Below, one piece after another: positions 1 to 64,000 of a DNA stretch of 64,000 nucleotides. How positions within the stretch are numbered: position 1 is the stretch's first letter; every line of letters begins with the position of its first letter. The position numbers were made by a program, and so were the translations under genes. Origin of the DNA: Haloglomus litoreum (lineage in GTDB: Archaea; Halobacteriota; Halobacteria; Halobacteriales; Haloarculaceae); contig NZ_CP119988.1 of NCBI RefSeq assembly GCF_029338515.1, positions 3,100,001 to 3,164,000 on the forward strand. Reading direction: 5' to 3'. Under the pieces are notes generated by a model. That model was not told the origin of the DNA, made no database searches, and worked only from the letters and a program-made list of their open reading frames with translations.

Positions 1-903
1 ACGGCACTCCGGCTGGCCTGGCTGCTCCCAGTGGGTGGCTGGTTCGTCCTCGTCGGCGTGAACACGGTCGTGACCATCTATCCGGGGACCGTTCCGTCAC
101 CGAACCTCATCGCGCTGCTCATCGGTGCGTACGCCGTTCCTGTCGTGCTGGTCGGCGTCGGGCTTCCCGAGGGCCGCGGCGGGAGTGGGACGCCGGCACT
201 GGCCGCACTTCTCGCGCCCGTCACGCTCACCTACTACGCCCTCACCGCGACGCTCACGCCGCAGTTCTTCGGCCTAATCGTCCGTGTCCAGTCGTTCGCC
301 CACCTGCCGGCGTTCGTGTTCGTCGGAGTCGCACTCGGAGTGATACTGGTCCACAGGGGCCAGGGAGAGACTGCTCGGTCACTGGCGAAGCCAGATGGCG
401 GCGACACGGGCACGCGCACGCTGTTCGTCTCAGCAGCGAGCCTCGCGACTATCGGGCGGGTGGTGGTTGTCCTCCTGTTCGGACTTGCGCTCGCAACCAC
501 ACTCCCGCTCGGCTACGTCGACTTCACCACTGGGTCGATTCCAAGCACGACGCCGCCCGCGGAGTTCCAGGCGGTCACCTTCGCCGAACGCAGTCTGAAC
601 GGTCCGTACGCGACCGACCACGGGCCGTCAAGAATCGGGATCCACTACTACGCGGAGACGAACGCGAGCCCGCAGGTCAGTCCGATCAGGAGTTGGCTCC
701 GGGGCGGTGCGCCACCCGATTGTCCCGTACTTCTCCCCCGCGACTGGACGACGACTGGTGCCCAGTTGTATCCGGCAGCGCCAGAGACGCTGTCTCGGGA
801 ACAATACAACCGGTTCCTCGCCGAACGGAACGTGATCTACCAATCGAGCGGAGGCAATCCGCACGCGCTGGTGGTGCCGAGAGGGAATGCAACCACCTGT
901 TAG
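1..903 (+). CDS. Polytopic membrane protein, 5' end outside window
   Basis: The reading frame is open from base 1 to a TAG at 901-903, so the gene starts upstream of the window; the first in-window start candidate is a GTG at 31. Five hydrophobic stretches occupy roughly the first 170 residues counted from that GTG. A hydrophilic, probably extracytoplasmic C-terminal part of about 120 residues follows. I do not recognise the family. A role at the cell surface is only inferred from the topology. The next gene, an ABC ATPase, starts 144 bases downstream and need not be linked. Confidence 0.7.
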   Translation, partial: TALRLAWLLPVGGWFVLVGVNTVVTIYPGTVPSPNLIALLIGAYAVPVVLVGVGLPEGRGGSGTPALAALLAPVTLTYYALTATLTPQFFGLIVRVQSFAHLPAFVFVGVALGVILVHRGQGETARSLAKPDGGDTGTRTLFVSAASLATIGRVVVVLLFGLALATTLPLGYVDFTTGSIPSTTPPAEFQAVTFAERSLNGPYATDHGPSRIGIHYYAETNASPQVSPIRSWLRGGAPPDCPVLLPRDWTTTGAQLYPAAPETLSREQYNRFLAERNVIYQSSGGNPHALVVPRGNATTC

Positions 904-1047
904 TGAGCGGACAGGCTCCAGCAGGACTGACTCGACCGATGCCGCGTAACGGTCACATCGGCTGGGCATCACCACGACTTCGAGCGGCTACGCTCCAGAA
1001 GATCGAAAGCCGACAGCGTTAGGCCCCCGACCCCGGAACGGGGAGGC

Positions 1048-1764
1048 ATGGCAACGGAGAGGCAGGGATCGACCGACGCGACCGACACCGCGGAGCCGGT
1101 CCTGGCCGCGGCCGGCGTCTCGGTCGACCGGGGAGGAACACGCGTTCTCACGGACGTCTCCCTGGCCGTGCCGCCACAGGCCCGCATCCTCATCCGCGGG
1201 CCGAGCGGCGCCGGCAAGAGCACGCTGTTCCGCGTCCTCGGGCTGCTGGAACCACCCAACGAAGGGCGGATACTGGTCAGCGGGACCGACGCCGCCTCGC
1301 TCCCGGAGCGCAAGCGGGCGGCGTTGCGGCGCGACCACGTCGGCATCGTCTTCCAGGACTTCCAGCTCGTCCCAGACCTGACGGCCCGCGAGAACGCCGC
1401 GCTTCCGCAGGAACACGGCGGCGACCGGGACGGCGAATGGCTGGACGAACTGTTCGAGCGGCTGGACATCGTCGACCTCGCCGACCAGTACCCGGCGTCG
1501 CTCTCGGGCGGGGAGAAGCAACGTGTCGCCATCGCGCGGGCGCTGGCGAATCGGCCCGCTGTGGTGCTCGCCGACGAGCCGACCGGGCAACTCGACCCCG
1601 ACACCGAAGAGCGGGTGCTGGACCTGCTCGACGAGGCGACCCGCGAGACGGCGCTCGTGGTCGTGAGTCACGACCGAGCGCTGGGCGAGCGGTTCGAGCG
1701 GGTCGTGACGCTACGGGACGGGGAAGTACTCGAAGATGTGCCAGCATCGACTGGTTCGGATTGA
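1048..1764 (+). CDS. ABC transporter ATP-binding protein (LolD/MacB-like type)
   Basis: This 238-residue protein is a complete ABC ATPase that would power a membrane transporter from the cytoplasmic side. It shows Walker A GPSGAGKST (about residue 51), a Q-loop (FQDFQ), the signature LSGGEKQRVAIARAL (about 152), Walker B VVLADEPTG (about 172) and the switch histidine in VSHD. Length and motifs fit the family that partners with FtsX/MacB-type permeases. No permease gene lies next to it, so the partner is either upstream of the window or unlinked. The ATG at 1048 is preceded by GGGGAGGC, a plausible ribosome binding site. Confidence 0.88.
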   Translation: MATERQGSTDATDTAEPVLAAAGVSVDRGGTRVLTDVSLAVPPQARILIRGPSGAGKSTLFRVLGLLEPPNEGRILVSGTDAASLPERKRAALRRDHVGIVFQDFQLVPDLTARENAALPQEHGGDRDGEWLDELFERLDIVDLADQYPASLSGGEKQRVAIARALANRPAVVLADEPTGQLDPDTEERVLDLLDEATRETALVVVSHDRALGERFERVVTLRDGEVLEDVPASTGSD

Positions 1765-1829
1765 CCGACGACAGATACCGTCGCCACTATTTCCCGCCTC
1801 TGCCAGGATACCGCCCGGGGAAGAGTACT

Positions 1830-1851
1830 TGTGTTTGTGTACACAAACACA
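1830..1851. promoter_or_regulatory. Perfect 22-bp palindrome, probable VapBC operator
   Basis: The half-site TGTGTTTGTGT (1830-1840) is followed directly by its exact complement ACACAAACACA (1841-1851). The palindrome ends 5 bases before the antitoxin ATG at 1857. Type II antitoxins with ribbon-helix-helix-like folds commonly repress their own operons at such sites, so autoregulation is the likely role. Confidence 0.75.
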
Positions 1852-1856
1852 TATGC

Positions 1857-2138
1857 ATGGGAACGAAAACAATCGGGCTTCGCGAAGACGCGTACGAGCG
1901 GTTGAAAGCCCGGAAACGGGATGACGAGAGCTTCACGGACCTGGTGAATCGACTTCTCGACGAATCAACCGCTGACTGGCGAGAGGGATTCGGAACACTC
2001 CCCTCAGACGAAGCTACTGATCTCGAACAGTTCGCGAAAGAATCCCGCGAAGGACTCGGAGCAGGACTGGCAGACCGACAATCGAGAGCCGTGACGGCGT
2101 TGCGGGAGGTGGAGTCTGATGACGAGGAGAGTTCTTGA
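1857..2138 (+). CDS. VapB-type antitoxin
   Basis: This is a 93-residue acidic protein beginning MGTKTIGLREDAYERLKARK. That pattern is typical of the archaeal VapB (DUF217-type) antitoxins that precede VapC toxins. The N-terminal part would bind DNA and the acidic C-terminal part would cover the PIN toxin. I chose ATG 1857 because it begins the conserved domain and lies just after the operator palindrome. A longer open frame upstream runs through non-coding sequence. The gene overlaps the PIN toxin gene by 20 bases, which suggests translational coupling. Confidence 0.85.
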   Translation: MGTKTIGLREDAYERLKARKRDDESFTDLVNRLLDESTADWREGFGTLPSDEATDLEQFAKESREGLGAGLADRQSRAVTALREVESDDEESS

Positions 2139-2529
2139 TACCACGTTCCTGATCCACTACTGGGGTGGCGACCCACGGGCCGAACGGTATCTGGAGGCTC
2201 ACGAGGAGGAAGCGGAATTCCTGACGACGACGCTCAATCTCAAGGAGATCGCTGTCGGACGGCAGTTGCAGGGTGCGTTCGACCGGCAAGAAATCCTCGC
2301 GACGTTCGACTGGCTGACTGTCGTTCCGTTCGATATCGACCACGCGTTCGTTGCTGGTGAGCTGGAGGCAGTCCTCCGTCGAACCGAATCTCCGAATCAG
2401 GACCGGGTAAATGCAGTACTGGGAGATCTGCTGATTGCGGCCGTCGCCCGGGATCTCGATGCGGCCGTCGTCACGGAGAACGTCGACGACTTCGAGACGT
2501 TCGGGGGCGTAGCTGTCGAATCATACTGA
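2119..2529 (+). CDS. VapC-type PIN-domain ribonuclease toxin
   Basis: This 136-residue PIN-domain protein should be the toxic RNase of a type II toxin-antitoxin pair. The acidic metal-binding residues are visible: D7 in RVLDTTFLIHY, the glutamate in NLKEIAVG, and late aspartates in LGDLLIAAVARDLDAAVVTENVDDF. It overlaps the upstream antitoxin gene by 20 bases and has the usual family length. The target RNA cannot be told from the sequence. Confidence 0.88.
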   Translation: MTRRVLDTTFLIHYWGGDPRAERYLEAHEEEAEFLTTTLNLKEIAVGRQLQGAFDRQEILATFDWLTVVPFDIDHAFVAGELEAVLRRTESPNQDRVNAVLGDLLIAAVARDLDAAVVTENVDDFETFGGVAVESY

Positions 2530-2718
2530 TACTCATCTCGAGGGATTCTTCCTCCTGCGGGTTCGTCCAGTGCAATAATCGACCGTGGAGGATTCGGACG
2601 TCTGTTCCGTAGCACGTCGGGCCCTGGAATTACGTGCCGAGGCCAAGTTCGATAGCCTGTTCTTTCACTCACGGGAAGGGACAGGCGTATATCCCGGCCG
2701 CGATAGCAACCGCACGAC

Positions 2719-5064
2719 GTGAACGACACGGTCACGATAGGGGTGGTTGCGGTACTGGTGGTTCTGTCGGGGTGTTCCGGGCTCGCCCCGGGAGGGGCTG
2801 ATACGGATCCGTCCCCGGCCGGAACGCCGACACCCACGATACAGCCAGAATCGACGACGACTGGGACGCCGACGCCGACGGGCACACCGACGCCGCCGCC
2901 CGACTCGGATGGGGACGGCGTGGTCGACGACCGGGAACAGTCACTCGGTCTCGACCCCGAGCGGGCCGATACGGATGGCGACGGACTGAACGACGCCCAC
3001 GAGCTCCGACTCGGGACGAACGCGACGGTCCCCGACACCGACGGCGACGGGCTGGAGGACGGGCCCGAAGTCCGCGAGTACGGAACCGATCCGACGCGGG
3101 CAGACACCGACCGCGATACGCTCGACGACGGACGGGAGGTGGCCAACGGGTCGAGCAGTCCGGTTCGCTGGGACACCGACGACGACGGGCTGAACGACGC
3201 CCGCGAACTGGCGCTCGGGACGGACCCCACGGCTGCCGACACCGACGGCGACGGACTCTCGGATGCACACGAGGTGGTCCGGACCGACCGCTATCCGGGT
3301 GCCGACCCGCTCCGCAAGGACGTGTTCGTCGAGATCGACTACATGCGGGACTACGCCCTCCCGGCCGAGGAGCGCTCGCTCATCGTCGAGAAGTTCGCGA
3401 ACGCGCCCGTCGAGAACCCGGACGGCACGACCGGCATCACGCTGCATCTCCAGCGTGGCGAGCAGGTGCCGTACCGGCAGGTGCTGGACGATCGCGGGTC
3501 CGACGAGATCGAGTCCGAGTACTTCGACCACGCTCGAGAGGGCTACCACTACGCGATTCTGGTGGACCAGAGTGGACTCGCCGCGACGGAGGAACGAGAG
3601 ACGGTAGACGGAGCGGCCACCCCCGGAACCGGGCTGTTCCACGTCTCCGGGTCGGTCGATGACACACGGATGGGCACCACGTTCATGCACGAACTCGGGC
3701 ACTCGCTCGGCCTGAGTGGCGTCTACCGTGGCATCGACTCGACGACGGTCCCGTTCGAGCAGTACCCCAGCATGATGAACTACAACTCGCCGCCGGACTA
3801 CTACGGCTACACCGGCAACGGGTCGTCGTTCGACGACTGGGCGACCGTCGGGAAGCGGATGGACGAGCCGATCCGAACGCGAGGGGTCCGTGTCGACTGC
3901 GTCGACCCCACCTTCGCCGGCGGGAGCGGCAGCGCGGAGAACCCGTACGAGATCGCGAACGTGACGCAGCTCAACTGCATCCGCGCGGACCTGAGCGCGA
4001 ACTACGAACTCGTCGCGGACATCGACGCCACCGGACGCCGCGGGTTCGACCCGGTCGGTGACCGACTCGCCGGGGCGCCGTTCACCGGAACGCTCGACGG
4101 GAACGGGCACGCCATCTCCGGGCTGACACTCCGCCACCAGAACCGCAAGTACGTCGGACTGTTCGACATCATGGGTGGGACGGTCCTGGACCTCCGCATC
4201 ACCGACGCCGATGTCGTCGGGAAGAGCTACGTCGGCGTCCTGGCCGCCGAGAACCGGGGAACCATCAGGAACGTCACCATCTCGGGGTCGGTCAGCGGTG
4301 TCGATGGCGGCGTCGAGAGCGGCGACGCCATCGGCGGTGTCGTGGCCATCAACGGCGATGGCCTCGGCAACCGTGGGAACCTCCCGACCGACGCGACCAT
4401 CGCGCTGACGACCGCCGATGTCGACGTGAAGGGCGTCGATGGCGGCGGTCTCACGGCGTTCAACTACGGCCGCATCACCCGGTCGGCCGCGACCGGAAAC
4501 GTCACCGGCGCGTTCTACAACAGCCCCTCCGAGCTTGGCGGGCTGGCCGGAGGGAACGCCGGTCGCATCACGGAATCCTTCGCGACGGGCACCGTCAGCG
4601 GGGCGAGTAATGTCGGTGGGTTGGTCGGGGAGCACTATCGCGGCACAATCGCGGACACGTACGCCACGGGAACGGTCCGGGCGACGTACAAGGGCGTCGG
4701 GGGACTCGTCGGCACGCATCGCGAGGGCCGCATCGTTCGCTCGTACGCGAACGGCCGACTGGAGGTCGGGAACAGGGTGCCCGCCGTCGGCGCCATCGCC
4801 GGGCAGTCGCTCCGCGGCAGCGTGGAGGCGTCGTACTGGAACGCCGGCCGGTACGATGTCGACCAGGCCGTTGGCGAGCGGACCGATTCGCTCGAGGGCA
4901 TCGCCGACTCACCCGCGAACCGCTCCGCCTGGACCATCACGCCGGTCGAGAACCCGACCGGGGAGGCAGCACGCGATGCGCTCTCGGGCCTCTCGTTCGA
5001 TTCGGTCTGGAAGACGACCGACGGGCACCCGACGCTCGCCTGGGCCGAGAACCGCGATCGCTGA
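2719..5064 (+). CDS. Surface lipoprotein: Ca-binding repeats, metzincin-like site, GLUG repeats
   Basis: This 781-residue protein starts at GTG 2719 with a hydrophobic signal ending in the lipobox LSGC, so it is probably lipid-anchored outside the membrane. A Thr/Pro-rich linker follows, then several aspartate-rich thrombospondin type-3-like repeats (DSDGDGVVDD, DTDGDGL; about residues 60-190) expected to bind calcium. A metallopeptidase-like segment has HELGHSLGL (about 324) and a Met-turn-like SMMNY (about 352). The third zinc ligand expected three residues after the glycine is not His or Asp. The C-terminal half (about 480-715) consists of GLUG-type repeats (GGLVG, ATGTV) common in surface adhesins. 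Proteolytic activity is therefore uncertain. Confidence 0.75.
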   Translation: MNDTVTIGVVAVLVVLSGCSGLAPGGADTDPSPAGTPTPTIQPESTTTGTPTPTGTPTPPPDSDGDGVVDDREQSLGLDPERADTDGDGLNDAHELRLGTNATVPDTDGDGLEDGPEVREYGTDPTRADTDRDTLDDGREVANGSSSPVRWDTDDDGLNDARELALGTDPTAADTDGDGLSDAHEVVRTDRYPGADPLRKDVFVEIDYMRDYALPAEERSLIVEKFANAPVENPDGTTGITLHLQRGEQVPYRQVLDDRGSDEIESEYFDHAREGYHYAILVDQSGLAATEERETVDGAATPGTGLFHVSGSVDDTRMGTTFMHELGHSLGLSGVYRGIDSTTVPFEQYPSMMNYNSPPDYYGYTGNGSSFDDWATVGKRMDEPIRTRGVRVDCVDPTFAGGSGSAENPYEIANVTQLNCIRADLSANYELVADIDATGRRGFDPVGDRLAGAPFTGTLDGNGHAISGLTLRHQNRKYVGLFDIMGGTVLDLRITDADVVGKSYVGVLAAENRGTIRNVTISGSVSGVDGGVESGDAIGGVVAINGDGLGNRGNLPTDATIALTTADVDVKGVDGGGLTAFNYGRITRSAATGNVTGAFYNSPSELGGLAGGNAGRITESFATGTVSGASNVGGLVGEHYRGTIADTYATGTVRATYKGVGGLVGTHREGRIVRSYANGRLEVGNRVPAVGAIAGQSLRGSVEASYWNAGRYDVDQAVGERTDSLEGIADSPANRSAWTITPVENPTGEAARDALSGLSFDSVWKTTDGHPTLAWAENRDR

Positions 5065-5105
5065 GGGTGCCCTAGGGGGCTCGTCGAAGCCGCCTGTGAC
5101 GGCCG

Positions 5106-5669
5106 TCAGTCGGTTCGCGAGCGGTCCGATTCCGACCGACGCATGGCAAGGCTGGCCAGTTCCCGGAGCCCCGGAAGGCCGTGTCGATACCAGAGCACGA
5201 GGCCGACCGCCGTCAGCCCGAGGCCGAACAGGAACAGCGGTGAGCCCTCGATATCCCGGAGGTGTGCGAACAGGCCGACCGTCTCGGTCGCCGGCGGCGG
5301 GACCAGCGGCCACACCAGGAACCCGAGATCACCGAAACTCAGCGAGACGAGCGAGCCGAACGCGTCACCCACGAAATGCGAGACGTAGCCGATGGTGAAC
5401 GCCGTCGCCGAGCGGTCGGCGCCCCGAGCGCGGAACACCGCGACGACGGCGAGCATGATGAGCGTCCCCGTCAGCAGCGAGTGGGCCAGCGACCGGCCGT
5501 ACGGAAGGACGCCGACGTACCACGCCAGCGTCTTGTCGATGATGTCCGGGAGCTGGGTGCCGAGCCCGAGTGCGACGACCGGCAGGCCGACCGGTCGCGT
5601 GTCGAAACGGCCGCGCAGGTACAGCGTGTACGCGAGGTAGCCAAGTGCGGCGTGGGCCCAGGGCCACAT
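5106..5669 (-). CDS. YdjM/DUF457-type membrane-bound metal-dependent hydrolase family protein
   Basis: This is a 187-residue polytopic protein beginning MWPWAHAALGYLAYTLY. The conserved layout of the membrane-bound hydrolase family is visible: HAALG at the N-terminus, LGTQLPDIIDK, RSLAHSLL and YVSHFVGDA, in which His and Asp residues could bind a metal. I chose the ATG at 5669; the 20 codons upstream of it are charged and lack family character. The biochemical function of the family is poorly known. It converges on the lipoprotein gene. Confidence 0.75.
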   Translation of the reverse strand: MWPWAHAALGYLAYTLYLRGRFDTRPVGLPVVALGLGTQLPDIIDKTLAWYVGVLPYGRSLAHSLLTGTLIMLAVVAVFRARGADRSATAFTIGYVSHFVGDAFGSLVSLSFGDLGFLVWPLVPPPATETVGLFAHLRDIEGSPLFLFGLGLTAVGLVLWYRHGLPGLRELASLAMRRSESDRSRTD

Positions 5670-5760
5670 TCGGACGGATGTATCGCGGGCACGTGGATAG
5701 GTCGTTCGCTTGCCCCGGTATCCCGACACATTCTAACGCCCTCCCCCGAACACATCGACA

Positions 5761-6039
5761 ATGGCGACCCGACGGCGACAGCGGTTCGTCCACGCGCAGC
5801 TGGCGTGGATGCTGGCGACGGTGCTGGCCCTGTCGCTGCTTGGTTCGCTCTCGTACGAGCTGTTCTTCGTCGTCTCGCTCATCGGCTTCCTCGTCGTCGT
5901 CGAGTTGACCGCGCCGTTCAATGTGACGCCGCAGTGGCGCTCACGGCTGAAGTGGCTCATCGGCCTCGGCCTCGTCGTCTTCGGCTACATCGTCGTCCGG
6001 CGCATCCTCGCTATCCTGCCGCCCGGGGTGTTCGGCTGA
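5761..6039 (+). CDS. Small membrane protein of the MoxR cluster
   Basis: This 92-residue protein has about three transmembrane stretches: AWMLATVLALSLLG, LFFVVSLIGFLVVVEL and LKWLIGLGLVVFGYIVV. Its TGA abuts the GTG of the DUF4350 gene, so the two are co-translated. Haloarchaeal MoxR clusters often carry small membrane proteins in this position. Its function is unknown. Confidence 0.75.
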   Translation: MATRRRQRFVHAQLAWMLATVLALSLLGSLSYELFFVVSLIGFLVVVELTAPFNVTPQWRSRLKWLIGLGLVVFGYIVVRRILAILPPGVFG

Positions 6040-7134
6040 GTGCCACGGGAACTGCTGGGCATCGAGTGGGACGTGCCACGAGTGCTTCTGGTCGCGCTGG
6101 TGGCTGCGACACTGCTGGGCCTCGTCGTCGCCGCGAGCACCTCCTCGGCCGCCTTCGGACTCTACAACCCGGGTTGGGAGGGCACTTCGGAGCTCCGAGC
6201 CGTGGCCGACGAGACCGGTACCGAGACGACGGTCATCCAGAATACGACCGGCTACCGGAGCGCGGGCCCGGATTCGGTCGCGGTCGTCCTCGCCCCGGAC
6301 CGGGGCTACACCGACCGGGAGGCCGCCAGAATCCGTGCCTTCCTCGACCGTGGCGGCACGCTCGTCGTCGCCGAGGACGTCGGGACCGGTGGGAACGAGC
6401 TCCTCGCCGCCGTCGGCGCATCTGCCCGCGTCAACGGCACGCTCCTGCGTGACGAGCGGTTCAACTACCGTTCGCCCGCGATGCCCCTCGCGCGGAACGT
6501 GACCGCCAACGAGACACTCACGCGGGGCGTCGATCGGCTGACACTCAACTACGCGAGCGTCGTCGAACCGGGCGACGACAACACGACCGTCCTCGTCCGC
6601 TCGTCCGGATTCGCCTATCTGGACACCAACGACAACGGCGAACTCGACGATAGCGAGCGGCTGGCCTCGCGCCCGGTCGCGACCGTCGAGCGTGCCGGGC
6701 AGGGACGCGTCGTGGTCGTCTCGGACCCCAGCCTGTTCATCAACACGATGCTGGAGCGGTCCGGAAACCGACGGTTCGCCCGGAACCTGCTCGGGAGCGA
6801 GGAGCGTCTGCTGCTCGATTTCTCCCACACCGCCGACCTGCCGCCACTCACCCTCGCGGTGGTCACCGTCCGCAACACGCCGCTACTGCAGACACTCGTC
6901 GGCTGTCTCGCGGTCGGTCTCGTCGGCGCGTGGGGCGCTGGCTGGTTCGGTCGGTTCGGGGGGCTCCTGGGGCGTGTCCGCGGGGACGGCCGCTCCGCCG
7001 ACGCCGCGCCCGTGACGGAGGCCGACCTCGTGGCGTACCTCCGCGAGCGACACCCCGAGTGGGAGGAGTCGCGAATCCGGCGGATTGCACAAGGGATTTC
7101 AACGGAACGCGGCGAAGGTGGCGCAGATGACTGA
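6040..7134 (+). CDS. DUF4350 membrane protein
   Basis: This 364-residue protein has an N-terminal transmembrane helix. A DUF4350-like domain follows, with YNPGWEGTSELRAVADETG and the RIRAFLDRGGTLVVAED stretch; these resemble a glutamine-amidotransferase-like fold. Further along are a second membrane segment (about 285-305) and a cytoplasmic tail. The start is GTG 6040, directly after the preceding stop. The 3' end overlaps the MoxR ATPase gene by 8 bases. DUF4350, DUF58 and MoxR proteins typically occur together and are thought to form an envelope-associated chaperone or assembly system; the substrate is unknown. Confidence 0.8.
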   Translation: MPRELLGIEWDVPRVLLVALVAATLLGLVVAASTSSAAFGLYNPGWEGTSELRAVADETGTETTVIQNTTGYRSAGPDSVAVVLAPDRGYTDREAARIRAFLDRGGTLVVAEDVGTGGNELLAAVGASARVNGTLLRDERFNYRSPAMPLARNVTANETLTRGVDRLTLNYASVVEPGDDNTTVLVRSSGFAYLDTNDNGELDDSERLASRPVATVERAGQGRVVVVSDPSLFINTMLERSGNRRFARNLLGSEERLLLDFSHTADLPPLTLAVVTVRNTPLLQTLVGCLAVGLVGAWGAGWFGRFGGLLGRVRGDGRSADAAPVTEADLVAYLRERHPEWEESRIRRIAQGISTERGEGGADD

Positions 7135-8143
7135 CCCCGCGTCGGTGGCCGCGTCGGTCCGCGAGGAAGTGAGCAAGGTGCTCATCGGCAACGAGGACAC
7201 CGTCGACCGGCTGACCATCGCGTTGCTGACGCGCGGTCACGTCCTGCTCGAAGGCGTCCCCGGCGTCGCGAAGACGACGATGGCGAACCTCATGGCCCGG
7301 GCGACCGGCCTCGACTACAACCGCATCCAGATGACGCCGGACGTGCTGCCCGCCGACGTGACGGGCACGAACGTCTACCGCGAGAACATCGGCGACTTCC
7401 AGGTCCAGAAGGGACCCGTCTTCGCGAACGTGGTGGTGGCCGACGAGATCAACCGTGCCACGCCGAAGACACAGTCCGCGCTGTTGGAGGCGATGCAGGA
7501 GCGTACCGTCACCATCGAAGGCAACACTCACTCGCTCCCCGACCCTTTTTTCGTCGTTGCAACACAGAATCCAATAGAGTTCGAGGGGACCTTCGAGTTA
7601 CCAGAGGCGCAACGTGATCGCTTCCAGTTCAAGCTGACCGTCGACTTGCCCGACCGCGAGACGGAGTCGACGATTCTCGACCGATTCGACAGCGACCCTG
7701 GGCTCGGCCCGGACGATGTCGAGCAGGTCGTCGACCCCGAGGGGCTACAGGAGGCTCGCGACACCGTGACCGATATCCACGTCGCCCGGCCGGTCAAGGA
7801 GTACATTCTCGACCTCGTTGCAGCGACGCGTGACAGCCCGGACACCGCCCACGGCGCCTCACCGCGGGCCACGCTGGCCTTCCTCAACGCCGGCAAGGCG
7901 CAGGCCGCCATCGAGGGTCGCGAGTACGTCATCCCCGACGACGTGAAGGCGCTGGCCGAGCCCATCCTCGCGCATCGGCTCGTCCTGAGTACGGACGCCG
8001 AGTTGAGCGACGTGACCGCTCGCGAGGTGGTGCAGGACGTGGTCGGGTCGGTGGCGCCGCCGAGTGCAGAGGGGATGCTGGAGGAAGCTGATGAGGCTGA
8101 GGAGGCGGTCGGGGACGGTGGGACGCCCCCCGGGGAGAACTGA
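7127..8143 (+). CDS. MoxR-family AAA+ ATPase
   Basis: This 338-residue AAA+ ATPase has Walker A GVPGVAKTT (about 43), Walker B VVVADEINRA (about 103) and the sensor VATQNPIEFEGTFELPEAQ typical of MoxR. MoxR proteins act as chaperones with VWA or DUF58 partners. The start at ATG 7127 overlaps the DUF4350 gene by 8 bases and begins MTDPASVAASVREE; earlier in-frame codons belong to sequence read in the DUF4350 frame. The acidic C-terminal tail is variable. The DUF58 partner is not adjacent but lies about 6 kb downstream on the other strand. Confidence 0.92.
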   Translation: MTDPASVAASVREEVSKVLIGNEDTVDRLTIALLTRGHVLLEGVPGVAKTTMANLMARATGLDYNRIQMTPDVLPADVTGTNVYRENIGDFQVQKGPVFANVVVADEINRATPKTQSALLEAMQERTVTIEGNTHSLPDPFFVVATQNPIEFEGTFELPEAQRDRFQFKLTVDLPDRETESTILDRFDSDPGLGPDDVEQVVDPEGLQEARDTVTDIHVARPVKEYILDLVAATRDSPDTAHGASPRATLAFLNAGKAQAAIEGREYVIPDDVKALAEPILAHRLVLSTDAELSDVTAREVVQDVVGSVAPPSAEGMLEEADEAEEAVGDGGTPPGEN

Positions 8144-8248
8144 ACCACTCACGGAGGTGTCTGGCATCGCGAGATTAGGGGAGGCTTCTAGGACGACGCT
8201 AGTGGCCAGCGCCGGGAACATGGGAGCAAGCGCCAGCCACCGGCGTGG

Positions 8249-8518
8249 TTATGCAACCGCGTTGTCGTACTGGGTCGCAACTGGCTCCAGCGCCTGGAGG
8301 ATGATCTCGGCCTCAAGCGGTGAGAGGTCGAGTTCCCGGGCTGCAATCCGATGATTGACAGTGCCGTCGATGTACTCGTAGGCGTACTCGAGTGCGACGG
8401 CAAGTCCGTCGAGACCATGGCGCTCGATGTAGACTTCAATGTCCTCGTCCTCCTCGCGGCGGACGACAGCTGCGATAAGCGCTGGTGTGAACTCGACCGT
8501 TGTCTCCTCCCCAGTCAT
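8249..8518 (-). CDS. Small acidic protein of unknown function
   Basis: This is an 89-residue acidic protein beginning MTGEETTVEFTPALIAAVVR; a start eight codons earlier (8542) is also possible. It is divergent from the neighbouring archaeal ATPase gene and could share its promoter region. The C-terminal part (NHRIAARELDLSPLEAEIILQAL) resembles a small helical DNA-binding or antitoxin-like region. I do not recognise the family. Confidence 0.5.
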   Translation of the reverse strand: MTGEETTVEFTPALIAAVVRREEDEDIEVYIERHGLDGLAVALEYAYEYIDGTVNHRIAARELDLSPLEAEIILQALEPVATQYDNAVA

Positions 8519-8625
8519 CTCACCGTTGCGTAGGACCCACACCTCTATGAATTCCGGGTGAGGGGAGCATCTCCGGATTCGGTTCGAAGCACGTGTCAGC
8601 CCAGACTGCTCGCCGCAAACGATTA

Positions 8626-8660
8626 GTCATTATCGCAGTAATCATAATCCAGATAATGAC
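8626..8660. promoter_or_regulatory. Inverted repeat spanning the ATPase start codon
   Basis: GTCATTATC (8626-8634) and its exact complement GATAATGAC (8652-8660) flank a 17-base AT-rich spacer. The right arm contains the ATG at 8656. The site could be an operator or an mRNA hairpin occluding the start codon. Confidence 0.5.
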
Positions 8661-10041
8661 CTTCTACGACCGCGAGGACGAACTCGCGGCGCTGGAGTCC
8701 GCGTTCGTGTCGGGCGGGCACGACCTGTTCGTGGTCTATGGGCGCCGCCGCGTCGGCAAAACGGAGTTGCTCAAGCAGTTCTGCGCGGACCGGCCGCACG
8801 TGTACTTCCTCGCGGCCCAGGAGGCAGAGACGCGACAGCGAGAGAAGTTCGTCGAGCAGATCGCATCGCACTTCGACGACCGCGTGCCTCGCATCGACGG
8901 CTGGGACGAGGCGCTGGGCTACTTGAGCGAGAAGCTCTCCGAGGAGCCCACCGTCGTCGTCATCGACGAGTTCCCGTACCTCGTCGCGGAGAACGACTCG
9001 CTCCCGTCGTACCTCCAGTCGTTCGTCGACGAGGAACTGGCAGACACCGAGTCGATGGTCGTCCTGTGTGGATCGGGCGTGAGTACGATGGAGTCCGAGG
9101 TGCTCGGCCACGAGAGTCCGCTCTACGGTCGTCGAACCGGGCAGATCGACCTCGGGCCGTTCTCCTTTAGCCAGGCCCTCGAAGCGATTTCGTACGAATT
9201 TCCGGAGGCGATTCGATCGTATGCAGTCAGCGGTGGAACCCCGATGTATCTCCTGCGCTTCGATTTCGGGCTCTCGCTTGCCGAGAACATCCGGTCGAAG
9301 ATACTCTCCCCGACAGCGGTGCTTCACTCGGAGCCGGAGTTCCTGTTGCGGACGGAGTTACGGAACCCTGCTCGGTACATGAGCATCCTCGAAGCCGTGG
9401 CCACGGGTCATACCACACCCAACAAGATCGCGGGAGCCACGGGTATCGATTCGGGCCCGCTCTCGAAGTACCTGCAGACGCTCCGACGGCTTCGGCTCAT
9501 CGACCGCAAGGTTCCGGTGACCGCCTCGAAGCAGAAGTCGAAGCGGTCGCGATACCGCGTGGCCGACCAGTTCCTCCGGTTCTGGTTCCGATACGTGGAG
9601 CCCAACCGGTCGAGCATCGAGGAGGCTCCGGATGTCGTCTTCGAGGGGACAATCGAGCCGAGTCTCCCGGACCACGTCTCGGATACGTTCGAGACCGTCT
9701 GTCGAGAGGCCGTCTGGGAGGCCGTCCGTCGTGGGACCGTCGCCCCCTACTCGGAGGTCGGCCCCTGGTGGTACGGCGAGGAGGAGATCGACATCGTCGG
9801 ACTTGCCCCGGACGACGACCGAATCCTCCTCGCGGAGTGCAAGTGGACGAGTGAGCCGGTCGGGAGAGGACTGGTCGATGATCTCCGGTCAAAAGCCGCG
9901 GAGGTCCAGTGGGGGCCCGCCTCTCGCACGGAACAGTTCGCGCTGTTCTCGAAGAGTGGGTTCGTCGATGGGCTAGAGGGCGATCTTGACGACACCTGGA
10001 TGCTGTTCGACCTCGAGGACCTAGAGGCGCTTCTGTCTTGA
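8656..10041 (+). CDS. Archaeal AAA+ ATPase with DUF234 nuclease-like C-terminus
   Basis: This 461-residue protein begins MTFYDREDELAALE. It has Walker A GRRRVGKTELLKQ (about 29) and Walker B VVVIDEFPYL, as in the archaeal ATP_bind_2 family. A winged-helix stretch lies around residues 260-310. The C-terminus carries EIDIVGL followed by LLAECKW (about 377-400), a PD-(D/E)xK-like pattern expected for DUF234. I chose ATG 8656 because the 21 upstream codons are not conserved and fall in promoter-like sequence. A paralogue of the same length lies at 44,887-46,272. Such ATPases are abundant in archaeal accessory DNA; their role is unknown. Confidence 0.85.
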   Translation: MTFYDREDELAALESAFVSGGHDLFVVYGRRRVGKTELLKQFCADRPHVYFLAAQEAETRQREKFVEQIASHFDDRVPRIDGWDEALGYLSEKLSEEPTVVVIDEFPYLVAENDSLPSYLQSFVDEELADTESMVVLCGSGVSTMESEVLGHESPLYGRRTGQIDLGPFSFSQALEAISYEFPEAIRSYAVSGGTPMYLLRFDFGLSLAENIRSKILSPTAVLHSEPEFLLRTELRNPARYMSILEAVATGHTTPNKIAGATGIDSGPLSKYLQTLRRLRLIDRKVPVTASKQKSKRSRYRVADQFLRFWFRYVEPNRSSIEEAPDVVFEGTIEPSLPDHVSDTFETVCREAVWEAVRRGTVAPYSEVGPWWYGEEEIDIVGLAPDDDRILLAECKWTSEPVGRGLVDDLRSKAAEVQWGPASRTEQFALFSKSGFVDGLEGDLDDTWMLFDLEDLEALLS

Positions 10042-10073
10042 CATCCTCCCACGGTTGAAACCGTGGGCTTCCG
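10042..10073. repeat. Solo IS200/IS605-type end hairpin
   Basis: The stem CCCACGG, loop TTGAAA and stem CCGTGGG follow the sequence GACATCCT. This matches the end hairpins of the TnpB elements elsewhere in this window, but no transposon gene is present. It sits between the convergent ATPase and DUF433 genes and may also act as a terminator for both. Confidence 0.6.
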
Positions 10074-10078
10074 CCGCG

Positions 10079-10360
10079 CTAATCGGTGAAGGTGGACCGA
10101 TCTTTTGCTTCGGCAGCAGCTCGCTCGTGGCGCTCCTCGACACGCCGCATCTCCTCGGGGTTCCGGTGATAGTAGGCGAGTGCCTCGTTGATATCAACGA
10201 TATCCAGATCGTACCGCTCCGCAACCCGTTCGGGGGCGAGCCCGCGCTGTTCGACACGTACGTGGACATCTCGGACGGTGATACGACTCCCCTCGATGTG
10301 GGGCTCGCCGTGGATATCCGAATCTTCGGCGGAGACGATTCGGTACTGCTGGGTCGCCAT
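10079..10360 (-). CDS. DUF433 protein, antitoxin-like
   Basis: This 93-residue protein contains the DUF433 core: SDIHGEPHIEGSRITVRDVH, then GLAPERVAERYDLDIVDINEALAYYHRNPEEM. DUF433 proteins usually form antitoxin-like pairs with DUF5615 PIN-fold proteins. No DUF5615 gene is adjacent, so this copy is an orphan. It converges on the archaeal ATPase gene with an IS-type hairpin between them. Two related DUF433 genes occur at 44,399 and 49,979. Confidence 0.8.
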   Translation of the reverse strand: MATQQYRIVSAEDSDIHGEPHIEGSRITVRDVHVRVEQRGLAPERVAERYDLDIVDINEALAYYHRNPEEMRRVEERHERAAAEAKDRSTFTD

Positions 10361-10542
10361 CGTATCTGAATAGTTTCTCGGCCGACTTCAACCCTCACCG
10401 AAACAAACGTCCTCCTCACGATAGTCAGTGTCCGTTCCCTCATCGATTCCTCGACTGAAGAAAATCTATCAGGGAACATGCTGGCCAGGTGGTGCGAGTC
10501 GGATACTGAGGTTTCCAACAGAACCGCTTGACGGAACGGTTA

Positions 10543-11388
10543 TTACCGCAGGTTGGCTTCGATGTTCTGCTGCGTTTGCTCTAGGTTCCACGCGTAGGTA
10601 TCGGTGTCCGCCGGAATCTGATAGAGGGCGATTCCCGAACCCCCTTGCTTGATGTCACCTCTGGATTGAACGCCATCGACGAGGTCCCCGGTAGCGTGGT
10701 CGAGATCGTAGAATCTGGTACTGGTCTCGACCCTGCTTCGGAACCAGATGTCCTGCATGTTCAGCGCGCCCTCGATCACATCGAACTCCACAATCACCCA
10801 CTTGTACCCCTCCTCTCGTTGGCCACCATCGGAACGACGTTTGCGAATATCCTCCGGAAGCTCTTCAGGCATTTTCCCGGCGGAGATGGTGTATTCGAGT
10901 TGGATTACTGGAGGAACGGCTTCAATAATGAACTCCTCTTCGAGTTCATCGATCCGGAATCGGTATTCACCTGTGGTTTCCAGTGTAACCTCGTTTGATA
11001 CCCACGTCCCAGTTTCGCCGGATTCGATTTCCTCAACTTCGGCATCTCCGGACTTGACCCACCCTGCTGTCGGATGCAGAACAGATACCTGCGACTCGAA
11101 GGCACCCGGGCCATTTCCCACGTTCTCTACCGTCATCTCGACCGTAAACATCTCGCCGATCTCGATCTCTTGCGGGTGGTTCAGCGAAACGATTTCGAAT
11201 TCCGGTTCGCCCGCTGGCTGTACGGTTCGGGTCGGTGTTTCTTCGGAAACATCCGTGTCTGTATCCGTAACCTCGGGTGAATCGGTGTCCTCCTCTGGCT
11301 GTTCATCAGTGGTGCCATCCGATGAACATCCAGCAACTGTCATCGCAAATGCGCTCGATACGCCGCTCAGGAGCCGTCTTCGGCGCAT
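10543..11388 (-). CDS. Secreted lipoprotein with CARDB-like domain
   Basis: This 281-residue protein begins with an arginine-rich signal (MRRRRLLSGVSSAFAMTVAGC) that suggests Tat export and lipid attachment at the cysteine. A Thr/Glu-rich linker follows. Next is a CARDB-like beta domain (PQEIEIGEMFTVEMTVENVGNGPG, with closing WVSNEVTLETTGEYRFRI). The C-terminal domain resembles DUF4352-like extracellular modules. Its ligand is unknown. It is transcribed alone. Confidence 0.7.
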   Translation of the reverse strand: MRRRRLLSGVSSAFAMTVAGCSSDGTTDEQPEEDTDSPEVTDTDTDVSEETPTRTVQPAGEPEFEIVSLNHPQEIEIGEMFTVEMTVENVGNGPGAFESQVSVLHPTAGWVKSGDAEVEEIESGETGTWVSNEVTLETTGEYRFRIDELEEEFIIEAVPPVIQLEYTISAGKMPEELPEDIRKRRSDGGQREEGYKWVIVEFDVIEGALNMQDIWFRSRVETSTRFYDLDHATGDLVDGVQSRGDIKQGGSGIALYQIPADTDTYAWNLEQTQQNIEANLR

Positions 11389-11499
11389 ATTGCTCGGAAT
11401 ATCGAAAGTCTATCAAATAGTCCTACCGACATGACTATTGTACAACTGACCTGCCGGAAGAACGAGAGCGGTCGAATCGACTCTGGGCCCCTCTTTTGC

Positions 11500-12510
11500 T
11501 TACTCGTCGGCGACTTCTTGACCTCCGTCCACCCGTTCGAACTCCTCGTCCGCTCTGACAGGCCGCACCGTCACGGCCACGTCCGCCCGGCCGTCGGCCT
11601 CCGTGACCTCGGCCGTCGTCGCCACCTCGAAGCCACGGGCGAAGCCGGCCGCGAGGAACGAGGCGACGGGGTGGTCGAAGCGTCCCACGTCGCCATACGC
11701 GGACCCGGAGATGCCGACCGTGACGCGCTCGTGGCTCGCGTCCACGTCGGTCCCGTCGACGAGTTCGAACTGCTCGACGAGGCCGTCGGCGAGTTGCTCG
11801 GCCAGCGCGCTGGGCGCGTCGGCCAGCGGGCCCGTCAGCGAGCGCTCGAACTCGTCGAACAGGGCGTCGCCCGTCGGGGCGAGCGCGAGCCCACGCGTCC
11901 CGTCGGTGATGACAAATCCAGGTTCGAGGTCCGTGTCGTCCGGCAGGGCCGTCTCGTCGTCCGCGTCCGCTTGGGAGACGAACAGGCGGACATCGTCGCT
12001 CGCCCCGCGGGGGACGTAGACCGGGTCGGCGAGGCCGAGGTCGGCGAGGAGGGCACTGCTGTTGGTGGCGAGCGTGCTGTAGACGGCCTCGCCGACGCTG
12101 GCGGAGATGAAGCGTTCGGGCGTCAGGTAGTAGGTGAGGAGTGCGCCGAACAGGCCCGTCGCGCCGAGTGCGAACAGGACGGTTCGAGCGCCCGGGAAGA
12201 GGACACCCGCACCGGCCGCGACGGCGCCGACGAGCGCGAGACCGAGCGCCGTTCGACGGTAGTGCTGCTGTCGGGCGCGGGCATACTCCTCGCGGAGTCG
12301 GCGGTTCTCCTCCTGCAGCAGGTCGAGTTGTGCGGCGAGCGTGGCGCGGTCGGGTTGGGCGTCCTGTGCTGCTGGGGACTCATCGGAGTCGCTGCTGTCG
12401 GCGTCCCCGTCCCCGCGCTCGTCCTCGTCCAGCGCACCCGACATTCCGTGTTCGTCTCCCGTCTCCGCCTCCTGACTCATGGCTTCTCCGGAATCGCTCT
12501 TTCTCGGCAT
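11500..12510 (-). CDS. Coiled-coil membrane protein, unknown family
   Basis: This 336-residue protein has a very acidic disordered N-terminus and a coiled-coil (LAAQLDLLQEENRRLREEYAR). Two adjacent transmembrane segments (TALGLALVGAVAAGAGVLFPG and VLFALGATGLFGALLTYYL) follow. A soluble C-terminal domain comes last. Similar architectures are common haloarchaeal hypotheticals; I do not know a function. Both ATG 12510 and ATG 12480 are plausible starts. Confidence 0.7.
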   Translation of the reverse strand: MPRKSDSGEAMSQEAETGDEHGMSGALDEDERGDGDADSSDSDESPAAQDAQPDRATLAAQLDLLQEENRRLREEYARARQQHYRRTALGLALVGAVAAGAGVLFPGARTVLFALGATGLFGALLTYYLTPERFISASVGEAVYSTLATNSSALLADLGLADPVYVPRGASDDVRLFVSQADADDETALPDDTDLEPGFVITDGTRGLALAPTGDALFDEFERSLTGPLADAPSALAEQLADGLVEQFELVDGTDVDASHERVTVGISGSAYGDVGRFDHPVASFLAAGFARGFEVATTAEVTEADGRADVAVTVRPVRADEEFERVDGGQEVADE

Positions 12511-12575
12511 AGTAGACGACGCTCACACACGTCCGAGAAGCCACCACGAGCCGGTGACCTGGACACGTATGTCCC

Positions 12576-13025
12576 TCACGTATCTGCACCATCACCATCC
12601 AGGTTGAGTGTCTCGAGTCCGCTATCGTCGACTATCGCGCGGCGCCAGCGACTGAGAATCGCTCGCGTCACTATCTGTGGCTGCACAACCCCTGTCAGGA
12701 ACGAGGGCTGAGCGCGGCCCGCATCCGGCGGTGGGTGGAAATGGGCGTCCGGCGCACTGTCTTTCGGGTGATTGTCGAATCGGAAGTCGAATCCAGACGA
12801 TTCGGTGTAGTGGAACCGGTACGCACCGCTGGCCCACCAGGTGATCTCGAATCGACCGGGCGTGTCTAACCCCGTTGTGAATTCGACAACGAGTTCGGTC
12901 GGATTGACCGGGTCGTCGAAGCCGACTGAGTCGACCAGGGGTTCCTCTTCGAGCAGTAGGTCGCGGATCTGGCGGAGAACCGGATAGTCGACGGGCCCGA
13001 CAGAGCCGGAGAACTCGTCCGTCAT
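12576..13025 (-). CDS. TumE-like (DUF6516-like) partner protein, module A
   Basis: This 149-residue protein has the segment YRFHYTESSGFDFRFDNHP followed by DAHFHPPPD. The combination of an RxDxxP-type strand and a His-rich motif resembles the TumE family of toxin-antitoxin proteins. It starts 6 bases after the end of the wHTH gene at 13,032, an operon arrangement repeated in three other places in this window. The His cluster could bind a metal or form an active site. Toxicity is inferred only from family and context. Confidence 0.6.
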   Translation of the reverse strand: MTDEFSGSVGPVDYPVLRQIRDLLLEEEPLVDSVGFDDPVNPTELVVEFTTGLDTPGRFEITWWASGAYRFHYTESSGFDFRFDNHPKDSAPDAHFHPPPDAGRAQPSFLTGVVQPQIVTRAILSRWRRAIVDDSGLETLNLDGDGADT

Positions 13026-13031
13026 CGGGGC

Positions 13032-13571
13032 CTACTGGCTGGCCGCGCCCAGGTCGCGTGCTCGTCCGTAGTTGATAGCAGCCTGGGCGATGTGGAGATT
13101 CCGCTCCGTGGTCTGCCACTCGGAGACGGCCTCCCACGCCCCTGGCGGCGCGTCCCCACCAAGAGAGCTGGCGAGTTCCTCCGGAGACGCAGCGTCGTAT
13201 TCGGTTTCGAGGGCCCCGATCCGCTCTTTCATCTCTCGGATGCTCGCAATCAGCTCATCGCGGCTGTGTTCTGCCGACAGTTCGCGAATCCGTTGGTAGA
13301 GCATGGTATCCTCGTTCCGAGCATACCGCGTTGCGTTCTGATCCTCGGTCGTGGCCGCCGTTCCAACCTCGACCAGCGACCGGAGGTGCTTCCGGGCTGT
13401 CGGCTCACTCACGAGTGCCTCGTCGGCAATCTCACCGGCTGTCTTCGGCGTCCGCGTCTGCTCGACCACCTGCTGGACTCGCTCCAGCGCCGTCGTCGAC
13501 TCTTTCCAGTCCTCGCCGGCTTTAGCAACGGTATTTCCCTCTCTATCGTGGTCGTTGACCTCTGCGCCCAT
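13032..13571 (-). CDS. wHTH/coiled-coil regulator, module A (antitoxin-like)
   Basis: This 179-residue protein has an ArsR/wHTH-type segment (VVEQTRTPKTAGEIADEALV then SEPTARKHLRSLVEVG, about residues 30-70). A helical C-terminal half follows, with EMKERIGALETEYDAASPEELA. I chose ATG 13571 (MGAEVNDHDREGN); the frame is open further upstream only through promoter sequence. Its paralogue at 53,371 shares length, helix pattern and the sequence SPEELA. It precedes a TumE-like gene and probably represses the operon. Confidence 0.7.
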   Translation of the reverse strand: MGAEVNDHDREGNTVAKAGEDWKESTTALERVQQVVEQTRTPKTAGEIADEALVSEPTARKHLRSLVEVGTAATTEDQNATRYARNEDTMLYQRIRELSAEHSRDELIASIREMKERIGALETEYDAASPEELASSLGGDAPPGAWEAVSEWQTTERNLHIAQAAINYGRARDLGAASQ

Positions 13572-13595
13572 ACCGAATCCTGGGACTTGTGCGTA

Positions 13596-13620
13596 AAATA
13601 TCTTTCCGTCAGAAATATTT
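13596..13620. promoter_or_regulatory. 25-bp inverted repeat upstream of module A
   Basis: AAATAT (13596-13601) and ATATTT (13615-13620) bracket a partly symmetric core. The element ends 24 bases before the ATG at 13571, where a haloarchaeal TATA box would be expected. A closely similar 25-bp element lies at the same distance from module B. Confidence 0.6.
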
Positions 13621-13636
13621 GTTTGCCATTGCGGCC

Positions 13637-14011
13637 TTACGGTTCGTCTGACACCAGCCCAAGTCGGACCCGCTCGTACCGATGCAGCCCGTAGCCGACG
13701 AACCCACCGACGACGACCAGCGTCAGCGCGACGAGCCAGAGACTCTCGGTCCCGCGCCGGGCCAGCTCCACGACGCCGAAGAGGCCGAGCGCCAGCACCC
13801 AGCACGCGAGCGTCGTCCGGAGGGCACTACCCGTCCCGGCGAACGAGAGCGCGCAGATGACGAGCGAGACCACCGCGAGCACGCCGAACACCGGGAGCGG
13901 AATCGCTCCCGGAACGATGCCGACAGCGAGCAGGTAGATGATCACCACGAACGCAGGGCCGAACAGCGACACCCGACTCGCGTCTCGAGACGAAGAAGTT
14001 TCGGGGCTCAT
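13637..14011 (-). CDS. Small membrane protein paired with the DUF58 gene
   Basis: This 124-residue protein has about four hydrophobic segments: FGPAFVVIIYLLAVGIV, FGVLAVVSLVICALSF, TLACWVLALGLFGVVEL and LWLVALTLVVVGGFVGYGL. Its ATG overlaps the stop of the DUF58 gene in an ATGA arrangement, so the two are translationally coupled. Small membrane proteins of this kind accompany haloarchaeal DUF58/MoxR clusters. The function is unknown. Confidence 0.75.
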   Translation of the reverse strand: MSPETSSSRDASRVSLFGPAFVVIIYLLAVGIVPGAIPLPVFGVLAVVSLVICALSFAGTGSALRTTLACWVLALGLFGVVELARRGTESLWLVALTLVVVGGFVGYGLHRYERVRLGLVSDEP

Positions 14012-15555
14012 CGCCCCTCACCCGTGTCCCCTGCCGTGGGTGTTCCGCCCGATTCGCGTGTAGCCGGCATCCCGTGAGCGGACTCGCCCCGGGTACCAGT
14101 CGCTTGCCCCGAGGCACGCCCCCGCCGCCGCTGCTGGCCCAGGAGCGCGCCGACGCGGTCGCCCGGTGCGACCTCGAACGCCTCGACGCGGTCGAGCGCG
14201 GCGAGGTTCCGGCGGAACTCCTCGAAGTCGAGGTAGCGGTCGTACGCCGACTCCAGATCCGCCATCGCGTCCGGTTCGTACAGCACGCGCGGCGCGAGGA
14301 AGACGACGACGTGGTCGTCGCCGCGTCGTGCGACCTTGACGGCCTCGCGGAGTTCGGCGCGGTCGCTATCGTCGGTGAGGGTGACGGTCCAGGTCGACCC
14401 GCGGAGGCGGGTGAGCCGACTCCGAGCGGTCGCGAACAGCGGGTTCGTCTCGACGCGTTCGACGTACGGGTCGGTCGCCTCGAGGAACGGCCGGAGCGTC
14501 GTCGCGAACGGGGTCTCCTCATCAGCGAGTGCCACGGAGTCACGCCGTGCCGTGGCCGGCGTCCGGGCCTCGCGTCGCGACGTATCGCTCGTGGCGTCGG
14601 CCGCCGCCGCGGTCGGTTCGAGGCCCGTCAGGAGCTCGCGGATGGTCGTGTAGGCCTCCAGGTCAGCGTTCGGTGACTCGGCCACCGTCAGGCCCTCATC
14701 GCCGACGGCGTAGCAGCCCAGCGGGTCGTTCAGGTCGCGTGCGCTCTCGAGATAGACGATGGCGACCTCGCGGAGGTAGTCCAGCACGCGCTGGCCCTCG
14801 CGGCCGAGGCCCGTCCCCGCGCGGTGGTCGAGCAGGAGGACGGTCGTCCGGTCGGTCTCGGCCTCGAACTCGCGGATGTGGGGCTCGTTCAGCCGGGCGG
14901 TCGCCTTCCAGTCGATGCGTTTCGCCTCGTCGCCGGCGACGTACTTGCGGACCTCGGCGGGTTCGAGCCCGGACCCGAGGCGGCCGGCGTCGTGCTCGCC
15001 GTACGCGGCCGCGACGGACTCGCCGCCTGCGCCGACGTGGACGTTCCGGGGGGCACGAGGCTCGACCGTGAGTCGGGGCTCCGGACCACGCTCGATGGTC
15101 TCGTGGAAGAGGCCACGGCCATCCGAGAGGTGGAGGGTCGGCTGCGGGACGGCATGTCGTCCGGCGACGGGGACGGTAACGCCGAATGTCGTGCTGGCGG
15201 CCGTCTCGCCACGGCCGAGCGTCAGGGTCGTGTCGGCTTCGTCGACCGCGCGGTCCGCGACGGGGCGTCGGCCATCGATACAGACATCGAGCGGGCTTCC
15301 GTCGGGCGCGTCGACCGAGAGGGTGATGGTCGCGGGGTCGTCGGTCGCGACCCGACCGGGGGCAAGTGACTGGTCGACGGTGAGCCGGTCGTCGAGCGCA
15401 GCGACGTGGTGGGTGAAGAGGTACTGGTGAGCGAGGAGCCACGCGCCGACAGTGGCCGCACCGAACAGCAGGAGCGGCCGCTCGAAGGCCACCGCGAGTG
15501 CGACCAACACGAGCGCGGTCGCGGCGACCGCCCAGGCACGGCGCGTGGCGTGCAT
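14008..15555 (-). CDS. DUF58 domain protein
   Basis: This 515-residue protein begins MHATRRAWAVAATALVLVAL, with two N-terminal transmembrane helices. A beta-rich region comes next. The DUF58 hallmark VRKYVAGDEAKRIDWKATAR (about residues 195-215) precedes a VWA-like part (TTVLLLDHRAGTG). DUF58 proteins work with MoxR ATPases; the MoxR gene lies at 7,127. The ATG at 15555 is chosen because the longer frame upstream overlaps the divergent gene's 5' end. The 3' end overlaps the small membrane protein gene by four bases. Confidence 0.85.
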   Translation of the reverse strand: MHATRRAWAVAATALVLVALAVAFERPLLLFGAATVGAWLLAHQYLFTHHVAALDDRLTVDQSLAPGRVATDDPATITLSVDAPDGSPLDVCIDGRRPVADRAVDEADTTLTLGRGETAASTTFGVTVPVAGRHAVPQPTLHLSDGRGLFHETIERGPEPRLTVEPRAPRNVHVGAGGESVAAAYGEHDAGRLGSGLEPAEVRKYVAGDEAKRIDWKATARLNEPHIREFEAETDRTTVLLLDHRAGTGLGREGQRVLDYLREVAIVYLESARDLNDPLGCYAVGDEGLTVAESPNADLEAYTTIRELLTGLEPTAAAADATSDTSRREARTPATARRDSVALADEETPFATTLRPFLEATDPYVERVETNPLFATARSRLTRLRGSTWTVTLTDDSDRAELREAVKVARRGDDHVVVFLAPRVLYEPDAMADLESAYDRYLDFEEFRRNLAALDRVEAFEVAPGDRVGALLGQQRRRGRASGQATGTRGESAHGMPATRESGGTPTAGDTGEGR

Positions 15556-15654
15556 ATTGTGGTGGTAGGGGGTGGGCAGGTTGAAAGCTTCCCTCTGGGG
15601 CGTCGCGTGGATGCCGAGACGGAGCCTCTTTGAGCCTCTGGAGTCTCGGTCGGG

Positions 15655-17844
15655 GTGAACGTGCGCCGTCGTGTCGTCCTCGTGCTGGCAGTCTGCCTCG
15701 TGGTCGCGGGACTCGTCACACCCATCAGCGCGGCCGGAGCGAGTACTGTAGACCATGCCGGTGGCGACGAGGCTGTCCTTGGCTCGACTGTCGGGACGCT
15801 ACAGGCGGAGAACAACACGACGGCGGTACGGCATCGTGACCCGGATGCCACCGACGAGGCAGGGAATCTTGCCGCGATCCGCGGCCAGCTCGCCGGGCGG
15901 ATGGGGGAGATCACGGTCGACTGTTCGGAGGGAATCCGCATCGGGAACTACGACGCCTGCGACGAGATGAACGGGAGCTACAGCGACGCGCTCTCGAAGT
16001 ACGTCGATGTGACCGGGCGGGACGCTGGCGGGACCGAGGACGGCACGCAGTCCGCAGAGGATTACCGCGAGCTGCAGCGCGAGACGCGCGAGCTGGCCAA
16101 CGAGACCCAGCAGTTCCAGCAGACCTACCGCGAGTACCGTGAGGCGCGACGGAACGGCAACACGACGCGGGTGCGACGGCTGGCCCGGGAACTGCTCGAG
16201 TTACGGGAGGGTATCCAGCGGACCGGGACGAACGTCTCCCGGTCAGCGAACGACGTCGGGAACCGGACCGGCATCTCGCTCGCGGCCGTCGAGCAGAACA
16301 CGCAGGCCGTGACCGCGAACGTGACGAACACGACCGAGACCGTGGTCGTTGACGTGTTCGTCCCCACGGCGATGACCGTCTCGCGAGTAGGCCAGGGGAA
16401 CGTCTCCGCCAGGGACCCGCTCGTCGTAACAGGAAGGGTACAGACGGCCAACGGGACGGCGGTTCCGAACGGGACCGTCGTGTTGGCAACCGGACCCGGA
16501 CGCGGGGCGCGCCTCATCGACCGAACACGGGTGGCAGTCAACGAATCCGGGGCGTACCGACTGACCTATCGCCCGACGACCATCCCACCCGGTGAGCGAA
16601 CGCTATCGCTTCGGTACCAGCCACCGCTTGCATCGGTGTACCTTCCGGCGAATGGAACCGTCGACACCACGATCGAGCAGATTCGTGCCCAGCTTGCAGT
16701 CGGTGAGACACCCGAGACACTCCGGTATCGCGACGAGATACGTGCCGTGGCGCGTGTCACGGGTGGCGAAGGCGAGTCTATCGCCCTGCAGCGCGTGCCG
16801 CTTGCGCTGCGTGTCGACGGGCAGACACTCGCAGGGGCCGAGACCAACGGGACGGGCGATGCGGTGCTGCGGTCACGTCTGCCGGCCGGCATCACCCCGG
16901 GGAACCGAACCCTGACGGTCGCGGGGGCGACGCGGGGCCGTGCTGTAATCGTCGGGTCGATCAGTCGCGACGTTCGGGTCGCTCCGACCGAGGCGGCTCT
17001 CGATGCACGGGCCGTCCAGACGAGTGCCGGGGCGCGCACGATTCGGGTGGTCGGGCGGCTGCGTGCCGACGGCCAGGGCGTGCCCGCACAGGATCTCGGG
17101 GTTCGTGTCGATGGACGACTCGTGACGACACTCGAGACGAACGCGACCGGCCACTACCGCAAGACGGTGACGGTGCCGAACGCGTCGTTCCCGGCGACCG
17201 GCACCGGGGACGTGGGAGTCGTCGTCACGTTCGACGGCGCCGGGACGAATCTCGAGAGTACTCGCGTCCGACAGCAACTCACCCTGCAGCGCGGAGCAAC
17301 GGCATCATCCGGCGGCGTATTCGACCAGGTGGTTGGTTTCGTTGAAGCCAACCCAGCGGTGGTGGCCGGTGGCGTGGTGCTAGGGCTCCTGTTCGTCGCT
17401 GGTGCGTTCCTCTTCCTCCGTCGGCGCGGGGACGAGGCGAGCGAGTCGGTGGTCGCTGCGGAGTCCTCTGCTGGAGGTGCCGACGATGGTGGGACGGAAG
17501 GCGATGTTGAACGGGGTCCTGGCGTGGAGGCGGTACAGGAGGCACTCGGCGACGGCGCCTACGCCCGTGCGGTGCTGTCGGGCTACGCGGCCGTCCGGCG
17601 TGGACTGCCCGTCCCGGAGCAGTCCTCGGTCACGCACTGGGAGTTCTATCGTCGGGCCAGCGAGGCCGGTCTGTCGGAGCGGCAACTCGAGGCACTGCGT
17701 GACGTGACTGAGGCGTTCGAGCGTGTGAGCTTCGCCGGGCAGACGCCCGATGAGGACGAGGCTGCGTCCATCGTCGAGACCGTGCGGAACGCGCTCGGGG
17801 ACGGCAGCGACACCAGTGTGGACGCAGCCCGGGCAGATGACTGA
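15655..17844 (+). CDS. Secreted/membrane protein with C-terminal DUF4129
   Basis: This 729-residue protein starts at GTG 15655 with a signal peptide (MNVRRRVVLVLAVCLVVAGL). It has a long Thr/Asn-rich extracellular part with a helical region (about 105-190) and Ig-like repeats. One transmembrane helix (about 565-587) leads to a cytoplasmic DUF4129 domain (AVLSGYAAVRRGLPVPEQSS, then HWEFYRRASEAGLS). DUF4129 proteins belong to DUF58/MoxR/transglutaminase-like clusters. It is divergent from the DUF58 gene, with only about 100 bases between starts. Confidence 0.8.
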   Translation: MNVRRRVVLVLAVCLVVAGLVTPISAAGASTVDHAGGDEAVLGSTVGTLQAENNTTAVRHRDPDATDEAGNLAAIRGQLAGRMGEITVDCSEGIRIGNYDACDEMNGSYSDALSKYVDVTGRDAGGTEDGTQSAEDYRELQRETRELANETQQFQQTYREYREARRNGNTTRVRRLARELLELREGIQRTGTNVSRSANDVGNRTGISLAAVEQNTQAVTANVTNTTETVVVDVFVPTAMTVSRVGQGNVSARDPLVVTGRVQTANGTAVPNGTVVLATGPGRGARLIDRTRVAVNESGAYRLTYRPTTIPPGERTLSLRYQPPLASVYLPANGTVDTTIEQIRAQLAVGETPETLRYRDEIRAVARVTGGEGESIALQRVPLALRVDGQTLAGAETNGTGDAVLRSRLPAGITPGNRTLTVAGATRGRAVIVGSISRDVRVAPTEAALDARAVQTSAGARTIRVVGRLRADGQGVPAQDLGVRVDGRLVTTLETNATGHYRKTVTVPNASFPATGTGDVGVVVTFDGAGTNLESTRVRQQLTLQRGATASSGGVFDQVVGFVEANPAVVAGGVVLGLLFVAGAFLFLRRRGDEASESVVAAESSAGGADDGGTEGDVERGPGVEAVQEALGDGAYARAVLSGYAAVRRGLPVPEQSSVTHWEFYRRASEAGLSERQLEALRDVTEAFERVSFAGQTPDEDEAASIVETVRNALGDGSDTSVDAARADD

Positions 17845-17976
17845 CCTGTGCCGGGCAAATGTATCGGGTGTCACAACGATAAACGACGAGAATCGCTCGG
17901 GTGTCGCACATCCGGACACGTCCGTGGGAACGTGCGACCGACCGGCTTTTGGTCCTCGGTTGCCTCGCCCCGATAG

Positions 17977-19062
17977 ATGAGTGACCGGCCCGACCCGTGG
18001 CTGCTGCTCCCAGCGCCGGTTCGGCGGCTGCCGGCAGATCTGGCGGCCGTCACGCTGCTGGTCCTGCTGACGGTCGTCGCGGTGTTCGCGCCCGTCGTCC
18101 GGGAGACACCGCTGCGGATCGTTCTGGGCCTGCCGTTCGTGCTGTTCGTGCCCGGATACGCGTTCGTCGCGGCCCTGTTTCCCGAGGCCGGGGAGGGCCC
18201 CGTCGATGAGGAGTTGGAGGACCCGGAGGCGGTCGAGGCGTCGCGTGACGGTGGCATCGACGGCATCGAACGGGTCGCGCTCTCGTTCGGGTTGAGTATC
18301 GCCATCGTCCCGTTGATCGGGCTGGTGCTGAACTTCACGCCGTGGGGAATTCGCCTGACGCCGATCATGGTCGCGGTGAGCGGGTTCACGCTCGTGGCCG
18401 TGGCCTTGGGCGCGGTACGGCGCTGGGAGTTACCCCAGGAAGAGCGGTTTTCGGTGCCGTATCGGTCGTGGATCGCTGGGGGTCGTGAGGAGATGTTCGA
18501 GCCGGATTCGCGTGCAGACGCGGCGCTGAACGTGGTGCTGGTGTTGAGCATCCTGCTCGCGGTGTCGAGTGTAGGGTACGCGGTTGCGGTGCCCAAGCAG
18601 GGCGAGTCGTTCTCCGAGTTGTATCTGTTGACTCAGAACGAGACGGGCGACCTAGTTGCGGATGACTATCCGACGGAGTTCACCCATGGGGAACCGCGGG
18701 AACTGGTGGTGGGAATCGGGAATCACGAGCACGAGACTGTGAACTACTCCGTGGTGGTCATGCTCCAGAACGTGACGTTCGTGACGAACGAGTCACGGGT
18801 GCGTTCAGCGAACGGGACGGTGACACCCGTCTACAACGAGACGCGGGTGCTGGAGGAGGAGCGGATGCGGACGTTCGAGACCACGCTCGGGCAGAACGAG
18901 ACGTGGATTCAACCCCACTCCATCGAGCCGACGATGGCGGGCGAAGACCTGCGGCTGACGTACCTGCTGTACAGGGGTGAGGTGCCGTCGGAGCCGAGTG
19001 TGGATGGAGCGTATCGGGAGGTGCATCTGTGGGTCAACGTGAGTCGGACAACGTCCCGATGA
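17977..19062 (+). CDS. DUF1616 membrane protein
   Basis: This 361-residue protein has the DUF1616 pattern: LPADLAAVTLLVLLTVVAVF, then LRIVLGLPFVLFVPGYAFVA and FPEAGEG. Two more membrane segments and a fourth near residue 190 follow. The C-terminal part is an extracellular Ig-like domain rich in N-glycosylation sequons. DUF1616 genes usually flank archaeal surface-glycan clusters, and a GT2 gene follows here. The biochemical role is unknown. Confidence 0.8.
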   Translation: MSDRPDPWLLLPAPVRRLPADLAAVTLLVLLTVVAVFAPVVRETPLRIVLGLPFVLFVPGYAFVAALFPEAGEGPVDEELEDPEAVEASRDGGIDGIERVALSFGLSIAIVPLIGLVLNFTPWGIRLTPIMVAVSGFTLVAVALGAVRRWELPQEERFSVPYRSWIAGGREEMFEPDSRADAALNVVLVLSILLAVSSVGYAVAVPKQGESFSELYLLTQNETGDLVADDYPTEFTHGEPRELVVGIGNHEHETVNYSVVVMLQNVTFVTNESRVRSANGTVTPVYNETRVLEEERMRTFETTLGQNETWIQPHSIEPTMAGEDLRLTYLLYRGEVPSEPSVDGAYREVHLWVNVSRTTSR

Positions 19063-19275
19063 CGCTGGGCGATTGTCCTGACCCGCATGTTTATACGATT
19101 TCAGTAAGAGGGTACTACCACACTGCGGCGTGCTGCAACAGACAAGTGTGACGAGTTGGGGTTCAACACGATATGTCAGGGGTAGACAGGCTGGAAGCAC
19201 TGAGTTCGGGTGTGACAGGGTCCGATTTCGACGGTGGAACCATGGGTGGGACCGAAACACTATGTACTACAATCC

Positions 19276-19283
19276 ATATATAA
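19276..19283 (+). promoter_or_regulatory. TATA-like box abutting the GT2 start codon
   Basis: ATATATAA lies directly before the ATG at 19284, too close to serve as the core promoter for that start. Either the start codon lies further downstream or transcription begins upstream, for example from TTTATAC near 19,090, leaving a leader of roughly 170 bases. Confidence 0.3.
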
Positions 19284-20591
19284 ATGGCCAATACTGACGA
19301 ATCGGTAATCGGTACAGCATCGAGTCTCGCGACGGACCAGCCAGCAGTCGGGCTCGTGGTAACTGCCGAGGATTCGGAGCGCTTCACGCAGGACATCCTC
19401 CGCGCACAACACCATGGATACGATGTCCTTGTGGCAGTCCCCGAGACGCTCGACGGCGAGATGCTCGGATTCGCAGAGCAGCTCGCGAGCCAGGTTATAG
19501 AGGTCCCGTCCAACGAGATGTCGGATGCACCCGACCGAATCGCGAAGCTCGCTCGAAGCGATGGGTATCCCGGAGTGATCATCCAACGAGATCTCCGCGA
19601 GCGGGTCGACTTCTCCTCCAGCGAAGCAGCCCTTTCGGGGGAGCCCGATTACGCGGCCGAAGCAATCTATGTGAAGGCCGACGATAACCGACCGGAGATC
19701 ATCGTCGGCATTCCTGCCTACAACGAGGAGGTCGGCATCGGGAGTGTGATTCTCCAGGCAAGCGAGTACGCTAGCGAGGTCGTCGTTGTCGATGATGGGA
19801 GTACCGATCAGACCGTTCCGGTCGCACGCGAGGCGGGAGCGACGGTCGTCGAACACGAGGCGAACGCCGGCAAAGGGGCTGCGGTACAGACCTTGTTCGA
19901 CCACGTTACCGGGCAATCGTTCGATGCGCTCGTACTCATCGACGGTGATGGGCAACACGTTCCTTCAGACATCCCGGAGGTAGTCAGCCCAGTATCGGAT
20001 GGAGAGTCGGATCTGGTAGTTGGAAGTCGCTACTTGGAGGAATCTGGAGAAGACGAGACCCCTCGGTACCGCCGGTTCGGACAGCGGGTACTCGATATGC
20101 TGACAATCGGGTCCTCTCGAACGAACGTCACGGACTCGCAGAGTGGCTTCCGTGCGTTCTCCCCGAAGGCCGTCGAAGAGCTCGAACTCAACTCACAGTC
20201 GTTCGGCGTCGAGTCCGAGATGATCAGCGAGGCGTCCAGTAAGGGGCTGGCTATCGAGGAACGGTCCATCGACGTTCGGTACGAAGGAATCGACGGGCAG
20301 ACGCAGAACCCGCTCCGACACGGACTTACCGTGGTCACCTTTCTGCTGATGCTGATACGGGATCGGCATCCGCTCCTATTTTTCGGAGTTCCTGGGGCAA
20401 TCTTCCTCGGCATCGGAGCATTCTACGGAATAGACGCAATCCTCACTTACCAATCCTCGGGGGCGTTCTATCCATCGAAAGTGCTCGTCAGCGGGTTCCT
20501 GACGGTTATCGGAACCCTCGGATTGTTCATCGGACTCGTTCTCAATCGTATTGGGAACATGATTGCAAAGCTCGAAGAAGGGCTGATTTGA
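19284..20591 (+). CDS. GT2 family glycosyltransferase with two C-terminal TM helices
   Basis: This 435-residue protein has an extra N-terminal domain of about 120 residues before a GT-A fold. The catalytic core shows GIPAYNEEVGIGSVI, VVVDDGSTDQT (about 168), NAGKGAAV and LIDGDGQH (about 219). Two C-terminal transmembrane helices (about 350-425) anchor it. This is the layout of dolichyl-phosphate glycosyltransferases in archaeal protein N-glycosylation. The exact donor sugar cannot be read from sequence. It marks the last GC-rich gene before the AT-rich glycan island. Confidence 0.85.
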   Translation: MANTDESVIGTASSLATDQPAVGLVVTAEDSERFTQDILRAQHHGYDVLVAVPETLDGEMLGFAEQLASQVIEVPSNEMSDAPDRIAKLARSDGYPGVIIQRDLRERVDFSSSEAALSGEPDYAAEAIYVKADDNRPEIIVGIPAYNEEVGIGSVILQASEYASEVVVVDDGSTDQTVPVAREAGATVVEHEANAGKGAAVQTLFDHVTGQSFDALVLIDGDGQHVPSDIPEVVSPVSDGESDLVVGSRYLEESGEDETPRYRRFGQRVLDMLTIGSSRTNVTDSQSGFRAFSPKAVEELELNSQSFGVESEMISEASSKGLAIEERSIDVRYEGIDGQTQNPLRHGLTVVTFLLMLIRDRHPLLFFGVPGAIFLGIGAFYGIDAILTYQSSGAFYPSKVLVSGFLTVIGTLGLFIGLVLNRIGNMIAKLEEGLI

Positions 20592-20729
20592 TTACCTTGA
20601 GACGGTAATGGTAAACTTCAAATTGATTAAAATACCCAGTATGAATATGGCCCAATCTGTGTCGCATTTTTCCATACAAAATTGACCAGAACCAAACAAG
20701 TAAATTATAGACAGAAGAAAATACGACAA

Positions 20730-21848
20730 ATGCACATTTTATTGCTAACAGAAGATTATTATCCAAATACAGATGGCGGTGCTCAGGTACGTTGGAGATT
20801 TTCAAAACTAGTAGAGGAGTCCGGAGAATCGATTTCAGTGATTACGAGTAAAGTTGGAGACCGGCCACAGCAAGAGATAGTGGAAGGGGTTGAAATATTG
20901 CGGCCCGCTCGGGCGGTCGCAGAGAATTTACAGGGATTCGAATGGTATTCAATAGTTACTAGATTTATCTTTATGGTCATCTTATGTTTGTATGTTCCAT
21001 TCTGGTGTTTTCGGAATAGACCGAATGTAATACTTTCCAAATCCCACTCAACTCATGCACCTGCCAAGATTGCCTCAGTGATTTGCGGCATTGAGTACAT
21101 TAGCTTGGTCGCAGGAACGCCTTCAGATCGTGAGGAGGACATATCTAGGATTAAAGTTTTAATCGAAAGATTAAATTTCAAATACTTACTCTCTAGTGAA
21201 TCGTTTTGCAGAACCACCGAAGTAAAAAATATTTTGAGAAGTTACGATGTCGATGCACGGATACTTCACGGAGCAGTGAATAAGGAGGACATCTTAGCTG
21301 CAATTGATGGAGATTCGAAGAATGATATTAGAGAGAAGTTAGGTATCCCAACAGAAGATCGAGTGCTTGTTTTTGTTGGCCGGCTAGTTGCGCTCAAGAG
21401 AGCTCAAGAAGCTATTAGAGCTTTTGACAGTAGTAACCTAGACCGGCTCATTATCGTAGGAGATGGACCAGATATGGAGAATGTTGAGAAAGAGATTGAA
21501 CGATTAGGAATTCAACAACAAGTAAGAATTGCGGGATGGTGTGAACATAAGAAAGCTGTACAATATATTGCCGCAGCAGATGGACTCATAATTACATCTG
21601 AGACAGAATCTTATCCGACTGTCGCATTTGAAGCGATATCCCTCAATACGACCGTTGTTTCGACCCCGGTGGGTATTTTATCGAATCTGGATTCCGAACT
21701 TCTACACACTTGTTCACTCGAAAAGATGGCGTCAAAGCTAGATTCCGAAATAATCAATCGAACAGGTTGTATAAACATAGACTCGTTGGATGAATATAGT
21801 ATTGAGAGATATACTTCAGAATTGTTGAGGGCTATGAAAAATGCGTAA
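20730..21848 (+). CDS. GT4 family glycosyltransferase
   Basis: This 372-residue protein begins MHILLLTEDYYPNTDGGAQV, a classic GT-B N-terminus. The GT4 core has VFVGRLVALKRAQEAI, LIIVGDGPDMENVEKE and a C-terminal ETESYPTVAFEAISLNT nucleotide-sugar binding motif. The ATG at 20730 is chosen over an upstream start because the conserved domain begins there. Base composition is strikingly AT-rich compared with the flanks, suggesting recent transfer. Its stop overlaps the next gene by 8 bases. Confidence 0.88.
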   Translation: MHILLLTEDYYPNTDGGAQVRWRFSKLVEESGESISVITSKVGDRPQQEIVEGVEILRPARAVAENLQGFEWYSIVTRFIFMVILCLYVPFWCFRNRPNVILSKSHSTHAPAKIASVICGIEYISLVAGTPSDREEDISRIKVLIERLNFKYLLSSESFCRTTEVKNILRSYDVDARILHGAVNKEDILAAIDGDSKNDIREKLGIPTEDRVLVFVGRLVALKRAQEAIRAFDSSNLDRLIIVGDGPDMENVEKEIERLGIQQQVRIAGWCEHKKAVQYIAAADGLIITSETESYPTVAFEAISLNTTVVSTPVGILSNLDSELLHTCSLEKMASKLDSEIINRTGCINIDSLDEYSIERYTSELLRAMKNA

Positions 21849-23409
21849 ACTCCTTATCCAGGACCAACCGATACTGGCCAAGATATCTGCAACAATAATT
21901 TCTCTTTTCACTGTGTATCTTTCGCTGCGATCTAGAGAAGTGGCAAGTGGATTCGGATTTGAACGCCTAGCAATATTAACACAAAACATTGCTGGCGACC
22001 AAAGTGTTATCCACGGATTCCCAACACTTCCTGGTCAGGCAACTCTCTTTGCATCATTGAATTCTATTCTAGGAGTTCCAATATTAGATATATACTATTT
22101 ACCCATAGTTCAAATGATTGGAATTTCTTCTCTGGTTTACATATTTTATACATTGTCGGGGCGCGATATTGGCATGACAATAGCAGGAACGATTGCTGTC
22201 TTTTTCTACGCGTTTGCTCCAGTCCCACATTTTCGGATATATTCAATCGGCGTTAGCATTTATTTGTTTTTCGCAGCCACAGTATGGACAGCCAACATTT
22301 ATCGTCAGAAGAGATATCTATTTTTAAATTTCTTATTATACATCTCTCTCGCAATAATGTCCCCTCCAATGCAAATGTGGGCTCTTGCATTAGCCTTTGC
22401 AATTGTAGTCCCATCATATATTATTAGGTGTGTCAATTTTTTCAATGGGAAAAATCAGCCCAATAATTTGGGCAGAATAGTTAATAAGTTTACTCCCTAT
22501 CCATTTTTATTACTATTAATATTTCTTTTTCACAACCCGAAGCTATATGAACAATTCCTCACAGTGGTCATTTTCGACATAAATTTGGAACCATTAATAA
22601 CCGGATCAGAGACTAGTCAAACCTCTCGTTTTGTTGTGAACTCACTATCTTCGAGTTTAGTATATTACTTTCGGATCATTTGGGTACTATCTGTAACTGT
22701 CGCAGCTTTAGCAATCCTCCTGTATTTATTACATAAATCATCCTCAGACAATGAGAGACTCTGCACAAAAGCCACATTCCTATTTCCCCTAGCCGGTATA
22801 TTTACGGTCGATTTTGTCGTGTACGGTCTCCTTGGGTATGGATTTGCAGTTCGTTATATCGTATATGTATTTCCTGCAATTATCCTCGCGGGCTACGCGT
22901 TGGGAATCCGTAGAGCAGTTCGTGGCTTGGTATTAGTTTTAGTTCTCCTGTCTATGAGTATTTTTACCGCTCAGCAGATTCAGGATCCACAGCATAAATT
23001 ACCGGACCAGCGACAGACGGTCGAAGCGTCAGGCTGGACAACAGCTGCAACGTCGGACGGTAGTACAGTTACCACGGATCACTACACATACGGAGTCCTG
23101 AAGTATACCTTAGCAGAAGAGACTGGTTCTTCTCGGAGAATTGGCTATGGCTATCAAGAACCTACTCAACTTAGAGAAATCAAATATACTAAAGAGATTT
23201 ACGCCAGCCTTATTGGGAAGCCAGTGACCCAAGATTTGCCAGATTATATACTTGTAAATAATAATTATAATAACGTCCCGATTAGTCAAGGGCCCCCAGG
23301 CTGGAGATTCTTTGAACCTTATGACAAACATCAAAGTGGTATAGCTAGCAATACGAAAACTGATAAGATATATTCCAGTAACGGATTTACCATCTATTCA
23401 TTCGAATAG
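21841..23409 (+). CDS. Polytopic membrane protein of the glycan cluster
   Basis: This 522-residue protein has about ten hydrophobic segments and a soluble C-terminal part of about 140 residues (from about 380). The topology resembles GT39/GT83-like lipid-sugar transferases or polysaccharide polymerases, but I see no diagnostic motif. The first loop contains VIHGFPTLPGQATLFASLN. It is translationally coupled to the GT4 gene before it and converges with the next GT4 gene, overlapping it by 16 bases. Confidence 0.7.
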   Translation: MRKLLIQDQPILAKISATIISLFTVYLSLRSREVASGFGFERLAILTQNIAGDQSVIHGFPTLPGQATLFASLNSILGVPILDIYYLPIVQMIGISSLVYIFYTLSGRDIGMTIAGTIAVFFYAFAPVPHFRIYSIGVSIYLFFAATVWTANIYRQKRYLFLNFLLYISLAIMSPPMQMWALALAFAIVVPSYIIRCVNFFNGKNQPNNLGRIVNKFTPYPFLLLLIFLFHNPKLYEQFLTVVIFDINLEPLITGSETSQTSRFVVNSLSSSLVYYFRIIWVLSVTVAALAILLYLLHKSSSDNERLCTKATFLFPLAGIFTVDFVVYGLLGYGFAVRYIVYVFPAIILAGYALGIRRAVRGLVLVLVLLSMSIFTAQQIQDPQHKLPDQRQTVEASGWTTAATSDGSTVTTDHYTYGVLKYTLAEETGSSRRIGYGYQEPTQLREIKYTKEIYASLIGKPVTQDLPDYILVNNNYNNVPISQGPPGWRFFEPYDKHQSGIASNTKTDKIYSSNGFTIYSFE

Positions 23410-24557
23410 TTTAAAAGTTTACGATATACATTAAGTGTCTGATTCGCCGTCTTCTTCCAAGTAAATCGAGTACTTTCATTATATGGAGCGTCATCAAAAC
23501 GGGTATTCAGCATGGAATATATTTCATCAGCAATATTTTCAGCATCCCTAACGTTATGTATGTATTTACCTCCAGACCTCACAATGTCTGTCATACCATA
23601 TCCGGCTGTAGTTAGTACAGGGGTATTGCAACTTAGTGATTCTACCAATACGAATGGGAATGCTTCAGATAGAGATGGTAAAAAGAAAAAATCTGCACAT
23701 GTATACAATACAGAGAGTTCAGAGCGTGGTACGAAGCCAGTCATATGTATCCGGTCATCAACCTTACTGGAGGTGTATTGTGTGAAGTCGGACTTGTCCC
23801 ATCCGGAGCCTCCAATTACAAGATCATGCGGAATCCCATATTTTAGTACAGCCTTCTCGAAACCCTGTGCAATTCCTCTTGGATTCTTATATTCATTCTT
23901 ATTACTGAGATGGAATATGTATGGAAGTTTGATATTGTGTTTACTAAGAACATCCCAATCATGATTTTCACTCATTCCCGGAGGAGGAGCATTAGGAGTC
24001 ACAAATATCTTATTTGGATTTATATCGAAAATATCTGAATGAAGTTCTTTAGATTTTTCGGACACAGTTATTATACCATCATACATCTGTGTCATATACT
24101 TGTAGACCGCCATATTCCGGGCTCTCTTGAACCGGCTATAATTATCCGGGTGTATATGAGGCCGAACAGCGAAATGAATTGTTGTCACTAATGTTGAGTC
24201 AGGTAGAAAAAATGGTCGATAGAATGGGAGCAACTGATGATGAAGGATGTCGAAGTCGTGGTTCTTCTTTATATACCACTCAGCTAAATTGATTTCATTA
24301 GGGTTTTCTATCGTTCGGCCAAGTGCGGACCCAATTGAGCTAATCGCGTTACATATTACCTGATTTTTAGGGATGATAATTTCTTCTGCCAAATTATAGA
24401 TATCAGAAGAATCTTCTTCAAAGTGTATGAAAACCAATTCGTCGCTCGGCCGCTTCGCCTCAATCATAGCTTTAGCTAAATTTTCGCGATAGATTCCTGG
24501 TCCAGAATCAGGCCGATCAACACCACTAGTGAACAATCCGATTCTCACAACAGTCAC
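23394..24557 (-). CDS. GT4 family glycosyltransferase
   Basis: This 387-residue protein starts at GTG 24557 (MTVVRIGLFTSGVDRPDSGP). GT-B features are SGPGIYRENLAKAM, IVSEKSK-like ITVSEKSKEL, and the nucleotide-sugar site SLSEAFPFVLVESLSCNTPV. It is AT-rich like its neighbours but on the opposite strand. The acceptor is unknown, although the surroundings indicate a surface polysaccharide or N-glycan. Confidence 0.85.
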   Translation of the reverse strand: MTVVRIGLFTSGVDRPDSGPGIYRENLAKAMIEAKRPSDELVFIHFEEDSSDIYNLAEEIIIPKNQVICNAISSIGSALGRTIENPNEINLAEWYIKKNHDFDILHHQLLPFYRPFFLPDSTLVTTIHFAVRPHIHPDNYSRFKRARNMAVYKYMTQMYDGIITVSEKSKELHSDIFDINPNKIFVTPNAPPPGMSENHDWDVLSKHNIKLPYIFHLSNKNEYKNPRGIAQGFEKAVLKYGIPHDLVIGGSGWDKSDFTQYTSSKVDDRIHMTGFVPRSELSVLYTCADFFFLPSLSEAFPFVLVESLSCNTPVLTTAGYGMTDIVRSGGKYIHNVRDAENIADEIYSMLNTRFDDAPYNESTRFTWKKTANQTLNVYRKLLNYSNE

Positions 24558-25488
24558 TAATTACAGTCCAACTATATGATTGCTATTATCAGGGAATGTC
24601 GAATTTCGGCAAAAGTGATTGTTGGGTGGATGTTGGTGATGGGCACACAAGGTCCATAGAAGAGTTTGAATTCACTGCTGCCACTACGGTCATCGCTAGC
24701 GGGTCTTCAGTGTGGATGTCTAAGTGCTCTTTCCGCTATCCTGTCAATACAGGAATCCTACAGACTCCAATCAAAGAATGGCTCACGACAAGCACGCTTT
24801 CCTACCTTCACGTAGCTGTTTCGTCGTAGTTCTCTCCACCAGCAGGAGGTTGATTTAAATATTGAATAGAAATGATATCGCCCCTAATAGTCGAATCCAA
24901 TCTTCGTTTATGAGATAAGTTCTTGAGCATTCGTCTACAGCTAAGCTCCAAACCATAATACAGCGGAGAGAATTGAAGGGCGAAAAGGATCATTCACGCA
25001 TCGACACAATCCCTGCGCGCCGCAACGGCCAATGCGGCCCTCGTAGTATCCATCCCCCTAACATCAGCGTCCCCATGCTTAATTAGGAGACTGACAACAG
25101 CGACCTGACAGTCTTGCAAGCTCCGGGGCGTGCGAGCTCGTCGTCGTTCAATCGTGACTGGAAGTTCGCTTATATAATCATTTTCCTAGTAGCAAATTAT
25201 CGTAAATATCTGACCCCATTAACGAGATAGCTGTCTATGCAAAGCGGTTATCATGACGGTATCCGTTTTGGGGTATGATTGGCAAATCATTGATCATCGC
25301 CTGGAGTTGCTGAACACGTTCCCTAGACCTTGTTTAGACAATCCTCCACAGTATTCCAACCAGTTTACGAACTCTCTCATAGAAGAGTTCATCCCTTTTC
25401 AACCAGTTGCGAACTATAATGTGTAGTTGTGTATTGACCAGAGGGCATCTGGATAAAGATTACGTGTATCTTTCGAAAACCATTTATA
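24558..25488. other. AT-rich intergenic stretch with decayed coding sequence
   Basis: No intact gene is convincing here. On the minus strand, bases 25,012-25,160 read open as a 3' gene relic (LLIKHGDADVRGMDTTRAAL, ending at TGA near 25,012) with no start codon. A 77-codon frame on the plus strand from 24,596 has no recognisable family. A short hairpin (ATGATT, GGCA, AATCAT) lies at 25,275-25,290. The region looks like a graveyard of former glycan-cluster genes. Confidence 0.4.
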
Positions 25489-26961
25489 ATGCCACAATTC
25501 TCCGCTCTATCGATGGCTAAGGACTCAACTGTTTTGAAACCAATCCTGGTAACAGCATCGATAGCTATTGGATTAGCTTCGAGCTTTTTTGTTAGATATG
25601 TAGGGATCAATCTTTTAACGCCAGATAATTATGGCCAGATAGCAGTTTCTCTTTCTATTTTCAGCGTTGGGTCGATGCTATCCATGATTGGACTCCAAAA
25701 GGCCATAACATCAATTGTTGCCCAAAGTGAGATGGGAATTAGCGAGGTTCTTCGAGACTCACTATATATTTCTGTTGTCTCGTCGGCAGTCTTCCTTACT
25801 ATTTCAGTTCCAGCAATTTATTTTGAGTTCCAGAATCGAGAAACTCTAACAGTGATAATCTTATTTTGTTTCTCTATACCATTTGCAAATATAATCCGAA
25901 TTATCACATCAATACTTCAAGGTCAAAATAAAACCATAACAGCATCTTTCATCGAAAATATATTATTTCTCAGTGGCGGATATTTGGTTCTAGTTATATT
26001 GTTCGTATTTAGGCTTTCAGTCACTGACGCGGCGCTCGCCTGGATGATATATGTTTCTATTGCCAGTGTATTGATTTGTACATTTTATAGTAATCAGAAG
26101 CTGGAGGTTAGAGAATACTTACCCAGTTTGGATAATTCGAAAAGGATATTAGCTCTTTCGGTTCCATTAATGATCTCAGACGCTGCGTGGGAACTCATGA
26201 TAAATAGTGATAACATCATACTGGGCATCTTGCTAGGATCTCGTCTCACCGGTATATATGACGGTATGTTCACGATTACGAGGGTATTGCTTGTATTTAT
26301 TACCGCAGCAGGGTTCGTTTTTTTACCACGGTATGCAAGTGTATACTCAGATGGAAATGATCCGTCTCCACTCTATGTAAAGTATAGTAGAGGATTATTT
26401 ATTGTATCTTTGCCAATATTTATAATATTAGTCACAAATTCGATTGAGATAATAGATCTCCTATATCCACAGGCATATAATTATGGAAACGAATCGCTCA
26501 TCATATTATCCGTCGGAATATTTTCCCACACAGTTTTTGGCCTTAATGGATATGCGCTTATAGCGGAACAGAAGACGAGAGTTATAGCATTAGGAAATAT
26601 TTTTGGTGCCTTTTTGAATATTACCCTGAATTTACTATTTATCCCTACGTTAGGGATTATCGGTGCAGCATTCGCATCGACAGCAGGATACCTTGCGACC
26701 AATATTATATTCTCAGCTTATATATTTAAAAGAGTAGACATAACAGTCTACCTTCGTTCTTTATTTGTTCCAGCAGTTCTTGGATGCATCGCCATCACTA
26801 CTACTAAAATTATTAAGATTACAGCGAATATTGATGGGTACTTTTCACTCTTCAATAATATTTTAATTTTTGCTATAATATATTCTTTGCTTATTCTAAG
26901 ATTTGGAATCTCTGAGAGCGAATTGGCCAAATTGTCATATTACGTAAAAAATAGGTTCTAA
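25489..26961 (+). CDS. Oligosaccharide flippase (Wzx/MATE-like)
   Basis: This 490-residue protein has about 12-14 transmembrane segments, starting ILVTASIAIGLASSFFVRYV and continuing with LLTPDNYGQIAVSLSIFSVG. That is the typical start of polysaccharide transporters of the MVF/MATE superfamily, which flip lipid-linked sugars across the membrane. It is AT-rich. Its last codons and stop (AGG TTC TAA) include the 8-bp target duplication of an IS6-type insertion; the insertion leaves the coding sequence intact. Confidence 0.88.
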   Translation: MPQFSALSMAKDSTVLKPILVTASIAIGLASSFFVRYVGINLLTPDNYGQIAVSLSIFSVGSMLSMIGLQKAITSIVAQSEMGISEVLRDSLYISVVSSAVFLTISVPAIYFEFQNRETLTVIILFCFSIPFANIIRIITSILQGQNKTITASFIENILFLSGGYLVLVILFVFRLSVTDAALAWMIYVSIASVLICTFYSNQKLEVREYLPSLDNSKRILALSVPLMISDAAWELMINSDNIILGILLGSRLTGIYDGMFTITRVLLVFITAAGFVFLPRYASVYSDGNDPSPLYVKYSRGLFIVSLPIFIILVTNSIEIIDLLYPQAYNYGNESLIILSVGIFSHTVFGLNGYALIAEQKTRVIALGNIFGAFLNITLNLLFIPTLGIIGAAFASTAGYLATNIIFSAYIFKRVDITVYLRSLFVPAVLGCIAITTTKIIKITANIDGYFSLFNNILIFAIIYSLLILRFGISESELAKLSYYVKNRF

Positions 26962-27021
26962 GGCACGGTCTAGTTAGCGCAGATTGAGGAACGAGCAGGT
27001 CGTTGAGTGTCTTGCCTAGAG

Positions 27022-27647
27022 ATGCTCGCAGACCTGCTCGAGAAGGACTACAACGGGGAGTTAGATGAATATTGGGAGCGTGAGCGGACAGCGACGCCCG
27101 TCAGGGGGTTCGCCGTCTGGCTGCACGCGACTGGGTGTCCACTCAGAGAAACAGAAGCGATTCTCGCGGCTCTCGGCGTGGAACGTTCGCATCAGGCGAT
27201 CTTTCAATGGTTCATCGAATGACTGACAGCAGTCCTGACCCGCCGACGGCGCAGCCGTCCCGGGTCGCGGTTGACGAGACTGCTGTCCGAATCAACGGCG
27301 ACCTGTGTTGGGTAAACGCTGCAATCGACCTCGACACGAAGTTGATCCTCGATGCCCAGATCTTCAAGCGGCACGGCACCGATACAGCGGCTGCGTTCCT
27401 CCACAGACTCCGTGAAAACCACGACTGCACGAACACCACGTTTCTGGCGGATTCCTTCGGCTATCGGACTGCCTTCAATCGATTAGGGCTGAGCGGTCAG
27501 GTAGACTACACCGACCGAAACCTCATCGAAAAGTGGTTTCACACACTCAAACAGTGCATCGATTTCTCACTACGTGCAATACTACAACGAACAACGACCG
27601 CATCAAGCGCTCGACGGACGAACGCCGGCTGAAGAAGTGCTAAACTA
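27022..27647 (+). pseudogene. IS6-family transposase, frameshifted and internally deleted
   Basis: The N-terminal frame reads MLADLLEKDYNGELDEYWER and continues through ILAALGVERSHQAIFQW, then stops at TGA near 27,220. The rest of the DDE domain continues in another frame (RVAVDETAVRINGDLCWVNA, and TFLADSFGYRTAF). It breaks again near 27,568, after which QYYNEQRPHQALDGRTPAEE appears in a third frame. About 20 residues of the C-terminal region are missing relative to the usual family pattern. It cannot encode an active enzyme. Confidence 0.75.
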
Positions 27648-28702
27648 TAGTAGTCGGTAGAATTTTCTGCTCAGGGACAGTTGGAGTAGGTAGTGGACCA
27701 TCTCGACGAGATCTCTGTCGAGGAACTGCAAGACGCCCTCGACAACGTGGACGGAAAGAAGCCGACACAACGGCTCCTGGCCGCGATTGCGTACAAGAAC
27801 GGAGTCACGCAAACCGAGCTAGCGGAGTGGTACGACGTGCCGCGGCGAACGATCTACAGCTGGCTCAAGCGACTCGACACAGACGAGTCGCTTGAGCAGG
27901 CTGTGTCTGATGATAAACGAACTGGGAGAAAACGTAAGCTCTCAGGAGAACAACAAGAAGAATTCGAAGAAGCCGTTCACGACCCACCTGAAGCGGTCGG
28001 GGTTAACGCGCCGGCGTGGACGCCGGCGCTTGCCCAGGAATTTCTCGAAGACACGTACGACGTGGAGTACTCAATCCCGAGCTGTCGGCGGTTGTTGAAA
28101 GAGGCGGGATTGAGCTACCAGAAACCACGCCGTACAGCCGCCGAAGCTGACGCAGACGAACGAGACGAGTTTTACGACGAGTTCAAAAAAAGCGGCGGGA
28201 GATGGACGCCACCGTAGTCTGTATCGATCAAACCAAGAAATCCGTCCAGGTCGAGCCGCGTGCCGCGTGGTTTCCGCGCGGCACGCGGCCCTCGGTCGAA
28301 CTTTCGGGCCAACGCGACTGGACGTGTTTGCTCGGTGCGATCACCGAGGACGGTGATCGCTTCTTCTCCCGATTCGAAGAGTACGTCACCGCCGAGCATG
28401 CGAAACATTTCATCTTAGCATTATGTGACGAATTCGAAGATGATTTGCTCATCGTCCTGGATGGAGCGCCGTACTTTCAGACGTCGGCCGTCACGGACCT
28501 CGCGGCCCGTGACGACCTCGCTTTCGTGACGCTCCCGTCGTATTCGCCGGAGCTAAATCCGGTCGAAGAATGCTGGAGACAGCTTCAAGCCGCTCTCAGT
28601 AACCGCTTTTTCGACTCGCTCGACGAGCTGACGACCGCGATCGATACCGCTCTCGACCAACTTTCCGTTCCAAAAGTGAGTAATTACTTCTAACCACTAC
28701 TA
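27648..28702. mobile_element. IS630-type element, 1055 bp
   Basis: Terminal inverted repeats TAGTAGTCGGTAGAA (left) and the complement of TTCTAACCACTACTA (right) match at 13 of 15 positions. TA dinucleotides lie immediately outside both ends (27646-27647, 28703-28704), as expected for IS630/Tc1 transposition. It lies inside the right part of the IS6-type element. Confidence 0.8.
27693..28693 (+). CDS. IS630-family transposase in two frames
   Basis: The first frame (27693-28217, GTG start) encodes helix-turn-helix domains (LLAAIAYKNGVTQTELAEWY, VPRRTIYSWLKRL). The second frame (-1 relative, to 28693) encodes the DDE domain with VVCIDQTKKS, LIVLDGAPYFQ and the typical SYSPELNPVEECWRQL. The frames meet at a run of seven A (28185-28191); a -1 shift there would fuse EFKK to KKRREMDATVV. 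This could be programmed frameshifting or transcriptional slippage. Alternatively it is a simple inactivating mutation. Confidence 0.75.
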
Positions 28703-28766
28703 TAGACAGTGCCGGTTCTAATTGATTACCGGAACGTAAATACCGTCTGAGTGTTCCAAGTGAGTC

Positions 28767-29951
28767 ATGAGCCGGATACTATTTTTGTGTACGCGGATCC
28801 CATTTCCTCCCGTAGATGGGGCCAAGGTCCGTATGTATAATATGGCAAAGGCTCTCCACGAGATCGGACATCAAGTATATATTGTTTCAATTTGTGACGA
28901 GAGCCCCTCAGATAAAGCCATTCAAGCCCTCTCCGAATTGGGTAACTACCATCATATTAGAAAGTCGTCAATAAAGATGTGTCTCTCGGGGATAAAGGGA
29001 ATATTCTCAAGTAAGCCGCTCCAGACGAGTGTATACCGGTCTACCGAACTATCGAGCTGGATCCAAGATAATAATGGAGATTTTGACATAATATATTGTA
29101 ATCACCCGGCAACAGCCCCATATGCATATAATTTTGAAGGGGGCAAAGTTATTGACTTTGTGGATGCGATGTCGATTAGTTATGACCAGATGGATAATAT
29201 CGGCAACTTTATCTGGAAATTCATATATAAAATTGAGTCTAAAAGGCTTCAATCATACGAAGCGGAAATTGCTAGCGATTTTGATTTATCTCTAATAACT
29301 TCGGAGCCCGATCGGAATGCCATCGTTAGAAACGTTTCAAATCCGGATGAGGTTAATATCCGGGTGATTCCAAATGGAGTTTCCAAAGATATCACAGACT
29401 TATCCACTGATGGAAACCGCCCCTGGGTATCTTTTCTTGGAGATATGTCATACCACCCAAACATAGATGCGGCTCTCTTTTTCGCCTCCGAAGTATTTCC
29501 AAAAATCAAACAAGTTAACCCAAACGTCCATTTCAAGATTGTAGGCAAGGATCCAGCCATGGAAATAAAGAAACTTCAGAATCGAGAGTCAATTGATGTT
29601 ACAGGATTTGTAGATAACCCTTATGAATACATCTCAAAAAGTATGGTGTCTGTTGCCCCTATGAGATATGGTGGTGGTATTCAGAACAAAGTAATTGAAT
29701 CTATGGGTGTTGGTACTCCAGTTGTTGCTACGTCCAAAGCAATAGATGGCTTGAACGTTACCGTCAATGATGAAGTAATCGTCGCCGATGAGCCAGATTC
29801 AATGGCGGAAGAAGTCAATCGACTTCTGTCGAGTCAAGATCAACGAAGTTCAATTTCCAAGTCGGCTAAAGAACGTATTCTAACCACATATACCTGGGAG
29901 AGCATACAGGGATTATTAGGTAGAGAAGAAATATTTTCTGAACTCGATTGA
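28767..29951 (+). CDS. GT4 family glycosyltransferase
   Basis: This 394-residue protein begins MSRILFLCTRIPFPPVDGAK with a GT-B fold layout. It contains NPDEVNIRVIPNGVSKDI, WVSFLGDMSYHPNIDAALFF, HFKIVGKDPAMEIKKL and the C-terminal MRYGGGIQNKVIESMGVGTP, resembling the exopolysaccharide-associated GT4 subgroup. It is AT-rich and continues the glycan island beyond the nested insertion sequences. Confidence 0.87.
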   Translation: MSRILFLCTRIPFPPVDGAKVRMYNMAKALHEIGHQVYIVSICDESPSDKAIQALSELGNYHHIRKSSIKMCLSGIKGIFSSKPLQTSVYRSTELSSWIQDNNGDFDIIYCNHPATAPYAYNFEGGKVIDFVDAMSISYDQMDNIGNFIWKFIYKIESKRLQSYEAEIASDFDLSLITSEPDRNAIVRNVSNPDEVNIRVIPNGVSKDITDLSTDGNRPWVSFLGDMSYHPNIDAALFFASEVFPKIKQVNPNVHFKIVGKDPAMEIKKLQNRESIDVTGFVDNPYEYISKSMVSVAPMRYGGGIQNKVIESMGVGTPVVATSKAIDGLNVTVNDEVIVADEPDSMAEEVNRLLSSQDQRSSISKSAKERILTTYTWESIQGLLGREEIFSELD

Positions 29952-30017
29952 ATTTGGATTGATATATTTCAAGATATATACTGTGGACCTTTTCCACTAA
30001 AATAATGCAACAGAGAG

Positions 30018-30263
30018 TCATATATTTCCAGGTAACTTCTTTAGAAATTCGAACAGAGAATGTGTGTGCTGGCCTATACCTGGGATTGAACCCGCCATCT
30101 CCGCGATGGTCAACTGATACGGGGTGTCTCGGAGGGGTTGTACGAGGTAGTCGGTGACACGGTCTTCTAGGGAAGTGTCAGCGTACGAGGTATCCCCCCA
30201 ACCGATGTGTCGATGCGTTTCCGGCCAACCACGTGTCCACACCGCAATAATGAAATTAATCAC
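30018..30263 (-). CDS. Short hypothetical protein, probably a 3' gene relic
   Basis: This 81-codon frame reads WPETHRHIGWGDTSYADTS and continues DYLVQPLRDTPYQLTIAEMA. It is GC-richer than its AT-rich surroundings, so it may be the conserved 3' end of an older chromosomal gene cut by island rearrangement. I do not recognise the family. The start at 30263 lies in AT-rich sequence and is doubtful. The rest of 29,952-30,358 is AT-rich without an evident gene. Confidence 0.35.
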   Translation of the reverse strand: MINFIIAVWTRGWPETHRHIGWGDTSYADTSLEDRVTDYLVQPLRDTPYQLTIAEMAGSIPGIGQHTHSLFEFLKKLPGNI

Positions 30264-30358
30264 AATCTAATTCATTCACTGAATCTGGATGGATATGGTA
30301 TAATCCATATCTAACAACTAACCCAAAGAACAATACGCAATGTAAATCAATAACTGAT

Positions 30359-30784
30359 ATGGGCTTCGAGAAATTCGATGAAGCAGGCAGTGGCCGCGGC
30401 CGCCCGGCAGGCACCGAGCCGATGATCTCCATCCGCAAGTCGGGGAGCATTGGCGTCAACCAGGCCGCCATCGAGGCGTTCTTCGAAGACGACGACGGCG
30501 CCGTCATGTACTACGACGAGGACGCCAACCAGGTCGGCATCGAGCCGGTCGCGGACAAGGACGCCGACGAGGCGGCCTACACCGTCAGCAAGTCCGACTC
30601 CGGCGGCACCATCGCCCCAAAGGCGTTCCTCGAGCGCTACGACCTCATCCCGGAGGTCACCACGCAGTACGACCCAGAGTGGAACGACGAGGAGTCCCTC
30701 GTCGTCCTCGACCTCGACGAGCCGAAGAAGACATACGGCTCTCCCGACGACGAGGACAGCGACGAAGACGAAAGTGAGGAGTGA
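30359..30784 (+). CDS. Acidic haloarchaeal protein of unknown function
   Basis: This 141-residue protein begins MGFEKFDEAGSGRGRPAGTE and has beta-rich stretches (PMISIRKSGSIGVNQAAIEA, VMYYDEDANQVGIEPV). Its tail is extremely acidic. The repeated short strands resemble an AbrB-like or MraZ-like swapped-hairpin fold, but this is only an impression. GC content returns to the haloarchaeal norm here, marking the right border of the AT-rich glycan island. It converges on the small gene at 30,845. Confidence 0.6.
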   Translation: MGFEKFDEAGSGRGRPAGTEPMISIRKSGSIGVNQAAIEAFFEDDDGAVMYYDEDANQVGIEPVADKDADEAAYTVSKSDSGGTIAPKAFLERYDLIPEVTTQYDPEWNDEESLVVLDLDEPKKTYGSPDDEDSDEDESEE

Positions 30785-30844
30785 ACCAAACAGCTTCCGC
30801 GAGCGCCACCGGAGCAGCGCCCCGCAGAGTATCCCTTCACCCCT

Positions 30845-31060
30845 TCATTCCTCTTCTTCCCTCGGTTCACAGACGACTTCCCGCAGCTCCGCAAGCAACT
30901 CTGGATGGTGTGCTTCAAGCAACTCAACATCAGTCCCAAGCTCCTCAATACGGCTTCTGACTCGAGAAACTGCCTGATACCGCTTCGCTTCGGACACGTC
31001 GGCTTCGCCGCTGATTCGCTCTCGGTCGGTTGTCGTCAGTATCGCCCGATATTTGCTCAT
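30845..31060 (-). CDS. Small helical haloarchaeal protein
   Basis: This 71-residue protein begins MSKYRAILTTTDRERISGEA and continues with helices (YQAVSRVRSRIEELGTDVEL, LEAHHPELLAELREVV). Its length and the opening pattern are common in haloarchaeal accessory DNA; no function is known to me. The ATG at 31060 is preferred to 31099 because the conserved start follows it. It is divergent from the RAMP operon, with three direct repeats in the shared upstream region. Confidence 0.6.
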   Translation of the reverse strand: MSKYRAILTTTDRERISGEADVSEAKRYQAVSRVRSRIEELGTDVELLEAHHPELLAELREVVCEPREEEE

Positions 31061-31092
31061 GAGTCGTTCCCTGCACGCCTGCCACTTCCCAG

Positions 31093-31136
31093 TTAGCACT
31101 CACACCGGCAGTTAGCACCAATACTAACATTAGCAC
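31093..31136. repeat. Three TTAGCAC direct repeats between divergent genes
   Basis: TTAGCAC occurs at 31093-31099, 31112-31118 and 31130-31136, spaced 19 and 18 bases apart, nearly two helical turns. They lie between the small minus-strand gene and the leader of the RAMP operon. A regulator-binding array is the likely explanation. Confidence 0.5.
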
Positions 31137-31199
31137 CAGAGCCAACCATTAAGTACCAGCCCGTCACACTAGGTAGTAGGCACAGGACGGCGCAGAAGC

Positions 31200-31245
31200 G
31201 TCGAGGGTGCTGGAACACCCTTCGACTGTGCTGGAGAACCCAGCA
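31200..31245 (+). ncRNA. Two consecutive hairpins in the RAMP-operon leader
   Basis: Hairpin 1 pairs GTCGAGGGTG (31200-31209) with CACCCTTCGAC (31216-31226) around CTGGAA, with one bulge. Hairpin 2 pairs TGCTGG (31229-31234) with CCAGCA (31240-31245) around AGAAC. They lie 60-110 bases before the first ATG and downstream of an ATTAAG promoter-like motif (about 31149). Whether this is a regulatory leader or a separate RNA is unknown. Confidence 0.4.
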
Positions 31246-31306
31246 TGCGAACCAACGGCAGTCAGCGGCAAGAAGTCACCGCCAGGAAACCAGCGGGGGA
31301 GTCCGT

Positions 31307-32182
31307 ATGATTTCGGAGTCCTTCGCCGAGAAGACGTACCCGGACGATGTGTACGTCCGACTCCAGACCGAGTTGCTGGTGATCGGAGATAGCCTGATGA
31401 CCGATCGCCATCACGCGTCGAACGGCAACTACGATGCCGATGACCCGCAGAACCAGATCGGCGGCATCATCCCCTCGTTCAGTCTCTCCGGCTGGCTCCG
31501 ACATGGAATGGAGAAAGTCGTACAGAAACGGGGCACCACCCCATGCCATCCCGGTGAGTCGAACGCCAATTTCCTGAAAGAGGGCGTCTATTCACGTGAT
31601 CTTGAATCGGGATACCACGAGAAAGGCGCGTGTCTAGACGACGATGGAAACGGCTGCATCGTTCTGGACCTCTTTGGTGGGTTCAGTAACCGGCCGGGGA
31701 AGTTCATGCGCCGACCGATCTCGTTCACCCCCGTCCGATCCAGCGTCGACTACACCCGCGGGCAGGCCGAAGGTCACTATCGCCGCCTGAATCGGAACAT
31801 CGTCTCCCGAAACCCGGATGACGGGCGCGAACCCCTCCGGAACACCGAGTTGGATGCGGTGGCCAATCTGGATGGGTCGTGGCACCTCTCCTTCCGGGAG
31901 CGAAAGCCCGAATTCGTCGGGCTCCTCGCCGAGGCGATCGACTTCCTCGGCGCTCACCAGACCGACATGCTCCACCAGCTCGGTGGAGCCCGGAACTTCG
32001 GCGGTGGCATCGTCGACTGCTCGCTGGTGAATCCGCTCTACACCGAGCGTGAACTCAAGCGTGTCTTCGACCGGACGAAACGCCCCACAGAGTCGATGCT
32101 AGAGAAGCACGACGAATGGGAGAACGACCTCCGACCCGCATTCGTGGCAGCACTCGAGGAGCGAATCGCGGCGGACTCATGA
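31307..32182 (+). CDS. Cas7-like RAMP protein of a HRAMP-type system
   Basis: This 291-residue protein has features of the RAMP fold used by Cas7 backbone subunits. They include an early strand (VRLQTELLVIGDSLMTDRHH), the IPSFSLSGWLRHGMEKVV helix (about residue 55) and a glycine-rich loop, GGARNFGGGIVDCSLVNPLY (about 226). It opens a three-gene operon with ATGA overlaps and no CRISPR array. This matches the haloarchaeal RAMP (HRAMP) systems predicted by Makarova and colleagues in 2019. It would bind RNA; a nucleolytic role is unproven. GGGGGAG lies six bases before the ATG. Confidence 0.72.
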   Translation: MISESFAEKTYPDDVYVRLQTELLVIGDSLMTDRHHASNGNYDADDPQNQIGGIIPSFSLSGWLRHGMEKVVQKRGTTPCHPGESNANFLKEGVYSRDLESGYHEKGACLDDDGNGCIVLDLFGGFSNRPGKFMRRPISFTPVRSSVDYTRGQAEGHYRRLNRNIVSRNPDDGREPLRNTELDAVANLDGSWHLSFRERKPEFVGLLAEAIDFLGAHQTDMLHQLGGARNFGGGIVDCSLVNPLYTERELKRVFDRTKRPTESMLEKHDEWENDLRPAFVAALEERIAADS

Positions 32183-32916
32183 CGGCCACAATGCTGGCGG
32201 TGTACCGCCATGACACGCACAAATTCAACGGCCGCACGCACGACAACGCGCTGGAAGAGTTCGCGGGCGTTGAGGTCAATCAACAGGTCCCCTGCGGTGC
32301 TGACGGCGATGCAGCAGCACTCTCGCGTCCCCTGGAACAACGGGAGCCAGTCGTTCCGACCCACCGGTCCCCCTATCGACTGTCGCTCCTGACTGGAAAT
32401 CCGGTTCACGAGACAGGCGAGACCGCTGGACTGAACGTCGCTGCCGAAGTCGAGGACCTCATCACGTTCTCCGAAGCCGATGTAGCCCACGAGCAGTGGC
32501 TACAGAGCGATGTCGCGGCGATGTACAACGAAGCGGTTGCCTTTCCGTACACGTCCCTGAAGTATCATACATTGCTCGTTGCGGCGCTGCTACACCACTA
32601 CCGAGACGGGCAGGGATTCGGCGACCTCCGACTGGTCGTCGACGAAGCAGAGACAATCGTTCCGCATCGAACGGTGTACGCCGGTGAGCAGTTCTCGCTC
32701 CGTATCGCTACAGACGACGGTCGTCCATCTGCCCGCTTCGGGAGCCGCCTCTGTCGATCGTGGGCGTCGACGTGGAACCGACTGACCGACCACCCGCTCC
32801 GGACAGATGAGAAGAAGTGGGACATGACGCTGGATGCCAACCTCCGGCGCATCCGCGCGTGGAGCACGGCGCTCCAGTACATCGAGGACTTCCAGGGGGG
32901 GTGTCCGGACCGATGA
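32179..32916 (+). CDS. Conserved middle protein of the HRAMP-type operon
   Basis: This 245-residue protein starts at ATG 32179, overlapping the Cas7-like stop as ATGA. It begins MTATMLAVYRHDTHKFNGRT and contains LITFSEADVAHEQWLQSDVA and FPYTSLKYHTLLVAALLHHY. I see no nuclease or helicase motif. The HRAMP description includes an uncharacterised conserved protein next to Cas5- and Cas7-like genes, and this position fits it. The longer frame upstream lies within the Cas7-like gene in another phase. Confidence 0.65.
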   Translation: MTATMLAVYRHDTHKFNGRTHDNALEEFAGVEVNQQVPCGADGDAAALSRPLEQREPVVPTHRSPYRLSLLTGNPVHETGETAGLNVAAEVEDLITFSEADVAHEQWLQSDVAAMYNEAVAFPYTSLKYHTLLVAALLHHYRDGQGFGDLRLVVDEAETIVPHRTVYAGEQFSLRIATDDGRPSARFGSRLCRSWASTWNRLTDHPLRTDEKKWDMTLDANLRRIRAWSTALQYIEDFQGGCPDR

Positions 32917-33812
32917 CGGTACTTCAGCAGGTACTCTGGGAGCTCGAGATGGATTACATCGGACATCCCTACTACGTGTCCGGAAACGCCATCCTCAACG
33001 CCCTCGTCCAGAACCTCGACACGGATACAGCCCGATCGCTCAAGGCATCACACGGGATGTTCGTCCCCGGGCAGTTCGGGACGTTCCCCGAAAACCACAG
33101 CCAGTCCGGGAGTCAACCGTACCTCGGTGCGGGGCTACCAGCGGTGGAGACGTACGATGACCTGTTCCTCCACCGCGAACCGGACCAGGGGTGGCTGCTT
33201 GACTCCCGGGCGAGGGATGCGCTGAACATCCACGGTCTCCGGGTCGACGGTGGCCACCCGACACTGGCTCATCAGACGATAATAGGCCGCCCACCCGAAC
33301 ATCAACGGCAGAAGCTAACCACGCGCTGGTACATTCACGCGTATCTGCACGCCGACAACCCCTCGACACTTCCGGTGTCCGAGGAGTCGCTCGGGATGGT
33401 CCAGTTCGGTGCGAAGCGAAACTACGGCTATGGGGAAGCAACCCTGAAAGCGACCCAGACAGTCGATCTCGATGCACTAGACTTCACCAGACTGGATGAG
33501 GCTGAGACACACCTGATACGGTTGGTGACACCGTTCGTTACCAGCAGTGGATACCCAGGGGCGAACGATGTCCCGGTCCCCTGGTGGTGGGACGAATCGA
33601 GAGACGGCCTCCGTTTCCGAGAGGAGAAAATCGTGGATTCGGGAACGGTCCACCGACTGGAGACTGTCGACCATGGGCAGGTCGTGGAATACGCGGGTGA
33701 CTGTCCGGTCGAGACAGCACGGAACGGGCTTACACGAGTCGGATCGCATTCTCGATTAGGCTTCGGTGAACTGCGGGTCATTCCACTGACCGAGTCGGAG
33801 GCAGGTTCGTGA
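32913..33812 (+). CDS. Cas5-like RAMP protein of a HRAMP-type system
   Basis: This 299-residue protein starts at ATG 32913 with another ATGA overlap. It begins with a RAMP-like strand and helix (WELEMDYIGHPYYVSGNAIL). It has two glycine-rich loops, QFGAKRNYGYGEATL (about 165) and VGSHSRLGFGELRVIPL (about 277), the latter very close to the C-terminal G-loop of Cas5/Cas6-type proteins. It could cap or process an RNA guide, but catalytic residues cannot be assigned. No nuclease gene follows; downstream is an epimerase relic. Confidence 0.7.
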   Translation: MTVLQQVLWELEMDYIGHPYYVSGNAILNALVQNLDTDTARSLKASHGMFVPGQFGTFPENHSQSGSQPYLGAGLPAVETYDDLFLHREPDQGWLLDSRARDALNIHGLRVDGGHPTLAHQTIIGRPPEHQRQKLTTRWYIHAYLHADNPSTLPVSEESLGMVQFGAKRNYGYGEATLKATQTVDLDALDFTRLDEAETHLIRLVTPFVTSSGYPGANDVPVPWWWDESRDGLRFREEKIVDSGTVHRLETVDHGQVVEYAGDCPVETARNGLTRVGSHSRLGFGELRVIPLTESEAGS

Positions 33813-33929
33813 TGGCCTACGGAGTCGTATCGAGCGGCAATCGCTCTGCGACAACCCAGAATAAAGCAATCGTATTCCCAACGAAAACTACGGCATCGAC
33901 AAGCTGACCATCGACCGTTACACTCTCCA

Positions 33930-34401
33930 TTTTCCGACCACTACACCCGGTGCTACCACGACCTCTATGGCCTCGAGAGGGGTCGCGCTACGCTATTTTA
34001 ACATCTTCGGCCCCCGCCAGACCGACAGCGCGTACGCGGGCGTCATCCCCATCTTCCTCGAACAGGCCCGGAACGGCGAGCCAATCACCGTCGACGGCGA
34101 CGGCTCACAGACGCGTGACTTCGTCCACATCGACGACATCGTCCAGGCCAACCTGCGTGCCGCCACCACCGATGCCGTCGGCGAGGCGTTCAACATCGGC
34201 ACGGGCACCGAAACCTCCGTCCTCGACCTCGCCGAGACGATCCAGCAAGCGACGGACACGGACTCGGAGATCGTCCACACCGAACCACGGCCAGCCGACA
34301 TCGACCACAGCGTCGCGGACATCTCGAAGGCCCGCGAGCTGCTGGACTACGAGCCCCGAGTGTCACTGCAAGCGGGCATCGAATCGATGGTTCAGGAGTG
34401 A
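33930..34401 (+). pseudogene. NAD-dependent epimerase/dehydratase, N-terminally deleted and frameshifted
   Basis: From 33,967 the frame reads VALRYFNIFGPRQTDSAYAG, then FVHIDDIVQANLRAATTDAV and FNIGTGTETSVLDLAETI, the C-terminal half of a sugar-nucleotide epimerase. Just upstream, CYHDLYGLE appears in another frame (about 33,937-33,970), so a frameshift lies near 33,975. The Rossmann part with the active-site YxxxK is missing. It is a relic of a surface-sugar gene. Confidence 0.75.
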
Positions 34402-34489
34402 GACAGGAGAGAGGGCCTCCAGAAGCCCTCCACGAGGACCGAGAATGCCCCTACTGCATCGGCGGCGATCGACTGCGTTCTAGCCCGAC

Positions 34490-35686
34490 TCACTGCCCGT
34501 CGATCGCCTCGACCACGACATCCGCGTCGCGCAGCAGCCGGTGGATCCGGTAACTCCCCTCGCCAGGTCCACCGCCCGTGTACTCGCTCTCCGTGATGCC
34601 GAGGAAGGCCTGCTCGTTCAGCAGCCGCTGCACCCGGTCGTACGAGAGTGGGTCCGCGTCGAGGCGCTCGGCCACGCGCTGGTACGCCTCGTACACCTCC
34701 GCCGTTCGGAACGCGGTCTGGTCGTTCGACTCCGTCAGCAGCGCAAGTGCGCGGAGGATGTACTTCACGTGCGGCGGCTGCCCGCTGACGAGCTTCTGGA
34801 ACCGATTGATTTCGGCCTGCCGGAGCGCGTCGTCGACATGAGCCTCGGTGACCGTCGCGGCCCCTTCCTTCTCGGCGAGTCGTCCGGCTTCGTACAGCGT
34901 ATCGACCGCCTTCCGCGCATCACCGTGTTCACGGGCGGCCAGGGCTGCCGTCTTCGGAATGACGCCGTCCTCCAGCACGCCGTCCTCGAACGCGTCACGC
35001 CGGTGGTCGAGGATGTTCCGGAGCTGGTCGGCATCGTACGGGTCGAAGACGAGTTCGTTGTCCTGAAGCGACGAGTCGACGCGCTCGTTGAGCCGGTCGC
35101 GGTACGCGATCTTGTTGCTGATGCAGATGACGCCGATGAACGCCTCCGACTTGCCGCTCTCCCGCGCCCGGGAGAGACTCCGCAGGAGGTCTTCTCCGTC
35201 GAGCTTGTCGATCTCGTCGAGTATCACGACGAATGATTGGACATCGTTCTGGTCGAGCAGCTCCCAGGTGATGTCGCGGTAGTCCGGGGCGCCGATGCCC
35301 TTGCGCGGGATGTTCTCCGTAACTGCGTCCTCGTGGAGATTCGTCTGTAAGCCTCGCGCCATCTCGCGACTCGCCTGGGTCTCGGTCTGGTAATCTGAGC
35401 AGTCGACGTAGGCATACTGGAGCGAGTAGCCGTTCTCCGTAGCCGTCCGATGAGCTTCTCGAGTCACACACCTCGCAACGAGTGACTTCCCGGTTCCCGT
35501 CTTCCCATAGATGATCGTCGTCTCTGGGGGACCGCCCTCGGTAGCTGGGCCGAGGGCTCCGCCCACCGCTTTGACCTCGTCGTCTCGACCGACGACCCGG
35601 TCGAGTTCGGGAACGTGCCCGACCCGCACGAGTTCCCGATCTGCGAAGATGTCGCCAGTCTCGAAGATGCTGTCAGCATCCGGCAT
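34490..35686 (-). CDS. Orc1/Cdc6 replication initiator
   Basis: This 398-residue AAA+ initiator begins MPDADSIFETGDIFADRELV. It shows the ORB-binding family layout: HVPELDRVVGRDDEVKAVGG, Walker A IIYGKTGTGKSLVAR (about 57), Walker B VVILDEIDKLDGED, sensor FIGVICISNK and a C-terminal winged helix (about 310-395). It should bind the repeats found directly upstream (35,818-37,536) and start replication there. ATG 35686 is preferred; codons upstream are in AT-rich promoter-like sequence. Confidence 0.9.
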   Translation of the reverse strand: MPDADSIFETGDIFADRELVRVGHVPELDRVVGRDDEVKAVGGALGPATEGGPPETTIIYGKTGTGKSLVARCVTREAHRTATENGYSLQYAYVDCSDYQTETQASREMARGLQTNLHEDAVTENIPRKGIGAPDYRDITWELLDQNDVQSFVVILDEIDKLDGEDLLRSLSRARESGKSEAFIGVICISNKIAYRDRLNERVDSSLQDNELVFDPYDADQLRNILDHRRDAFEDGVLEDGVIPKTAALAAREHGDARKAVDTLYEAGRLAEKEGAATVTEAHVDDALRQAEINRFQKLVSGQPPHVKYILRALALLTESNDQTAFRTAEVYEAYQRVAERLDADPLSYDRVQRLLNEQAFLGITESEYTGGGPGEGSYRIHRLLRDADVVVEAIDGQ

Positions 35687-35817
35687 TACCGGGTACACCT
35701 CGTTCCACAGGCAAAAACCCACCGACCCCATACCGAGTGACCGCGATATATTATGGCTAATATCGCTCTGAAAATACGTTCTATACTCATTTATATAAGA
35801 TAATCCGCAGCTCACCT

Positions 35818-37536
35818 ACACCCGATACCGAGTCAAGCAGACAGAGTGAGTTCGGGAATTACGCCCCCTTGGAGACACCCGATACCGACTGAGGCCCCCG
35901 AGGGACCTCATCCGCCAGGAGCGTCGACCGTCAGTTGGTACGAGGTGTGGGGGACCACCCATGACTTCCAATCCAAGAGGCGCCCGTCCAGTCGGAAGCT
36001 CAGTCGGTACGAGGTGTGTCCGTGAGGGTCGGGATAGAGGAACGAGATGCCCGTCCCCAGACGCTGGGGTCACTCGGCACGACGTGTCCCCCGGTTACTG
36101 AGAGCGTCCGACTGGGAACGCCGATTGAGTACATTCGATGCTAGAACCACCGGATGCACTACGGGTGCCACAACCAGTTCGCGATGTTCATAGAACTCGT
36201 CCACACGGGACGTGTCGTCGACACAGTCCATGAGCGTGGGCACGAAATGGTCGCAGCGTCCGGACCCGAAGTGGGACTGGCTGGACCACCGTAGTATCTT
36301 GCGGTCCGTACAGTAACAACCGTGGCTTCGCCGGTTCACACGAACGATGGTGACTGTGATACCTGTGCTTACGGCCAAGCGCGAGTCAACCAAGGCGCAG
36401 CACCTCGAACGAGAGCCCTGTCGAACGGGGGAGGGAGCCGAATCAGATCCGGCGATACATAGCGTTTCCATGGCGAATTCACCCAATACGGACGCCTCAT
36501 GATTCCGTCGTTCGCCTCCCAGACCCCCCACCATTCACGAATCAGCCCGTTCAGCGCTGCTTTCGTCTGATATCGAATATGGATACGGGAGTACCCGACC
36601 TCGGAGATACACAGCCGCCGATAGCGAGCGTTTCCATGGCGAAATCCCGCCGGAGAACGGACACCGGCCTCTGAGCCGACCCGAACCGGGGGTGTTCACA
36701 ATCGCCGCTGTATCCACAACAGAACCTGTGGAGAACGGGTGTGTGCTATCTGCGGGATCGATGACCCCCAGTCGAATATCCAGATGCGAAGAATCGGCGG
36801 TAGCGGCTTGCTACGGTCACTCCCGGAATTCAGATTCTCGGGCGGTTCAGAAGCCGGTGGTCGTGAAATGTCTTCGGAGAGACAGTGTATCGGTAGATCG
36901 AGTCGTATCTCCCTCCGGAGACCACCCTGAACAGTTCGATTGTCACCGGAATCTGGGATGGCGATTCTACCGATACGTAGCCACTACGCTACGTGTACCG
37001 TCATTTGAGTCGGGTCGAGACCCGATTTTCCCCTGTGCCGCGTACGGGTCGATTTCTCCATGGAGAGCGCCGTGTATCGGTATCTTCTATGTAGCTGCAA
37101 TCAGTGGTGTTCATGATTGCGACCGTAGCGAACGGCAGGCGGCCCTCAAATCGGTACATCGGCACTGAAACGGCGAATTGTCGATCCGTGTGGCCAGTGG
37201 GCACCGGTCCACCGTCGGCCCATCGGGCAGGCGAATTCCCCCAGAGAATACACAATCGAATCGTAGAGGTCTTGCTGTGGAGGAGAAAACGGCTGTGGAG
37301 GTTTCACAGACTCCTCAGCTCGAATTACGATTTCACGGAGAGGAGCAGGGAGGACATTGAACGGGAAGATGTGGTTCACTCGGTATCGGGTGGGGGCGTC
37401 AAGCGATAGATCGACACTAGAGCCGTCTTTTAGAGAGCCTTCCAGGCATCTGTCACTCGGCTTGTGGTGTGTCTGTCGACCATTGAACTGCTTCGCAACA
37501 ACACTCGCTCCCGGTGAATCAGTCGGCACGAGGTGT
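35818..37536. other. Putative replication origin with seven ORB-like 16-bp repeats
   Basis: A 16-bp motif close to AGTCGGTACGAGGTGT recurs seven times. It is inverted at 35818-35833 and 35875-35890 and direct at 35933-35948, 36002-36017, 36072-36087, 37378-37393 and 37521-37536. An AT-rich stretch (about 35,755-35,812) separates the repeats from the Orc1/Cdc6 gene. About 1.3 kb without a gene separates the two repeat groups. This is the normal layout of a haloarchaeal origin beside its initiator gene. Confidence 0.8.
36461..36643. repeat. 17-bp direct repeat pair inside the origin region
   Basis: AGCGTTTCCATGGCGAA occurs at 36461-36477 and again at 36627-36643, 166 bases apart, between the two groups of ORB-like repeats. 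No gene covers it. A role in origin function or plasmid maintenance is possible but unproven. Confidence 0.5.
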
Positions 37537-37561
37537 CCACCAGAGAATCCTCACGCCGCTA

Positions 37562-37597
37562 ACATCCTCCCCGCGCTGAAGCACGGGGCTTTCTCCT
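37562..37597. repeat. Solo IS200/IS605-type end hairpin
   Basis: ACATCCT is followed by CCCCG, a CGCTGAAG loop region and CACGGGG, then CTTTCTCC. This resembles the ends of the TnpB elements in this window. No transposon gene accompanies it. It lies just right of the last origin repeat. The remaining bases to 37,721 show nothing recognisable. Confidence 0.5.
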
Positions 37598-37721
37598 TGA
37601 CTTTCCGTAATCCGAGTCAGCAGCCCACCAGAAGTACACGGGGGAACTCCATCGTGAGTCGAAATACCGGAAACCACCTGCCCTTCCAACTAGCCATATC
37701 GGCGGCGCGAGTGAATCTCGG

Positions 37722-38894
37722 TTAGCTGAGAAATTTCCGGAAGAATGAACTCAAGGTACCGTCGTCTTCCGTAGCTCCTTCCGCATCCCTCCCGCCGATA
37801 GGCTCCGAGGATGGAGAATCGTTATCTTCAATCTGTATTTCCAGCGTCTGGATTCGGTCTTCTTTCAGACCGAGCAGCGCCTCCAGCTCCTGCACACGCT
37901 GCTCCAGCAGCCGTATCCGCTCTGCATCGTAGGCTTGCTGTCCACGCAGTTGTGAATCGTGTGAGCTACGAGATGGACTACCATCCTGCGAACCAGTCGC
38001 CGATTCGTAGAACTCGTCGGTCACACCCACAGCCCGCTCGACGGTCACCTCACCGTACGTCGAGCCATCGCTGTAGTGGGGTTCGTCCCACTTCTCACGC
38101 ATCAGCCCCGAGTCACGGAACAACGCGTCCATCCGCTTCGCATCGCCACCGGTCCAGAAGGCGAGCAGACAGCAGAGCGCCATGTCGGCCTCCGACTGAC
38201 TCGTGTAGCCGGTCGTCTGCCCCTTCCAGAGGCGCCGGAACTTCTCCCCGTTCTTCGCGACACCCGCCCGACGGATCAGCTCCGAATCCGAGGGTTCGGG
38301 CTCCGACGCCTGGCCAGAGGCCGGCTCCTCCCCGCCCACCCTCGTCTCTGCGCCGATGTGTTCGTAGTATACCCCGTCGAGCTCCTCGTACCGCTCCTTC
38401 GCCGTCGTGGGCGTCCCTTCGACGTGGTTGCCGGTGACGGTGAAGAAGCGCTTCTTCTCGTACATCTCGACCTTCCCACGACGGTTTCGCTTGTTCGGCA
38501 GCCGCCCCTTCAGGATGACGTGATACCCTGTTCCGCTGGGTGAAACCTCGGTGTACGAATCAAGTACACCGACGATCTCTTTCGCGACCGGGGTCGGCCG
38601 CCCGTTCTCGACATCACGGCAGTCGTCCAGGTCGATACCGACGAGCGGGTCGATCTCGGTGAAGACGAACCCGAGCCCGTAGTCCCACTCGGTCGCGAAC
38701 TCGTACGCGATGTCGAACGAACTCCACGTCTCCGGATCCGTCGTCGATGCCCACTTTCCGGTCGCGGGATTGATCGGCACCTTCGTCGGCTTGCCGTCCC
38801 GCTCTTCTTCCCGCCAGCAGAGCCACTGCTCACGTGCGGTCATAGCATCCGGTATCTCGTCTGCCGTCGGCTGGGGATACGCAGTATCAGTCAT
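37722..38894 (-). CDS. Primase-polymerase-like replication protein
   Basis: This 390-residue protein begins MTDTAYPQPTADEIPDAMTA. The N-terminal half has a phage NrS-1/AEP-like primase-polymerase pattern: WLCWREEERDGKPTKVPINP, GLGFVFTEIDPLVGIDLDDC with the D-x-D pair, SGTGYHVILKG and KRFFTVTGNHVEGTP. A helical region and a C-terminal coiled coil (LLEQRVQELEALLGLKEDRI) follow. Its start overlaps the stop of the VirB4-like gene by 8 bases. It is transcribed toward the putative origin. Confidence 0.75.
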   Translation of the reverse strand: MTDTAYPQPTADEIPDAMTAREQWLCWREEERDGKPTKVPINPATGKWASTTDPETWSSFDIAYEFATEWDYGLGFVFTEIDPLVGIDLDDCRDVENGRPTPVAKEIVGVLDSYTEVSPSGTGYHVILKGRLPNKRNRRGKVEMYEKKRFFTVTGNHVEGTPTTAKERYEELDGVYYEHIGAETRVGGEEPASGQASEPEPSDSELIRRAGVAKNGEKFRRLWKGQTTGYTSQSEADMALCCLLAFWTGGDAKRMDALFRDSGLMREKWDEPHYSDGSTYGEVTVERAVGVTDEFYESATGSQDGSPSRSSHDSQLRGQQAYDAERIRLLEQRVQELEALLGLKEDRIQTLEIQIEDNDSPSSEPIGGRDAEGATEDDGTLSSFFRKFLS

Positions 38895-40488
38895 CGGCCA
38901 CCTCCTCGCCGATGGACAGACCGTTGTCGGCGATAACCTCAGATCCTGCATCACCCTCGGTAGGTGATTCCGCGACGTACCCGTCGATGACCTGTGCCTC
39001 GTACGGACTCGCCCGGACACGAATGGGGAACCAGCCCTCCTCATCTATCCCGAGCAACGCTTCAGAATACCCGTCCTCGTCGTTACCCGCCTTCGCGGTC
39101 CGGACCCAGTTGACCTCGCGCTCTGAGAGACCGAACCATTCAGCGAGTTGCTCGGCCTCCTCGTTTACCCGGTGGATGACTGTCATCGAGCAGAGGTTCG
39201 CGATGGTCCGGGCTTCCGGCGTGAGCGTGAACTCGCCGCCCGTCTGCGTGACGAAGTGAAGCGAGAGATCGTAGTGACGGCTGTGGCGTACGGCCGTCTC
39301 CAGAAACCCGAGCGAGGTCGCATCCGACATGAGGTAGTGCGCCTCGTCGATGACGAACAGCACGCGCTTCTCGGTCGCCTTCGCCCGTTCGTAGACTGCG
39401 TTGAACAACACCTGCATCATCAGCCCCGTCTCCGACCGGCCGCGGCTGCCCTCCTCCTGTCGCAGATCGAGGTAGACGACCTTCGAATCGAGGTCGAACG
39501 CCGTCGGCTGCGCGAGATGTTCGAGGTCGCCATCGGCCCAGAACGAGGGTCGGAGGTCCTTCAGCAGCGACTGCGCGTCCGCGCGGACGCTGTCCTGCTC
39601 GCCTGCGGTCTCGTAGCCGAACGCCCGTGGGTCATCAAGCAGTGTCTCCAGCACGGAAATGACATCCGTGACGGTGGGCGATTCGCGGACGTGCGTGCCC
39701 GGTTCGCGCGTGATGCCCTGGCGCTCGTAGGCCTCTTGCACCGCCCGGCGAAGCGTCTGCTTGCGCTCGCCGAGCGGGTTGTTCGCGACGTGCTCGAAGA
39801 ACGTCCCGAAGAAGGTCATCACCCAGGCGATCTGCTGGGCCCACGGGTCGAGGTCGGGAACGCTCCGTAGGACCGACTCGGGTGTCGGCTTCAACTCGAG
39901 CGGGTTCAGCCCGCGACGCCCGCCCACGGTGATTCGCTCGCCACCGAGCGCCTGACTCACCCCAGCAAATCCACCCATCGGATCGAGCATCACGATGACC
40001 GTGTCCTCGTCGTACATCGCACGGCGGACGAGTTGCAACTTGGTTCCGAACGACTTGCCCGCGCCGAGTTTCCCGATGGTAATCATGCAGTAGCCAGTCG
40101 AGCGGTTGAACCGGTCGAGGATGAGTGGGCTCTCGTTGAGCGCGTACGTCCCGTACTCGATACCCGGCTCGGCAAGCGCACCTGCGACGAACGGGAACAG
40201 CGCACCCGCTGCGCCCGCGAGCATCGGCGTGGTCGTCTCCATCGACTCCGCAAGCTGGTCGACCGCGACAGGACTGCAGGAGGTGAGCGTCGCGGGCTGA
40301 GCCCAGCGCGGCGTCACGGGCGTCAGGTTCGCTGGGGCGCGGCGGGCAGCCTTCCGAACCGAGTCCACGTCGTGTTCGACGGTCTCGCGGTCTTCGCCAC
40401 GGACCGTCAGGAACATCGAGGCATCGAACGCCCGCGTCGGGGTGTTGCGCAAGACGTCGTACAGCGCCTGATAGTCCTCGAGGTCCAA
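38887..40488 (-). CDS. VirB4/HerA-like ATPase, N-terminus lost at a TnpB junction
   Basis: The 533 remaining residues carry a VirB4/TraC-type motor domain: Walker A MITIGKLGAGKSFGTK (about 135), VIVMLDPMGGFAG, Walker B KRVLFVIDEAHYLMSD (about 370) and the C-terminal VTQTGGEFTLTPEA. Such proteins power DNA transfer or secretion. The frame runs up to about 40488, where it meets a TnpB fragment on the other strand. The available start is only a TTG and the usual N-terminal domain is missing, so function is doubtful. Confidence 0.75.
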   Translation of the reverse strand: MDLEDYQALYDVLRNTPTRAFDASMFLTVRGEDRETVEHDVDSVRKAARRAPANLTPVTPRWAQPATLTSCSPVAVDQLAESMETTTPMLAGAAGALFPFVAGALAEPGIEYGTYALNESPLILDRFNRSTGYCMITIGKLGAGKSFGTKLQLVRRAMYDEDTVIVMLDPMGGFAGVSQALGGERITVGGRRGLNPLELKPTPESVLRSVPDLDPWAQQIAWVMTFFGTFFEHVANNPLGERKQTLRRAVQEAYERQGITREPGTHVRESPTVTDVISVLETLLDDPRAFGYETAGEQDSVRADAQSLLKDLRPSFWADGDLEHLAQPTAFDLDSKVVYLDLRQEEGSRGRSETGLMMQVLFNAVYERAKATEKRVLFVIDEAHYLMSDATSLGFLETAVRHSRHYDLSLHFVTQTGGEFTLTPEARTIANLCSMTVIHRVNEEAEQLAEWFGLSEREVNWVRTAKAGNDEDGYSEALLGIDEEGWFPIRVRASPYEAQVIDGYVAESPTEGDAGSEVIADNGLSIGEEVADD

Positions 40489-40489
40489 A

Positions 40490-41581
40490 CGGCAGGTTCG
40501 TGACGCGCTCTACTCCGAACTTCGAGAGGAGACGGACCTACAGGCACAACTCGTCCAAGCCGCCATCCGGCGAGCCGTCGAAGCCGTCAAAAGCGGTGTC
40601 GAACGCTGGAAGAAGGGACAGCGCGTCTCCCAACCGACGTTCACCGCCGAAACGATGGACTACGACGCACGGAGCGCGACCTTCTACCGCAACAAGGTGT
40701 CGCTGGCAACCATCGAGGGCCGGGTCGAACCCTCGTTCGTCCTCCCGGCGGACAGCCCCACGCCCTACGAGCGGTACGTCCTCTCCGAGGACCACGAGTT
40801 CCGCGAGAGTACGGTTCGATACGACGCAGTAGACAACGAGTTCTACCTCCACATCTCGACTCGGCGGATAGACGGCGACGCAGAGGTTTCGGAAGATACC
40901 GGGCACCCCGACCAAACGGTCCTCGGTATCGACCTCGGCGTCAACAGTCTCGCCGTCTCCTCGACCGGGCGCTTCTGGCAAGGAGATGATTACGACCACT
41001 GGTGCCGTGAGTTTGAGAAGCGACGCGGTGGGATGCAACAGCGCGGGACTCAATCCGCGCACAACGCCATACTTCGACTCGGCAAGCGCGAAGAAGCGTG
41101 GCGGAAACAGTACATCCACACCGTCGCTAACGAACTTGTCTCGGAAGCCGTCGAACACGACTGCGACGTTATCGTGTTCGAGGACTTGACCGACATTCGA
41201 GAGCGACTTCCGCACGCGAAGTGGCACCACGTGTGGGCGTTCCGACGCCTCGTCGAGTACGTCGCGTACAAAGCACCCGAGCGGGGCGTCACCGTCGAAC
41301 AAGTTGAGCCGAACCACACGTCCCAACGCTGTTCTCGGACGGACTGTGGGTTCACTCATGAGAACAACCGCCACGGAGAACAGTTTGAGTGCCGGAAGTG
41401 TGGGTATGAGGTGAACGCGGATTACAACGGCGCGAAGAACATCGGGCTACGGTACGCTCGAAAGCGGATACACAGACTCCGTTCCTCGCCTAAGTCGGGG
41501 AGCGGAGACGCAGAAGTAGACCTGCGTATAACTGGTGGAACGATGAGCGGCGAGAGTCACCGGCCTATCGCCGGTGGCTGA
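40490..41581 (+). pseudogene. TnpB, 5'-truncated (second subfamily)
   Basis: Coding sequence is open from about 40475 without a proper start and reads RDALYSELREETDLQAQLVQ, a TnpB N-terminal region lacking perhaps 40-50 residues. RuvC-like motifs are intact: GIDLGVNSLAVSS, IVFEDLTDIRERL, and VNADYNGAKNIGL after the CSRTDCG/CRKCG zinc finger. A hairpin (CACCGGC, CTATC, GCCGGTG; 41558-41576) overlaps the stop. A second inverted structure reaches about 41653, next to the PIN gene stop. An ATG at 40655 could give a shorter protein. Confidence 0.75.
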
Positions 41582-41657
41582 TTGCCGGGAGTCCACATCA
41601 AAGCCCCACCCTCAACGAACCGAGGCGCGGAGCGCCGAGGGAGTAGGGTGAGGTAGT

Positions 41658-42230
41658 TTACGCGTTCTCACCGTCGACAAGATATCGCTGGCGCAGTTGA
41701 GCAACGTATTGGGAATCCCAGCCCTTTGTCTCGACGTAGTAGCTGAGAGCCGCCTCGACGAATTCGCTCGGAAGGACCCCGTGGGCCGCAAACGTACAGA
41801 GGATATGCGGACTCGTGAAGAGGGAATTCCTGTCGTCGAGTGCGAGGCTGACGAACAGGTAGTTGGTCGTGTTGAACTCGTCCGTGATGAAGAGGTCCGC
41901 CTCCAATTCGTTGGCCAGCCAGATTGCCTCGGCTTCCCCGCGGTCGAGTCCGTACTCAAGCGGCTCGTCGGTTCGGTCGTCGACATCGTGTGTCGTCACT
42001 TGGTGGGCTGCTCGGAGCACGAGATCGGCAGCCGTAGCCAGGAGGTCCTCTCCACCCGTTGCCTCAGTGACCTCTCCGAGGACACTCGCAGGAACATGGA
42101 CATCGTACGCCGCGAGGAGGGCTTTGAATGGGTCCGCACCAGAAGGGGCCCGGGCGCGCCGATCGACGACCGGTGTAGCGAGATTCAGCAGGACGTTGGT
42201 GTCGACGACGGCAACGGCTTGCCCCGACAT
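41658..42230 (-). CDS. PIN-domain protein, toxin-like
   Basis: This 190-residue protein begins MSGQAVAVVDTNVLLNLATP, with the first PIN aspartate. ASVLGEVTEATGG and DRGEAEAIWLANELEADLFI carry further acidic residues, followed by TDEFNT. It starts two bases after the stop of a ribbon-helix-helix-like gene, so the two form a toxin-antitoxin-type operon. It is longer than standard VapC proteins because of a C-terminal extension of about 40 residues. The right end of the TnpB element abuts its stop codon. Confidence 0.8.
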   Translation of the reverse strand: MSGQAVAVVDTNVLLNLATPVVDRRARAPSGADPFKALLAAYDVHVPASVLGEVTEATGGEDLLATAADLVLRAAHQVTTHDVDDRTDEPLEYGLDRGEAEAIWLANELEADLFITDEFNTTNYLFVSLALDDRNSLFTSPHILCTFAAHGVLPSEFVEAALSYYVETKGWDSQYVAQLRQRYLVDGENA

Positions 42231-42232
42231 TG

Positions 42233-42625
42233 TCAGGCGCGCGACTCGTCCTCGGATTCAGACGACGAATCGTCCCTCCATTCCGGAATATCGCCGTCGT
42301 AGAAGCTCTCGTCGCTCGGAAGTCCGTCCGCAAGCTGGGGTTCAGCGGGGGTGCGGTCAATCGACGCCTCGAGGAGCTTCATCCGCATGGCCTCCTCGCG
42401 ACCGAGAATCGCCTCGACAGTCTTGTAGTCGACGCGCCCATCGTAGTAGGCGTCGCCAAGACGCCGACGGAATGCCTCATCGTCGGCGAGGGCTTCCAAC
42501 TCATCCTCAAGTGCATCGATGAGGAGTCGAGTCCGAGAGATGTCGAGAATATCGACGACGCTGTCGGCACGCTCGACGAGGGATTTTGGGGCGTTGAAAT
42601 CGATTCGGGTCTTCTCCTCGGCCAT
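42233..42625 (-). CDS. RHH-like antitoxin partner of the PIN protein
   Basis: This 130-residue acidic protein begins MAEEKTRIDFNAPKSLVERA and continues DSVVDILDISRTRLLIDALE, a ribbon-helix-helix-like opening. A long acidic tail (DIPEWRDDSSSESEDESRA) would bind the toxin. The start is ATG 42625; a GTG at 42628 is one codon upstream. A perfect 19-bp palindrome lies seven bases before the ATG. Confidence 0.75.
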   Translation of the reverse strand: MAEEKTRIDFNAPKSLVERADSVVDILDISRTRLLIDALEDELEALADDEAFRRRLGDAYYDGRVDYKTVEAILGREEAMRMKLLEASIDRTPAEPQLADGLPSDESFYDGDIPEWRDDSSSESEDESRA

Positions 42626-42631
42626 CACGCC

Positions 42632-42650
42632 ATGTGTAGAATCTACACAT
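42632..42650. promoter_or_regulatory. Perfect 19-bp palindrome, probable PIN-pair operator
   Basis: ATGTGTAGA (42632-42640), a central A and TCTACACAT (42642-42650) form a perfect inverted repeat just before the antitoxin start. The position mirrors the VapBC operator at 1830-1851, although the sequence differs. Confidence 0.7.
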
Positions 42651-42761
42651 ACTTAGGCATCACGCCGCTCCTTTGACCTGGTGGCATCCGACGACACGCA
42701 CCGCCCAGGGCCTCTATCGAAAACTCGGGAGATACAGGAGACGGGTCCGTTGGCTTTGGAT

Positions 42762-43007
42762 TCAAGCCTTCCACGTGATATCCTGAGGAGCGACGAACAC
42801 CGGGACCGACACGTCCCGATGACCGAAGTCCTTGACGTCGGTCGAGAGGACTGCGAATCCGTTCTCCGCTGCGTATTCGAGAACCGCCGCATCAGGAGCG
42901 GACGGACCGAGCGCCTCGATATCCCTACTGTACGAAACGTCGTGACCGTCCCCGCGAAGTGCAGAAACATACGGCCCAGGGACGTTCTCGTCGGCTAGGA
43001 TTCGCAC
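42762..43007 (-). CDS. DUF5615 PIN-like protein
   Basis: This 81-residue protein begins (GTG) MRILADENVPGPYVSALRGD and has GPSAPDAAVLEYAAENGFAV followed by LSTDVKDFG. This is the DUF5615 pattern with acidic residues of a PIN-like nuclease fold. DUF5615 genes normally follow DUF433 genes directly. Here the DUF433 gene (44,399) is 1.4 kb upstream because a TnpB element is inserted between them. Expression from the original promoter is therefore questionable. Confidence 0.8.
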   Translation of the reverse strand: MRILADENVPGPYVSALRGDGHDVSYSRDIEALGPSAPDAAVLEYAAENGFAVLSTDVKDFGHRDVSVPVFVAPQDITWKA

Positions 43008-44396
<1,389 letters not shown>

Positions 44397-44398
44397 TG

Positions 44399-44707
44399 CT
44401 AGTCCGCCTCTTCAGCCGATTCGGTTCCCTCGTCAGCGAGTCCAAGCCGTTCCCGAGTCCGTCGCTCGCCGTCCCGCCGTCGTCGTTCAGCGTCCCGTTC
44501 GCGGGCCAAGAACTCCTCGCGATGGTCGTAGTAGTACGAGAGTGCGTGGAAGACATCGCCCACGGAGACGGCGTATTCGCCAGCGACGACATGAGGGTCC
44601 TCGTTGTTGTCCACAACGCGGCGCTTGATATCGAGGACCGTGATTCGAGTCCCCTCGATACGTGGGGAACCCGACCGGATGTCCTCGTCGCTGACCACTG
44701 TCGTCAT
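44399..44707 (-). CDS. DUF433 protein, antitoxin-like
   Basis: This 102-residue protein has the core DIRSGSPRIEGTRITVLDIK and VVAGEYAVSVGDVFHALSYY. It is the expected antitoxin-like partner of the DUF5615 gene at 42,762, from which it is separated by the inserted TnpB element only 2-3 bases beyond its stop. A basic, arginine-rich helix follows the core. It lies downstream of, and in the same direction as, the archaeal ATPase gene at 44,887. Confidence 0.8.
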   Translation of the reverse strand: MTTVVSDEDIRSGSPRIEGTRITVLDIKRRVVDNNEDPHVVAGEYAVSVGDVFHALSYYYDHREEFLARERDAERRRRDGERRTRERLGLADEGTESAEEAD

Positions 44708-44886
44708 ACTCCTCTGTAGTTCGGGTTGCGTGATAAGCCCTTGCCAGGTCTGCTCGTTGCGCTGATTTGCGTCGTGACGGGTTAATCACCTGCCCCTGCC
44801 GAATCGTGTTGGGCCTCAATATCCCCCGTCATGTATCTCGCCTAGTTAGAAAGGAAGAGGCCGAATACAGTCCCCAGTTTTCTGCC

Positions 44887-46272
44887 TCAGGAGTTCTCTA
44901 TCACGTTCTTGAGGCTGAACAACTGGAGGTCGTCACGTTCGTTGACGGCCTCCCGAACGGACTGGGTTGCACCGTTTCGAGCGAATAGCGCGTACTGGAT
45001 ATCTGCGTCTCCACCACCGGGTGGTGTCCAACGGATCTCCGCAGCGTGGTCCTCTAGCGAAGCGAGTGCGGAGTAGTCGAGCGGCGCGTTCGTGAATTTG
45101 CACTCCCCGACGACCATCGTCCCCTCGTCGGTGAATCCCACGACATCCACTTCGTGTTCCTTGTACCACCAGCGACCGATATCGAGGAATAGCTTGTCCG
45201 GGTAGAGGTTCGGAAGCGCCTCCTGGCAGAGCGTCTCGAATGCCGGGCTGACGAAATCTGCGAGTTCAGGTTCGATGATTGCCTCGTAGGCATCGCGTCC
45301 AAGGCGCTCGTAGCGGTCCTCATTCCCGTAGACGAAGCGGAACCAGAACCTGAACAGTGAATCGCGAAGTCGATACCGGCCGCGGCGGGATTTCGCTTTC
45401 TCTTCGGTGATGGGAACCTCACGCTCTACGAGTCGGAGCCGTTCGAGTTTCTGCGTGTATGTCGACATCTGCTTCCCATCGATACCGATGGCCGTGGCGA
45501 TCTCGTTCGATGTTGTCTTGCCCGCCGCGATAGCCGAGAGTATCGCGAAGTATCGGTTCGGCTCCCTGAGTTCTGTTCGGAGGACGTATTCCGGCTCGTC
45601 GTGGAGGTAGCCCTTCTGCGAGAGTACCTCCTCGGTGAGAACCGTCGCGAGGTCCCGCCCCAGGTCAATTCCATCGAGGTAGTAGGGAACACCGCCGAAC
45701 ACGCCCCACGCGAACACACGCTCTTCCGGCGTGTAGTCGTCCGGGAGAAACTCCTGTGCAGCAGCGAAACGCAGCGGCCGGAGGTCAAGTTTCTCCGTGG
45801 CGCGGCCGTAGAGCGGGCTATTGCCAAGGAGGGTTGCTTCCTCCATCATACTGATCGACGAGCCGACGAGGACGAGCGTTCCGGCCGTGTGTTGGAAGCG
45901 CTGGTCCCAGAGGCGCTGAATGACTGATGGGAGGCTCTCATCGGCGTCGATGAGGTACGGAAACTCGTCGAGCACGACCACAGCATCCTGATCGCCGAGA
46001 TAGCCGAGAAGGGACTCCCAGTCCTTCTTGATATTCGTGACTCCCGGGAACGTCTCTGCCGCGATATCGACGAACTGGTCGAGTTGGAGTCGTGCTGTCG
46101 TCTCCGTGGCCTGATAGACGATGGCGTCGTCACAGTCCGTGAGCGAGTGCTGGACGAGTTGTGTCTTGCCGAGCCGCCGCCGCCCGTAGATGACCGCCAG
46201 CTCCGCCTCATCCGAATCGTAGCACTCGCGCAATCGAGAGAGTTCCGCGTCACGATTCACAAAGCCGTCCAT
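44887..46272 (-). CDS. Archaeal AAA+ ATPase with DUF234 nuclease-like C-terminus
   Basis: This 461-residue paralogue of the protein at 8,656 has the same length and layout: MDGFVNRDAELSRLRECYDS, Walker A YGRRRLGKTQLVQ, Walker B AVVVLDEFPYL, and the winged helix around EIATAIGIDGKQMSTYTQKL. The C-terminal EVDVVGF and VVGECKF form a PD-(D/E)xK-like site. It precedes a DUF433 gene, as the other copy neighbours one. Tandem 15-bp repeats lie upstream of its start. Confidence 0.85.
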   Translation of the reverse strand: MDGFVNRDAELSRLRECYDSDEAELAVIYGRRRLGKTQLVQHSLTDCDDAIVYQATETTARLQLDQFVDIAAETFPGVTNIKKDWESLLGYLGDQDAVVVLDEFPYLIDADESLPSVIQRLWDQRFQHTAGTLVLVGSSISMMEEATLLGNSPLYGRATEKLDLRPLRFAAAQEFLPDDYTPEERVFAWGVFGGVPYYLDGIDLGRDLATVLTEEVLSQKGYLHDEPEYVLRTELREPNRYFAILSAIAAGKTTSNEIATAIGIDGKQMSTYTQKLERLRLVEREVPITEEKAKSRRGRYRLRDSLFRFWFRFVYGNEDRYERLGRDAYEAIIEPELADFVSPAFETLCQEALPNLYPDKLFLDIGRWWYKEHEVDVVGFTDEGTMVVGECKFTNAPLDYSALASLEDHAAEIRWTPPGGGDADIQYALFARNGATQSVREAVNERDDLQLFSLKNVIENS

Positions 46273-46273
46273 A

Positions 46274-46370
46274 CCCAGCTGTCTGCTGGGTGCAAAGTAA
46301 TTATTCCGGTTAGGCTAATCTAGAATAGGCTAATTTGAAATTGGCTATTTTGGATTTCTCATTGGGCTAA
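46274..46370. promoter_or_regulatory. Hairpin and tandem 15-bp repeats upstream of the ATPase
   Basis: CCCAGC (46274-46279) pairs with GCTGGG (46285-46290) just upstream of the start. TAGGCTAA at 46311 and 46326, TTGGCTAT at 46341 and TGGGCTAA at 46363 form an array, the first three with an exact 15-base period. A repressor or iteron-type binding site is likely. Confidence 0.5.
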
Positions 46371-46420
46371 CCACATACTAATGCCGATTCAGCGATGCAT
46401 TCCTCTGGAACTCAGAGAGG

Positions 46421-46459
46421 CACAAGGCGGAAGCCATGACTTCAGTCGCGGGTCGATGA
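46421..46459. repeat. Collapsed TnpB-element relic
   Basis: The left-end sequence CACAAGGCGGAAGCC is fused directly to the right-end sequence ATGACTTCAGTCGCGGGTCG, deleting the whole interior. The relic supplies the final codons and stop of the small wHTH gene on the minus strand. Confidence 0.65.
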
Positions 46460-46654
46460 CTGGAGAATATCGAACACGTCGATCGCCTTGTACTCCTTCC
46501 CGCGTTCCTTGCCGGTCACCTCCTCGATGAGGCCGTCCGACTCGAGTTCAGCGACGACCTTGTAGGCAGTTCGACGGGAGACATCGAGATACTCAACGAG
46601 GTCAGGGGCGGTGAAATACGGGTACTGGAGCAATTGGCGAGCGAACCGATTCAT
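46442..46654 (-). CDS. Winged-helix fragment like a Fic-protein C-terminus
   Basis: This 70-residue product begins MNRFARQLLQYPYFTAPDLV, then EYLDVSRRTAYKVVAELESD and EEVTGKERGKEYKAIDVFDI. This pattern is typical of the DNA-binding C-terminal domain of Fic proteins, but there is no HxFx(D/E)GNGR core. It overlaps the MarR-like gene as ATGA. Its last residues derive from a collapsed TnpB element, so the gene is probably a truncated remnant, though a stand-alone regulator is possible. Confidence 0.55.
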   Translation of the reverse strand: MNRFARQLLQYPYFTAPDLVEYLDVSRRTAYKVVAELESDGLIEEVTGKERGKEYKAIDVFDILQSSTRD

Positions 46655-47016
46655 TCGTCCCCGTCTCTCGGTGTCGCGTCTTCGGCGGCTTCGGCCCACG
46701 CATCGACATCGAACCCCTTTCCGTCATCATACTCGGCCGCTGCAGCACCCGTAAGGGCCATCCCCTCCCGGGATGCAGCATACGTCTCATCGATCGCCCA
46801 ATAGCGGTCGCGATGGACGACGAGACCGTCATCTTCCAACCGTTTGAGGGTCGGTCCGACGCTCCCACGAGGGATGTTGAGTTCGTCCGCGATCTCACTC
46901 ATCCGATACGCGAGATCCCTGTTCGAAAGAAGGAACTCGACGATTCGTTCTGCGTTCGTCTGTGGGGATACCCCCGTTTCTTCGAGGGTCTCGAACCGAT
47001 CTTTGGGGATTGGCAT
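46651..47016 (-). CDS. MarR/wHTH-type regulator, antitoxin-like
   Basis: This 121-residue protein begins MPIPKDRFETLEETG. A winged helix follows (LLSNRDLAYRMSEIADELNI, PRGSVGPTLKRLEDDGLVV), and the tail is acidic. Proteins with this MPIPKDRFE opening in haloarchaea often precede toxin genes and act as repressors. The partner here is the short Fic-like fragment, joined by an ATGA overlap. Two 14-bp direct repeats lie immediately upstream. Confidence 0.7.
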   Translation of the reverse strand: MPIPKDRFETLEETGVSPQTNAERIVEFLLSNRDLAYRMSEIADELNIPRGSVGPTLKRLEDDGLVVHRDRYWAIDETYAASREGMALTGAAAAEYDDGKGFDVDAWAEAAEDATPRDGDE

Positions 47017-47022
47017 TCCGTA

Positions 47023-47056
47023 GTACAGAATAGTATCATCCTGTACAAAATACTAT
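47023..47056. promoter_or_regulatory. Two 14-bp direct repeats, probable operator
   Basis: GTACAGAATAGTAT (47023-47036) and GTACAAAATACTAT (47043-47056) repeat with a 20-base period, ending 6 bases from the MarR-like start codon. Two helical turns of spacing suits cooperative binding of dimers. Confidence 0.6.
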
Positions 47057-47145
47057 CGGCAAGACTCATGTATCACTGTATCAGAATTCCCTGCAGAGAG
47101 GGGTTAGACCTCACCTACTACGACGTTCGAGACGACTCACAGAGG

Positions 47146-48534
<1,389 letters not shown>

Positions 48535-48625
48535 CGTCGCGGTTCGCTAGCTACGATGCTCGAACCGTCAACGACGACCACGCCACACTCGCCACCATCG
48601 AGGCGCGTGTTCCAGCCCATCATCT
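48535..48625 (+). pseudogene. TnpB relic from another subfamily
   Basis: Reading SRFASYDARTVNDDHATLAT then IEARV, this short segment matches the region before the first RuvC motif in TnpB proteins like the one at 40,490. It is cut off at its left by the inserted element and degenerates to the right before the next gene. Confidence 0.55.
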
Positions 48626-48631
48626 GCGATG

Positions 48632-49768
48632 TCAGGCGAAGCGCTCGCGCAATGCGGTTTCCCGCTCCTCGAACTGGTCAGCCTTCTCTCGGATGTCCGT
48701 CTCGACACGCTCTAGCTGCGCCAGCGCGACCTGGCTCTCGATGCCCGTTTGGCCCCCGACTGTCTCGGCCTCGGCCTGCTCGCGGTAGGTCTGCTCGACC
48801 ACCGAGAGCGTCCGCTCGGGGTTGAACAGCAGGTCGTTCGCAGCTCGGACGTAGCGGTCGAGTGACCCACCCTCTCTCCCTCGGAAGAAGTGGGTGAGCG
48901 CGTGTGTCGCGCCCGAGTGGAGCACCCACAGGTCGAGCACGAAGCCCTCACTCACGGCAAGCGCGTCGTCGGCCGCCCGCTCGGCCAGGTACTCGGGGAA
49001 GCCGATCAGTTCGTAGAACTCGGCCACGTCGAACGGCGTCTCGGCGAAGTCGATGTCGATCTCCTGGGCATCCTCGATGAACGCGTACAGGTCGTTACTC
49101 ACGAGCGCGAGTCCCTCGAGGATTCCCTCCCACCACTCCCCGAAGTCACCGATATCGCCGACGTGCTTGACGATCTGCCTGTCCGTCAGCGCGCGAATCG
49201 AGTTCGCACAGGCGTTGTCACGGGCGAAGCCCTCGACGTAGACCGCGTGCCCACCGAAGTAGTCATACCCCGAGGTGACACCCATCGTGATCGGATCACG
49301 TTCTCCCGGTAGTTGCACCTCCAACCCGTCGAACATGATGTCCATGTGGACCTCACCGCCACCGCGATACTGGCGTATCTCGCCGAACATCACCTCCCCG
49401 AGCGACCGGCCGTCGACCTCGGTCTCTCTGAGGACGGCCTCTAACGGGCTGTAGACATCGGTCGGGTTGATGATGGAATAGCTGTCAGTGGGGACGTGGA
49501 ACAGCGAGTCCACGCTCTCGTCTCTGACCTGGTCCATCGCTCGCGCGGGCTCGATGATGGCGTTGAAGCGGTCGGTCTCGACCCACTCCTCGGAGTAGGG
49601 ATTCCGGTAGGCCACCTGCGTTCTGGTCGCTCTCGGGAGTTGCCGCACGGCCGCCGCGAACGGAACCGCATCCGGGTCGTTCGTCTCGCATCTGTACCAT
49701 GTCGGGAGCTGCCCGCCTGTTCGTCCGTCCAAACCCGCGAAAACCGTCGTCTGCTCTGCGTTCTTCAT
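48632..49768 (-). CDS. DUF932-like plasmid/virus protein
   Basis: This 378-residue protein begins MKNAEQTTVFAGLDGRTGGQ. It has SYSIINPTDVYSPLEAVLRE, MFGEIRQYRGGGEVHMDIMF, TSGYDYFGGHAVYVEGFARD and NSIRALTDRQIVKHVG, reminiscent of DUF932 proteins carried by plasmids and phages. The function of that family is unknown. The start at ATG 49768 is supported by a duplicated copy of the same leader and first codons at 51.6 kb. A leader hairpin (GCCCCCTGGGGGG) lies just upstream. Confidence 0.65.
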   Translation of the reverse strand: MKNAEQTTVFAGLDGRTGGQLPTWYRCETNDPDAVPFAAAVRQLPRATRTQVAYRNPYSEEWVETDRFNAIIEPARAMDQVRDESVDSLFHVPTDSYSIINPTDVYSPLEAVLRETEVDGRSLGEVMFGEIRQYRGGGEVHMDIMFDGLEVQLPGERDPITMGVTSGYDYFGGHAVYVEGFARDNACANSIRALTDRQIVKHVGDIGDFGEWWEGILEGLALVSNDLYAFIEDAQEIDIDFAETPFDVAEFYELIGFPEYLAERAADDALAVSEGFVLDLWVLHSGATHALTHFFRGREGGSLDRYVRAANDLLFNPERTLSVVEQTYREQAEAETVGGQTGIESQVALAQLERVETDIREKADQFEERETALRERFA

Positions 49769-49830
49769 CGATGTACTCCGCGAGGCACGTTCCTGCGTCC
49801 CCCGCACCCCCCAGGGGGCTACAAAATCGG
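49714..49830. repeat. Leader/5'-end repeat, copy 1
   Basis: About 117 bases covering the first 18 codons and the leader of the DUF932-like gene are repeated at 51534-51650 with few differences. A shorter, weaker version of the leader (CGATTTT, GCCCCTG with GGGTGCGGGG, then CTCGCGGAG before the ATG, minus strand) also precedes the TFB gene at 55,011-55,068. Confidence 0.7.
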
Positions 49831-49978
49831 CGAGGAGCTCGCCCGGATGGGGGATATTGTACGGCGACCCACTAACCAAAATCCGATTGAACGGTTTCGA
49901 AAACTCGAATCGCCGAAGAGAGAGTCGTAAATCTGGTTTCGAAAGCGGGGGTTCGAACGAGTCTGAGCCAGTCCCTGT

Positions 49979-50272
49979 TCACTCTAGGTCTGCTGGGCCG
50001 GTAATGGCATCCTCGCGGTGGGCATCGACCACCCGCTCGCGCTGTTGTTCGAACCTGCGCATCTCCTCGGGATGCTCGTGATAGTAGGCGAGTGCGTGGT
50101 AGACATCGGCCAGGTCGAGGCTATGTCTGTCCGCGATAGTTTGCGGACTCACCCCGGCATTCTCCACTCGCTCGTGGATTGACCGGACGGTGATACGGCT
50201 CCCCTCGATGTGGGGTTCGTCGTGGATATCAGAATCTTCCCCGGAGACGATTCGGTGAATCCACGCAGCCAT
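49979..50272 (-). CDS. DUF433 protein, antitoxin-like
   Basis: This 97-residue protein begins MAAWIHRIVSGEDSDIHDEP and continues HIEGSRITVRSIHERVENAG and LDLADVYHALAYYHEHPEEM, the DUF433 core. It is closest in pattern to the orphan copy at 10,079. No DUF5615 gene is adjacent. ATG 50272 is preferred because the conserved domain follows closely. It lies downstream of module C in the same direction. Confidence 0.8.
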   Translation of the reverse strand: MAAWIHRIVSGEDSDIHDEPHIEGSRITVRSIHERVENAGVSPQTIADRHSLDLADVYHALAYYHEHPEEMRRFEQQRERVVDAHREDAITGPADLE

Positions 50273-50342
50273 AGTATACCACTGTACACGTTCGATAAGC
50301 ACTAATCACCCATCCAGCGTTCCGTACGTGGTCTCTGGCTGT

Positions 50343-50831
50343 CTAGACCGGCCACGTAGGGAGCGAGGGAGTCGCATCTCCCCATCGAATCGCTGCCAAC
50401 GCGGTGGGGAATTGCTGAAGTCGTTCCTCAAGTACGGCAAGGGGATGCTCATCGAGAAACGTCGCAGCATACCGGTCAACAGATGTCTCGGCGTAATCGA
50501 GCTGGATGTGGCAGGGGCCGAGGTTCTGGTGATCGGCGTCCTGATGGAAGCCGAGCATGAGGTTCCGCTCCGGTTCGATCCAGTTGATGCGGTAGTATTC
50601 GTGGTTAACACCGGCGGGATACCAGAAGCGAACTTCCAGTCGTGCGTTCTCGGTGTCGTAGGATTGACCCAGAAACGATATCGGATCGATAGCCGCAATC
50701 ACGTATCGTGGCCGTCGTCGAGACGGCTGATACCGGACATCCTCGCAACCCGCCTGGTTCATCAGCCGATCATGCACGTCCCGCAGGAGCGTGCGTTGTG
50801 TATACCGACCACGGCCAGCAAGAAAGAGCAT
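50343..50831 (-). CDS. His-motif (TumE-like) partner protein, module C
   Basis: This 162-residue protein has ARLEVRFWYPAGVNHEYYRI, then NWIEPERNLMLGFHQDADHQ and NLGPCHIQLDY. The H-x-D-x-D-H followed by H-I-Q is closely matched in module D (HQDEDHPDLGRTHFQYS). The motif occupies the same place as the His-rich motif of modules A and B. It starts 16 bases after the wHTH gene. A toxin role is inferred from the operon layout; no experimental family is known to me. Confidence 0.55.
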   Translation of the reverse strand: MLFLAGRGRYTQRTLLRDVHDRLMNQAGCEDVRYQPSRRRPRYVIAAIDPISFLGQSYDTENARLEVRFWYPAGVNHEYYRINWIEPERNLMLGFHQDADHQNLGPCHIQLDYAETSVDRYAATFLDEHPLAVLEERLQQFPTALAAIRWGDATPSLPTWPV

Positions 50832-50847
50832 GAATCAGAATCGGCAG

Positions 50848-51423
50848 TTAACTCGTGGCGCCCTCAGCTAGGTCTGTGTGCTGCTCGCGAGCGGACTCGA
50901 CATCCGAGTATAGCGCGAGGGCATGCCTGATGAGTCGGCGGTCTTCCTCGTTCTCCTGCCAGAACGCGAGTACATCGCGACGTTCGCGAATCTCAGTGCT
51001 CGACAGGTCACCATCGGCAAGCGACTGTTCGAGTTCCTCCCACGTCTCCACACCGTACGTCTCCTGCCACGCCTCGATCTCGTCGGTGATCGCCGCCAGC
51101 TCACTCCGAAGCTCTTCGCGTGAGTTCTCCTCGATGAGCGTGCGAATCTCCTCGAACAGCATCCGGGTATAGTCCGGCTGATAGAGCGTCGTATTGTCGG
51201 TCTCAACACGGCGCAGCCGCCCTTGTTCGACGAGGTCCTGGAGTTCCTCATTGGTCGTGCTCCAGGCGGTGTCCGCCTGGTTGCTGATCCAGTTGACTGA
51301 CCGAGGCTCGCGAAGCGTCTCCGCGACCGAGCGAATGCGCTCACGGGCGCTCATCGATTCCTCCCACGACTGGACCCCATCTCGCGGCGATTCGGACATA
51401 CTCAACGCCTCCATCGACAGCAT
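50848..51423 (-). CDS. wHTH/coiled-coil regulator, module C (antitoxin-like)
   Basis: This 191-residue protein has a winged helix around EPRSVNWISNQADTAWSTTN and EELQDLVEQGRLRRVETDNT. Coiled-coil-like helices follow (EENSREELRSELAAITDEIE). Its closest relative here is module D (LSEPRTANWIASEAGWSHEP). Several ATGs occur within the first 30 codons, so the start may be 51423, 51399 or 51354. Four TTGTA direct repeats lie upstream. Confidence 0.65.
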   Translation of the reverse strand: MLSMEALSMSESPRDGVQSWEESMSARERIRSVAETLREPRSVNWISNQADTAWSTTNEELQDLVEQGRLRRVETDNTTLYQPDYTRMLFEEIRTLIEENSREELRSELAAITDEIEAWQETYGVETWEELEQSLADGDLSSTEIRERRDVLAFWQENEEDRRLIRHALALYSDVESAREQHTDLAEGATS

Positions 51424-51589
51424 TCGTCTCTAGATTGTATATATGTTTGTACGCTCTTGTATAATTACGAGGTTGTATCTCCGATTCCTCCCTGGTGGAG
51501 GAGAGTGGCGTACTGGACCATCGGCAATGGAGTCCGCCTGTTCGTCCGTCCAGTCCCGCGAAGACCGTCGTCTGCTCTGCGTTCTTCAT
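51341..51589 (-). pseudogene. Duplicated 5' fragment of the DUF932-like gene
   Basis: The first 18 codons (MKNAEQTTVFAGLDGRTGG) match the gene at 48,632 almost exactly. After that the frame runs into unrelated sequence overlapping module C's promoter. It is a broken copy, not a functional gene. Confidence 0.7.
51435..51477. promoter_or_regulatory. Four TTGTA direct repeats upstream of module C
   Basis: TTGTA starts at 51435, 51447, 51457 and 51473, around a TATA-like sequence (GTATATATG, 51437-51445). The array begins 11 bases from the first ATG of module C and could be its operator. Confidence 0.4.
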
Positions 51590-51650
51590 CGATGCACTCC
51601 GCGAGGCACATTCCTCCGTCCCCCGCACCCCTCACGGGGATAAAATCGTC
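51534..51650. repeat. Leader/5'-end repeat, copy 2
   Basis: This is the second copy of the segment at 49714-49830. It carries the hairpin-forming leader, CTCGCGGAG and the first codons of the DUF932-like gene. Confidence 0.7.
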
Positions 51651-51754
51651 GGTGGGCTTGACCGGGCAGTTGCGGAAGTCGGTTCGGTTAGCAGGACGGA
51701 TTCGCGAGCACGGTGGGCTAATCCCTGTCCAGGGGCGTCCGGCACAACGATCGT

Positions 51755-52747
51755 TCAGATACCGCTGTACGGCCCGCCCTTCGCGTCCTGCAGGCGTCCG
51801 ACCTGCTCGTCCGACAGCTCGACCTCGGCCGCTCCGAGGTTCTCTTCCAGTTGCTCGACGATCCGGGCGCCGATGATCGGCGCCGTGATGGCGCTGTGGG
51901 CCATATGATAGGCGATGGCCGTCTGTGCGATGGTCGCGCCGACCTCGTCGGCGACGGCCTCGAGTTCGTCCAGCACCTCGAAGTTCTCCTCGATGAGGTA
52001 GGCCTCGCGGAAGCGTGAGGATTCGGCCGCCTTCGACTCGCCCACGAGCCCGTCCTCGCGCGTGTACTTGCCGGTGAGGAAGCCCTGGCCGAGCGGACTC
52101 CACGGGCAGACCGCCATTCCGTAGTCGTTCGTCATCTCGAGGTAGCCGCCCTCGACCTCGCGGTCGACGAGGTTGTACCGCGGCTGGGCGACCGTAAACG
52201 GCTCCCAGCCCTCGCGCCGGGCGATCTCGTTGGCCTTCGCGACCTTCCACTCGTTCGGAACGAGCGTCGAGGTGCCGAGGTAGTGGACCTTGCCGTCCTC
52301 GACGAGCCCGTTGAGCGTCTTCATCATCTCGCGCGCCGGCGTCTCGTCGTCCCAGCGGTGGATGTAGAGCACGTCGACGTAGTCGGTTCCGAGGCGGTCC
52401 AGCAGCGCGTCGATGCGGTGCCGGACGTTCTTCCGGTTGGTGCCCCGGGAGTTGGGGTCGTCCTCGCGGATCTGCCAGTAGATTTTGGAGGCGATGGTGT
52501 AGCGCTCGCGGTCGCGGTCGGACAGCCAGTCGCCGATCCACTCCTCGCACGTCCCGCCGCCGTAGACGTCGGCCGTGTCGATGAACCGCCCACCGTGCTC
52601 GGCGTAGGTGTCGAGCAGCTGATGGGCGCGGTCCTCGCCGATCTCGACGTTGCCCTCCTCGGTCTCCTTCCCGAAGCGCCACGTGCCGAACTGTATCTCA
52701 CTGGTCTGCAGCCCCGTGTCTCCGAGTGATACGAATTCGAGGTCCAT
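51755..52747 (-). CDS. Aldo/keto reductase
   Basis: This 330-residue (beta/alpha)8 oxidoreductase should use NAD(P)H. The catalytic tetrad is visible: D and Y in RFIDTADVYGGG, K in TIASKIYWQ and H in VLYIHRWDD. Cofactor-site residues SPLGQGFLTGKY and PIIGARIVEQLEENL follow. ATG 52747 (MDLEFVSLGDTGLQTSEIQF) is the conserved start. It is a metabolic gene sitting between toxin-antitoxin-like modules; the substrate is unknown. Confidence 0.9.
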   Translation of the reverse strand: MDLEFVSLGDTGLQTSEIQFGTWRFGKETEEGNVEIGEDRAHQLLDTYAEHGGRFIDTADVYGGGTCEEWIGDWLSDRDRERYTIASKIYWQIREDDPNSRGTNRKNVRHRIDALLDRLGTDYVDVLYIHRWDDETPAREMMKTLNGLVEDGKVHYLGTSTLVPNEWKVAKANEIARREGWEPFTVAQPRYNLVDREVEGGYLEMTNDYGMAVCPWSPLGQGFLTGKYTREDGLVGESKAAESSRFREAYLIEENFEVLDELEAVADEVGATIAQTAIAYHMAHSAITAPIIGARIVEQLEENLGAAEVELSDEQVGRLQDAKGGPYSGI

Positions 52748-52921
52748 CTCGGCGCCAGGATAGTGTCGGCGTGCTCGAAAAGGTGCGGATTCCGGCCATC
52801 GAACAGCGACTGAACAGGCGACATCGAACAGCAGGACGACCATCATGAGGCCGATCAGGTTCGCGGGGCTCCCTCTGCCATCCCGGCCAACTCGCCTTGG
52901 CGACCATTCCGGGTATCCCGG

Positions 52922-53374
52922 TCACGGAGGATTCGAGAGACTGTTCAGTTGACTCAGATCGTCGTGGTCGTACGCCGCGCGCCACATCGCATGGACGGCT
53001 CGCGTCACGAGCGACACCTCGGACACGTCGATACAGGAGGGTTCCGCGGCAGTGGTCGATGCATCGGGCGGCGGATGAAAGTGCGTCTCGGGAGAGTGGG
53101 TATTGGGGTGGCGATCGAATCTCCAGTTCAGGTCATCAGCATCGACGTAGTGGAACGAGTACATATCCAGTTCGCTCCACTGGATATCGAGCCGGGCAGT
53201 ATCGGCGCTACCGAGACCGGCACTGAGCTCGACGTGCAGTTCAGTCGGGGAGATGGGGTCGTCGTACGCTGTCGTCTCGACGAGGGGTTCGACATCGAGC
53301 CAGAGGTTCCGGATTCGCTGGAGTGCGGGAAGATATATCGGGCCGAATTCACCGGCCCGGTCGTCGCCTTTCAT
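52922..53374 (-). CDS. TumE-like (DUF6516-like) partner protein, module B
   Basis: This 150-residue protein has MYSFHYVDADDLNWRFDRHP and ETHFHPPPDAS, closely matching the module A partner (FRFDNHP, DAHFHPPPDAG). Its N-terminal half is also similar in layout (LQRIRNLWLDVEPLVETTAY, DDPISPTELHVEL). ATG 53374 overlaps the regulator's stop as ATGA. The shared histidines suggest a metal-dependent or nucleolytic site. Confidence 0.65.
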   Translation of the reverse strand: MKGDDRAGEFGPIYLPALQRIRNLWLDVEPLVETTAYDDPISPTELHVELSAGLGSADTARLDIQWSELDMYSFHYVDADDLNWRFDRHPNTHSPETHFHPPPDASTTAAEPSCIDVSEVSLVTRAVHAMWRAAYDHDDLSQLNSLSNPP

Positions 53375-53886
53375 GCGGTAAGCTGGTGGCTGGCTTCGTC
53401 GTAGGCGAGGGCTGCCTGTGCGACGGCCAGATTCTGGCGCGTGGTCTTCCACGCACTGAGATCGTCCCAGCCTTCCGTTTCGTCGGCATCGAGTTTCTGG
53501 GCGAGTTCTTCGGGAGAGACCGCATCGTAGCGGTCTTCATAGCGACGGATCTCCGCTTTCATCCGCCTGATGCCATCGAGCAACTCGTCGCGATTCGCTT
53601 CCTCGCGGAGTTCGCGTATCCGGGACATGAGCACGCGGTCACTGTTTCGCTTGTAGAGGGTGGCTCGTCCATCGGATTCCGTCTCGGCGAAGCCGGTGTT
53701 CACGAGCGCCTTGCAGTGGCGACGGGCCGTTGGCTCGCTCACGAGCGCTCGCTCGGCGATATCGGCTGCTGACTGTCCCTCGTGGGTTTGCTCGATGACC
53801 TCGTAGACCCGCTCGAATGGGGTTGTGTCCGCCTTCCACTCCTCCCTGACACGTTCGTTGATGTCATCCCAACGGTCAGCGGTCAT
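53371..53886 (-). CDS. wHTH/coiled-coil regulator, module B (antitoxin-like)
   Basis: This 171-residue protein begins MTADRWDDINERVREEWKAD. A helix-turn-helix lies around HEGQSAADIAERALVSEPTA, and helices end in YDAVSPEELAQKLD. It is paralogous to module A (SEPTARKH versus SEPTARRH; shared SPEELA). An in-frame ATG at 53898 is an alternative start. A 25-bp inverted repeat like that of module A lies upstream. Confidence 0.7.
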   Translation of the reverse strand: MTADRWDDINERVREEWKADTTPFERVYEVIEQTHEGQSAADIAERALVSEPTARRHCKALVNTGFAETESDGRATLYKRNSDRVLMSRIRELREEANRDELLDGIRRMKAEIRRYEDRYDAVSPEELAQKLDADETEGWDDLSAWKTTRQNLAVAQAALAYDEASHQLTA

Positions 53887-53911
53887 ACTGAATCCCATGC
53901 GCTTGACGAAC

Positions 53912-53936
53912 AAATAATTTCCTCGAGAAGATATTT
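53912..53936. promoter_or_regulatory. 25-bp inverted repeat upstream of module B
   Basis: AAATA (53912-53916) and TATTT (53932-53936) bracket TTTCCTCGAGAAG. In the gene's orientation the element reads AAATATCTTCTCGAGG and then AAATTATTT, nearly the same as the module A element. It lies 25 bases from the ATG at 53886. Confidence 0.6.
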
Positions 53937-53937
53937 T

Positions 53938-54084
53938 TTACTCGATATCGTATTCGGCAATCTCCTCCCGTCCGCAGTTCGAACATCGCACGGCACCCGG
54001 CCGTGCAGTCTGGCCACACTCGCGACACTCGAAGCAGCGTTCCTCCTCGCGGAAGAGGCCTCGAAACCACTCTCCCGGCTTCAT
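53938..54084 (-). CDS. 48-residue zinc-ribbon protein coupled to TFB
   Basis: The short frame begins MKPGEWFRGLFREEERCFEC and continues RECGQTARPGAVRCSNCGRE. Two CxxC knuckles (CFECREC-type and CSNC) form a zinc ribbon. Its ATG overlaps the stop of the TFB gene in an ATGA arrangement, so it is co-translated with it. The stop falls at the edge of the module B operator. A role in transcription is inferred only from its neighbour. Confidence 0.7.
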   Translation of the reverse strand: MKPGEWFRGLFREEERCFECRECGQTARPGAVRCSNCGREEIAEYDIE

Positions 54085-55010
54085 CGTCCGTCCAGCACGT
54101 CCTCGATTTCAGTCAGACGCGACCGGAGCGTCACCGCCGTCACCTCCGCCGCTCGTGCCAGTTCAGCCTGCGTGATGGACACCGCCTGTTCCCGTGCCGC
54201 CGCGTAGATGCACGCCGCAGCAACCCCAGACGGGTTCGCTCCGTTGTACACCTCGACGGGCAACGAGACCACGATTTGGGTCGCTCGCGCTCGAACGCCG
54301 TCGGGCGCCTCGACCGCGGACGCCAGCCGTGGGACGAACGCCGCGGGTGAACGCGGAGGGAGTTCGAGGCCCTGCTCCTGACGTGCGGCCTGCAGCGTCG
54401 CCCGGAAGAGGCTCCGGTCGCAGTCGGTCACCGCAAGCACGTCCGCCTGCGTCCACGGGAGTTCGTTCACCCGGCAGGTCACGTAGACGGCCACGGCTGC
54501 GACCGCGGCCAGGGACCGCCCCGTGGCCAGTCCCGACCTGTGTAGCGACGTGAAGAGCGCACACGCCTGGTCGCGCAGTCCAGCCCCGAGTTCGAGCGCA
54601 CCGGTCAGCCGTCGAACCTCGTAGAGGCCGTCCATCCGATACCAGTCCTTCTTCGCGTCGAACTGGCTCCGGCGGTGGAGCCGGCGAAGCCGGGCGAGTT
54701 GCCGCCGTCGCTGCCCGGATGTCTCTCCGCTCCCGTTCTGCTTCCAGCCGATCTCCGTCGAGAGGCCGCCGTCGTGTCGCGTCGGTGTCCACGGCGCGCC
54801 CGTTCGCGACGGGTTCTCCGACCCGTCTTCTTCGAACCAGCGACGCTCCGGTCCCGGGTCGACTCGCCCCTCAGAGAGAACGAGGCCACAGTCGTCACAG
54901 GCAGTTTCGTGTGTGTTCGTCGTCACACGGCCCTCGCACTCGGGGCAGATGTTGGTCGTCTGCGCTACATCCTCGTCGAAGTGTCGCTCGTAGGGTTGTG
55001 TCGTTGCCAT
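54081..55010 (-). CDS. Transcription initiation factor IIB homologue (TFB)
   Basis: This 309-residue TFB has an N-terminal zinc ribbon (NICPECEGRVTTNTHETACD followed by DCGL) and a B-finger-like linker. Two cyclin repeats are present: YEVRRLTGALELGAGLRDQA through NELPWTQADVLAVT, then ASAVEAPDGVRARATQI through AAREQAVSITQAELARAAEV. It should recruit RNA polymerase to promoters. Haloarchaeal plasmids commonly carry extra TFB genes. The leader resembles that of the DUF932-like gene. ATG 55010 begins MATTQPYERHFDEDV. Confidence 0.9.
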   Translation of the reverse strand: MATTQPYERHFDEDVAQTTNICPECEGRVTTNTHETACDDCGLVLSEGRVDPGPERRWFEEDGSENPSRTGAPWTPTRHDGGLSTEIGWKQNGSGETSGQRRRQLARLRRLHRRSQFDAKKDWYRMDGLYEVRRLTGALELGAGLRDQACALFTSLHRSGLATGRSLAAVAAVAVYVTCRVNELPWTQADVLAVTDCDRSLFRATLQAARQEQGLELPPRSPAAFVPRLASAVEAPDGVRARATQIVVSLPVEVYNGANPSGVAAACIYAAAREQAVSITQAELARAAEVTAVTLRSRLTEIEDVLDGR

Positions 55011-55076
55011 CTCGGCTCCGCGAGACCGCAGGAGGCCCCGCACCCGTCAGGGGCCACAGAAAATCGAAGGGTCGAG

Positions 55077-55256
55077 CTAGCTGAACGCGTGCAGCGACAC
55101 GTCCTCGGTATCATCCAGATACGCCTCGATATCGGCCCGTCGCCAGTCCAGCGGGGAGAGGACGCTCTCTGCAGCGCGAAGCAATCGGCCACGGTAGAAC
55201 TCCTCGTCGTACCGCGTCCCCTCGTCGACCTCGAACGCGAGACGAACCCGCTCGTG
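55077..55256 (-). pseudogene. 3' remnant of a family B DNA polymerase-like gene
   Basis: The frame reads ERVRLAFEVDEGTRYDEEFY, GRLLRAAESVLSPLDWRRAD and ends DVSLHAFS before TAG at 55077-55079. The pattern AAESVLSPLxW near the terminus resembles the end of archaeal family B polymerases. It is cut at 55,256 by the right end of a TnpB element. No continuing polymerase sequence is evident beyond the element's other end, so most of the gene is lost. Confidence 0.55.
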
Positions 55257-56650
<1,394 letters not shown>

Positions 56651-56692
56651 TGTGAGGCGCTCCCGGACACCGTCTGGGCTGGGACCGCTCGC

Positions 56693-57235
56693 CTACCGTG
56701 TCTCGATGTACTCGAGCGCCGTCCAGATATCGAGGACCCTGATCCGTCCCTCGTAGTACGTGTTCCCGAGTACCCCGTCGATGGCCCGTTCAGCATTCCG
56801 GTCATCCATCAGGATGCCGATGGCCTCGTGCGCCGTCGAACCGAGGAGCATCACGGCCACGCCCGCGAGTTCCGCGTCCGTCTTCCGGAGCGTATCCGGG
56901 TCGGTTTGCTCGAATCGTGCCAACCGCTCGTGGACGCTGTCCATGACCTCGCCCGCTCGCGGTCCGTCGTGGACGCGGACGCCAGGCTGGAGCGCGTCGA
57001 CGAGGGAGAGCCACGGCGTCGTATCCGCACGGTCGACCCAGTCGATGCTCATGTATCCTCGTTGCTCCACAAGTTCGTCGACGACACCGGGCGTCAGGTA
57101 CAGCTCCCGGTCTTCCCGCTCGACGAAATCTACGAACGTCCGGTACGGCTCGCTCCCGGTTCCGCCGACCGTCCGGAGAAAGCTCGTGTCGAGGACGAGG
57201 CCCGTCGGAAACGGCGACGGGTGGTCCTCAGTCAT
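56693..57235 (-). CDS. PIN-domain-like toxin candidate
   Basis: This 180-residue protein begins MTEDHPSPFPTGLVLDTSFL with the first PIN aspartate. VDELVEQRGYMSIDW and LRKTDAELAGVAVML have later acidic residues, followed by ILMDDRNAERAIDGV. It overlaps the upstream HTH gene by 8 bases, as expected of a toxin-antitoxin pair. It is longer than classical VapC. The target is unknown. Confidence 0.65.
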   Translation of the reverse strand: MTEDHPSPFPTGLVLDTSFLRTVGGTGSEPYRTFVDFVEREDRELYLTPGVVDELVEQRGYMSIDWVDRADTTPWLSLVDALQPGVRVHDGPRAGEVMDSVHERLARFEQTDPDTLRKTDAELAGVAVMLLGSTAHEAIGILMDDRNAERAIDGVLGNTYYEGRIRVLDIWTALEYIETR

Positions 57236-57857
57236 CGGCGTGCCGGTAGGGCGCCCGCTCGATCGCCCGGTCGTGGACGGCAACCTCGAACGAGGTCCCG
57301 TCGAGCGTCGGGTCGTACGGCTTCACGACGGCGACGATCCGTTCGATCGCCTGCGTGACGGCGATTCCCTCGACCGCAGGGACGCCGAGCGCGTCCGCAA
57401 CGCCCCGGCGCGTCGTCTTCCCCTCGAGATACTCGACCGTCGCCGTGACGGCAGGCGCGAGCGCAGCCCGCCCGTGGCGGTCGACGAACAGTTCGAGGTC
57501 CTCGTCGACACCGGTCGCACCGTAGACCGCGATGATGACCGGCCCCAGTTCGATGGTCGTCTCGTCGGTCCAGTTCCCGCTCACCGGGAGCGCACGCCAG
57601 CGAGCCGACCCATCCTCGTACTCGTCGAGTTCCTCGGCGACACCGAGTTCGGCCAGCGTGTTGGCGTACTTGTAGGCCGTACTCTTCGAGAACGACTGGT
57701 GCTCGCGGACGGCACTGACCGTCGTCGGGGAGTTGACCAGCAGGTCGGTGTAGAACCGGGCGAGATCGGGCGACCCGAGCAGCTCCTGAACGACGAAGAA
57801 CCGTCGGGCCGTCTGCCCTGCATCCGGCGGCCGCGCGGGGGACGACGCGTCCGGCAT
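57228..57857 (-). CDS. HTH regulator paired with the PIN-like protein
   Basis: This 209-residue protein has a helix-turn-helix around VSAVREHQSFSKSTAYKYAN and TLAELGVAEELDEYEDGSAR. A C-terminal domain (PVIIAVYGATGVDEDLELFV) follows. It resembles haloarchaeal regulators that precede PIN-like genes. Its ATG (57855-57857) is immediately preceded by a 26-bp palindrome, a strong sign of autoregulation. It is transcribed with the PIN-like gene. Confidence 0.7.
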   Translation of the reverse strand: MPDASSPARPPDAGQTARRFFVVQELLGSPDLARFYTDLLVNSPTTVSAVREHQSFSKSTAYKYANTLAELGVAEELDEYEDGSARWRALPVSGNWTDETTIELGPVIIAVYGATGVDEDLELFVDRHGRAALAPAVTATVEYLEGKTTRRGVADALGVPAVEGIAVTQAIERIVAVVKPYDPTLDGTSFEVAVHDRAIERAPYRHADD

Positions 57858-57883
57858 AGTCCATAGTTCGCAAACTATAGACT
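57858..57883. promoter_or_regulatory. 26-bp near-perfect palindrome abutting the start codon
   Basis: AGTCCATAGTTCG and CAAACTATAGACT are complementary except at two pairs (24 of 26 bases match). No base separates the palindrome from the regulator's ATG. Binding here would block a leaderless or short-leader transcript. Confidence 0.7.
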
Positions 57884-57947
57884 AAAGCGTTCCGCCGGCT
57901 CCGGTGGAGTCCCACTCGCGGACGGGAATCCACTCGATTCTGACGAG

Positions 57948-58958
57948 TCACGCCCCGCCATCGGATACCCGATACGTCCGGGCGCGCTTCTCGCCCTCGG
58001 CGACGACGAGGTCGTAGTGGACCATCTTCTGGAGGTGGTTGCGGACCGTCCGGTTCGTCTTCGGGTCCGAGACCCGCTCCTGGTACTGGCCGTACAGCTC
58101 GCCGGGGTCGATCTCGCCCTGGTCGTCGATGATGTCGTAGAGGACGCGCTGGTGTTCGGTGAGCGTCTCGAGGTTCGTCCTGCGAACCTGCTGTCGGGCC
58201 TCGGGGATGGCGCCATCGACGAGGTCCGCCGTCAGCTCCTCTCTCCCGGCGCGCTCGGCGTCCCGGGCCGCGTTCCGGAGGATACCGATGGCGATGCGTG
58301 CGTCTCCCGCCGACGCGTCCGCGATGTGTTCGAGGTGTGCCCGGTCGATGTCCGTCGTGAGGCCCCACTTGATCCGAGCCTCGAGAATCGCGACGAGTTC
58401 ATCGATACCGTACTTGTCGAACCGGACGCGGCGGGCGCTGTGAAGACGCGAACTGAGCCGGTCGTCGAGGTCGTCGAACACGTCCGTCTCGCGGTTGGCG
58501 ACGAGGACCATCGTACAATCACGGGTACTGTAGAGGTCGTAGAGGACGCCCGTGTCCTGTAACTGGTCGACCTCGTCGAGGACGACGACGTACGGCGCCC
58601 CGTCGTACGAGCGCAGGCGTTCGGAGAGTTCGTCCGTGGGGGTGGACTGCCGGTGGATATCGAGTGTCCCCTCGATTCCCTCAAGTATTCGATAGAGCGC
58701 CCGGTAGCGCGTGTAGTCGCGCCAGCAGTTGACGTACTGGTACTCGATGTCGACGACCTGCTCGCGGAGCCGCTCGACGGTGTACTGCGCGATGCAGGTC
58801 TTGCCCGTCCCGCTCGGGCCGAACAGGAACGCCGTCTCGCCGGACTCGCCGCGCGTGATGGGGTCGAGCGCGTTCGTGAGCGCGTCGACCTCGCCGTCGC
58901 GATGCTCGACCTCCCTGGGCACGAACTCCGGCTGGAGGACCCGAGCATCACCGATCAT
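57948..58958 (-). CDS. Orc1/Cdc6-like AAA+ ATPase
   Basis: This 336-residue protein begins MIGDARVLQPEFVPREVEHR. It has Walker A FLFGPSGTGKTCIAQ (about 44), Walker B VVVLDEVDQLQD, and the sensor MVLVANRETDVFDDL. A C-terminal winged helix (HQRVLYDIIDDQGEIDPGEL) follows. It is shorter than the copy at 34,490. No ORB-like repeats were recognised beside it, so it may act at another origin or as a regulator. Plasmids of haloarchaea often carry several such genes. Confidence 0.85.
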   Translation of the reverse strand: MIGDARVLQPEFVPREVEHRDGEVDALTNALDPITRGESGETAFLFGPSGTGKTCIAQYTVERLREQVVDIEYQYVNCWRDYTRYRALYRILEGIEGTLDIHRQSTPTDELSERLRSYDGAPYVVVLDEVDQLQDTGVLYDLYSTRDCTMVLVANRETDVFDDLDDRLSSRLHSARRVRFDKYGIDELVAILEARIKWGLTTDIDRAHLEHIADASAGDARIAIGILRNAARDAERAGREELTADLVDGAIPEARQQVRRTNLETLTEHQRVLYDIIDDQGEIDPGELYGQYQERVSDPKTNRTVRNHLQKMVHYDLVVAEGEKRARTYRVSDGGA

Positions 58959-59048
58959 GTCGGGCCGTTTCTGAACGCGACCGCATAAACGGAACGGGGC
59001 AATTTCCGAAAGTTCCGAAAGACGAACCGGCCGTCCTGTCGGTACAAA

Positions 59049-59465
59049 TCACGGAAGTTCTTCTGTCACATCGACGAGCTCCTCCTCTGTCTGCCAGCGG
59101 TACAACCGACCTTCCCGGTCAAACAGCTCGAAGACGCCGTCCTGCATCCAGCCGAAGGGATGTTCCTCGTCCTCGTACACCCGTTTGAGGACGTGACTCT
59201 TCTCGAAGAATTCCATCGTGCCGACGAGCAGCCCCTGTTCGACGAGGAGGTCGCTCGGCTCTTTCTCGGCGACGCCGACGAGGTAGGTCACGGTATCGGC
59301 GATGAGGCAGAACTTCTGGATGCTGTTGTCCCACTCTCCGCGGATGTCGACCATCCGGAATGCGTAGGCATCCTGCCGGCGGTTGAGCCGGTCGACCACG
59401 AGGTTCAGCCGACGAATCGGCTCCGCGATTGCAGCGCGACCTCCGCGCAGGCCATAGGGGAGCAT
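59049..59465 (-). CDS. Hypothetical protein, haloarchaeal
   Basis: This 138-residue protein begins MLPYGLRGGRAAIAEPIRRL and has FRMVDIRGEWDNSIQKFCLI and HPFGWMQDGVFELFDREGRL. I do not recognise a family or motif. ATG 59465 is preferred to a TTG one codon upstream. The mini-element described at 59,495 lies 30 bases upstream and may carry or disrupt its promoter. Confidence 0.55.
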   Translation of the reverse strand: MLPYGLRGGRAAIAEPIRRLNLVVDRLNRRQDAYAFRMVDIRGEWDNSIQKFCLIADTVTYLVGVAEKEPSDLLVEQGLLVGTMEFFEKSHVLKRVYEDEEHPFGWMQDGVFELFDREGRLYRWQTEEELVDVTEELP

Positions 59466-59494
59466 CAAATCGAACAGCTATACGATGAGAGAGT

Positions 59495-59840
59495 GACATC
59501 CTCCCCGCCGTAAACGGCGGGGCTTCCCACACGGTGGGAATCCGGCTTGGAAGGTCTCAGTCCGAGTACGCCGAGAGCGTCATCTGTCCGGTTCTCGCAC
59601 TCGTCTCTCGGTGGACTGTGGCGAACTGAGGGCGAGAATGACCCATGCCACACATCAACTTCGAGGTAAACGAGGAACAGTACGAGTCGCTGAAAGAGAC
59701 GAAGAAGCGCCACGGGCTAACGTGGAAGGGGATGCTACTCCACGCGCAACGGGAGTTAGATTCCGGCCCGACCACCGAGTAGCGGTTGGTCAGTACCGTA
59801 TCGCATTCCCTCCCGGCCTAAAGGCCGGGATTCCCTGCTT
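59495..59840. mobile_element. Mini IS200/IS605-like element carrying a 45-residue ORF
   Basis: One end has GACATCCT and the hairpin CCCCGCCG, TAAA, CGGCGGGG (59503-59522). The other has the hairpin CCCGGCC, TAAA, GGCCGGG (59812-59829) followed by ATTCCCTGCTT. There is no tnpA or tnpB. The only gene inside encodes a 45-residue protein, so the element would depend on enzymes supplied in trans. Confidence 0.6.
59645..59782 (+). CDS. 45-residue protein inside a mini-element
   Basis: The product begins MPHINFEVNEEQYESLKETK and continues KRHGLTWKGMLLHAQRELDS. The beta strand followed by two helices looks like a miniature ribbon-helix-helix DNA-binding protein. It lies between two hairpin ends of IS200/IS605 type. 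It may regulate element activity or act as an antitoxin-like factor; neither is shown. Confidence 0.6.
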   Translation: MPHINFEVNEEQYESLKETKKRHGLTWKGMLLHAQRELDSGPTTE

Positions 59841-59909
59841 GAATTAAGATGGTCAGCGGCGAAAACAACATATCTCTGATCCAGATGGAGGACGGTCTGG
59901 CAGCCTCGG

Positions 59910-60020
59910 TTAGTCGGCGAGTTCGTCGAGGACGTCTCGCTGGGCCGCGATGATGCGATCGATTCGTTCTCTGAACTCCTCATCAACTTCGGGGTCCGGG
60001 TCAGACTCGGGACGGCTCAT
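59910..60020 (-). CDS. 36-residue protein downstream of Doc, possible partner
   Basis: The short frame begins MSRPESDPDPEVDEEFRERI and ends AQRDVLDELAD. It is acidic and helical. It follows the Doc-like gene in the same direction, 25 bases after its stop. A small acidic partner suits an antitoxin, but the usual order in phd-doc is antitoxin first. Confidence 0.45.
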   Translation of the reverse strand: MSRPESDPDPEVDEEFRERIDRIIAAQRDVLDELAD

Positions 60021-60045
60021 ACAGGTGCATTCGGCTGCAGCGTAG

Positions 60046-60444
60046 TTAATCCTCCGGCAGACGCGAAGTGTCAATTCTCCCCGTTTCGAGCCAAGTTGCA
60101 AGCTCCTCGACGCTAAACAGTCCGATACGGCGGACGACCTGGACGATCTCGTCCCCCAGGTGTTCGGTCTCGATGTTGTGTCGAGACAAGTACTCGACCG
60201 TTGTTGTCCATGCTGTCCGCTTATTCCCGTCTTCGAAGAGGTGGAGGCTACTAAGCTCCCAGAGAAGGACCGCCGCTCGTTGATACAGGTCGTCGCGCGT
60301 TCGAGCGGGAGTGAGTACCTCTCGCTCGAGTTTCAGTCGTGGGGCTGCCTTCATCACTCCTCGATGCTTCAGATCGTAGGCCTCCTCAAGTTGCTCGTGA
60401 ATGGCAAGTATCTCGTCCGGTGTTGGGAGGTCATCTTCTTCCAT
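60046..60444 (-). CDS. Doc/Fic-fold toxin
   Basis: This 132-residue protein has the Doc-type Fic motif HLFEDGNKRTAW with the catalytic-loop histidine and the GNKR of the death-on-curing subgroup. Doc enzymes phosphorylate and block elongation factor Tu in bacteria; the archaeal target is not known. The start MEEDDLPTPDEILAIHEQLE suits the family. No obvious Phd-type antitoxin lies upstream; a 36-residue ORF follows. Confidence 0.82.
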   Translation of the reverse strand: MEEDDLPTPDEILAIHEQLEEAYDLKHRGVMKAAPRLKLEREVLTPARTRDDLYQRAAVLLWELSSLHLFEDGNKRTAWTTTVEYLSRHNIETEHLGDEIVQVVRRIGLFSVEELATWLETGRIDTSRLPED

Positions 60445-60581
60445 GCGACCGTCTTCAGATTGCTCATTTCAGCCCTCATCCATCGGCATTCCGGTCCAGC
60501 CCCGGGCTGCACCGATTAGACTCTCGCGCTCGATTGAGAGAAGCGCTCCACCATCTATAGCAAAAAGAGGGGCGAGTATGG

Positions 60582-61493
60582 CTACGAGTCCTGCGCTTGC
60601 CACGGCTCTCGCTCGGGGAAGACGACCCGGCTCCGCGAGGTCAGCGCGACCGAGACGCGCCCCTGATACCAGCTCTTCGCCGCGCCGTGGATGCGAATCC
60701 GCTCGCCCTCGTCCAGCCACGGCTGGTCGCTGGCGTCCCAGACGGTCACCTTCACCTGGCCCGTCTCGTCCCCGACGAGGCCCACCTGTTGGATCGAGGG
60801 ATGCGCTGGTTCCCAGAGCACCACGACTTCGCCCTCGAAGTCGACCTCACCGTGCGGCACGTCGCCCAGCCGCGAGATCGGCGTCACCGTCCCGGGTTGC
60901 GTCTTCAGCCGATCGGCCACCGCCACGGTCGCGCTCAGCAGGTCGCCCGTTCGCAGGACCTGCTCTGCGAGTTCACGCGAGATGGCCGCCGTCGAACCCG
61001 CTCCGGGAATCCCGCCCTGGATGCGTCGCGCTTCCTGATTGACCGCCGCCAACTCCTCGCCGCTCAGCCGCTCGCGGGGGTCGGGTGCATCCGGATCGCG
61101 TCGGTCGTCCACGCTCGCCGCTCGTCGCTCGAAGCTCATGCGCCGCTCGCGACTCTCCCGCTCGACCACCTGCGCCGTACGTGCCTCCCGGTCGGACGCC
61201 AGTGACCGGTCGACCCGCGTCCGCGTTCGCTCGATCTCCCACTCCCACGCCTCCATCCGCTCTTCTGCTGCGAGTGTCAGCCCCTTCTTCCAGGTGTCGG
61301 GGTGATTGGTGTCGACCTTCGCACGGATCTCCATCTCCACCGTCGCGTGCAGCTCCGGCCGCTCGTCGACGACGTAGGCCTCATCCTCGTCGACCGCCTC
61401 GGCCTCCAGCCCCGCCTCAGCCGCCCACGCCGCCCACTGTTCGTTGTCTGTCCGACCCGAAACGTCATTACCGTAGATGTCTCTCGTACTCAT
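60582..61493 (-). CDS. RPA-like single-strand DNA-binding protein
   Basis: This 303-residue protein begins MSTRDIYGNDVSGRTDNEQW. A long charged helical middle follows. The C-terminal OB-fold reads TPISRLGDVPHGEVDFEGEV, then VGLVGDETGQVKVTVWDASD and DEGERIRIHGAAKSWYQGRV. The pattern resembles RPA/SOSS-type OB domains of haloarchaeal plasmid proteins. It would protect single-stranded DNA during element replication. ATG 61493 is chosen for the conserved opening. Confidence 0.75.
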   Translation of the reverse strand: MSTRDIYGNDVSGRTDNEQWAAWAAEAGLEAEAVDEDEAYVVDERPELHATVEMEIRAKVDTNHPDTWKKGLTLAAEERMEAWEWEIERTRTRVDRSLASDREARTAQVVERESRERRMSFERRAASVDDRRDPDAPDPRERLSGEELAAVNQEARRIQGGIPGAGSTAAISRELAEQVLRTGDLLSATVAVADRLKTQPGTVTPISRLGDVPHGEVDFEGEVVVLWEPAHPSIQQVGLVGDETGQVKVTVWDASDQPWLDEGERIRIHGAAKSWYQGRVSVALTSRSRVVFPEREPWQAQDS

Positions 61494-62199
61494 TGGTAGT
61501 CCTGGACCGATTACCACAGAAGGCGCTCTCGACCGCGTCTTCTTCCTGAATGACTCAGTTCACCCAGCTACGTCTCTCGCTCGCGCCCTCGCCCGGCTTG
61601 CCGGGCGCGAGCGAACCATCGTTGAGAGAGCATACACACAAGCCGCGTAGTGGCGCCCCCGCGACGGGGGCGAGGCCAGCTTCAAGTCAGTTCTCGGTCC
61701 GGCCCGTCGCGAGTCGTGTCCAGGCAAGGGTGTCGCCGAGCACCCGCGCCGCAACGTGGCGCGGGCGCACAGGTGGCCCCGAGACTGGAACGCGAAAGCT
61801 CGCCGGGGCGCAACCGAAACTGCACTTGATGCTGGCGGCTGATATGAAGGCCGAACGGCCCCGAGCGAGCGGGCGCCGCGCGCGGCGACCGATTTCGACC
61901 CGGTGAGGTCAGGGAGAAGACGGCACGGACGGGGCCGCCTTCTGCCAGTAGCACACACCGATTCAGGGGACGGTGACCCCAACACCCAACGGGGAGGGAT
62001 TGAAAGGGGCCGGGCGGTCGATCCCTCCCGGTCCCGGCAAGCACCACAGCGAGCGACGCGAGCGAGGCGCGCAGCCGTCGCCGAAGGCGAGGCGAGCGAA
62101 GTGAGCCGGTCCCGGAGGGTCGAGCGCCCGGGGGCTTTCGGAGGGCCTGATTGCGCTAGTTCAAAGACGGGGGCAGGGCGTTGGCGAACGGCGGGCCTC
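61494..62199. other. Intergenic region with GC-rich non-coding repeat
   Basis: I see no gene in this 700-base stretch. From about 61,765 to 62,155 it holds runs such as CGAGCGACGCGAGCGAGG, the motif TTGAAAGGGGCCGGGCGGTC and GGTCGAGCGCCCGGGGGCTT. These recur in related form at 63,620-63,875. Open frames here are by-products of GC-rich repetition. Confidence 0.5.
61765..62155. repeat. GC-rich dispersed repeat, copy 1
   Basis: Shared landmarks with copy 2 are GGCCCCGAGAC, TGAAAGGGGCCGGGCGGTCG (TGAAAGAGG in copy 2), CGGCAAGCACC and GGTCGAGCGCCCGGGGGCTT. Order and spacing are conserved apart from small insertions. Confidence 0.6.
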
Positions 62200-62229
62200 A
62201 ATATAGGACGAACAGTCTCAATCTATATT
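62200..62229. promoter_or_regulatory. Inverted repeat upstream of module D
   Basis: AATATAG (62200-62206) is exactly complementary to CTATATT (62223-62229) across a 16-base spacer. The element ends 24 bases before the ATG at 62254, the same distance as in module A, and the right arm coincides with a TATA-like box. Confidence 0.55.
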
Positions 62230-62253
62230 AAGACAGAACCCGAACTGTGCTGT

Positions 62254-62793
62254 ATGACGAAGGACGAATCGAGCTCCGAGAATCTGATGGGCCGCCAAAC
62301 TACGGGTGAAGACCGCGTGCGGATGGTCGTTCGACAGCTGTCGGAGCCGCGGACGGCCAACTGGATCGCCTCTGAAGCGGGCTGGTCACACGAGCCGACC
62401 AAGCGCGTTCTCGAACGTCTCGTCGACGACGGGATTCTCCACCGAGACGACAGCGGGATTCACACGACATACTACCCCGATTACCGTCGTCAGGCGATAC
62501 AGGAGGCGATGCGCCTCCGAGACAGCGGCCACACTGTCGAGGAACTTACGGACCGTCTCGCCGACATGAAGGCACAGATTCGCGACTGGGAGGGCGAGTT
62601 CCACATCGAGTCGCCGAACCAGCTTCGCGGGACGCTCGCTGAGGAGTCTCTCGACGCCGACGAAGAGAATCGTCGCCGTGAAATTGCCCGTGAGTGGGAA
62701 CACCTCCAACGGCGCATCGAGATCGTCGGCTTTGCCATCCGTGAATGGGACTTTCTCACTCCGACGACCGAGCCCGCCGAGGCCAGCAGCTGA
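62254..62793 (+). CDS. wHTH/coiled-coil regulator, module D (antitoxin-like)
   Basis: This 179-residue protein begins MTKDESSSENLMGRQTTGED. A winged helix includes LSEPRTANWIASEAGWSHEP and TKRVLERLVDDGILHRDDSG. A helical tail with LTDRLADMKAQIRDWEGEFH follows. It is closest to module C. It is followed after three bases by the His-motif partner gene. An inverted repeat overlapping the expected TATA position suggests autoregulation. Confidence 0.68.
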   Translation: MTKDESSSENLMGRQTTGEDRVRMVVRQLSEPRTANWIASEAGWSHEPTKRVLERLVDDGILHRDDSGIHTTYYPDYRRQAIQEAMRLRDSGHTVEELTDRLADMKAQIRDWEGEFHIESPNQLRGTLAEESLDADEENRRREIAREWEHLQRRIEIVGFAIREWDFLTPTTEPAEASS

Positions 62794-62796
62794 CGG

Positions 62797-63255
62797 ATGT
62801 CGGTCCCGCATCCCGGTGGTGACCCGAACGCAAACCTCTACGCCCAGCTGAAGCGAGATGTCCTCGACCGTGTGCCACAGATTACGACGGTCGAGTTCGT
62901 TCCTGACGATATCGTGGCCAAGCAGCTGCGGGCACGGTTTGATTCTGACCGTCTTGACCCTTCGACAGGGCCTAAGCCGCCGGAACTGATCATACAGTGG
63001 TATCGACAGGAGCCACACGATTGGTTCCGGATCAACTACACCGACCCGAACACGGGCTTTCACGCTGGCTGGCACCAAGACGAGGATCACCCCGATCTCG
63101 GACGGACGCATTTCCAGTACTCGGCTGCCGATACGGAGGACCACTGGGGGATCACATTCGAACACGAGACACCCTCATTGATACTCTGGGAAATCGTCGA
63201 AGAGCTCCTCGAGCACGTTAGGCCGACCTACCAGTACGCGAACGAGGACGCATGA
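62797..63255 (+). CDS. His-motif (TumE-like) partner protein, module D
   Basis: This 152-residue protein has ELIIQWYRQEPHDWFRINYT, DPNTGFHAGWHQDEDHPDLG and RTHFQYSAADTEDHWGITFE. The H-x-D-x-D-H plus H-F-Q arrangement is shared with module C and parallels the H-P and H-F-H of modules A and B. It lies three bases after the regulator gene. A nuclease or toxin role is inferred, not shown. Confidence 0.58.
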   Translation: MSVPHPGGDPNANLYAQLKRDVLDRVPQITTVEFVPDDIVAKQLRARFDSDRLDPSTGPKPPELIIQWYRQEPHDWFRINYTDPNTGFHAGWHQDEDHPDLGRTHFQYSAADTEDHWGITFEHETPSLILWEIVEELLEHVRPTYQYANEDA

Positions 63256-63278
63256 CACCCCGAGAACGCACCGATCAT

Positions 63279-63312
63279 TGACACCCTCCCACGACTGAAG
63301 TCGTGAGCTTTC
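63279..63312. repeat. Solo IS200/IS605-type end hairpin
   Basis: TTGACACCCTC is followed by CCACGA, CTGAAG, TCGTGAG-type pairing and CTTTCTGC, like the ends of the TnpB elements. No transposase gene is attached. Confidence 0.5.
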
Positions 63313-64000
63313 TGCTCGAATCTCTGAAAATAATTTGGCTGCACCCAAATATCTAAGCACGAGCGGGCAACAGCGAGGAGTCGTTCCCAGAAGTGAGGCC
63401 CGGTCGTGCCCATTCGTTCTGCCACGGGCGTCCCTTCGCTCTAGGAGATGGTCTCCTGCGTACAGATCGCCAGAGAAGCCCTGTCGAGTCCACCTTGCAA
63501 TCGAAGCCCAGTGTTGAGGGTTTTGAGTTCTATGTAGCCGAACGAATGCGTCAGCGACCATCGTGGAGACGCCGAGAGGGAACTGCCCAGCCACCACGGA
63601 GATGCCACGCCCGTCGCAGCGCTGGCCCCGAGACACAACTGGGCGGGACTGAAAGAGGCCGGGCGGTCGGTCCCTCCCGGACTCGGCAAGCACCGGAGCG
63701 AGTGGAGCGAGTGAGGCGCGTAGCCGTCGCCAGAGGCGAGCGAAGCGAGGCGGTCCCGGAGGTGAGCGCCTCCGGCGCGAATCAGGGAAGTCGCAGCCCG
63801 CACAGCGCAGCGAGCAGGAACGTCTTCCCGTGGGTCGAGCGCCCGGGGGCTTTCGTCGGGTCTGGTTTGGGGGCCGATGCCCCTGATCAAGCATGAGAGG
63901 TGGGGCCGTCGAAGCCGAACAGGCAGTCTTGGCGACGCCGGACGGAAGTAGAAGCACCGCAGCCTCCCCTGCCTCGTAGCTACCCCTGCCTGCCCGCGAC
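63313..64000. other. Window end, no convincing gene
   Basis: Several open frames cross this stretch on both strands, but none shows a recognisable domain. Bases 63,620-63,875 contain copy 2 of the GC-rich repeat. The last 120 bases show nothing I can interpret. Confidence 0.4.
63620..63875. repeat. GC-rich dispersed repeat, copy 2
   Basis: It contains GGCCCCGAGAC, ACTGAAAGAGGCCGGGCGGT, CGGCAAGCACC, CGAGCGAAGCGAGG and GGTCGAGCGCCCGGGGGCTT in the same order as copy 1 at 61,765-62,155. Confidence 0.6.

Follow-up and report, generated by a model that had tools for sequence, protein, structure and literature searches.

The window, a stretch of 64,000 bases spanning positions 3,100,001-3,164,000 of the one 4,695,480-base contig that makes up the host genome, carries a polysaccharide locus in which a flippase-like export gene and a glycosyltransferase gene, both on the plus strand, are parted by two insertion sequences, one lying inside the other (Table 1). 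The flippase reading frame closes with AGG TTC TAA, and its last bases together with the stop codon form the left copy of an 8-bp direct repeat that directly abuts the ends of the outer, IS6-family element. In the empty site reconstructed by removing both insertions the two genes stand 45 nt apart, the insertions having added 1,760 bp.

Table 1. Features of the flippase-glycosyltransferase locus (coordinates in the window)
Feature	Position	Strand	Basis or remark
Flippase-like polysaccharide export gene	25489..26961	+	PF01943, PF13440 and MurJ matches above cut-off; ORF
Left 8-bp target duplication GGTTCTAA, with flippase stop codon	26954..26961	.	read directly, 8/8 same as right copy
IS6-family element including nested IS630	26962..28713	+	terminal repeats, five sibling copies L005-L009
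IS6 left terminal repeat GGCACGGTCTAG	26962..26973	.	siblings GGCACTGTCTAG
IS6 transposase remnant	27007..27632	+	alignment to intact 230-aa L005; PF13610 36.7 bits, cut-off 27
IS6 right terminal repeat, split CTA/G by IS630	27640..28713 (27640-27647 + 28705-28713)	.	siblings CTAAACTAGACAGTGCC unbroken
Left TA target duplication of IS630	27646..27647	.	
IS630-family element, 1,055 bp, ends TAGTAGTCGG / CCACTACTA	27648..28702	+	
IS630 transposase, first ORF, helix-turn-helix part	27693..28217	+	NF033545 107.2 bits, cut-off 100; PF13592, other HTH
A-run then G (AAAAAAAG), predicted -1 shift point of first ORF	28185..28192	+	A-run and ORF offset in most relatives
IS630 transposase, second ORF, DDE domain, overlapping the first in -1 frame	28202..28693	+	PF13358 131.7 bits; NF033545 137.1 bits
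Right TA target duplication of IS630	28703..28704	.	
Right 8-bp target duplication GGTTCTAA	28714..28721	.	read directly, 8/8 same as left copy
Glycosyltransferase gene	28767..29951	+	PF13692, PF00534; 45 nt past flippase stop if insertions removed

A sequence-only reading of this DNA had proposed perfect 8-bp duplications around IS6-like ends, coinciding with the last codons and stop of the flippase gene, and both points are borne out. It had also called the insertion phenotypically silent, which holds in so far as the flippase coding sequence and protein are left unchanged, but silence itself is unproven, the two same-strand genes now being that much further apart. Because the insertion parts the flippase from a glycosyltransferase gene on the same strand that lies so close in the empty site, a polar effect on the downstream gene is possible, and the two genes may once have been on a common transcript. 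Searched against 146 genomes of the family (E<=1e-60), the flippase protein gave no match beyond its own genome, and a scan of the genome collection gave none. Because no strain with an empty flippase site was found in these two sets, we infer the IS6 insertion from its duplication alone.

Elsewhere in the window, two adjacent RAMP-like proteins (31307-32182 and 32817-33812) lie beside the polysaccharide locus, with weak Csm3-like and Cmr3-like matches and Pfam RAMP matches below cut-off; a direct-repeat search of window positions 29950-45000 revealed no CRISPR-like array. The listed ORFs at 40655-41581 and 43194-43874 encode putative TnpB accessory proteins of IS200/IS605 type, going by resemblance, which suggests further mobile elements in the window.

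The outer and inner elements

Without the nested element the outer IS6 copy measures 695 bp, as against 746 bp in each of five sibling copies elsewhere in the same genome, which lie 0-1 bases apart from one another and of which L005 has an open transposase frame. Outer repeats of the siblings are perfect over 8 bp in four cases and span 6 bp in the fifth. The terminal repeats of the window copy are short, near-perfect and start with GG, reading GGCACGGTCTAG on one side and GGCACTGTCTA, up to the IS630 element, on the other, and the siblings carry GGCACTGTCTAGTT at both ends; the left repeat differs from theirs by one base, a variant that is found in other genomes as well. Aligned to L005, the window copy has 638 identical and 57 differing positions, together with deletions of 1 and 50 bp that break the transposase frame relative to the sibling. 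Against the NCBIfam model NF033587 (cut-off 125) the remnant scores 89.5 bits and L005 180.3 bits, a shortfall that is expected because the copy is broken. The window copy is thus a decayed member of the IS6 family, not a non-member.

All but one of the differing positions (56 of 57) are substitutions in the reading frame, distributed as 15/3/38 over codon positions 1/2/3, a pattern which argues that most of the IS6 divergence arose under selection and that the two deletions are probably recent. The two duplications, the family of each element, the unbroken repeat in the five siblings and the CTAG context of IS630 relatives are shown directly; the timing of these deletions relative to the IS630 insertion, the loss of IS6 mobility and any effects on transcription are inferred. 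In their 8-bp duplications, GG tips and IS6 transposase match, the window copy and its siblings resemble the archaeal IS6 clades Ai and Aii as portrayed in the portion of PMC7986276 drawn on here, according to which IS6 elements make 8-bp repeats and members of these clades measure 700-750 bp, a range that includes the sibling length. Set against that same portion of PMC7986276, the window copy stands apart in its shorter length without the nested element, its broken transposase and its split right repeat.

The inner element has inverted ends, TAGTAGT...ACTACTA, with TA on each side. Each of its two ORFs matches one half of NF033545, the NCBIfam model for the IS630 transposase, above the cut-off, and the two overlap where seven A in a row precede a G. 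Because a 509-base ORF offset and a similar A-run are common to most relatives, and because in one relative (L017), with eight A, the offset is 510, which would correspond to fused frames, a full transposase is likely to be made via a -1 shift at the A-run; frameshifting is known for some IS630 members, according to the part of PMC5009743 consulted. TA duplication and a DDE transposase liken the element to the IS630/ISY100 group of Tc1-mariner type, as characterised in the excerpted text of PMC2170065, while its transposase, divided between two ORFs that a -1 shift at the A-run would join, sets it apart from the elements described there. The element looks intact from its sequence and is single-copy at DNA level in the genome, where two further matches are short (49 and 39 bases), the 49-base one lying inside the element itself on the opposite strand. 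With a DDE_3 transposase, a TA duplication and a preference for CTAG among its relatives, it is a member of the IS630 family, and the assignment of both elements in the sequence-only reading was correct, PF13610 and NF033545 matching above cut-off and PF13358 at 131.7 bits.

Nesting and order of events

The IS630 element, with its TA duplication, had rightly been placed inside the IS6 element, but the statement that it lies just before the right terminal repeat is wrong, as it splits that repeat at CTA/G. The sequence-only reading had missed this split at a CTAG, as well as the broken IS6 transposase and the conserved frameshift arrangement of the IS630 element. The right end of the window copy reads CTAAACTA, then the IS630 element, then TAGACAGTGCC, which abuts the 8-bp repeat (CTA...TAGACAGTGCC). 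All five siblings read CTAAACTAGACAGTGCC at this end, which agrees with the window once the IS630 element and one TA are removed; none contains the IS630 element, and each keeps the exact empty site. Because IS6 is continuous in the siblings and interrupted here, and because the 8-bp duplication lies outside both elements, IS6 came first and IS630 second; the order is therefore readable, as had been claimed. Very probably, then, IS6 inserted at the end of the flippase gene and IS630 subsequently struck a CTAG in its right terminal repeat, and the case is an ordinary nested insertion.

On this account, an IS6-family element would have transposed into the last bases of the flippase gene, creating an 8-bp duplication (GGTTCTAA) that regenerated the flippase stop codon on the left; two small deletions would have broken its transposase; and after the IS6 insertion a Tc1/mariner-like IS630 element, moving by putative cut-and-paste transposition, would have entered the TA of a CTAG within the right repeat, duplicating the TA and splitting the repeat, so that IS6 and the later IS630 together would have pushed the glycosyltransferase gene to its present distance. 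The same order is seen in another genome (G016), where an IS630-type element of ~110 bp lies in the left IS6 repeat and the outer 8-bp repeat, GAAAGTAC, is perfect.

Two other readings bear on this sequence of events. Chance similarity of the 8-bp repeat and the IS6-like ends has next to no probability, given that the siblings share both ends and the element sequence, all five contradict it, and nothing was found in its favour. It is also improbable, at perhaps the level of an outside chance, that IS630 entered an IS6 copy elsewhere and that the composite was afterwards moved to the flippase site by an IS6 transposase acting in trans: the IS630 insertion has left the outermost 11 bp of the right repeat (GGCACTGTCTA) in place, intact sibling IS6 genes are present in the genome and the outer duplication is perfect, but the genome holds no second composite, IS630 is single-copy there, and no near-identical composite was found in the 146 family genomes. 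Movement of the composite as a unit is accordingly the weaker reading compared with IS6 insertion followed by IS630 insertion at the site.

CTAG targets and recurrence across haloarchaea

The target context of the inner element was scored on the 18 IS630 relatives from haloarchaea whose two ends could both be aligned; L014 and L015, among these, have one flank in common. TA stands on both sides in 17 of the 18, and the full C-TA-G context, in which the left TA is preceded by C and the right TA followed by G, is present in 16. IS630 reportedly prefers CTAG, as the title of a 1991 paper by Tenzen and Ohtsubo has it, and the 16/18 context agrees with that title. An intact IS6 copy of this genome has three CTAG sites (positions 9, 55 and 735), two of them within the terminal repeats; IS630 sits in the IS6 repeat because IS630 relatives target CTAG and haloarchaeal IS6 ends carry it. 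One and the same IS630 copy is found at the loci L014 (G075:C4) and L015 (G047:C2), whose hosts belong to different genera; the flanks as printed do not differ and the contigs measure 140 and 126 kb, which suggests a plasmid segment in common.

Recurrence was assessed with a pattern joining an IS6 tip to an IS630-type end (GGCACNGTCTATAGTA), with the reversed pattern as control. It was found at 25 places, spread over 17 of the 391 genomes of the class, against one control match. After merging of the two ends of one element (G423:C39) and of three pairs with shared or near-shared outer flanks (G359:C34/G413, G262/G307 and two places close to the opposite ends of contig G298:C2), ~21 sites with IS630-type ends in an IS6 terminal repeat remain in those 17 genomes, a count that includes one (G277) whose end does not look IS630-type. 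Eight further sites (G397, G181, G423 twice, G316, G251, G435 and G360) have full or partial relatives of the window IS630 beginning at the junction, and many other junction elements are non-coding, roughly 85-140 bp long and share the same ends. Among 14 printed junction loci the IS6 repeat resumes exactly at TA/GTT past the inserted element in eight; G397, G181, G423a, G262 and G277 lack such resumption, and none was observed in G359a. In the genome collection the pattern is found in ten haloarchaeal species among the matches listed (80 of 109 stretches), which are mostly from unrelated bacteria; these bacterial matches were rejected as real sites and left out of the counts, a 15-base pattern matching by chance.

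Several loci of related make-up were encountered. In L209 (G423:C39, ~134275-135349) a complete IS630 relative is bordered on either side by an outer IS6 tip (GGCACCGTC, GACAGTGCC), the IS6 interior and the 8-bp repeat both being absent; it is perhaps a recombination product of two elements. At L018/L225 (G076:C4, ~544824-545890) the IS6 tip GACAGTGCC comes directly after the right end of an IS630 relative whose left end is damaged, with no other IS6 tip within the 4-kb locus. Small non-coding elements (L230-L256) have ends CTATAGTA...TACTATAG and many measure ~85 bp; in some haloarchaea such ends exceed 100 per genome (133 in G298, 113 in G232).

Whether IS6 ends are struck more often than their CTAG content would predict was gauged from hand sums of tables for the 13 genomes richest in small IS630-type elements, which are all those with at least 49 such ends. 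Intact IS6-type tips, sought as GGCACNGTCTAG, occur in 258 of the 391 genomes, chance background included. The 13 genomes hold 915 small-element ends, counted with a pattern that places six bases ahead of GAA and does not detect the window IS630 subtype (0 matches in its own genome); occupied tips number 9 and intact ones 108, chance matches included (the control gave 29). About 8-10% of IS6 tips are thus occupied, compared with roughly 2-4% of all CTAG sites, which number ~24,000 in the 13 genomes when extrapolated from 400,000 bases. In those 400,000 bases, from ten of the 13 genomes, CTAG was observed 183 times against 434 expected from trinucleotides, and its density by stretch ranges from 2 to 43 per 20 kb.

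These figures, together with the junction count against its single control match, are what speaks for haloarchaeal IS6 ends being a specially preferred landing pad of IS630-type elements, beyond CTAG frequency and neutrality. We nonetheless regard such preference as unlikely and did not adopt it: the excess of occupancy over other CTAG sites is modest, about 2- to 5-fold, and comes from nine junctions, two of them with a common flank; insertions are tolerated in dead mobile elements and purged from genes; and CTAG density varies widely between stretches. With an excess of this size only, CTAG availability and neutrality therefore suffice, and availability of the target combined with tolerance in dead elements could account for what is seen.

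Implications for haloarchaeal mobile elements

Nested mobile elements are already known in haloarchaea, and the locus described here is an ordinary case with a tidy rule. The survey of Haloquadratum walsbyi (PMC3119063), in the sections available, records 192 insertions of one element in another and small non-coding elements landing in transposons, a situation like that of the window in that mobile elements lie inside mobile elements, but unlike it in that IS605-type elements and PATEs were the usual targets; the same sections do not describe IS6 ends struck at CTAG. The open-access literature searched yielded, among the papers listed, none on IS630-type insertion in IS6 ends at CTAG, subscription journals being mostly outside that body and absence hence unproven. 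The value of the case lies in two insertions whose succession is cleanly readable, five siblings in the genome still showing the empty site of the inner element, and in a wider pattern that ties the preference of IS630 for CTAG to the presence of this tetranucleotide at haloarchaeal IS6 ends and thereby lets one predict, by a simple rule, where IS6 elements get crippled.

Haloarchaeal genomes are poor in CTAG, and the part of PMC6471742 consulted treats the cause as an open question. Since IS6 terminal repeats carry this otherwise scarce tetranucleotide, IS6 ends might serve as a standing landing pad, with CTAG-directed IS630-type elements as recurrent hyperparasites of IS6 across haloarchaea; we put this forward as a long shot. 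If it were true, each IS630-type hit would cripple an IS6 end, and CTAG-directed transposition could be one of the pressures that keep CTAG rare in haloarchaeal chromosomes, an idea that can be tested.

Follow-up and report, generated by a model that had tools for sequence, protein, structure and literature searches.

The locus considered here lies within a window of 64 kb, the whole stretch of DNA that was analysed, which covers positions 3100001-3164000 of contig C1 in a complete 4.7-Mb haloarchaeal genome. A preliminary description of this DNA had reported three open reading frames joined by ATGA overlaps, had quoted a number of RAMP motifs from them, and had assigned them to the HRAMP type. 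The frames are indeed present at 31307-33812, a codon-usage gene caller chose the same three starts, and every one of the quoted motifs was found in the translated window ORFs. The three genes, referred to below as the trio, encode a Cas7-like protein, a middle protein and a Cas5-like protein (Table 1). Ahead of them stands a small divergent gene (family f6) whose 71-aa product had no match in Pfam; its position relative to the trio is the same in many relatives, an HTH gene being found instead at other loci.

Table 1. Coordinates of the features of the locus within the window.
Feature	Position	Strand	Size or basis
Small divergent gene, family f6	30845..31060	-	71 aa; gene caller and clustering
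Structured 5' leader RNA, divergent member	31173..31247	+	sequence and folding
Mini-ORF, 21 codons	31245..31310	+	stop overlaps Cas7-like start (MRTNGSQRQEVTARKPAGESV)
Cas7/Csm3-like RAMP protein	31307..32182	+	291 aa; profiles, conserved motifs
Middle protein	32179..32916	+	245 aa; RHDxHK near N-terminus
Cas5/Cmr3-like RAMP protein	32913..33812	+	299 aa; profiles, conserved motifs
Decayed right terminal inverted repeat CCAGAATAAAGCAATCGTATTCCCAACGAAAA	33856..33887	+	best-scoring window site, 19.4 of maximum 51 bits
Presumed surviving target-duplication copy CTAC (NTAN pattern)	33888..33891	.	position after right repeat
Interrupted NAD-dependent sugar epimerase gene, 3' part	33889..34401	+	resumes at YxxxK-type motif YGIDK

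The trio is preceded by what appears to be a divergent member of a structured leader RNA, composed of a left arm GGCACAG, a hairpin TCGAGGGTGCTGGAACACCCTTCGA, a right arm CTGTGCTGG and a third arm CCAGC that stands before the ATG (31245) of the mini-ORF; in relatives, the corresponding first ORF is longer and begins in a similar way. This three-way-junction leader is common to both clades of trios described below (leaders in L031-L130). Its pairing is reflected in covariation that was demonstrated on the relatives, the window copy being one that covariance model R2 missed: over 22 pairs, 90.6% of the cells are paired, 12 pairs have changed on both sides, and the double-change cells number 57 vs 25 in shuffles. 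The third arm, beside the start codon, has an alternative pairing with the right arm (90.2% paired). No match to the leader was returned by Rfam at gathering thresholds. Model R2 (used in place of a first model, R1, whose structure was poor) located the leader in 232 of the 391 haloarchaeal genomes, in many instances ahead of unrelated genes; as such, we take it to be a general element and have rejected it as an HRAMP guide. The operons that it precedes are accessory ones of various kinds, and a small regulator gene in divergent orientation usually lies next to it.

Profile comparisons lend the outer two proteins a type III flavour. The Cas7-like protein matches the PADLOC Csm3 profile at 2e-6 and the Pfam RAMPs family PF03787 at E 5.6e-4, with a score (20.9 bits) slightly below the cut-off of 22.1. 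The Cas5-like protein, for which a Pfam scan gave no match, reaches 7e-4 against PADLOC Cmr3, a value that is weak alone; the model was matched by all 21 of the relatives scanned, the best score among them being 3.2e-7. At the level of structure, Foldseek with models of the Cas7-like and middle proteins gave no significant match, and sequence profiles from the PDB returned nothing relevant for any of the three. As the AlphaFold model of the Cas7-like protein is poor (pLDDT 42), its weak matches to Csm3 (Foldseek E 0.17) were set aside as evidence. The HRAMP-type identity of the locus, in which a Cas7-like protein, a Cas5-like protein and a conserved middle gene occur together in the absence of an array, is supported by the profile matches.

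Homologs of the Cas7-like protein were found in 105 of 391 haloarchaeal genomes, and no relative of it was found in the viral contigs and phage records searched. In a maximum-likelihood tree of this protein, the haloarchaeal trios fall into two clades separated with 100/100 support: clade A, which includes the window copy and whose members are about 70-79% identical to the window Cas7, and clade B, with about 51-59% identity. In nearly all fetched clade-B loci Cas5 is followed by a gene for an RNase-H-fold protein (PF13482), an HNH endonuclease (PF01844), or both; neither gene follows Cas5 in any fetched clade-A locus. In clade A and clade B alike the middle gene accompanies the genes on either side of it, in line with its earlier designation as a conserved protein. 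Ratios of dN/dS for the trio range from 0.02 to 0.32 (the 14 close pairs of lowest dS per gene), pairs from transposase-poor elements included, and judged by these ratios purifying selection acts on the trio even in elements that have lost the transposase. Many clade-A copies are plasmid-borne. Several strains of Halobacterium salinarum have clade-A trios on their plasmids, annotated only as hypothetical proteins, and at one locus (L163) clade-A genes stand on a contig labelled as an Elusimicrobia MAG, which is probably a misbinned haloarchaeal contig.

The preliminary description had noted that neither an array, nor Cas1, nor an adjacent nuclease was to be seen, and this bears out. There is no CRISPR-like array or array-like repeat within the 64-kb window, no array in any of the 19 clade-A elements described below, no Cas1 anywhere in the window genome (Haloferax volcanii serving as the positive control), and no nuclease gene beside the window trio. 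Homologs of the clade-B nucleases, f3 (HNH) and f4 (RNase-H-fold), are likewise absent from the window genome. By hand count, f3 (E<1e-40) is found in 1 of ~46 genomes with clade A only vs ~11 of 286 without HRAMP, and f4 in ~8 of 46 vs 38 of 286. The clade-B nucleases acting in trans were rejected on these grounds, and given that clade-A loci and the window genome lack them, with no enrichment, the missing local nuclease is best regarded as the rule for clade A.

The description of clade A as nuclease-less is, however, provisional on account of its middle protein. A motif RHDxHK near the N-terminus is conserved in this protein and invariant within clade A, and could be a nuclease site. Over residues 10-21 the pattern extends to RHDxHK..G..H, which is also invariant in clade A and resembles an HD-type metal site. 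The AlphaFold model of the protein has a mean pLDDT of 65, and in a second look at it (VIA) a Z of at least 2 was reached only by six Csm1 (Cas10) chains among 77, with weak values of Z 3.2-4.5. On the evidence of this model, the middle protein may be a large subunit of the Cas10 kind that has been reduced in size. The likeness of the trio to type III subunits thus consists in the Csm3 and Cmr3 profile matches and, for the middle protein, in a weak fold match to Csm1 only; it is offset by the high divergence of the trio, its weak scores, and the size of the middle protein, which is one third that of Csm1.

When clade-A loci are compared, their similarity ends sharply downstream of Cas5 at CTGAATAAAGAAATCGTATTACCAACAACTG, an inverted copy of which is found upstream, immediately outside the f8 transposase where f8 is present. 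A systematic scan yielded 19 elements bounded by terminal inverted repeats of ~31 bp and by identical 4-bp NTAN target duplications (L031, L032, L033, L034, L038, L039, L045-L050, L052-L054, L138, L145, L153 and L169); mismatches with paired repeats were confined to two cases, L037 and L055/L167. Terminal repeats were absent from every clade-B locus scanned. Since the repeat score matrix was derived from the right ends of clade-A loci, the scores of those right ends are not independent; the left ends and the duplications are. The elements range in size from 3.2 to 10.9 kb, the smallest (L052, 3.2 kb) holding scarcely anything beyond the repeats and the trio. A full trio is present in 19 of 19, always adjoining the right end, a constancy that is partly by construction as the elements were mostly found via Cas7. 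Near-full-length f8 is present in nine of the 19, and the remainder hold f8 scraps or none. For the element at L049, whose flanks lie 4.2 kb apart in G032, five congeners match the joined flanks as one contiguous stretch, with one copy of TTAT where the flanks meet, as in an uninterrupted site. Judged by this one empty site in five congeners, a clade-A element has demonstrably been mobilised. Taken together, these sequence features identify clade A, with near certainty, as a transposon module.

The transposase f8 is a DDE protein of ~600 aa that matches DDE_Tnp_1 (PF01609) and, at 3.6e-33, the ISH3 family NF033541, with a score (115 bits) below the cut-off of 225. By hand comparison, 12 of 13 intact f8 relatives (~32% identity or more) adjoin clade-A trios. 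The insertion sites have only NTAN in common, which is the pattern expected for an ordinary IS transposase. The longest matches between elements and their flanks did not exceed background (11.05 vs 11.09 nt), and an element-encoded guide matching the insertion site was rejected on that basis.

An independent search with the repeat pattern in 22 genomes carrying a clade-A trio, in all of which a reversed-pattern control gave 0 matches, recovered further members of the family. L175 (TTAA), L176 (GTAA) and L178 (TTAC) have matching duplications together with remnants of the middle gene, Cas5 or both; L181 and L182 have Cas5 scraps beside a repeat; L180 carries f8 without a trio; and several of the fetched elements are short MITEs. 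The MITEs and the trio-less f8 element argue that mobility does not depend strictly on the trio. One genome (G129, with L031 and L181-L184) has 28 matches to the repeat pattern, among them several MITEs of ~110 bp, and thus houses many copies of the family. Another element, L172, contains genes for a ribbon-helix-helix protein (4258-4530) and a ParE-like protein (3948-4247), likely a toxin-antitoxin pair.

The preliminary description had asked which effector this copy uses. For most clade-A loci none is linked, and the window copy is no exception; some elements, however, encode a RuvC-only TnpB/Cas12f-like protein of ~220 aa (L037, L038, L049, L050, L055/L167, L158 and L168, with remnants at L147 and L156). 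Its position upstream of Cas7 is near-constant, at or overlapping the Cas7 start (10492-11154 in L037, 8983-9645 in L038). It resembles TnpB and Cas12f in its retained RuvC D, E and D motifs and its TNB zinc ribbon (PF07282, 5e-10), and differs from them in being without the N-terminal RNA-binding half and in sitting within RAMP operons. The window copy is without this protein.

The window locus appears to be what is left of such an element. Its best match to the right repeat begins 44 bp beyond the Cas5 stop and is followed by CTAC; the runner-up sites in the window score 12.5 bits on the same strand and 13.7 on the other. The sequence after the repeat reads YGIDKLTIDRY into an epimerase gene, the 5' half of which is not adjacent. 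The repeat scan found no left repeat in the window, the repeat pattern had no match in the window genome, and that genome has no close f8 homolog, the best having 27-31% identity. Having lost its left end and transposase, the window trio would be either a relic or a domesticated ribonucleoprotein; from its sequence, we regard the locus as a relic that can no longer move, although its proteins may still be produced. Upstream of the trio, at 27022-28693, are IS-type transposase genes unrelated to f8, which may be the trace of a rearrangement that deleted the left end. It could be argued from the decayed right repeat, the missing left repeat and transposase, the interrupted epimerase gene and the long terminal branch (0.45) leading to the window Cas7 in the tree that the trio is itself functionless, a decaying remnant of a dead transposon whose ORFs happen to be unbroken as yet. 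We think this rather improbable, as all three ORFs remain intact with full-length conserved motifs, and their relatives are strongly constrained.

In the passages on HRAMP of two reviews (PMC8730458, PMC12669027), the systems of Makarova et al. (2019) are array-less Cas5/Cas7 derivatives nearest to type III, usually found with nucleases, and are read as defence; no transposon is mentioned in those passages. The trios share with HRAMP their diverged Cas5- and Cas7-like proteins, the presence of a conserved extra protein, a haloarchaeal host, and the absence of array and adaptation genes. The description suits clade B well, that clade having HNH and RNase-H-fold nucleases, whereas the window's clade has no linked nucleases and is set between transposon ends. 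As such, the earlier proposal of RNA-guided defence with an alternative nuclease suits clade B, and does not extend to the transposon-borne and nuclease-poor clade A. What is new here is that there are two clades of trio, one of which (A) is fixed transposon cargo without the nucleases of its sister.

Because clade-A trios are borne by a transposon and are without the cutting genes of clade B, they may aid the transposon rather than defend the cell. The reading to which we incline, and which we hold to be probable by a little, is that a type III-derived RAMP ribonucleoprotein was captured by a transposon and serves that element, the window copy having since become immobilised. Taken by itself, service to the transposon as the function of the trio is a real prospect short of a probable one. 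Under this proposal the three proteins would assemble into an RNA-binding ribonucleoprotein with the Cas7-like protein as its backbone, the Cas5-like protein as its cap and the middle protein possibly as a reduced Cas10-like large subunit, and the assembly would act for the transposon rather than in host immunity. Its most likely role would be to steer or restrain transposition, either through the choice of target or through control of the ISH3-related transposase in trans; alternatively, together with the RuvC-only TnpB-like protein, it might cut a matching site and so bring about retention or homing. RNA-guided targeting by the trio is possible, but no guide was found: flank matches were at background, and the leader, which is the sole conserved RNA, is general. 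That an array-less RAMP ribonucleoprotein guides the ISH3-related transposon (or, with the RuvC-only protein, homes it) by means of a non-array RNA seems to us unlikely; such an RNA might, for example, come from transcription that proceeds out of the trio, past the right end and on into the adjoining DNA.

Mobile elements frequently bear defence cargo, and the trio may be cargo of that kind, beneficial to the host or directed at other elements, with RNA-guided action against viruses or plasmids and a nuclease supplied in trans. The plasmid location of many copies would suit such a role, as would the persistence of the trio under purifying selection without a transposase and the nucleases of sister clade B, which reviews read as defence. 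We find this doubtful all the same. The clade-B nucleases are not enriched in clade-A-only genomes and both are missing from the window genome; there is no source of guides, as arrays are absent from the window and the 19 elements and Cas1 from the window genome; and the trio is fixed against the right end, with f8 nearly exclusive to it.

A more specific possibility is RNA-guided transposition in the manner of CRISPR-associated transposons, in which the RAMP complex would pick the target and recruit the ISH3-like transposase. Loss of the nuclease upon capture by a transposon is the trend among known systems of this kind, and the trio is constant at the right end and retained where a transposase would be available only in trans. 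We nevertheless consider it unlikely, given that neither guide nor array was found, that flank self-matches are at background, that no known adaptor protein of the Tn7 type (TnsC or TniQ) was noticed, and that the sites show only NTAN. As for the view of the preliminary description, an HRAMP defence operon whose nuclease is encoded elsewhere in the window genome, the HRAMP-type genes are intact and conserved, but their transposon setting and the absence of homologs of either clade-B nuclease from that genome render it very improbable.

The preferred reading of a captured ribonucleoprotein that serves its transposon invites comparison with known transposon-linked systems, which in the passages of the two reviews (PMC8730458, PMC12669027) are of types I, IV and V. 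We compared clade A with CRISPR-associated transposons I-F3, I-B2, I-D, I-C, IV-A and V-K, the Mu-linked I-A and the telomeric I-E5. It resembles them in having an effector of the RNA-guided type, its nuclease (mostly) lost, inside a transposon, and in clade A the effector genes do lie between defined ends with a target duplication, the window copy having the right end only. It differs in its ISH3-related, IS-like DDE transposase where those systems have Tn7 or Mu machinery, in its 4-bp NTAN duplications, type III-derived proteins and archaeal host, and in that no array or guide was found. As no Tn7-type machinery was noticed and no guide was found, we have not filed the clade-A module as a CRISPR-associated transposon. 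With ISH3 insertion sequences it shares a related transposase and short direct repeats, and differs from them in the ~600-aa length of the transposase, its size of 3-11 kb, its RAMP cargo, and its toxin-antitoxin-like and regulator genes.

If the preferred reading is true, type III-like proteins would be tied to an IS-type transposase, a combination that does not occur among the variants linked to transposons in the relevant passages of the 2025 CRISPR classification. With one whole clade being fixed cargo of a mobile element and lacking the nucleases of its sister, the question surrounding HRAMP is recast in a testable form, namely whether an array-less RAMP complex controls transposition. 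Haloferax sulfurifontis and Halobacterium salinarum are carriers of trio copies amenable to study.
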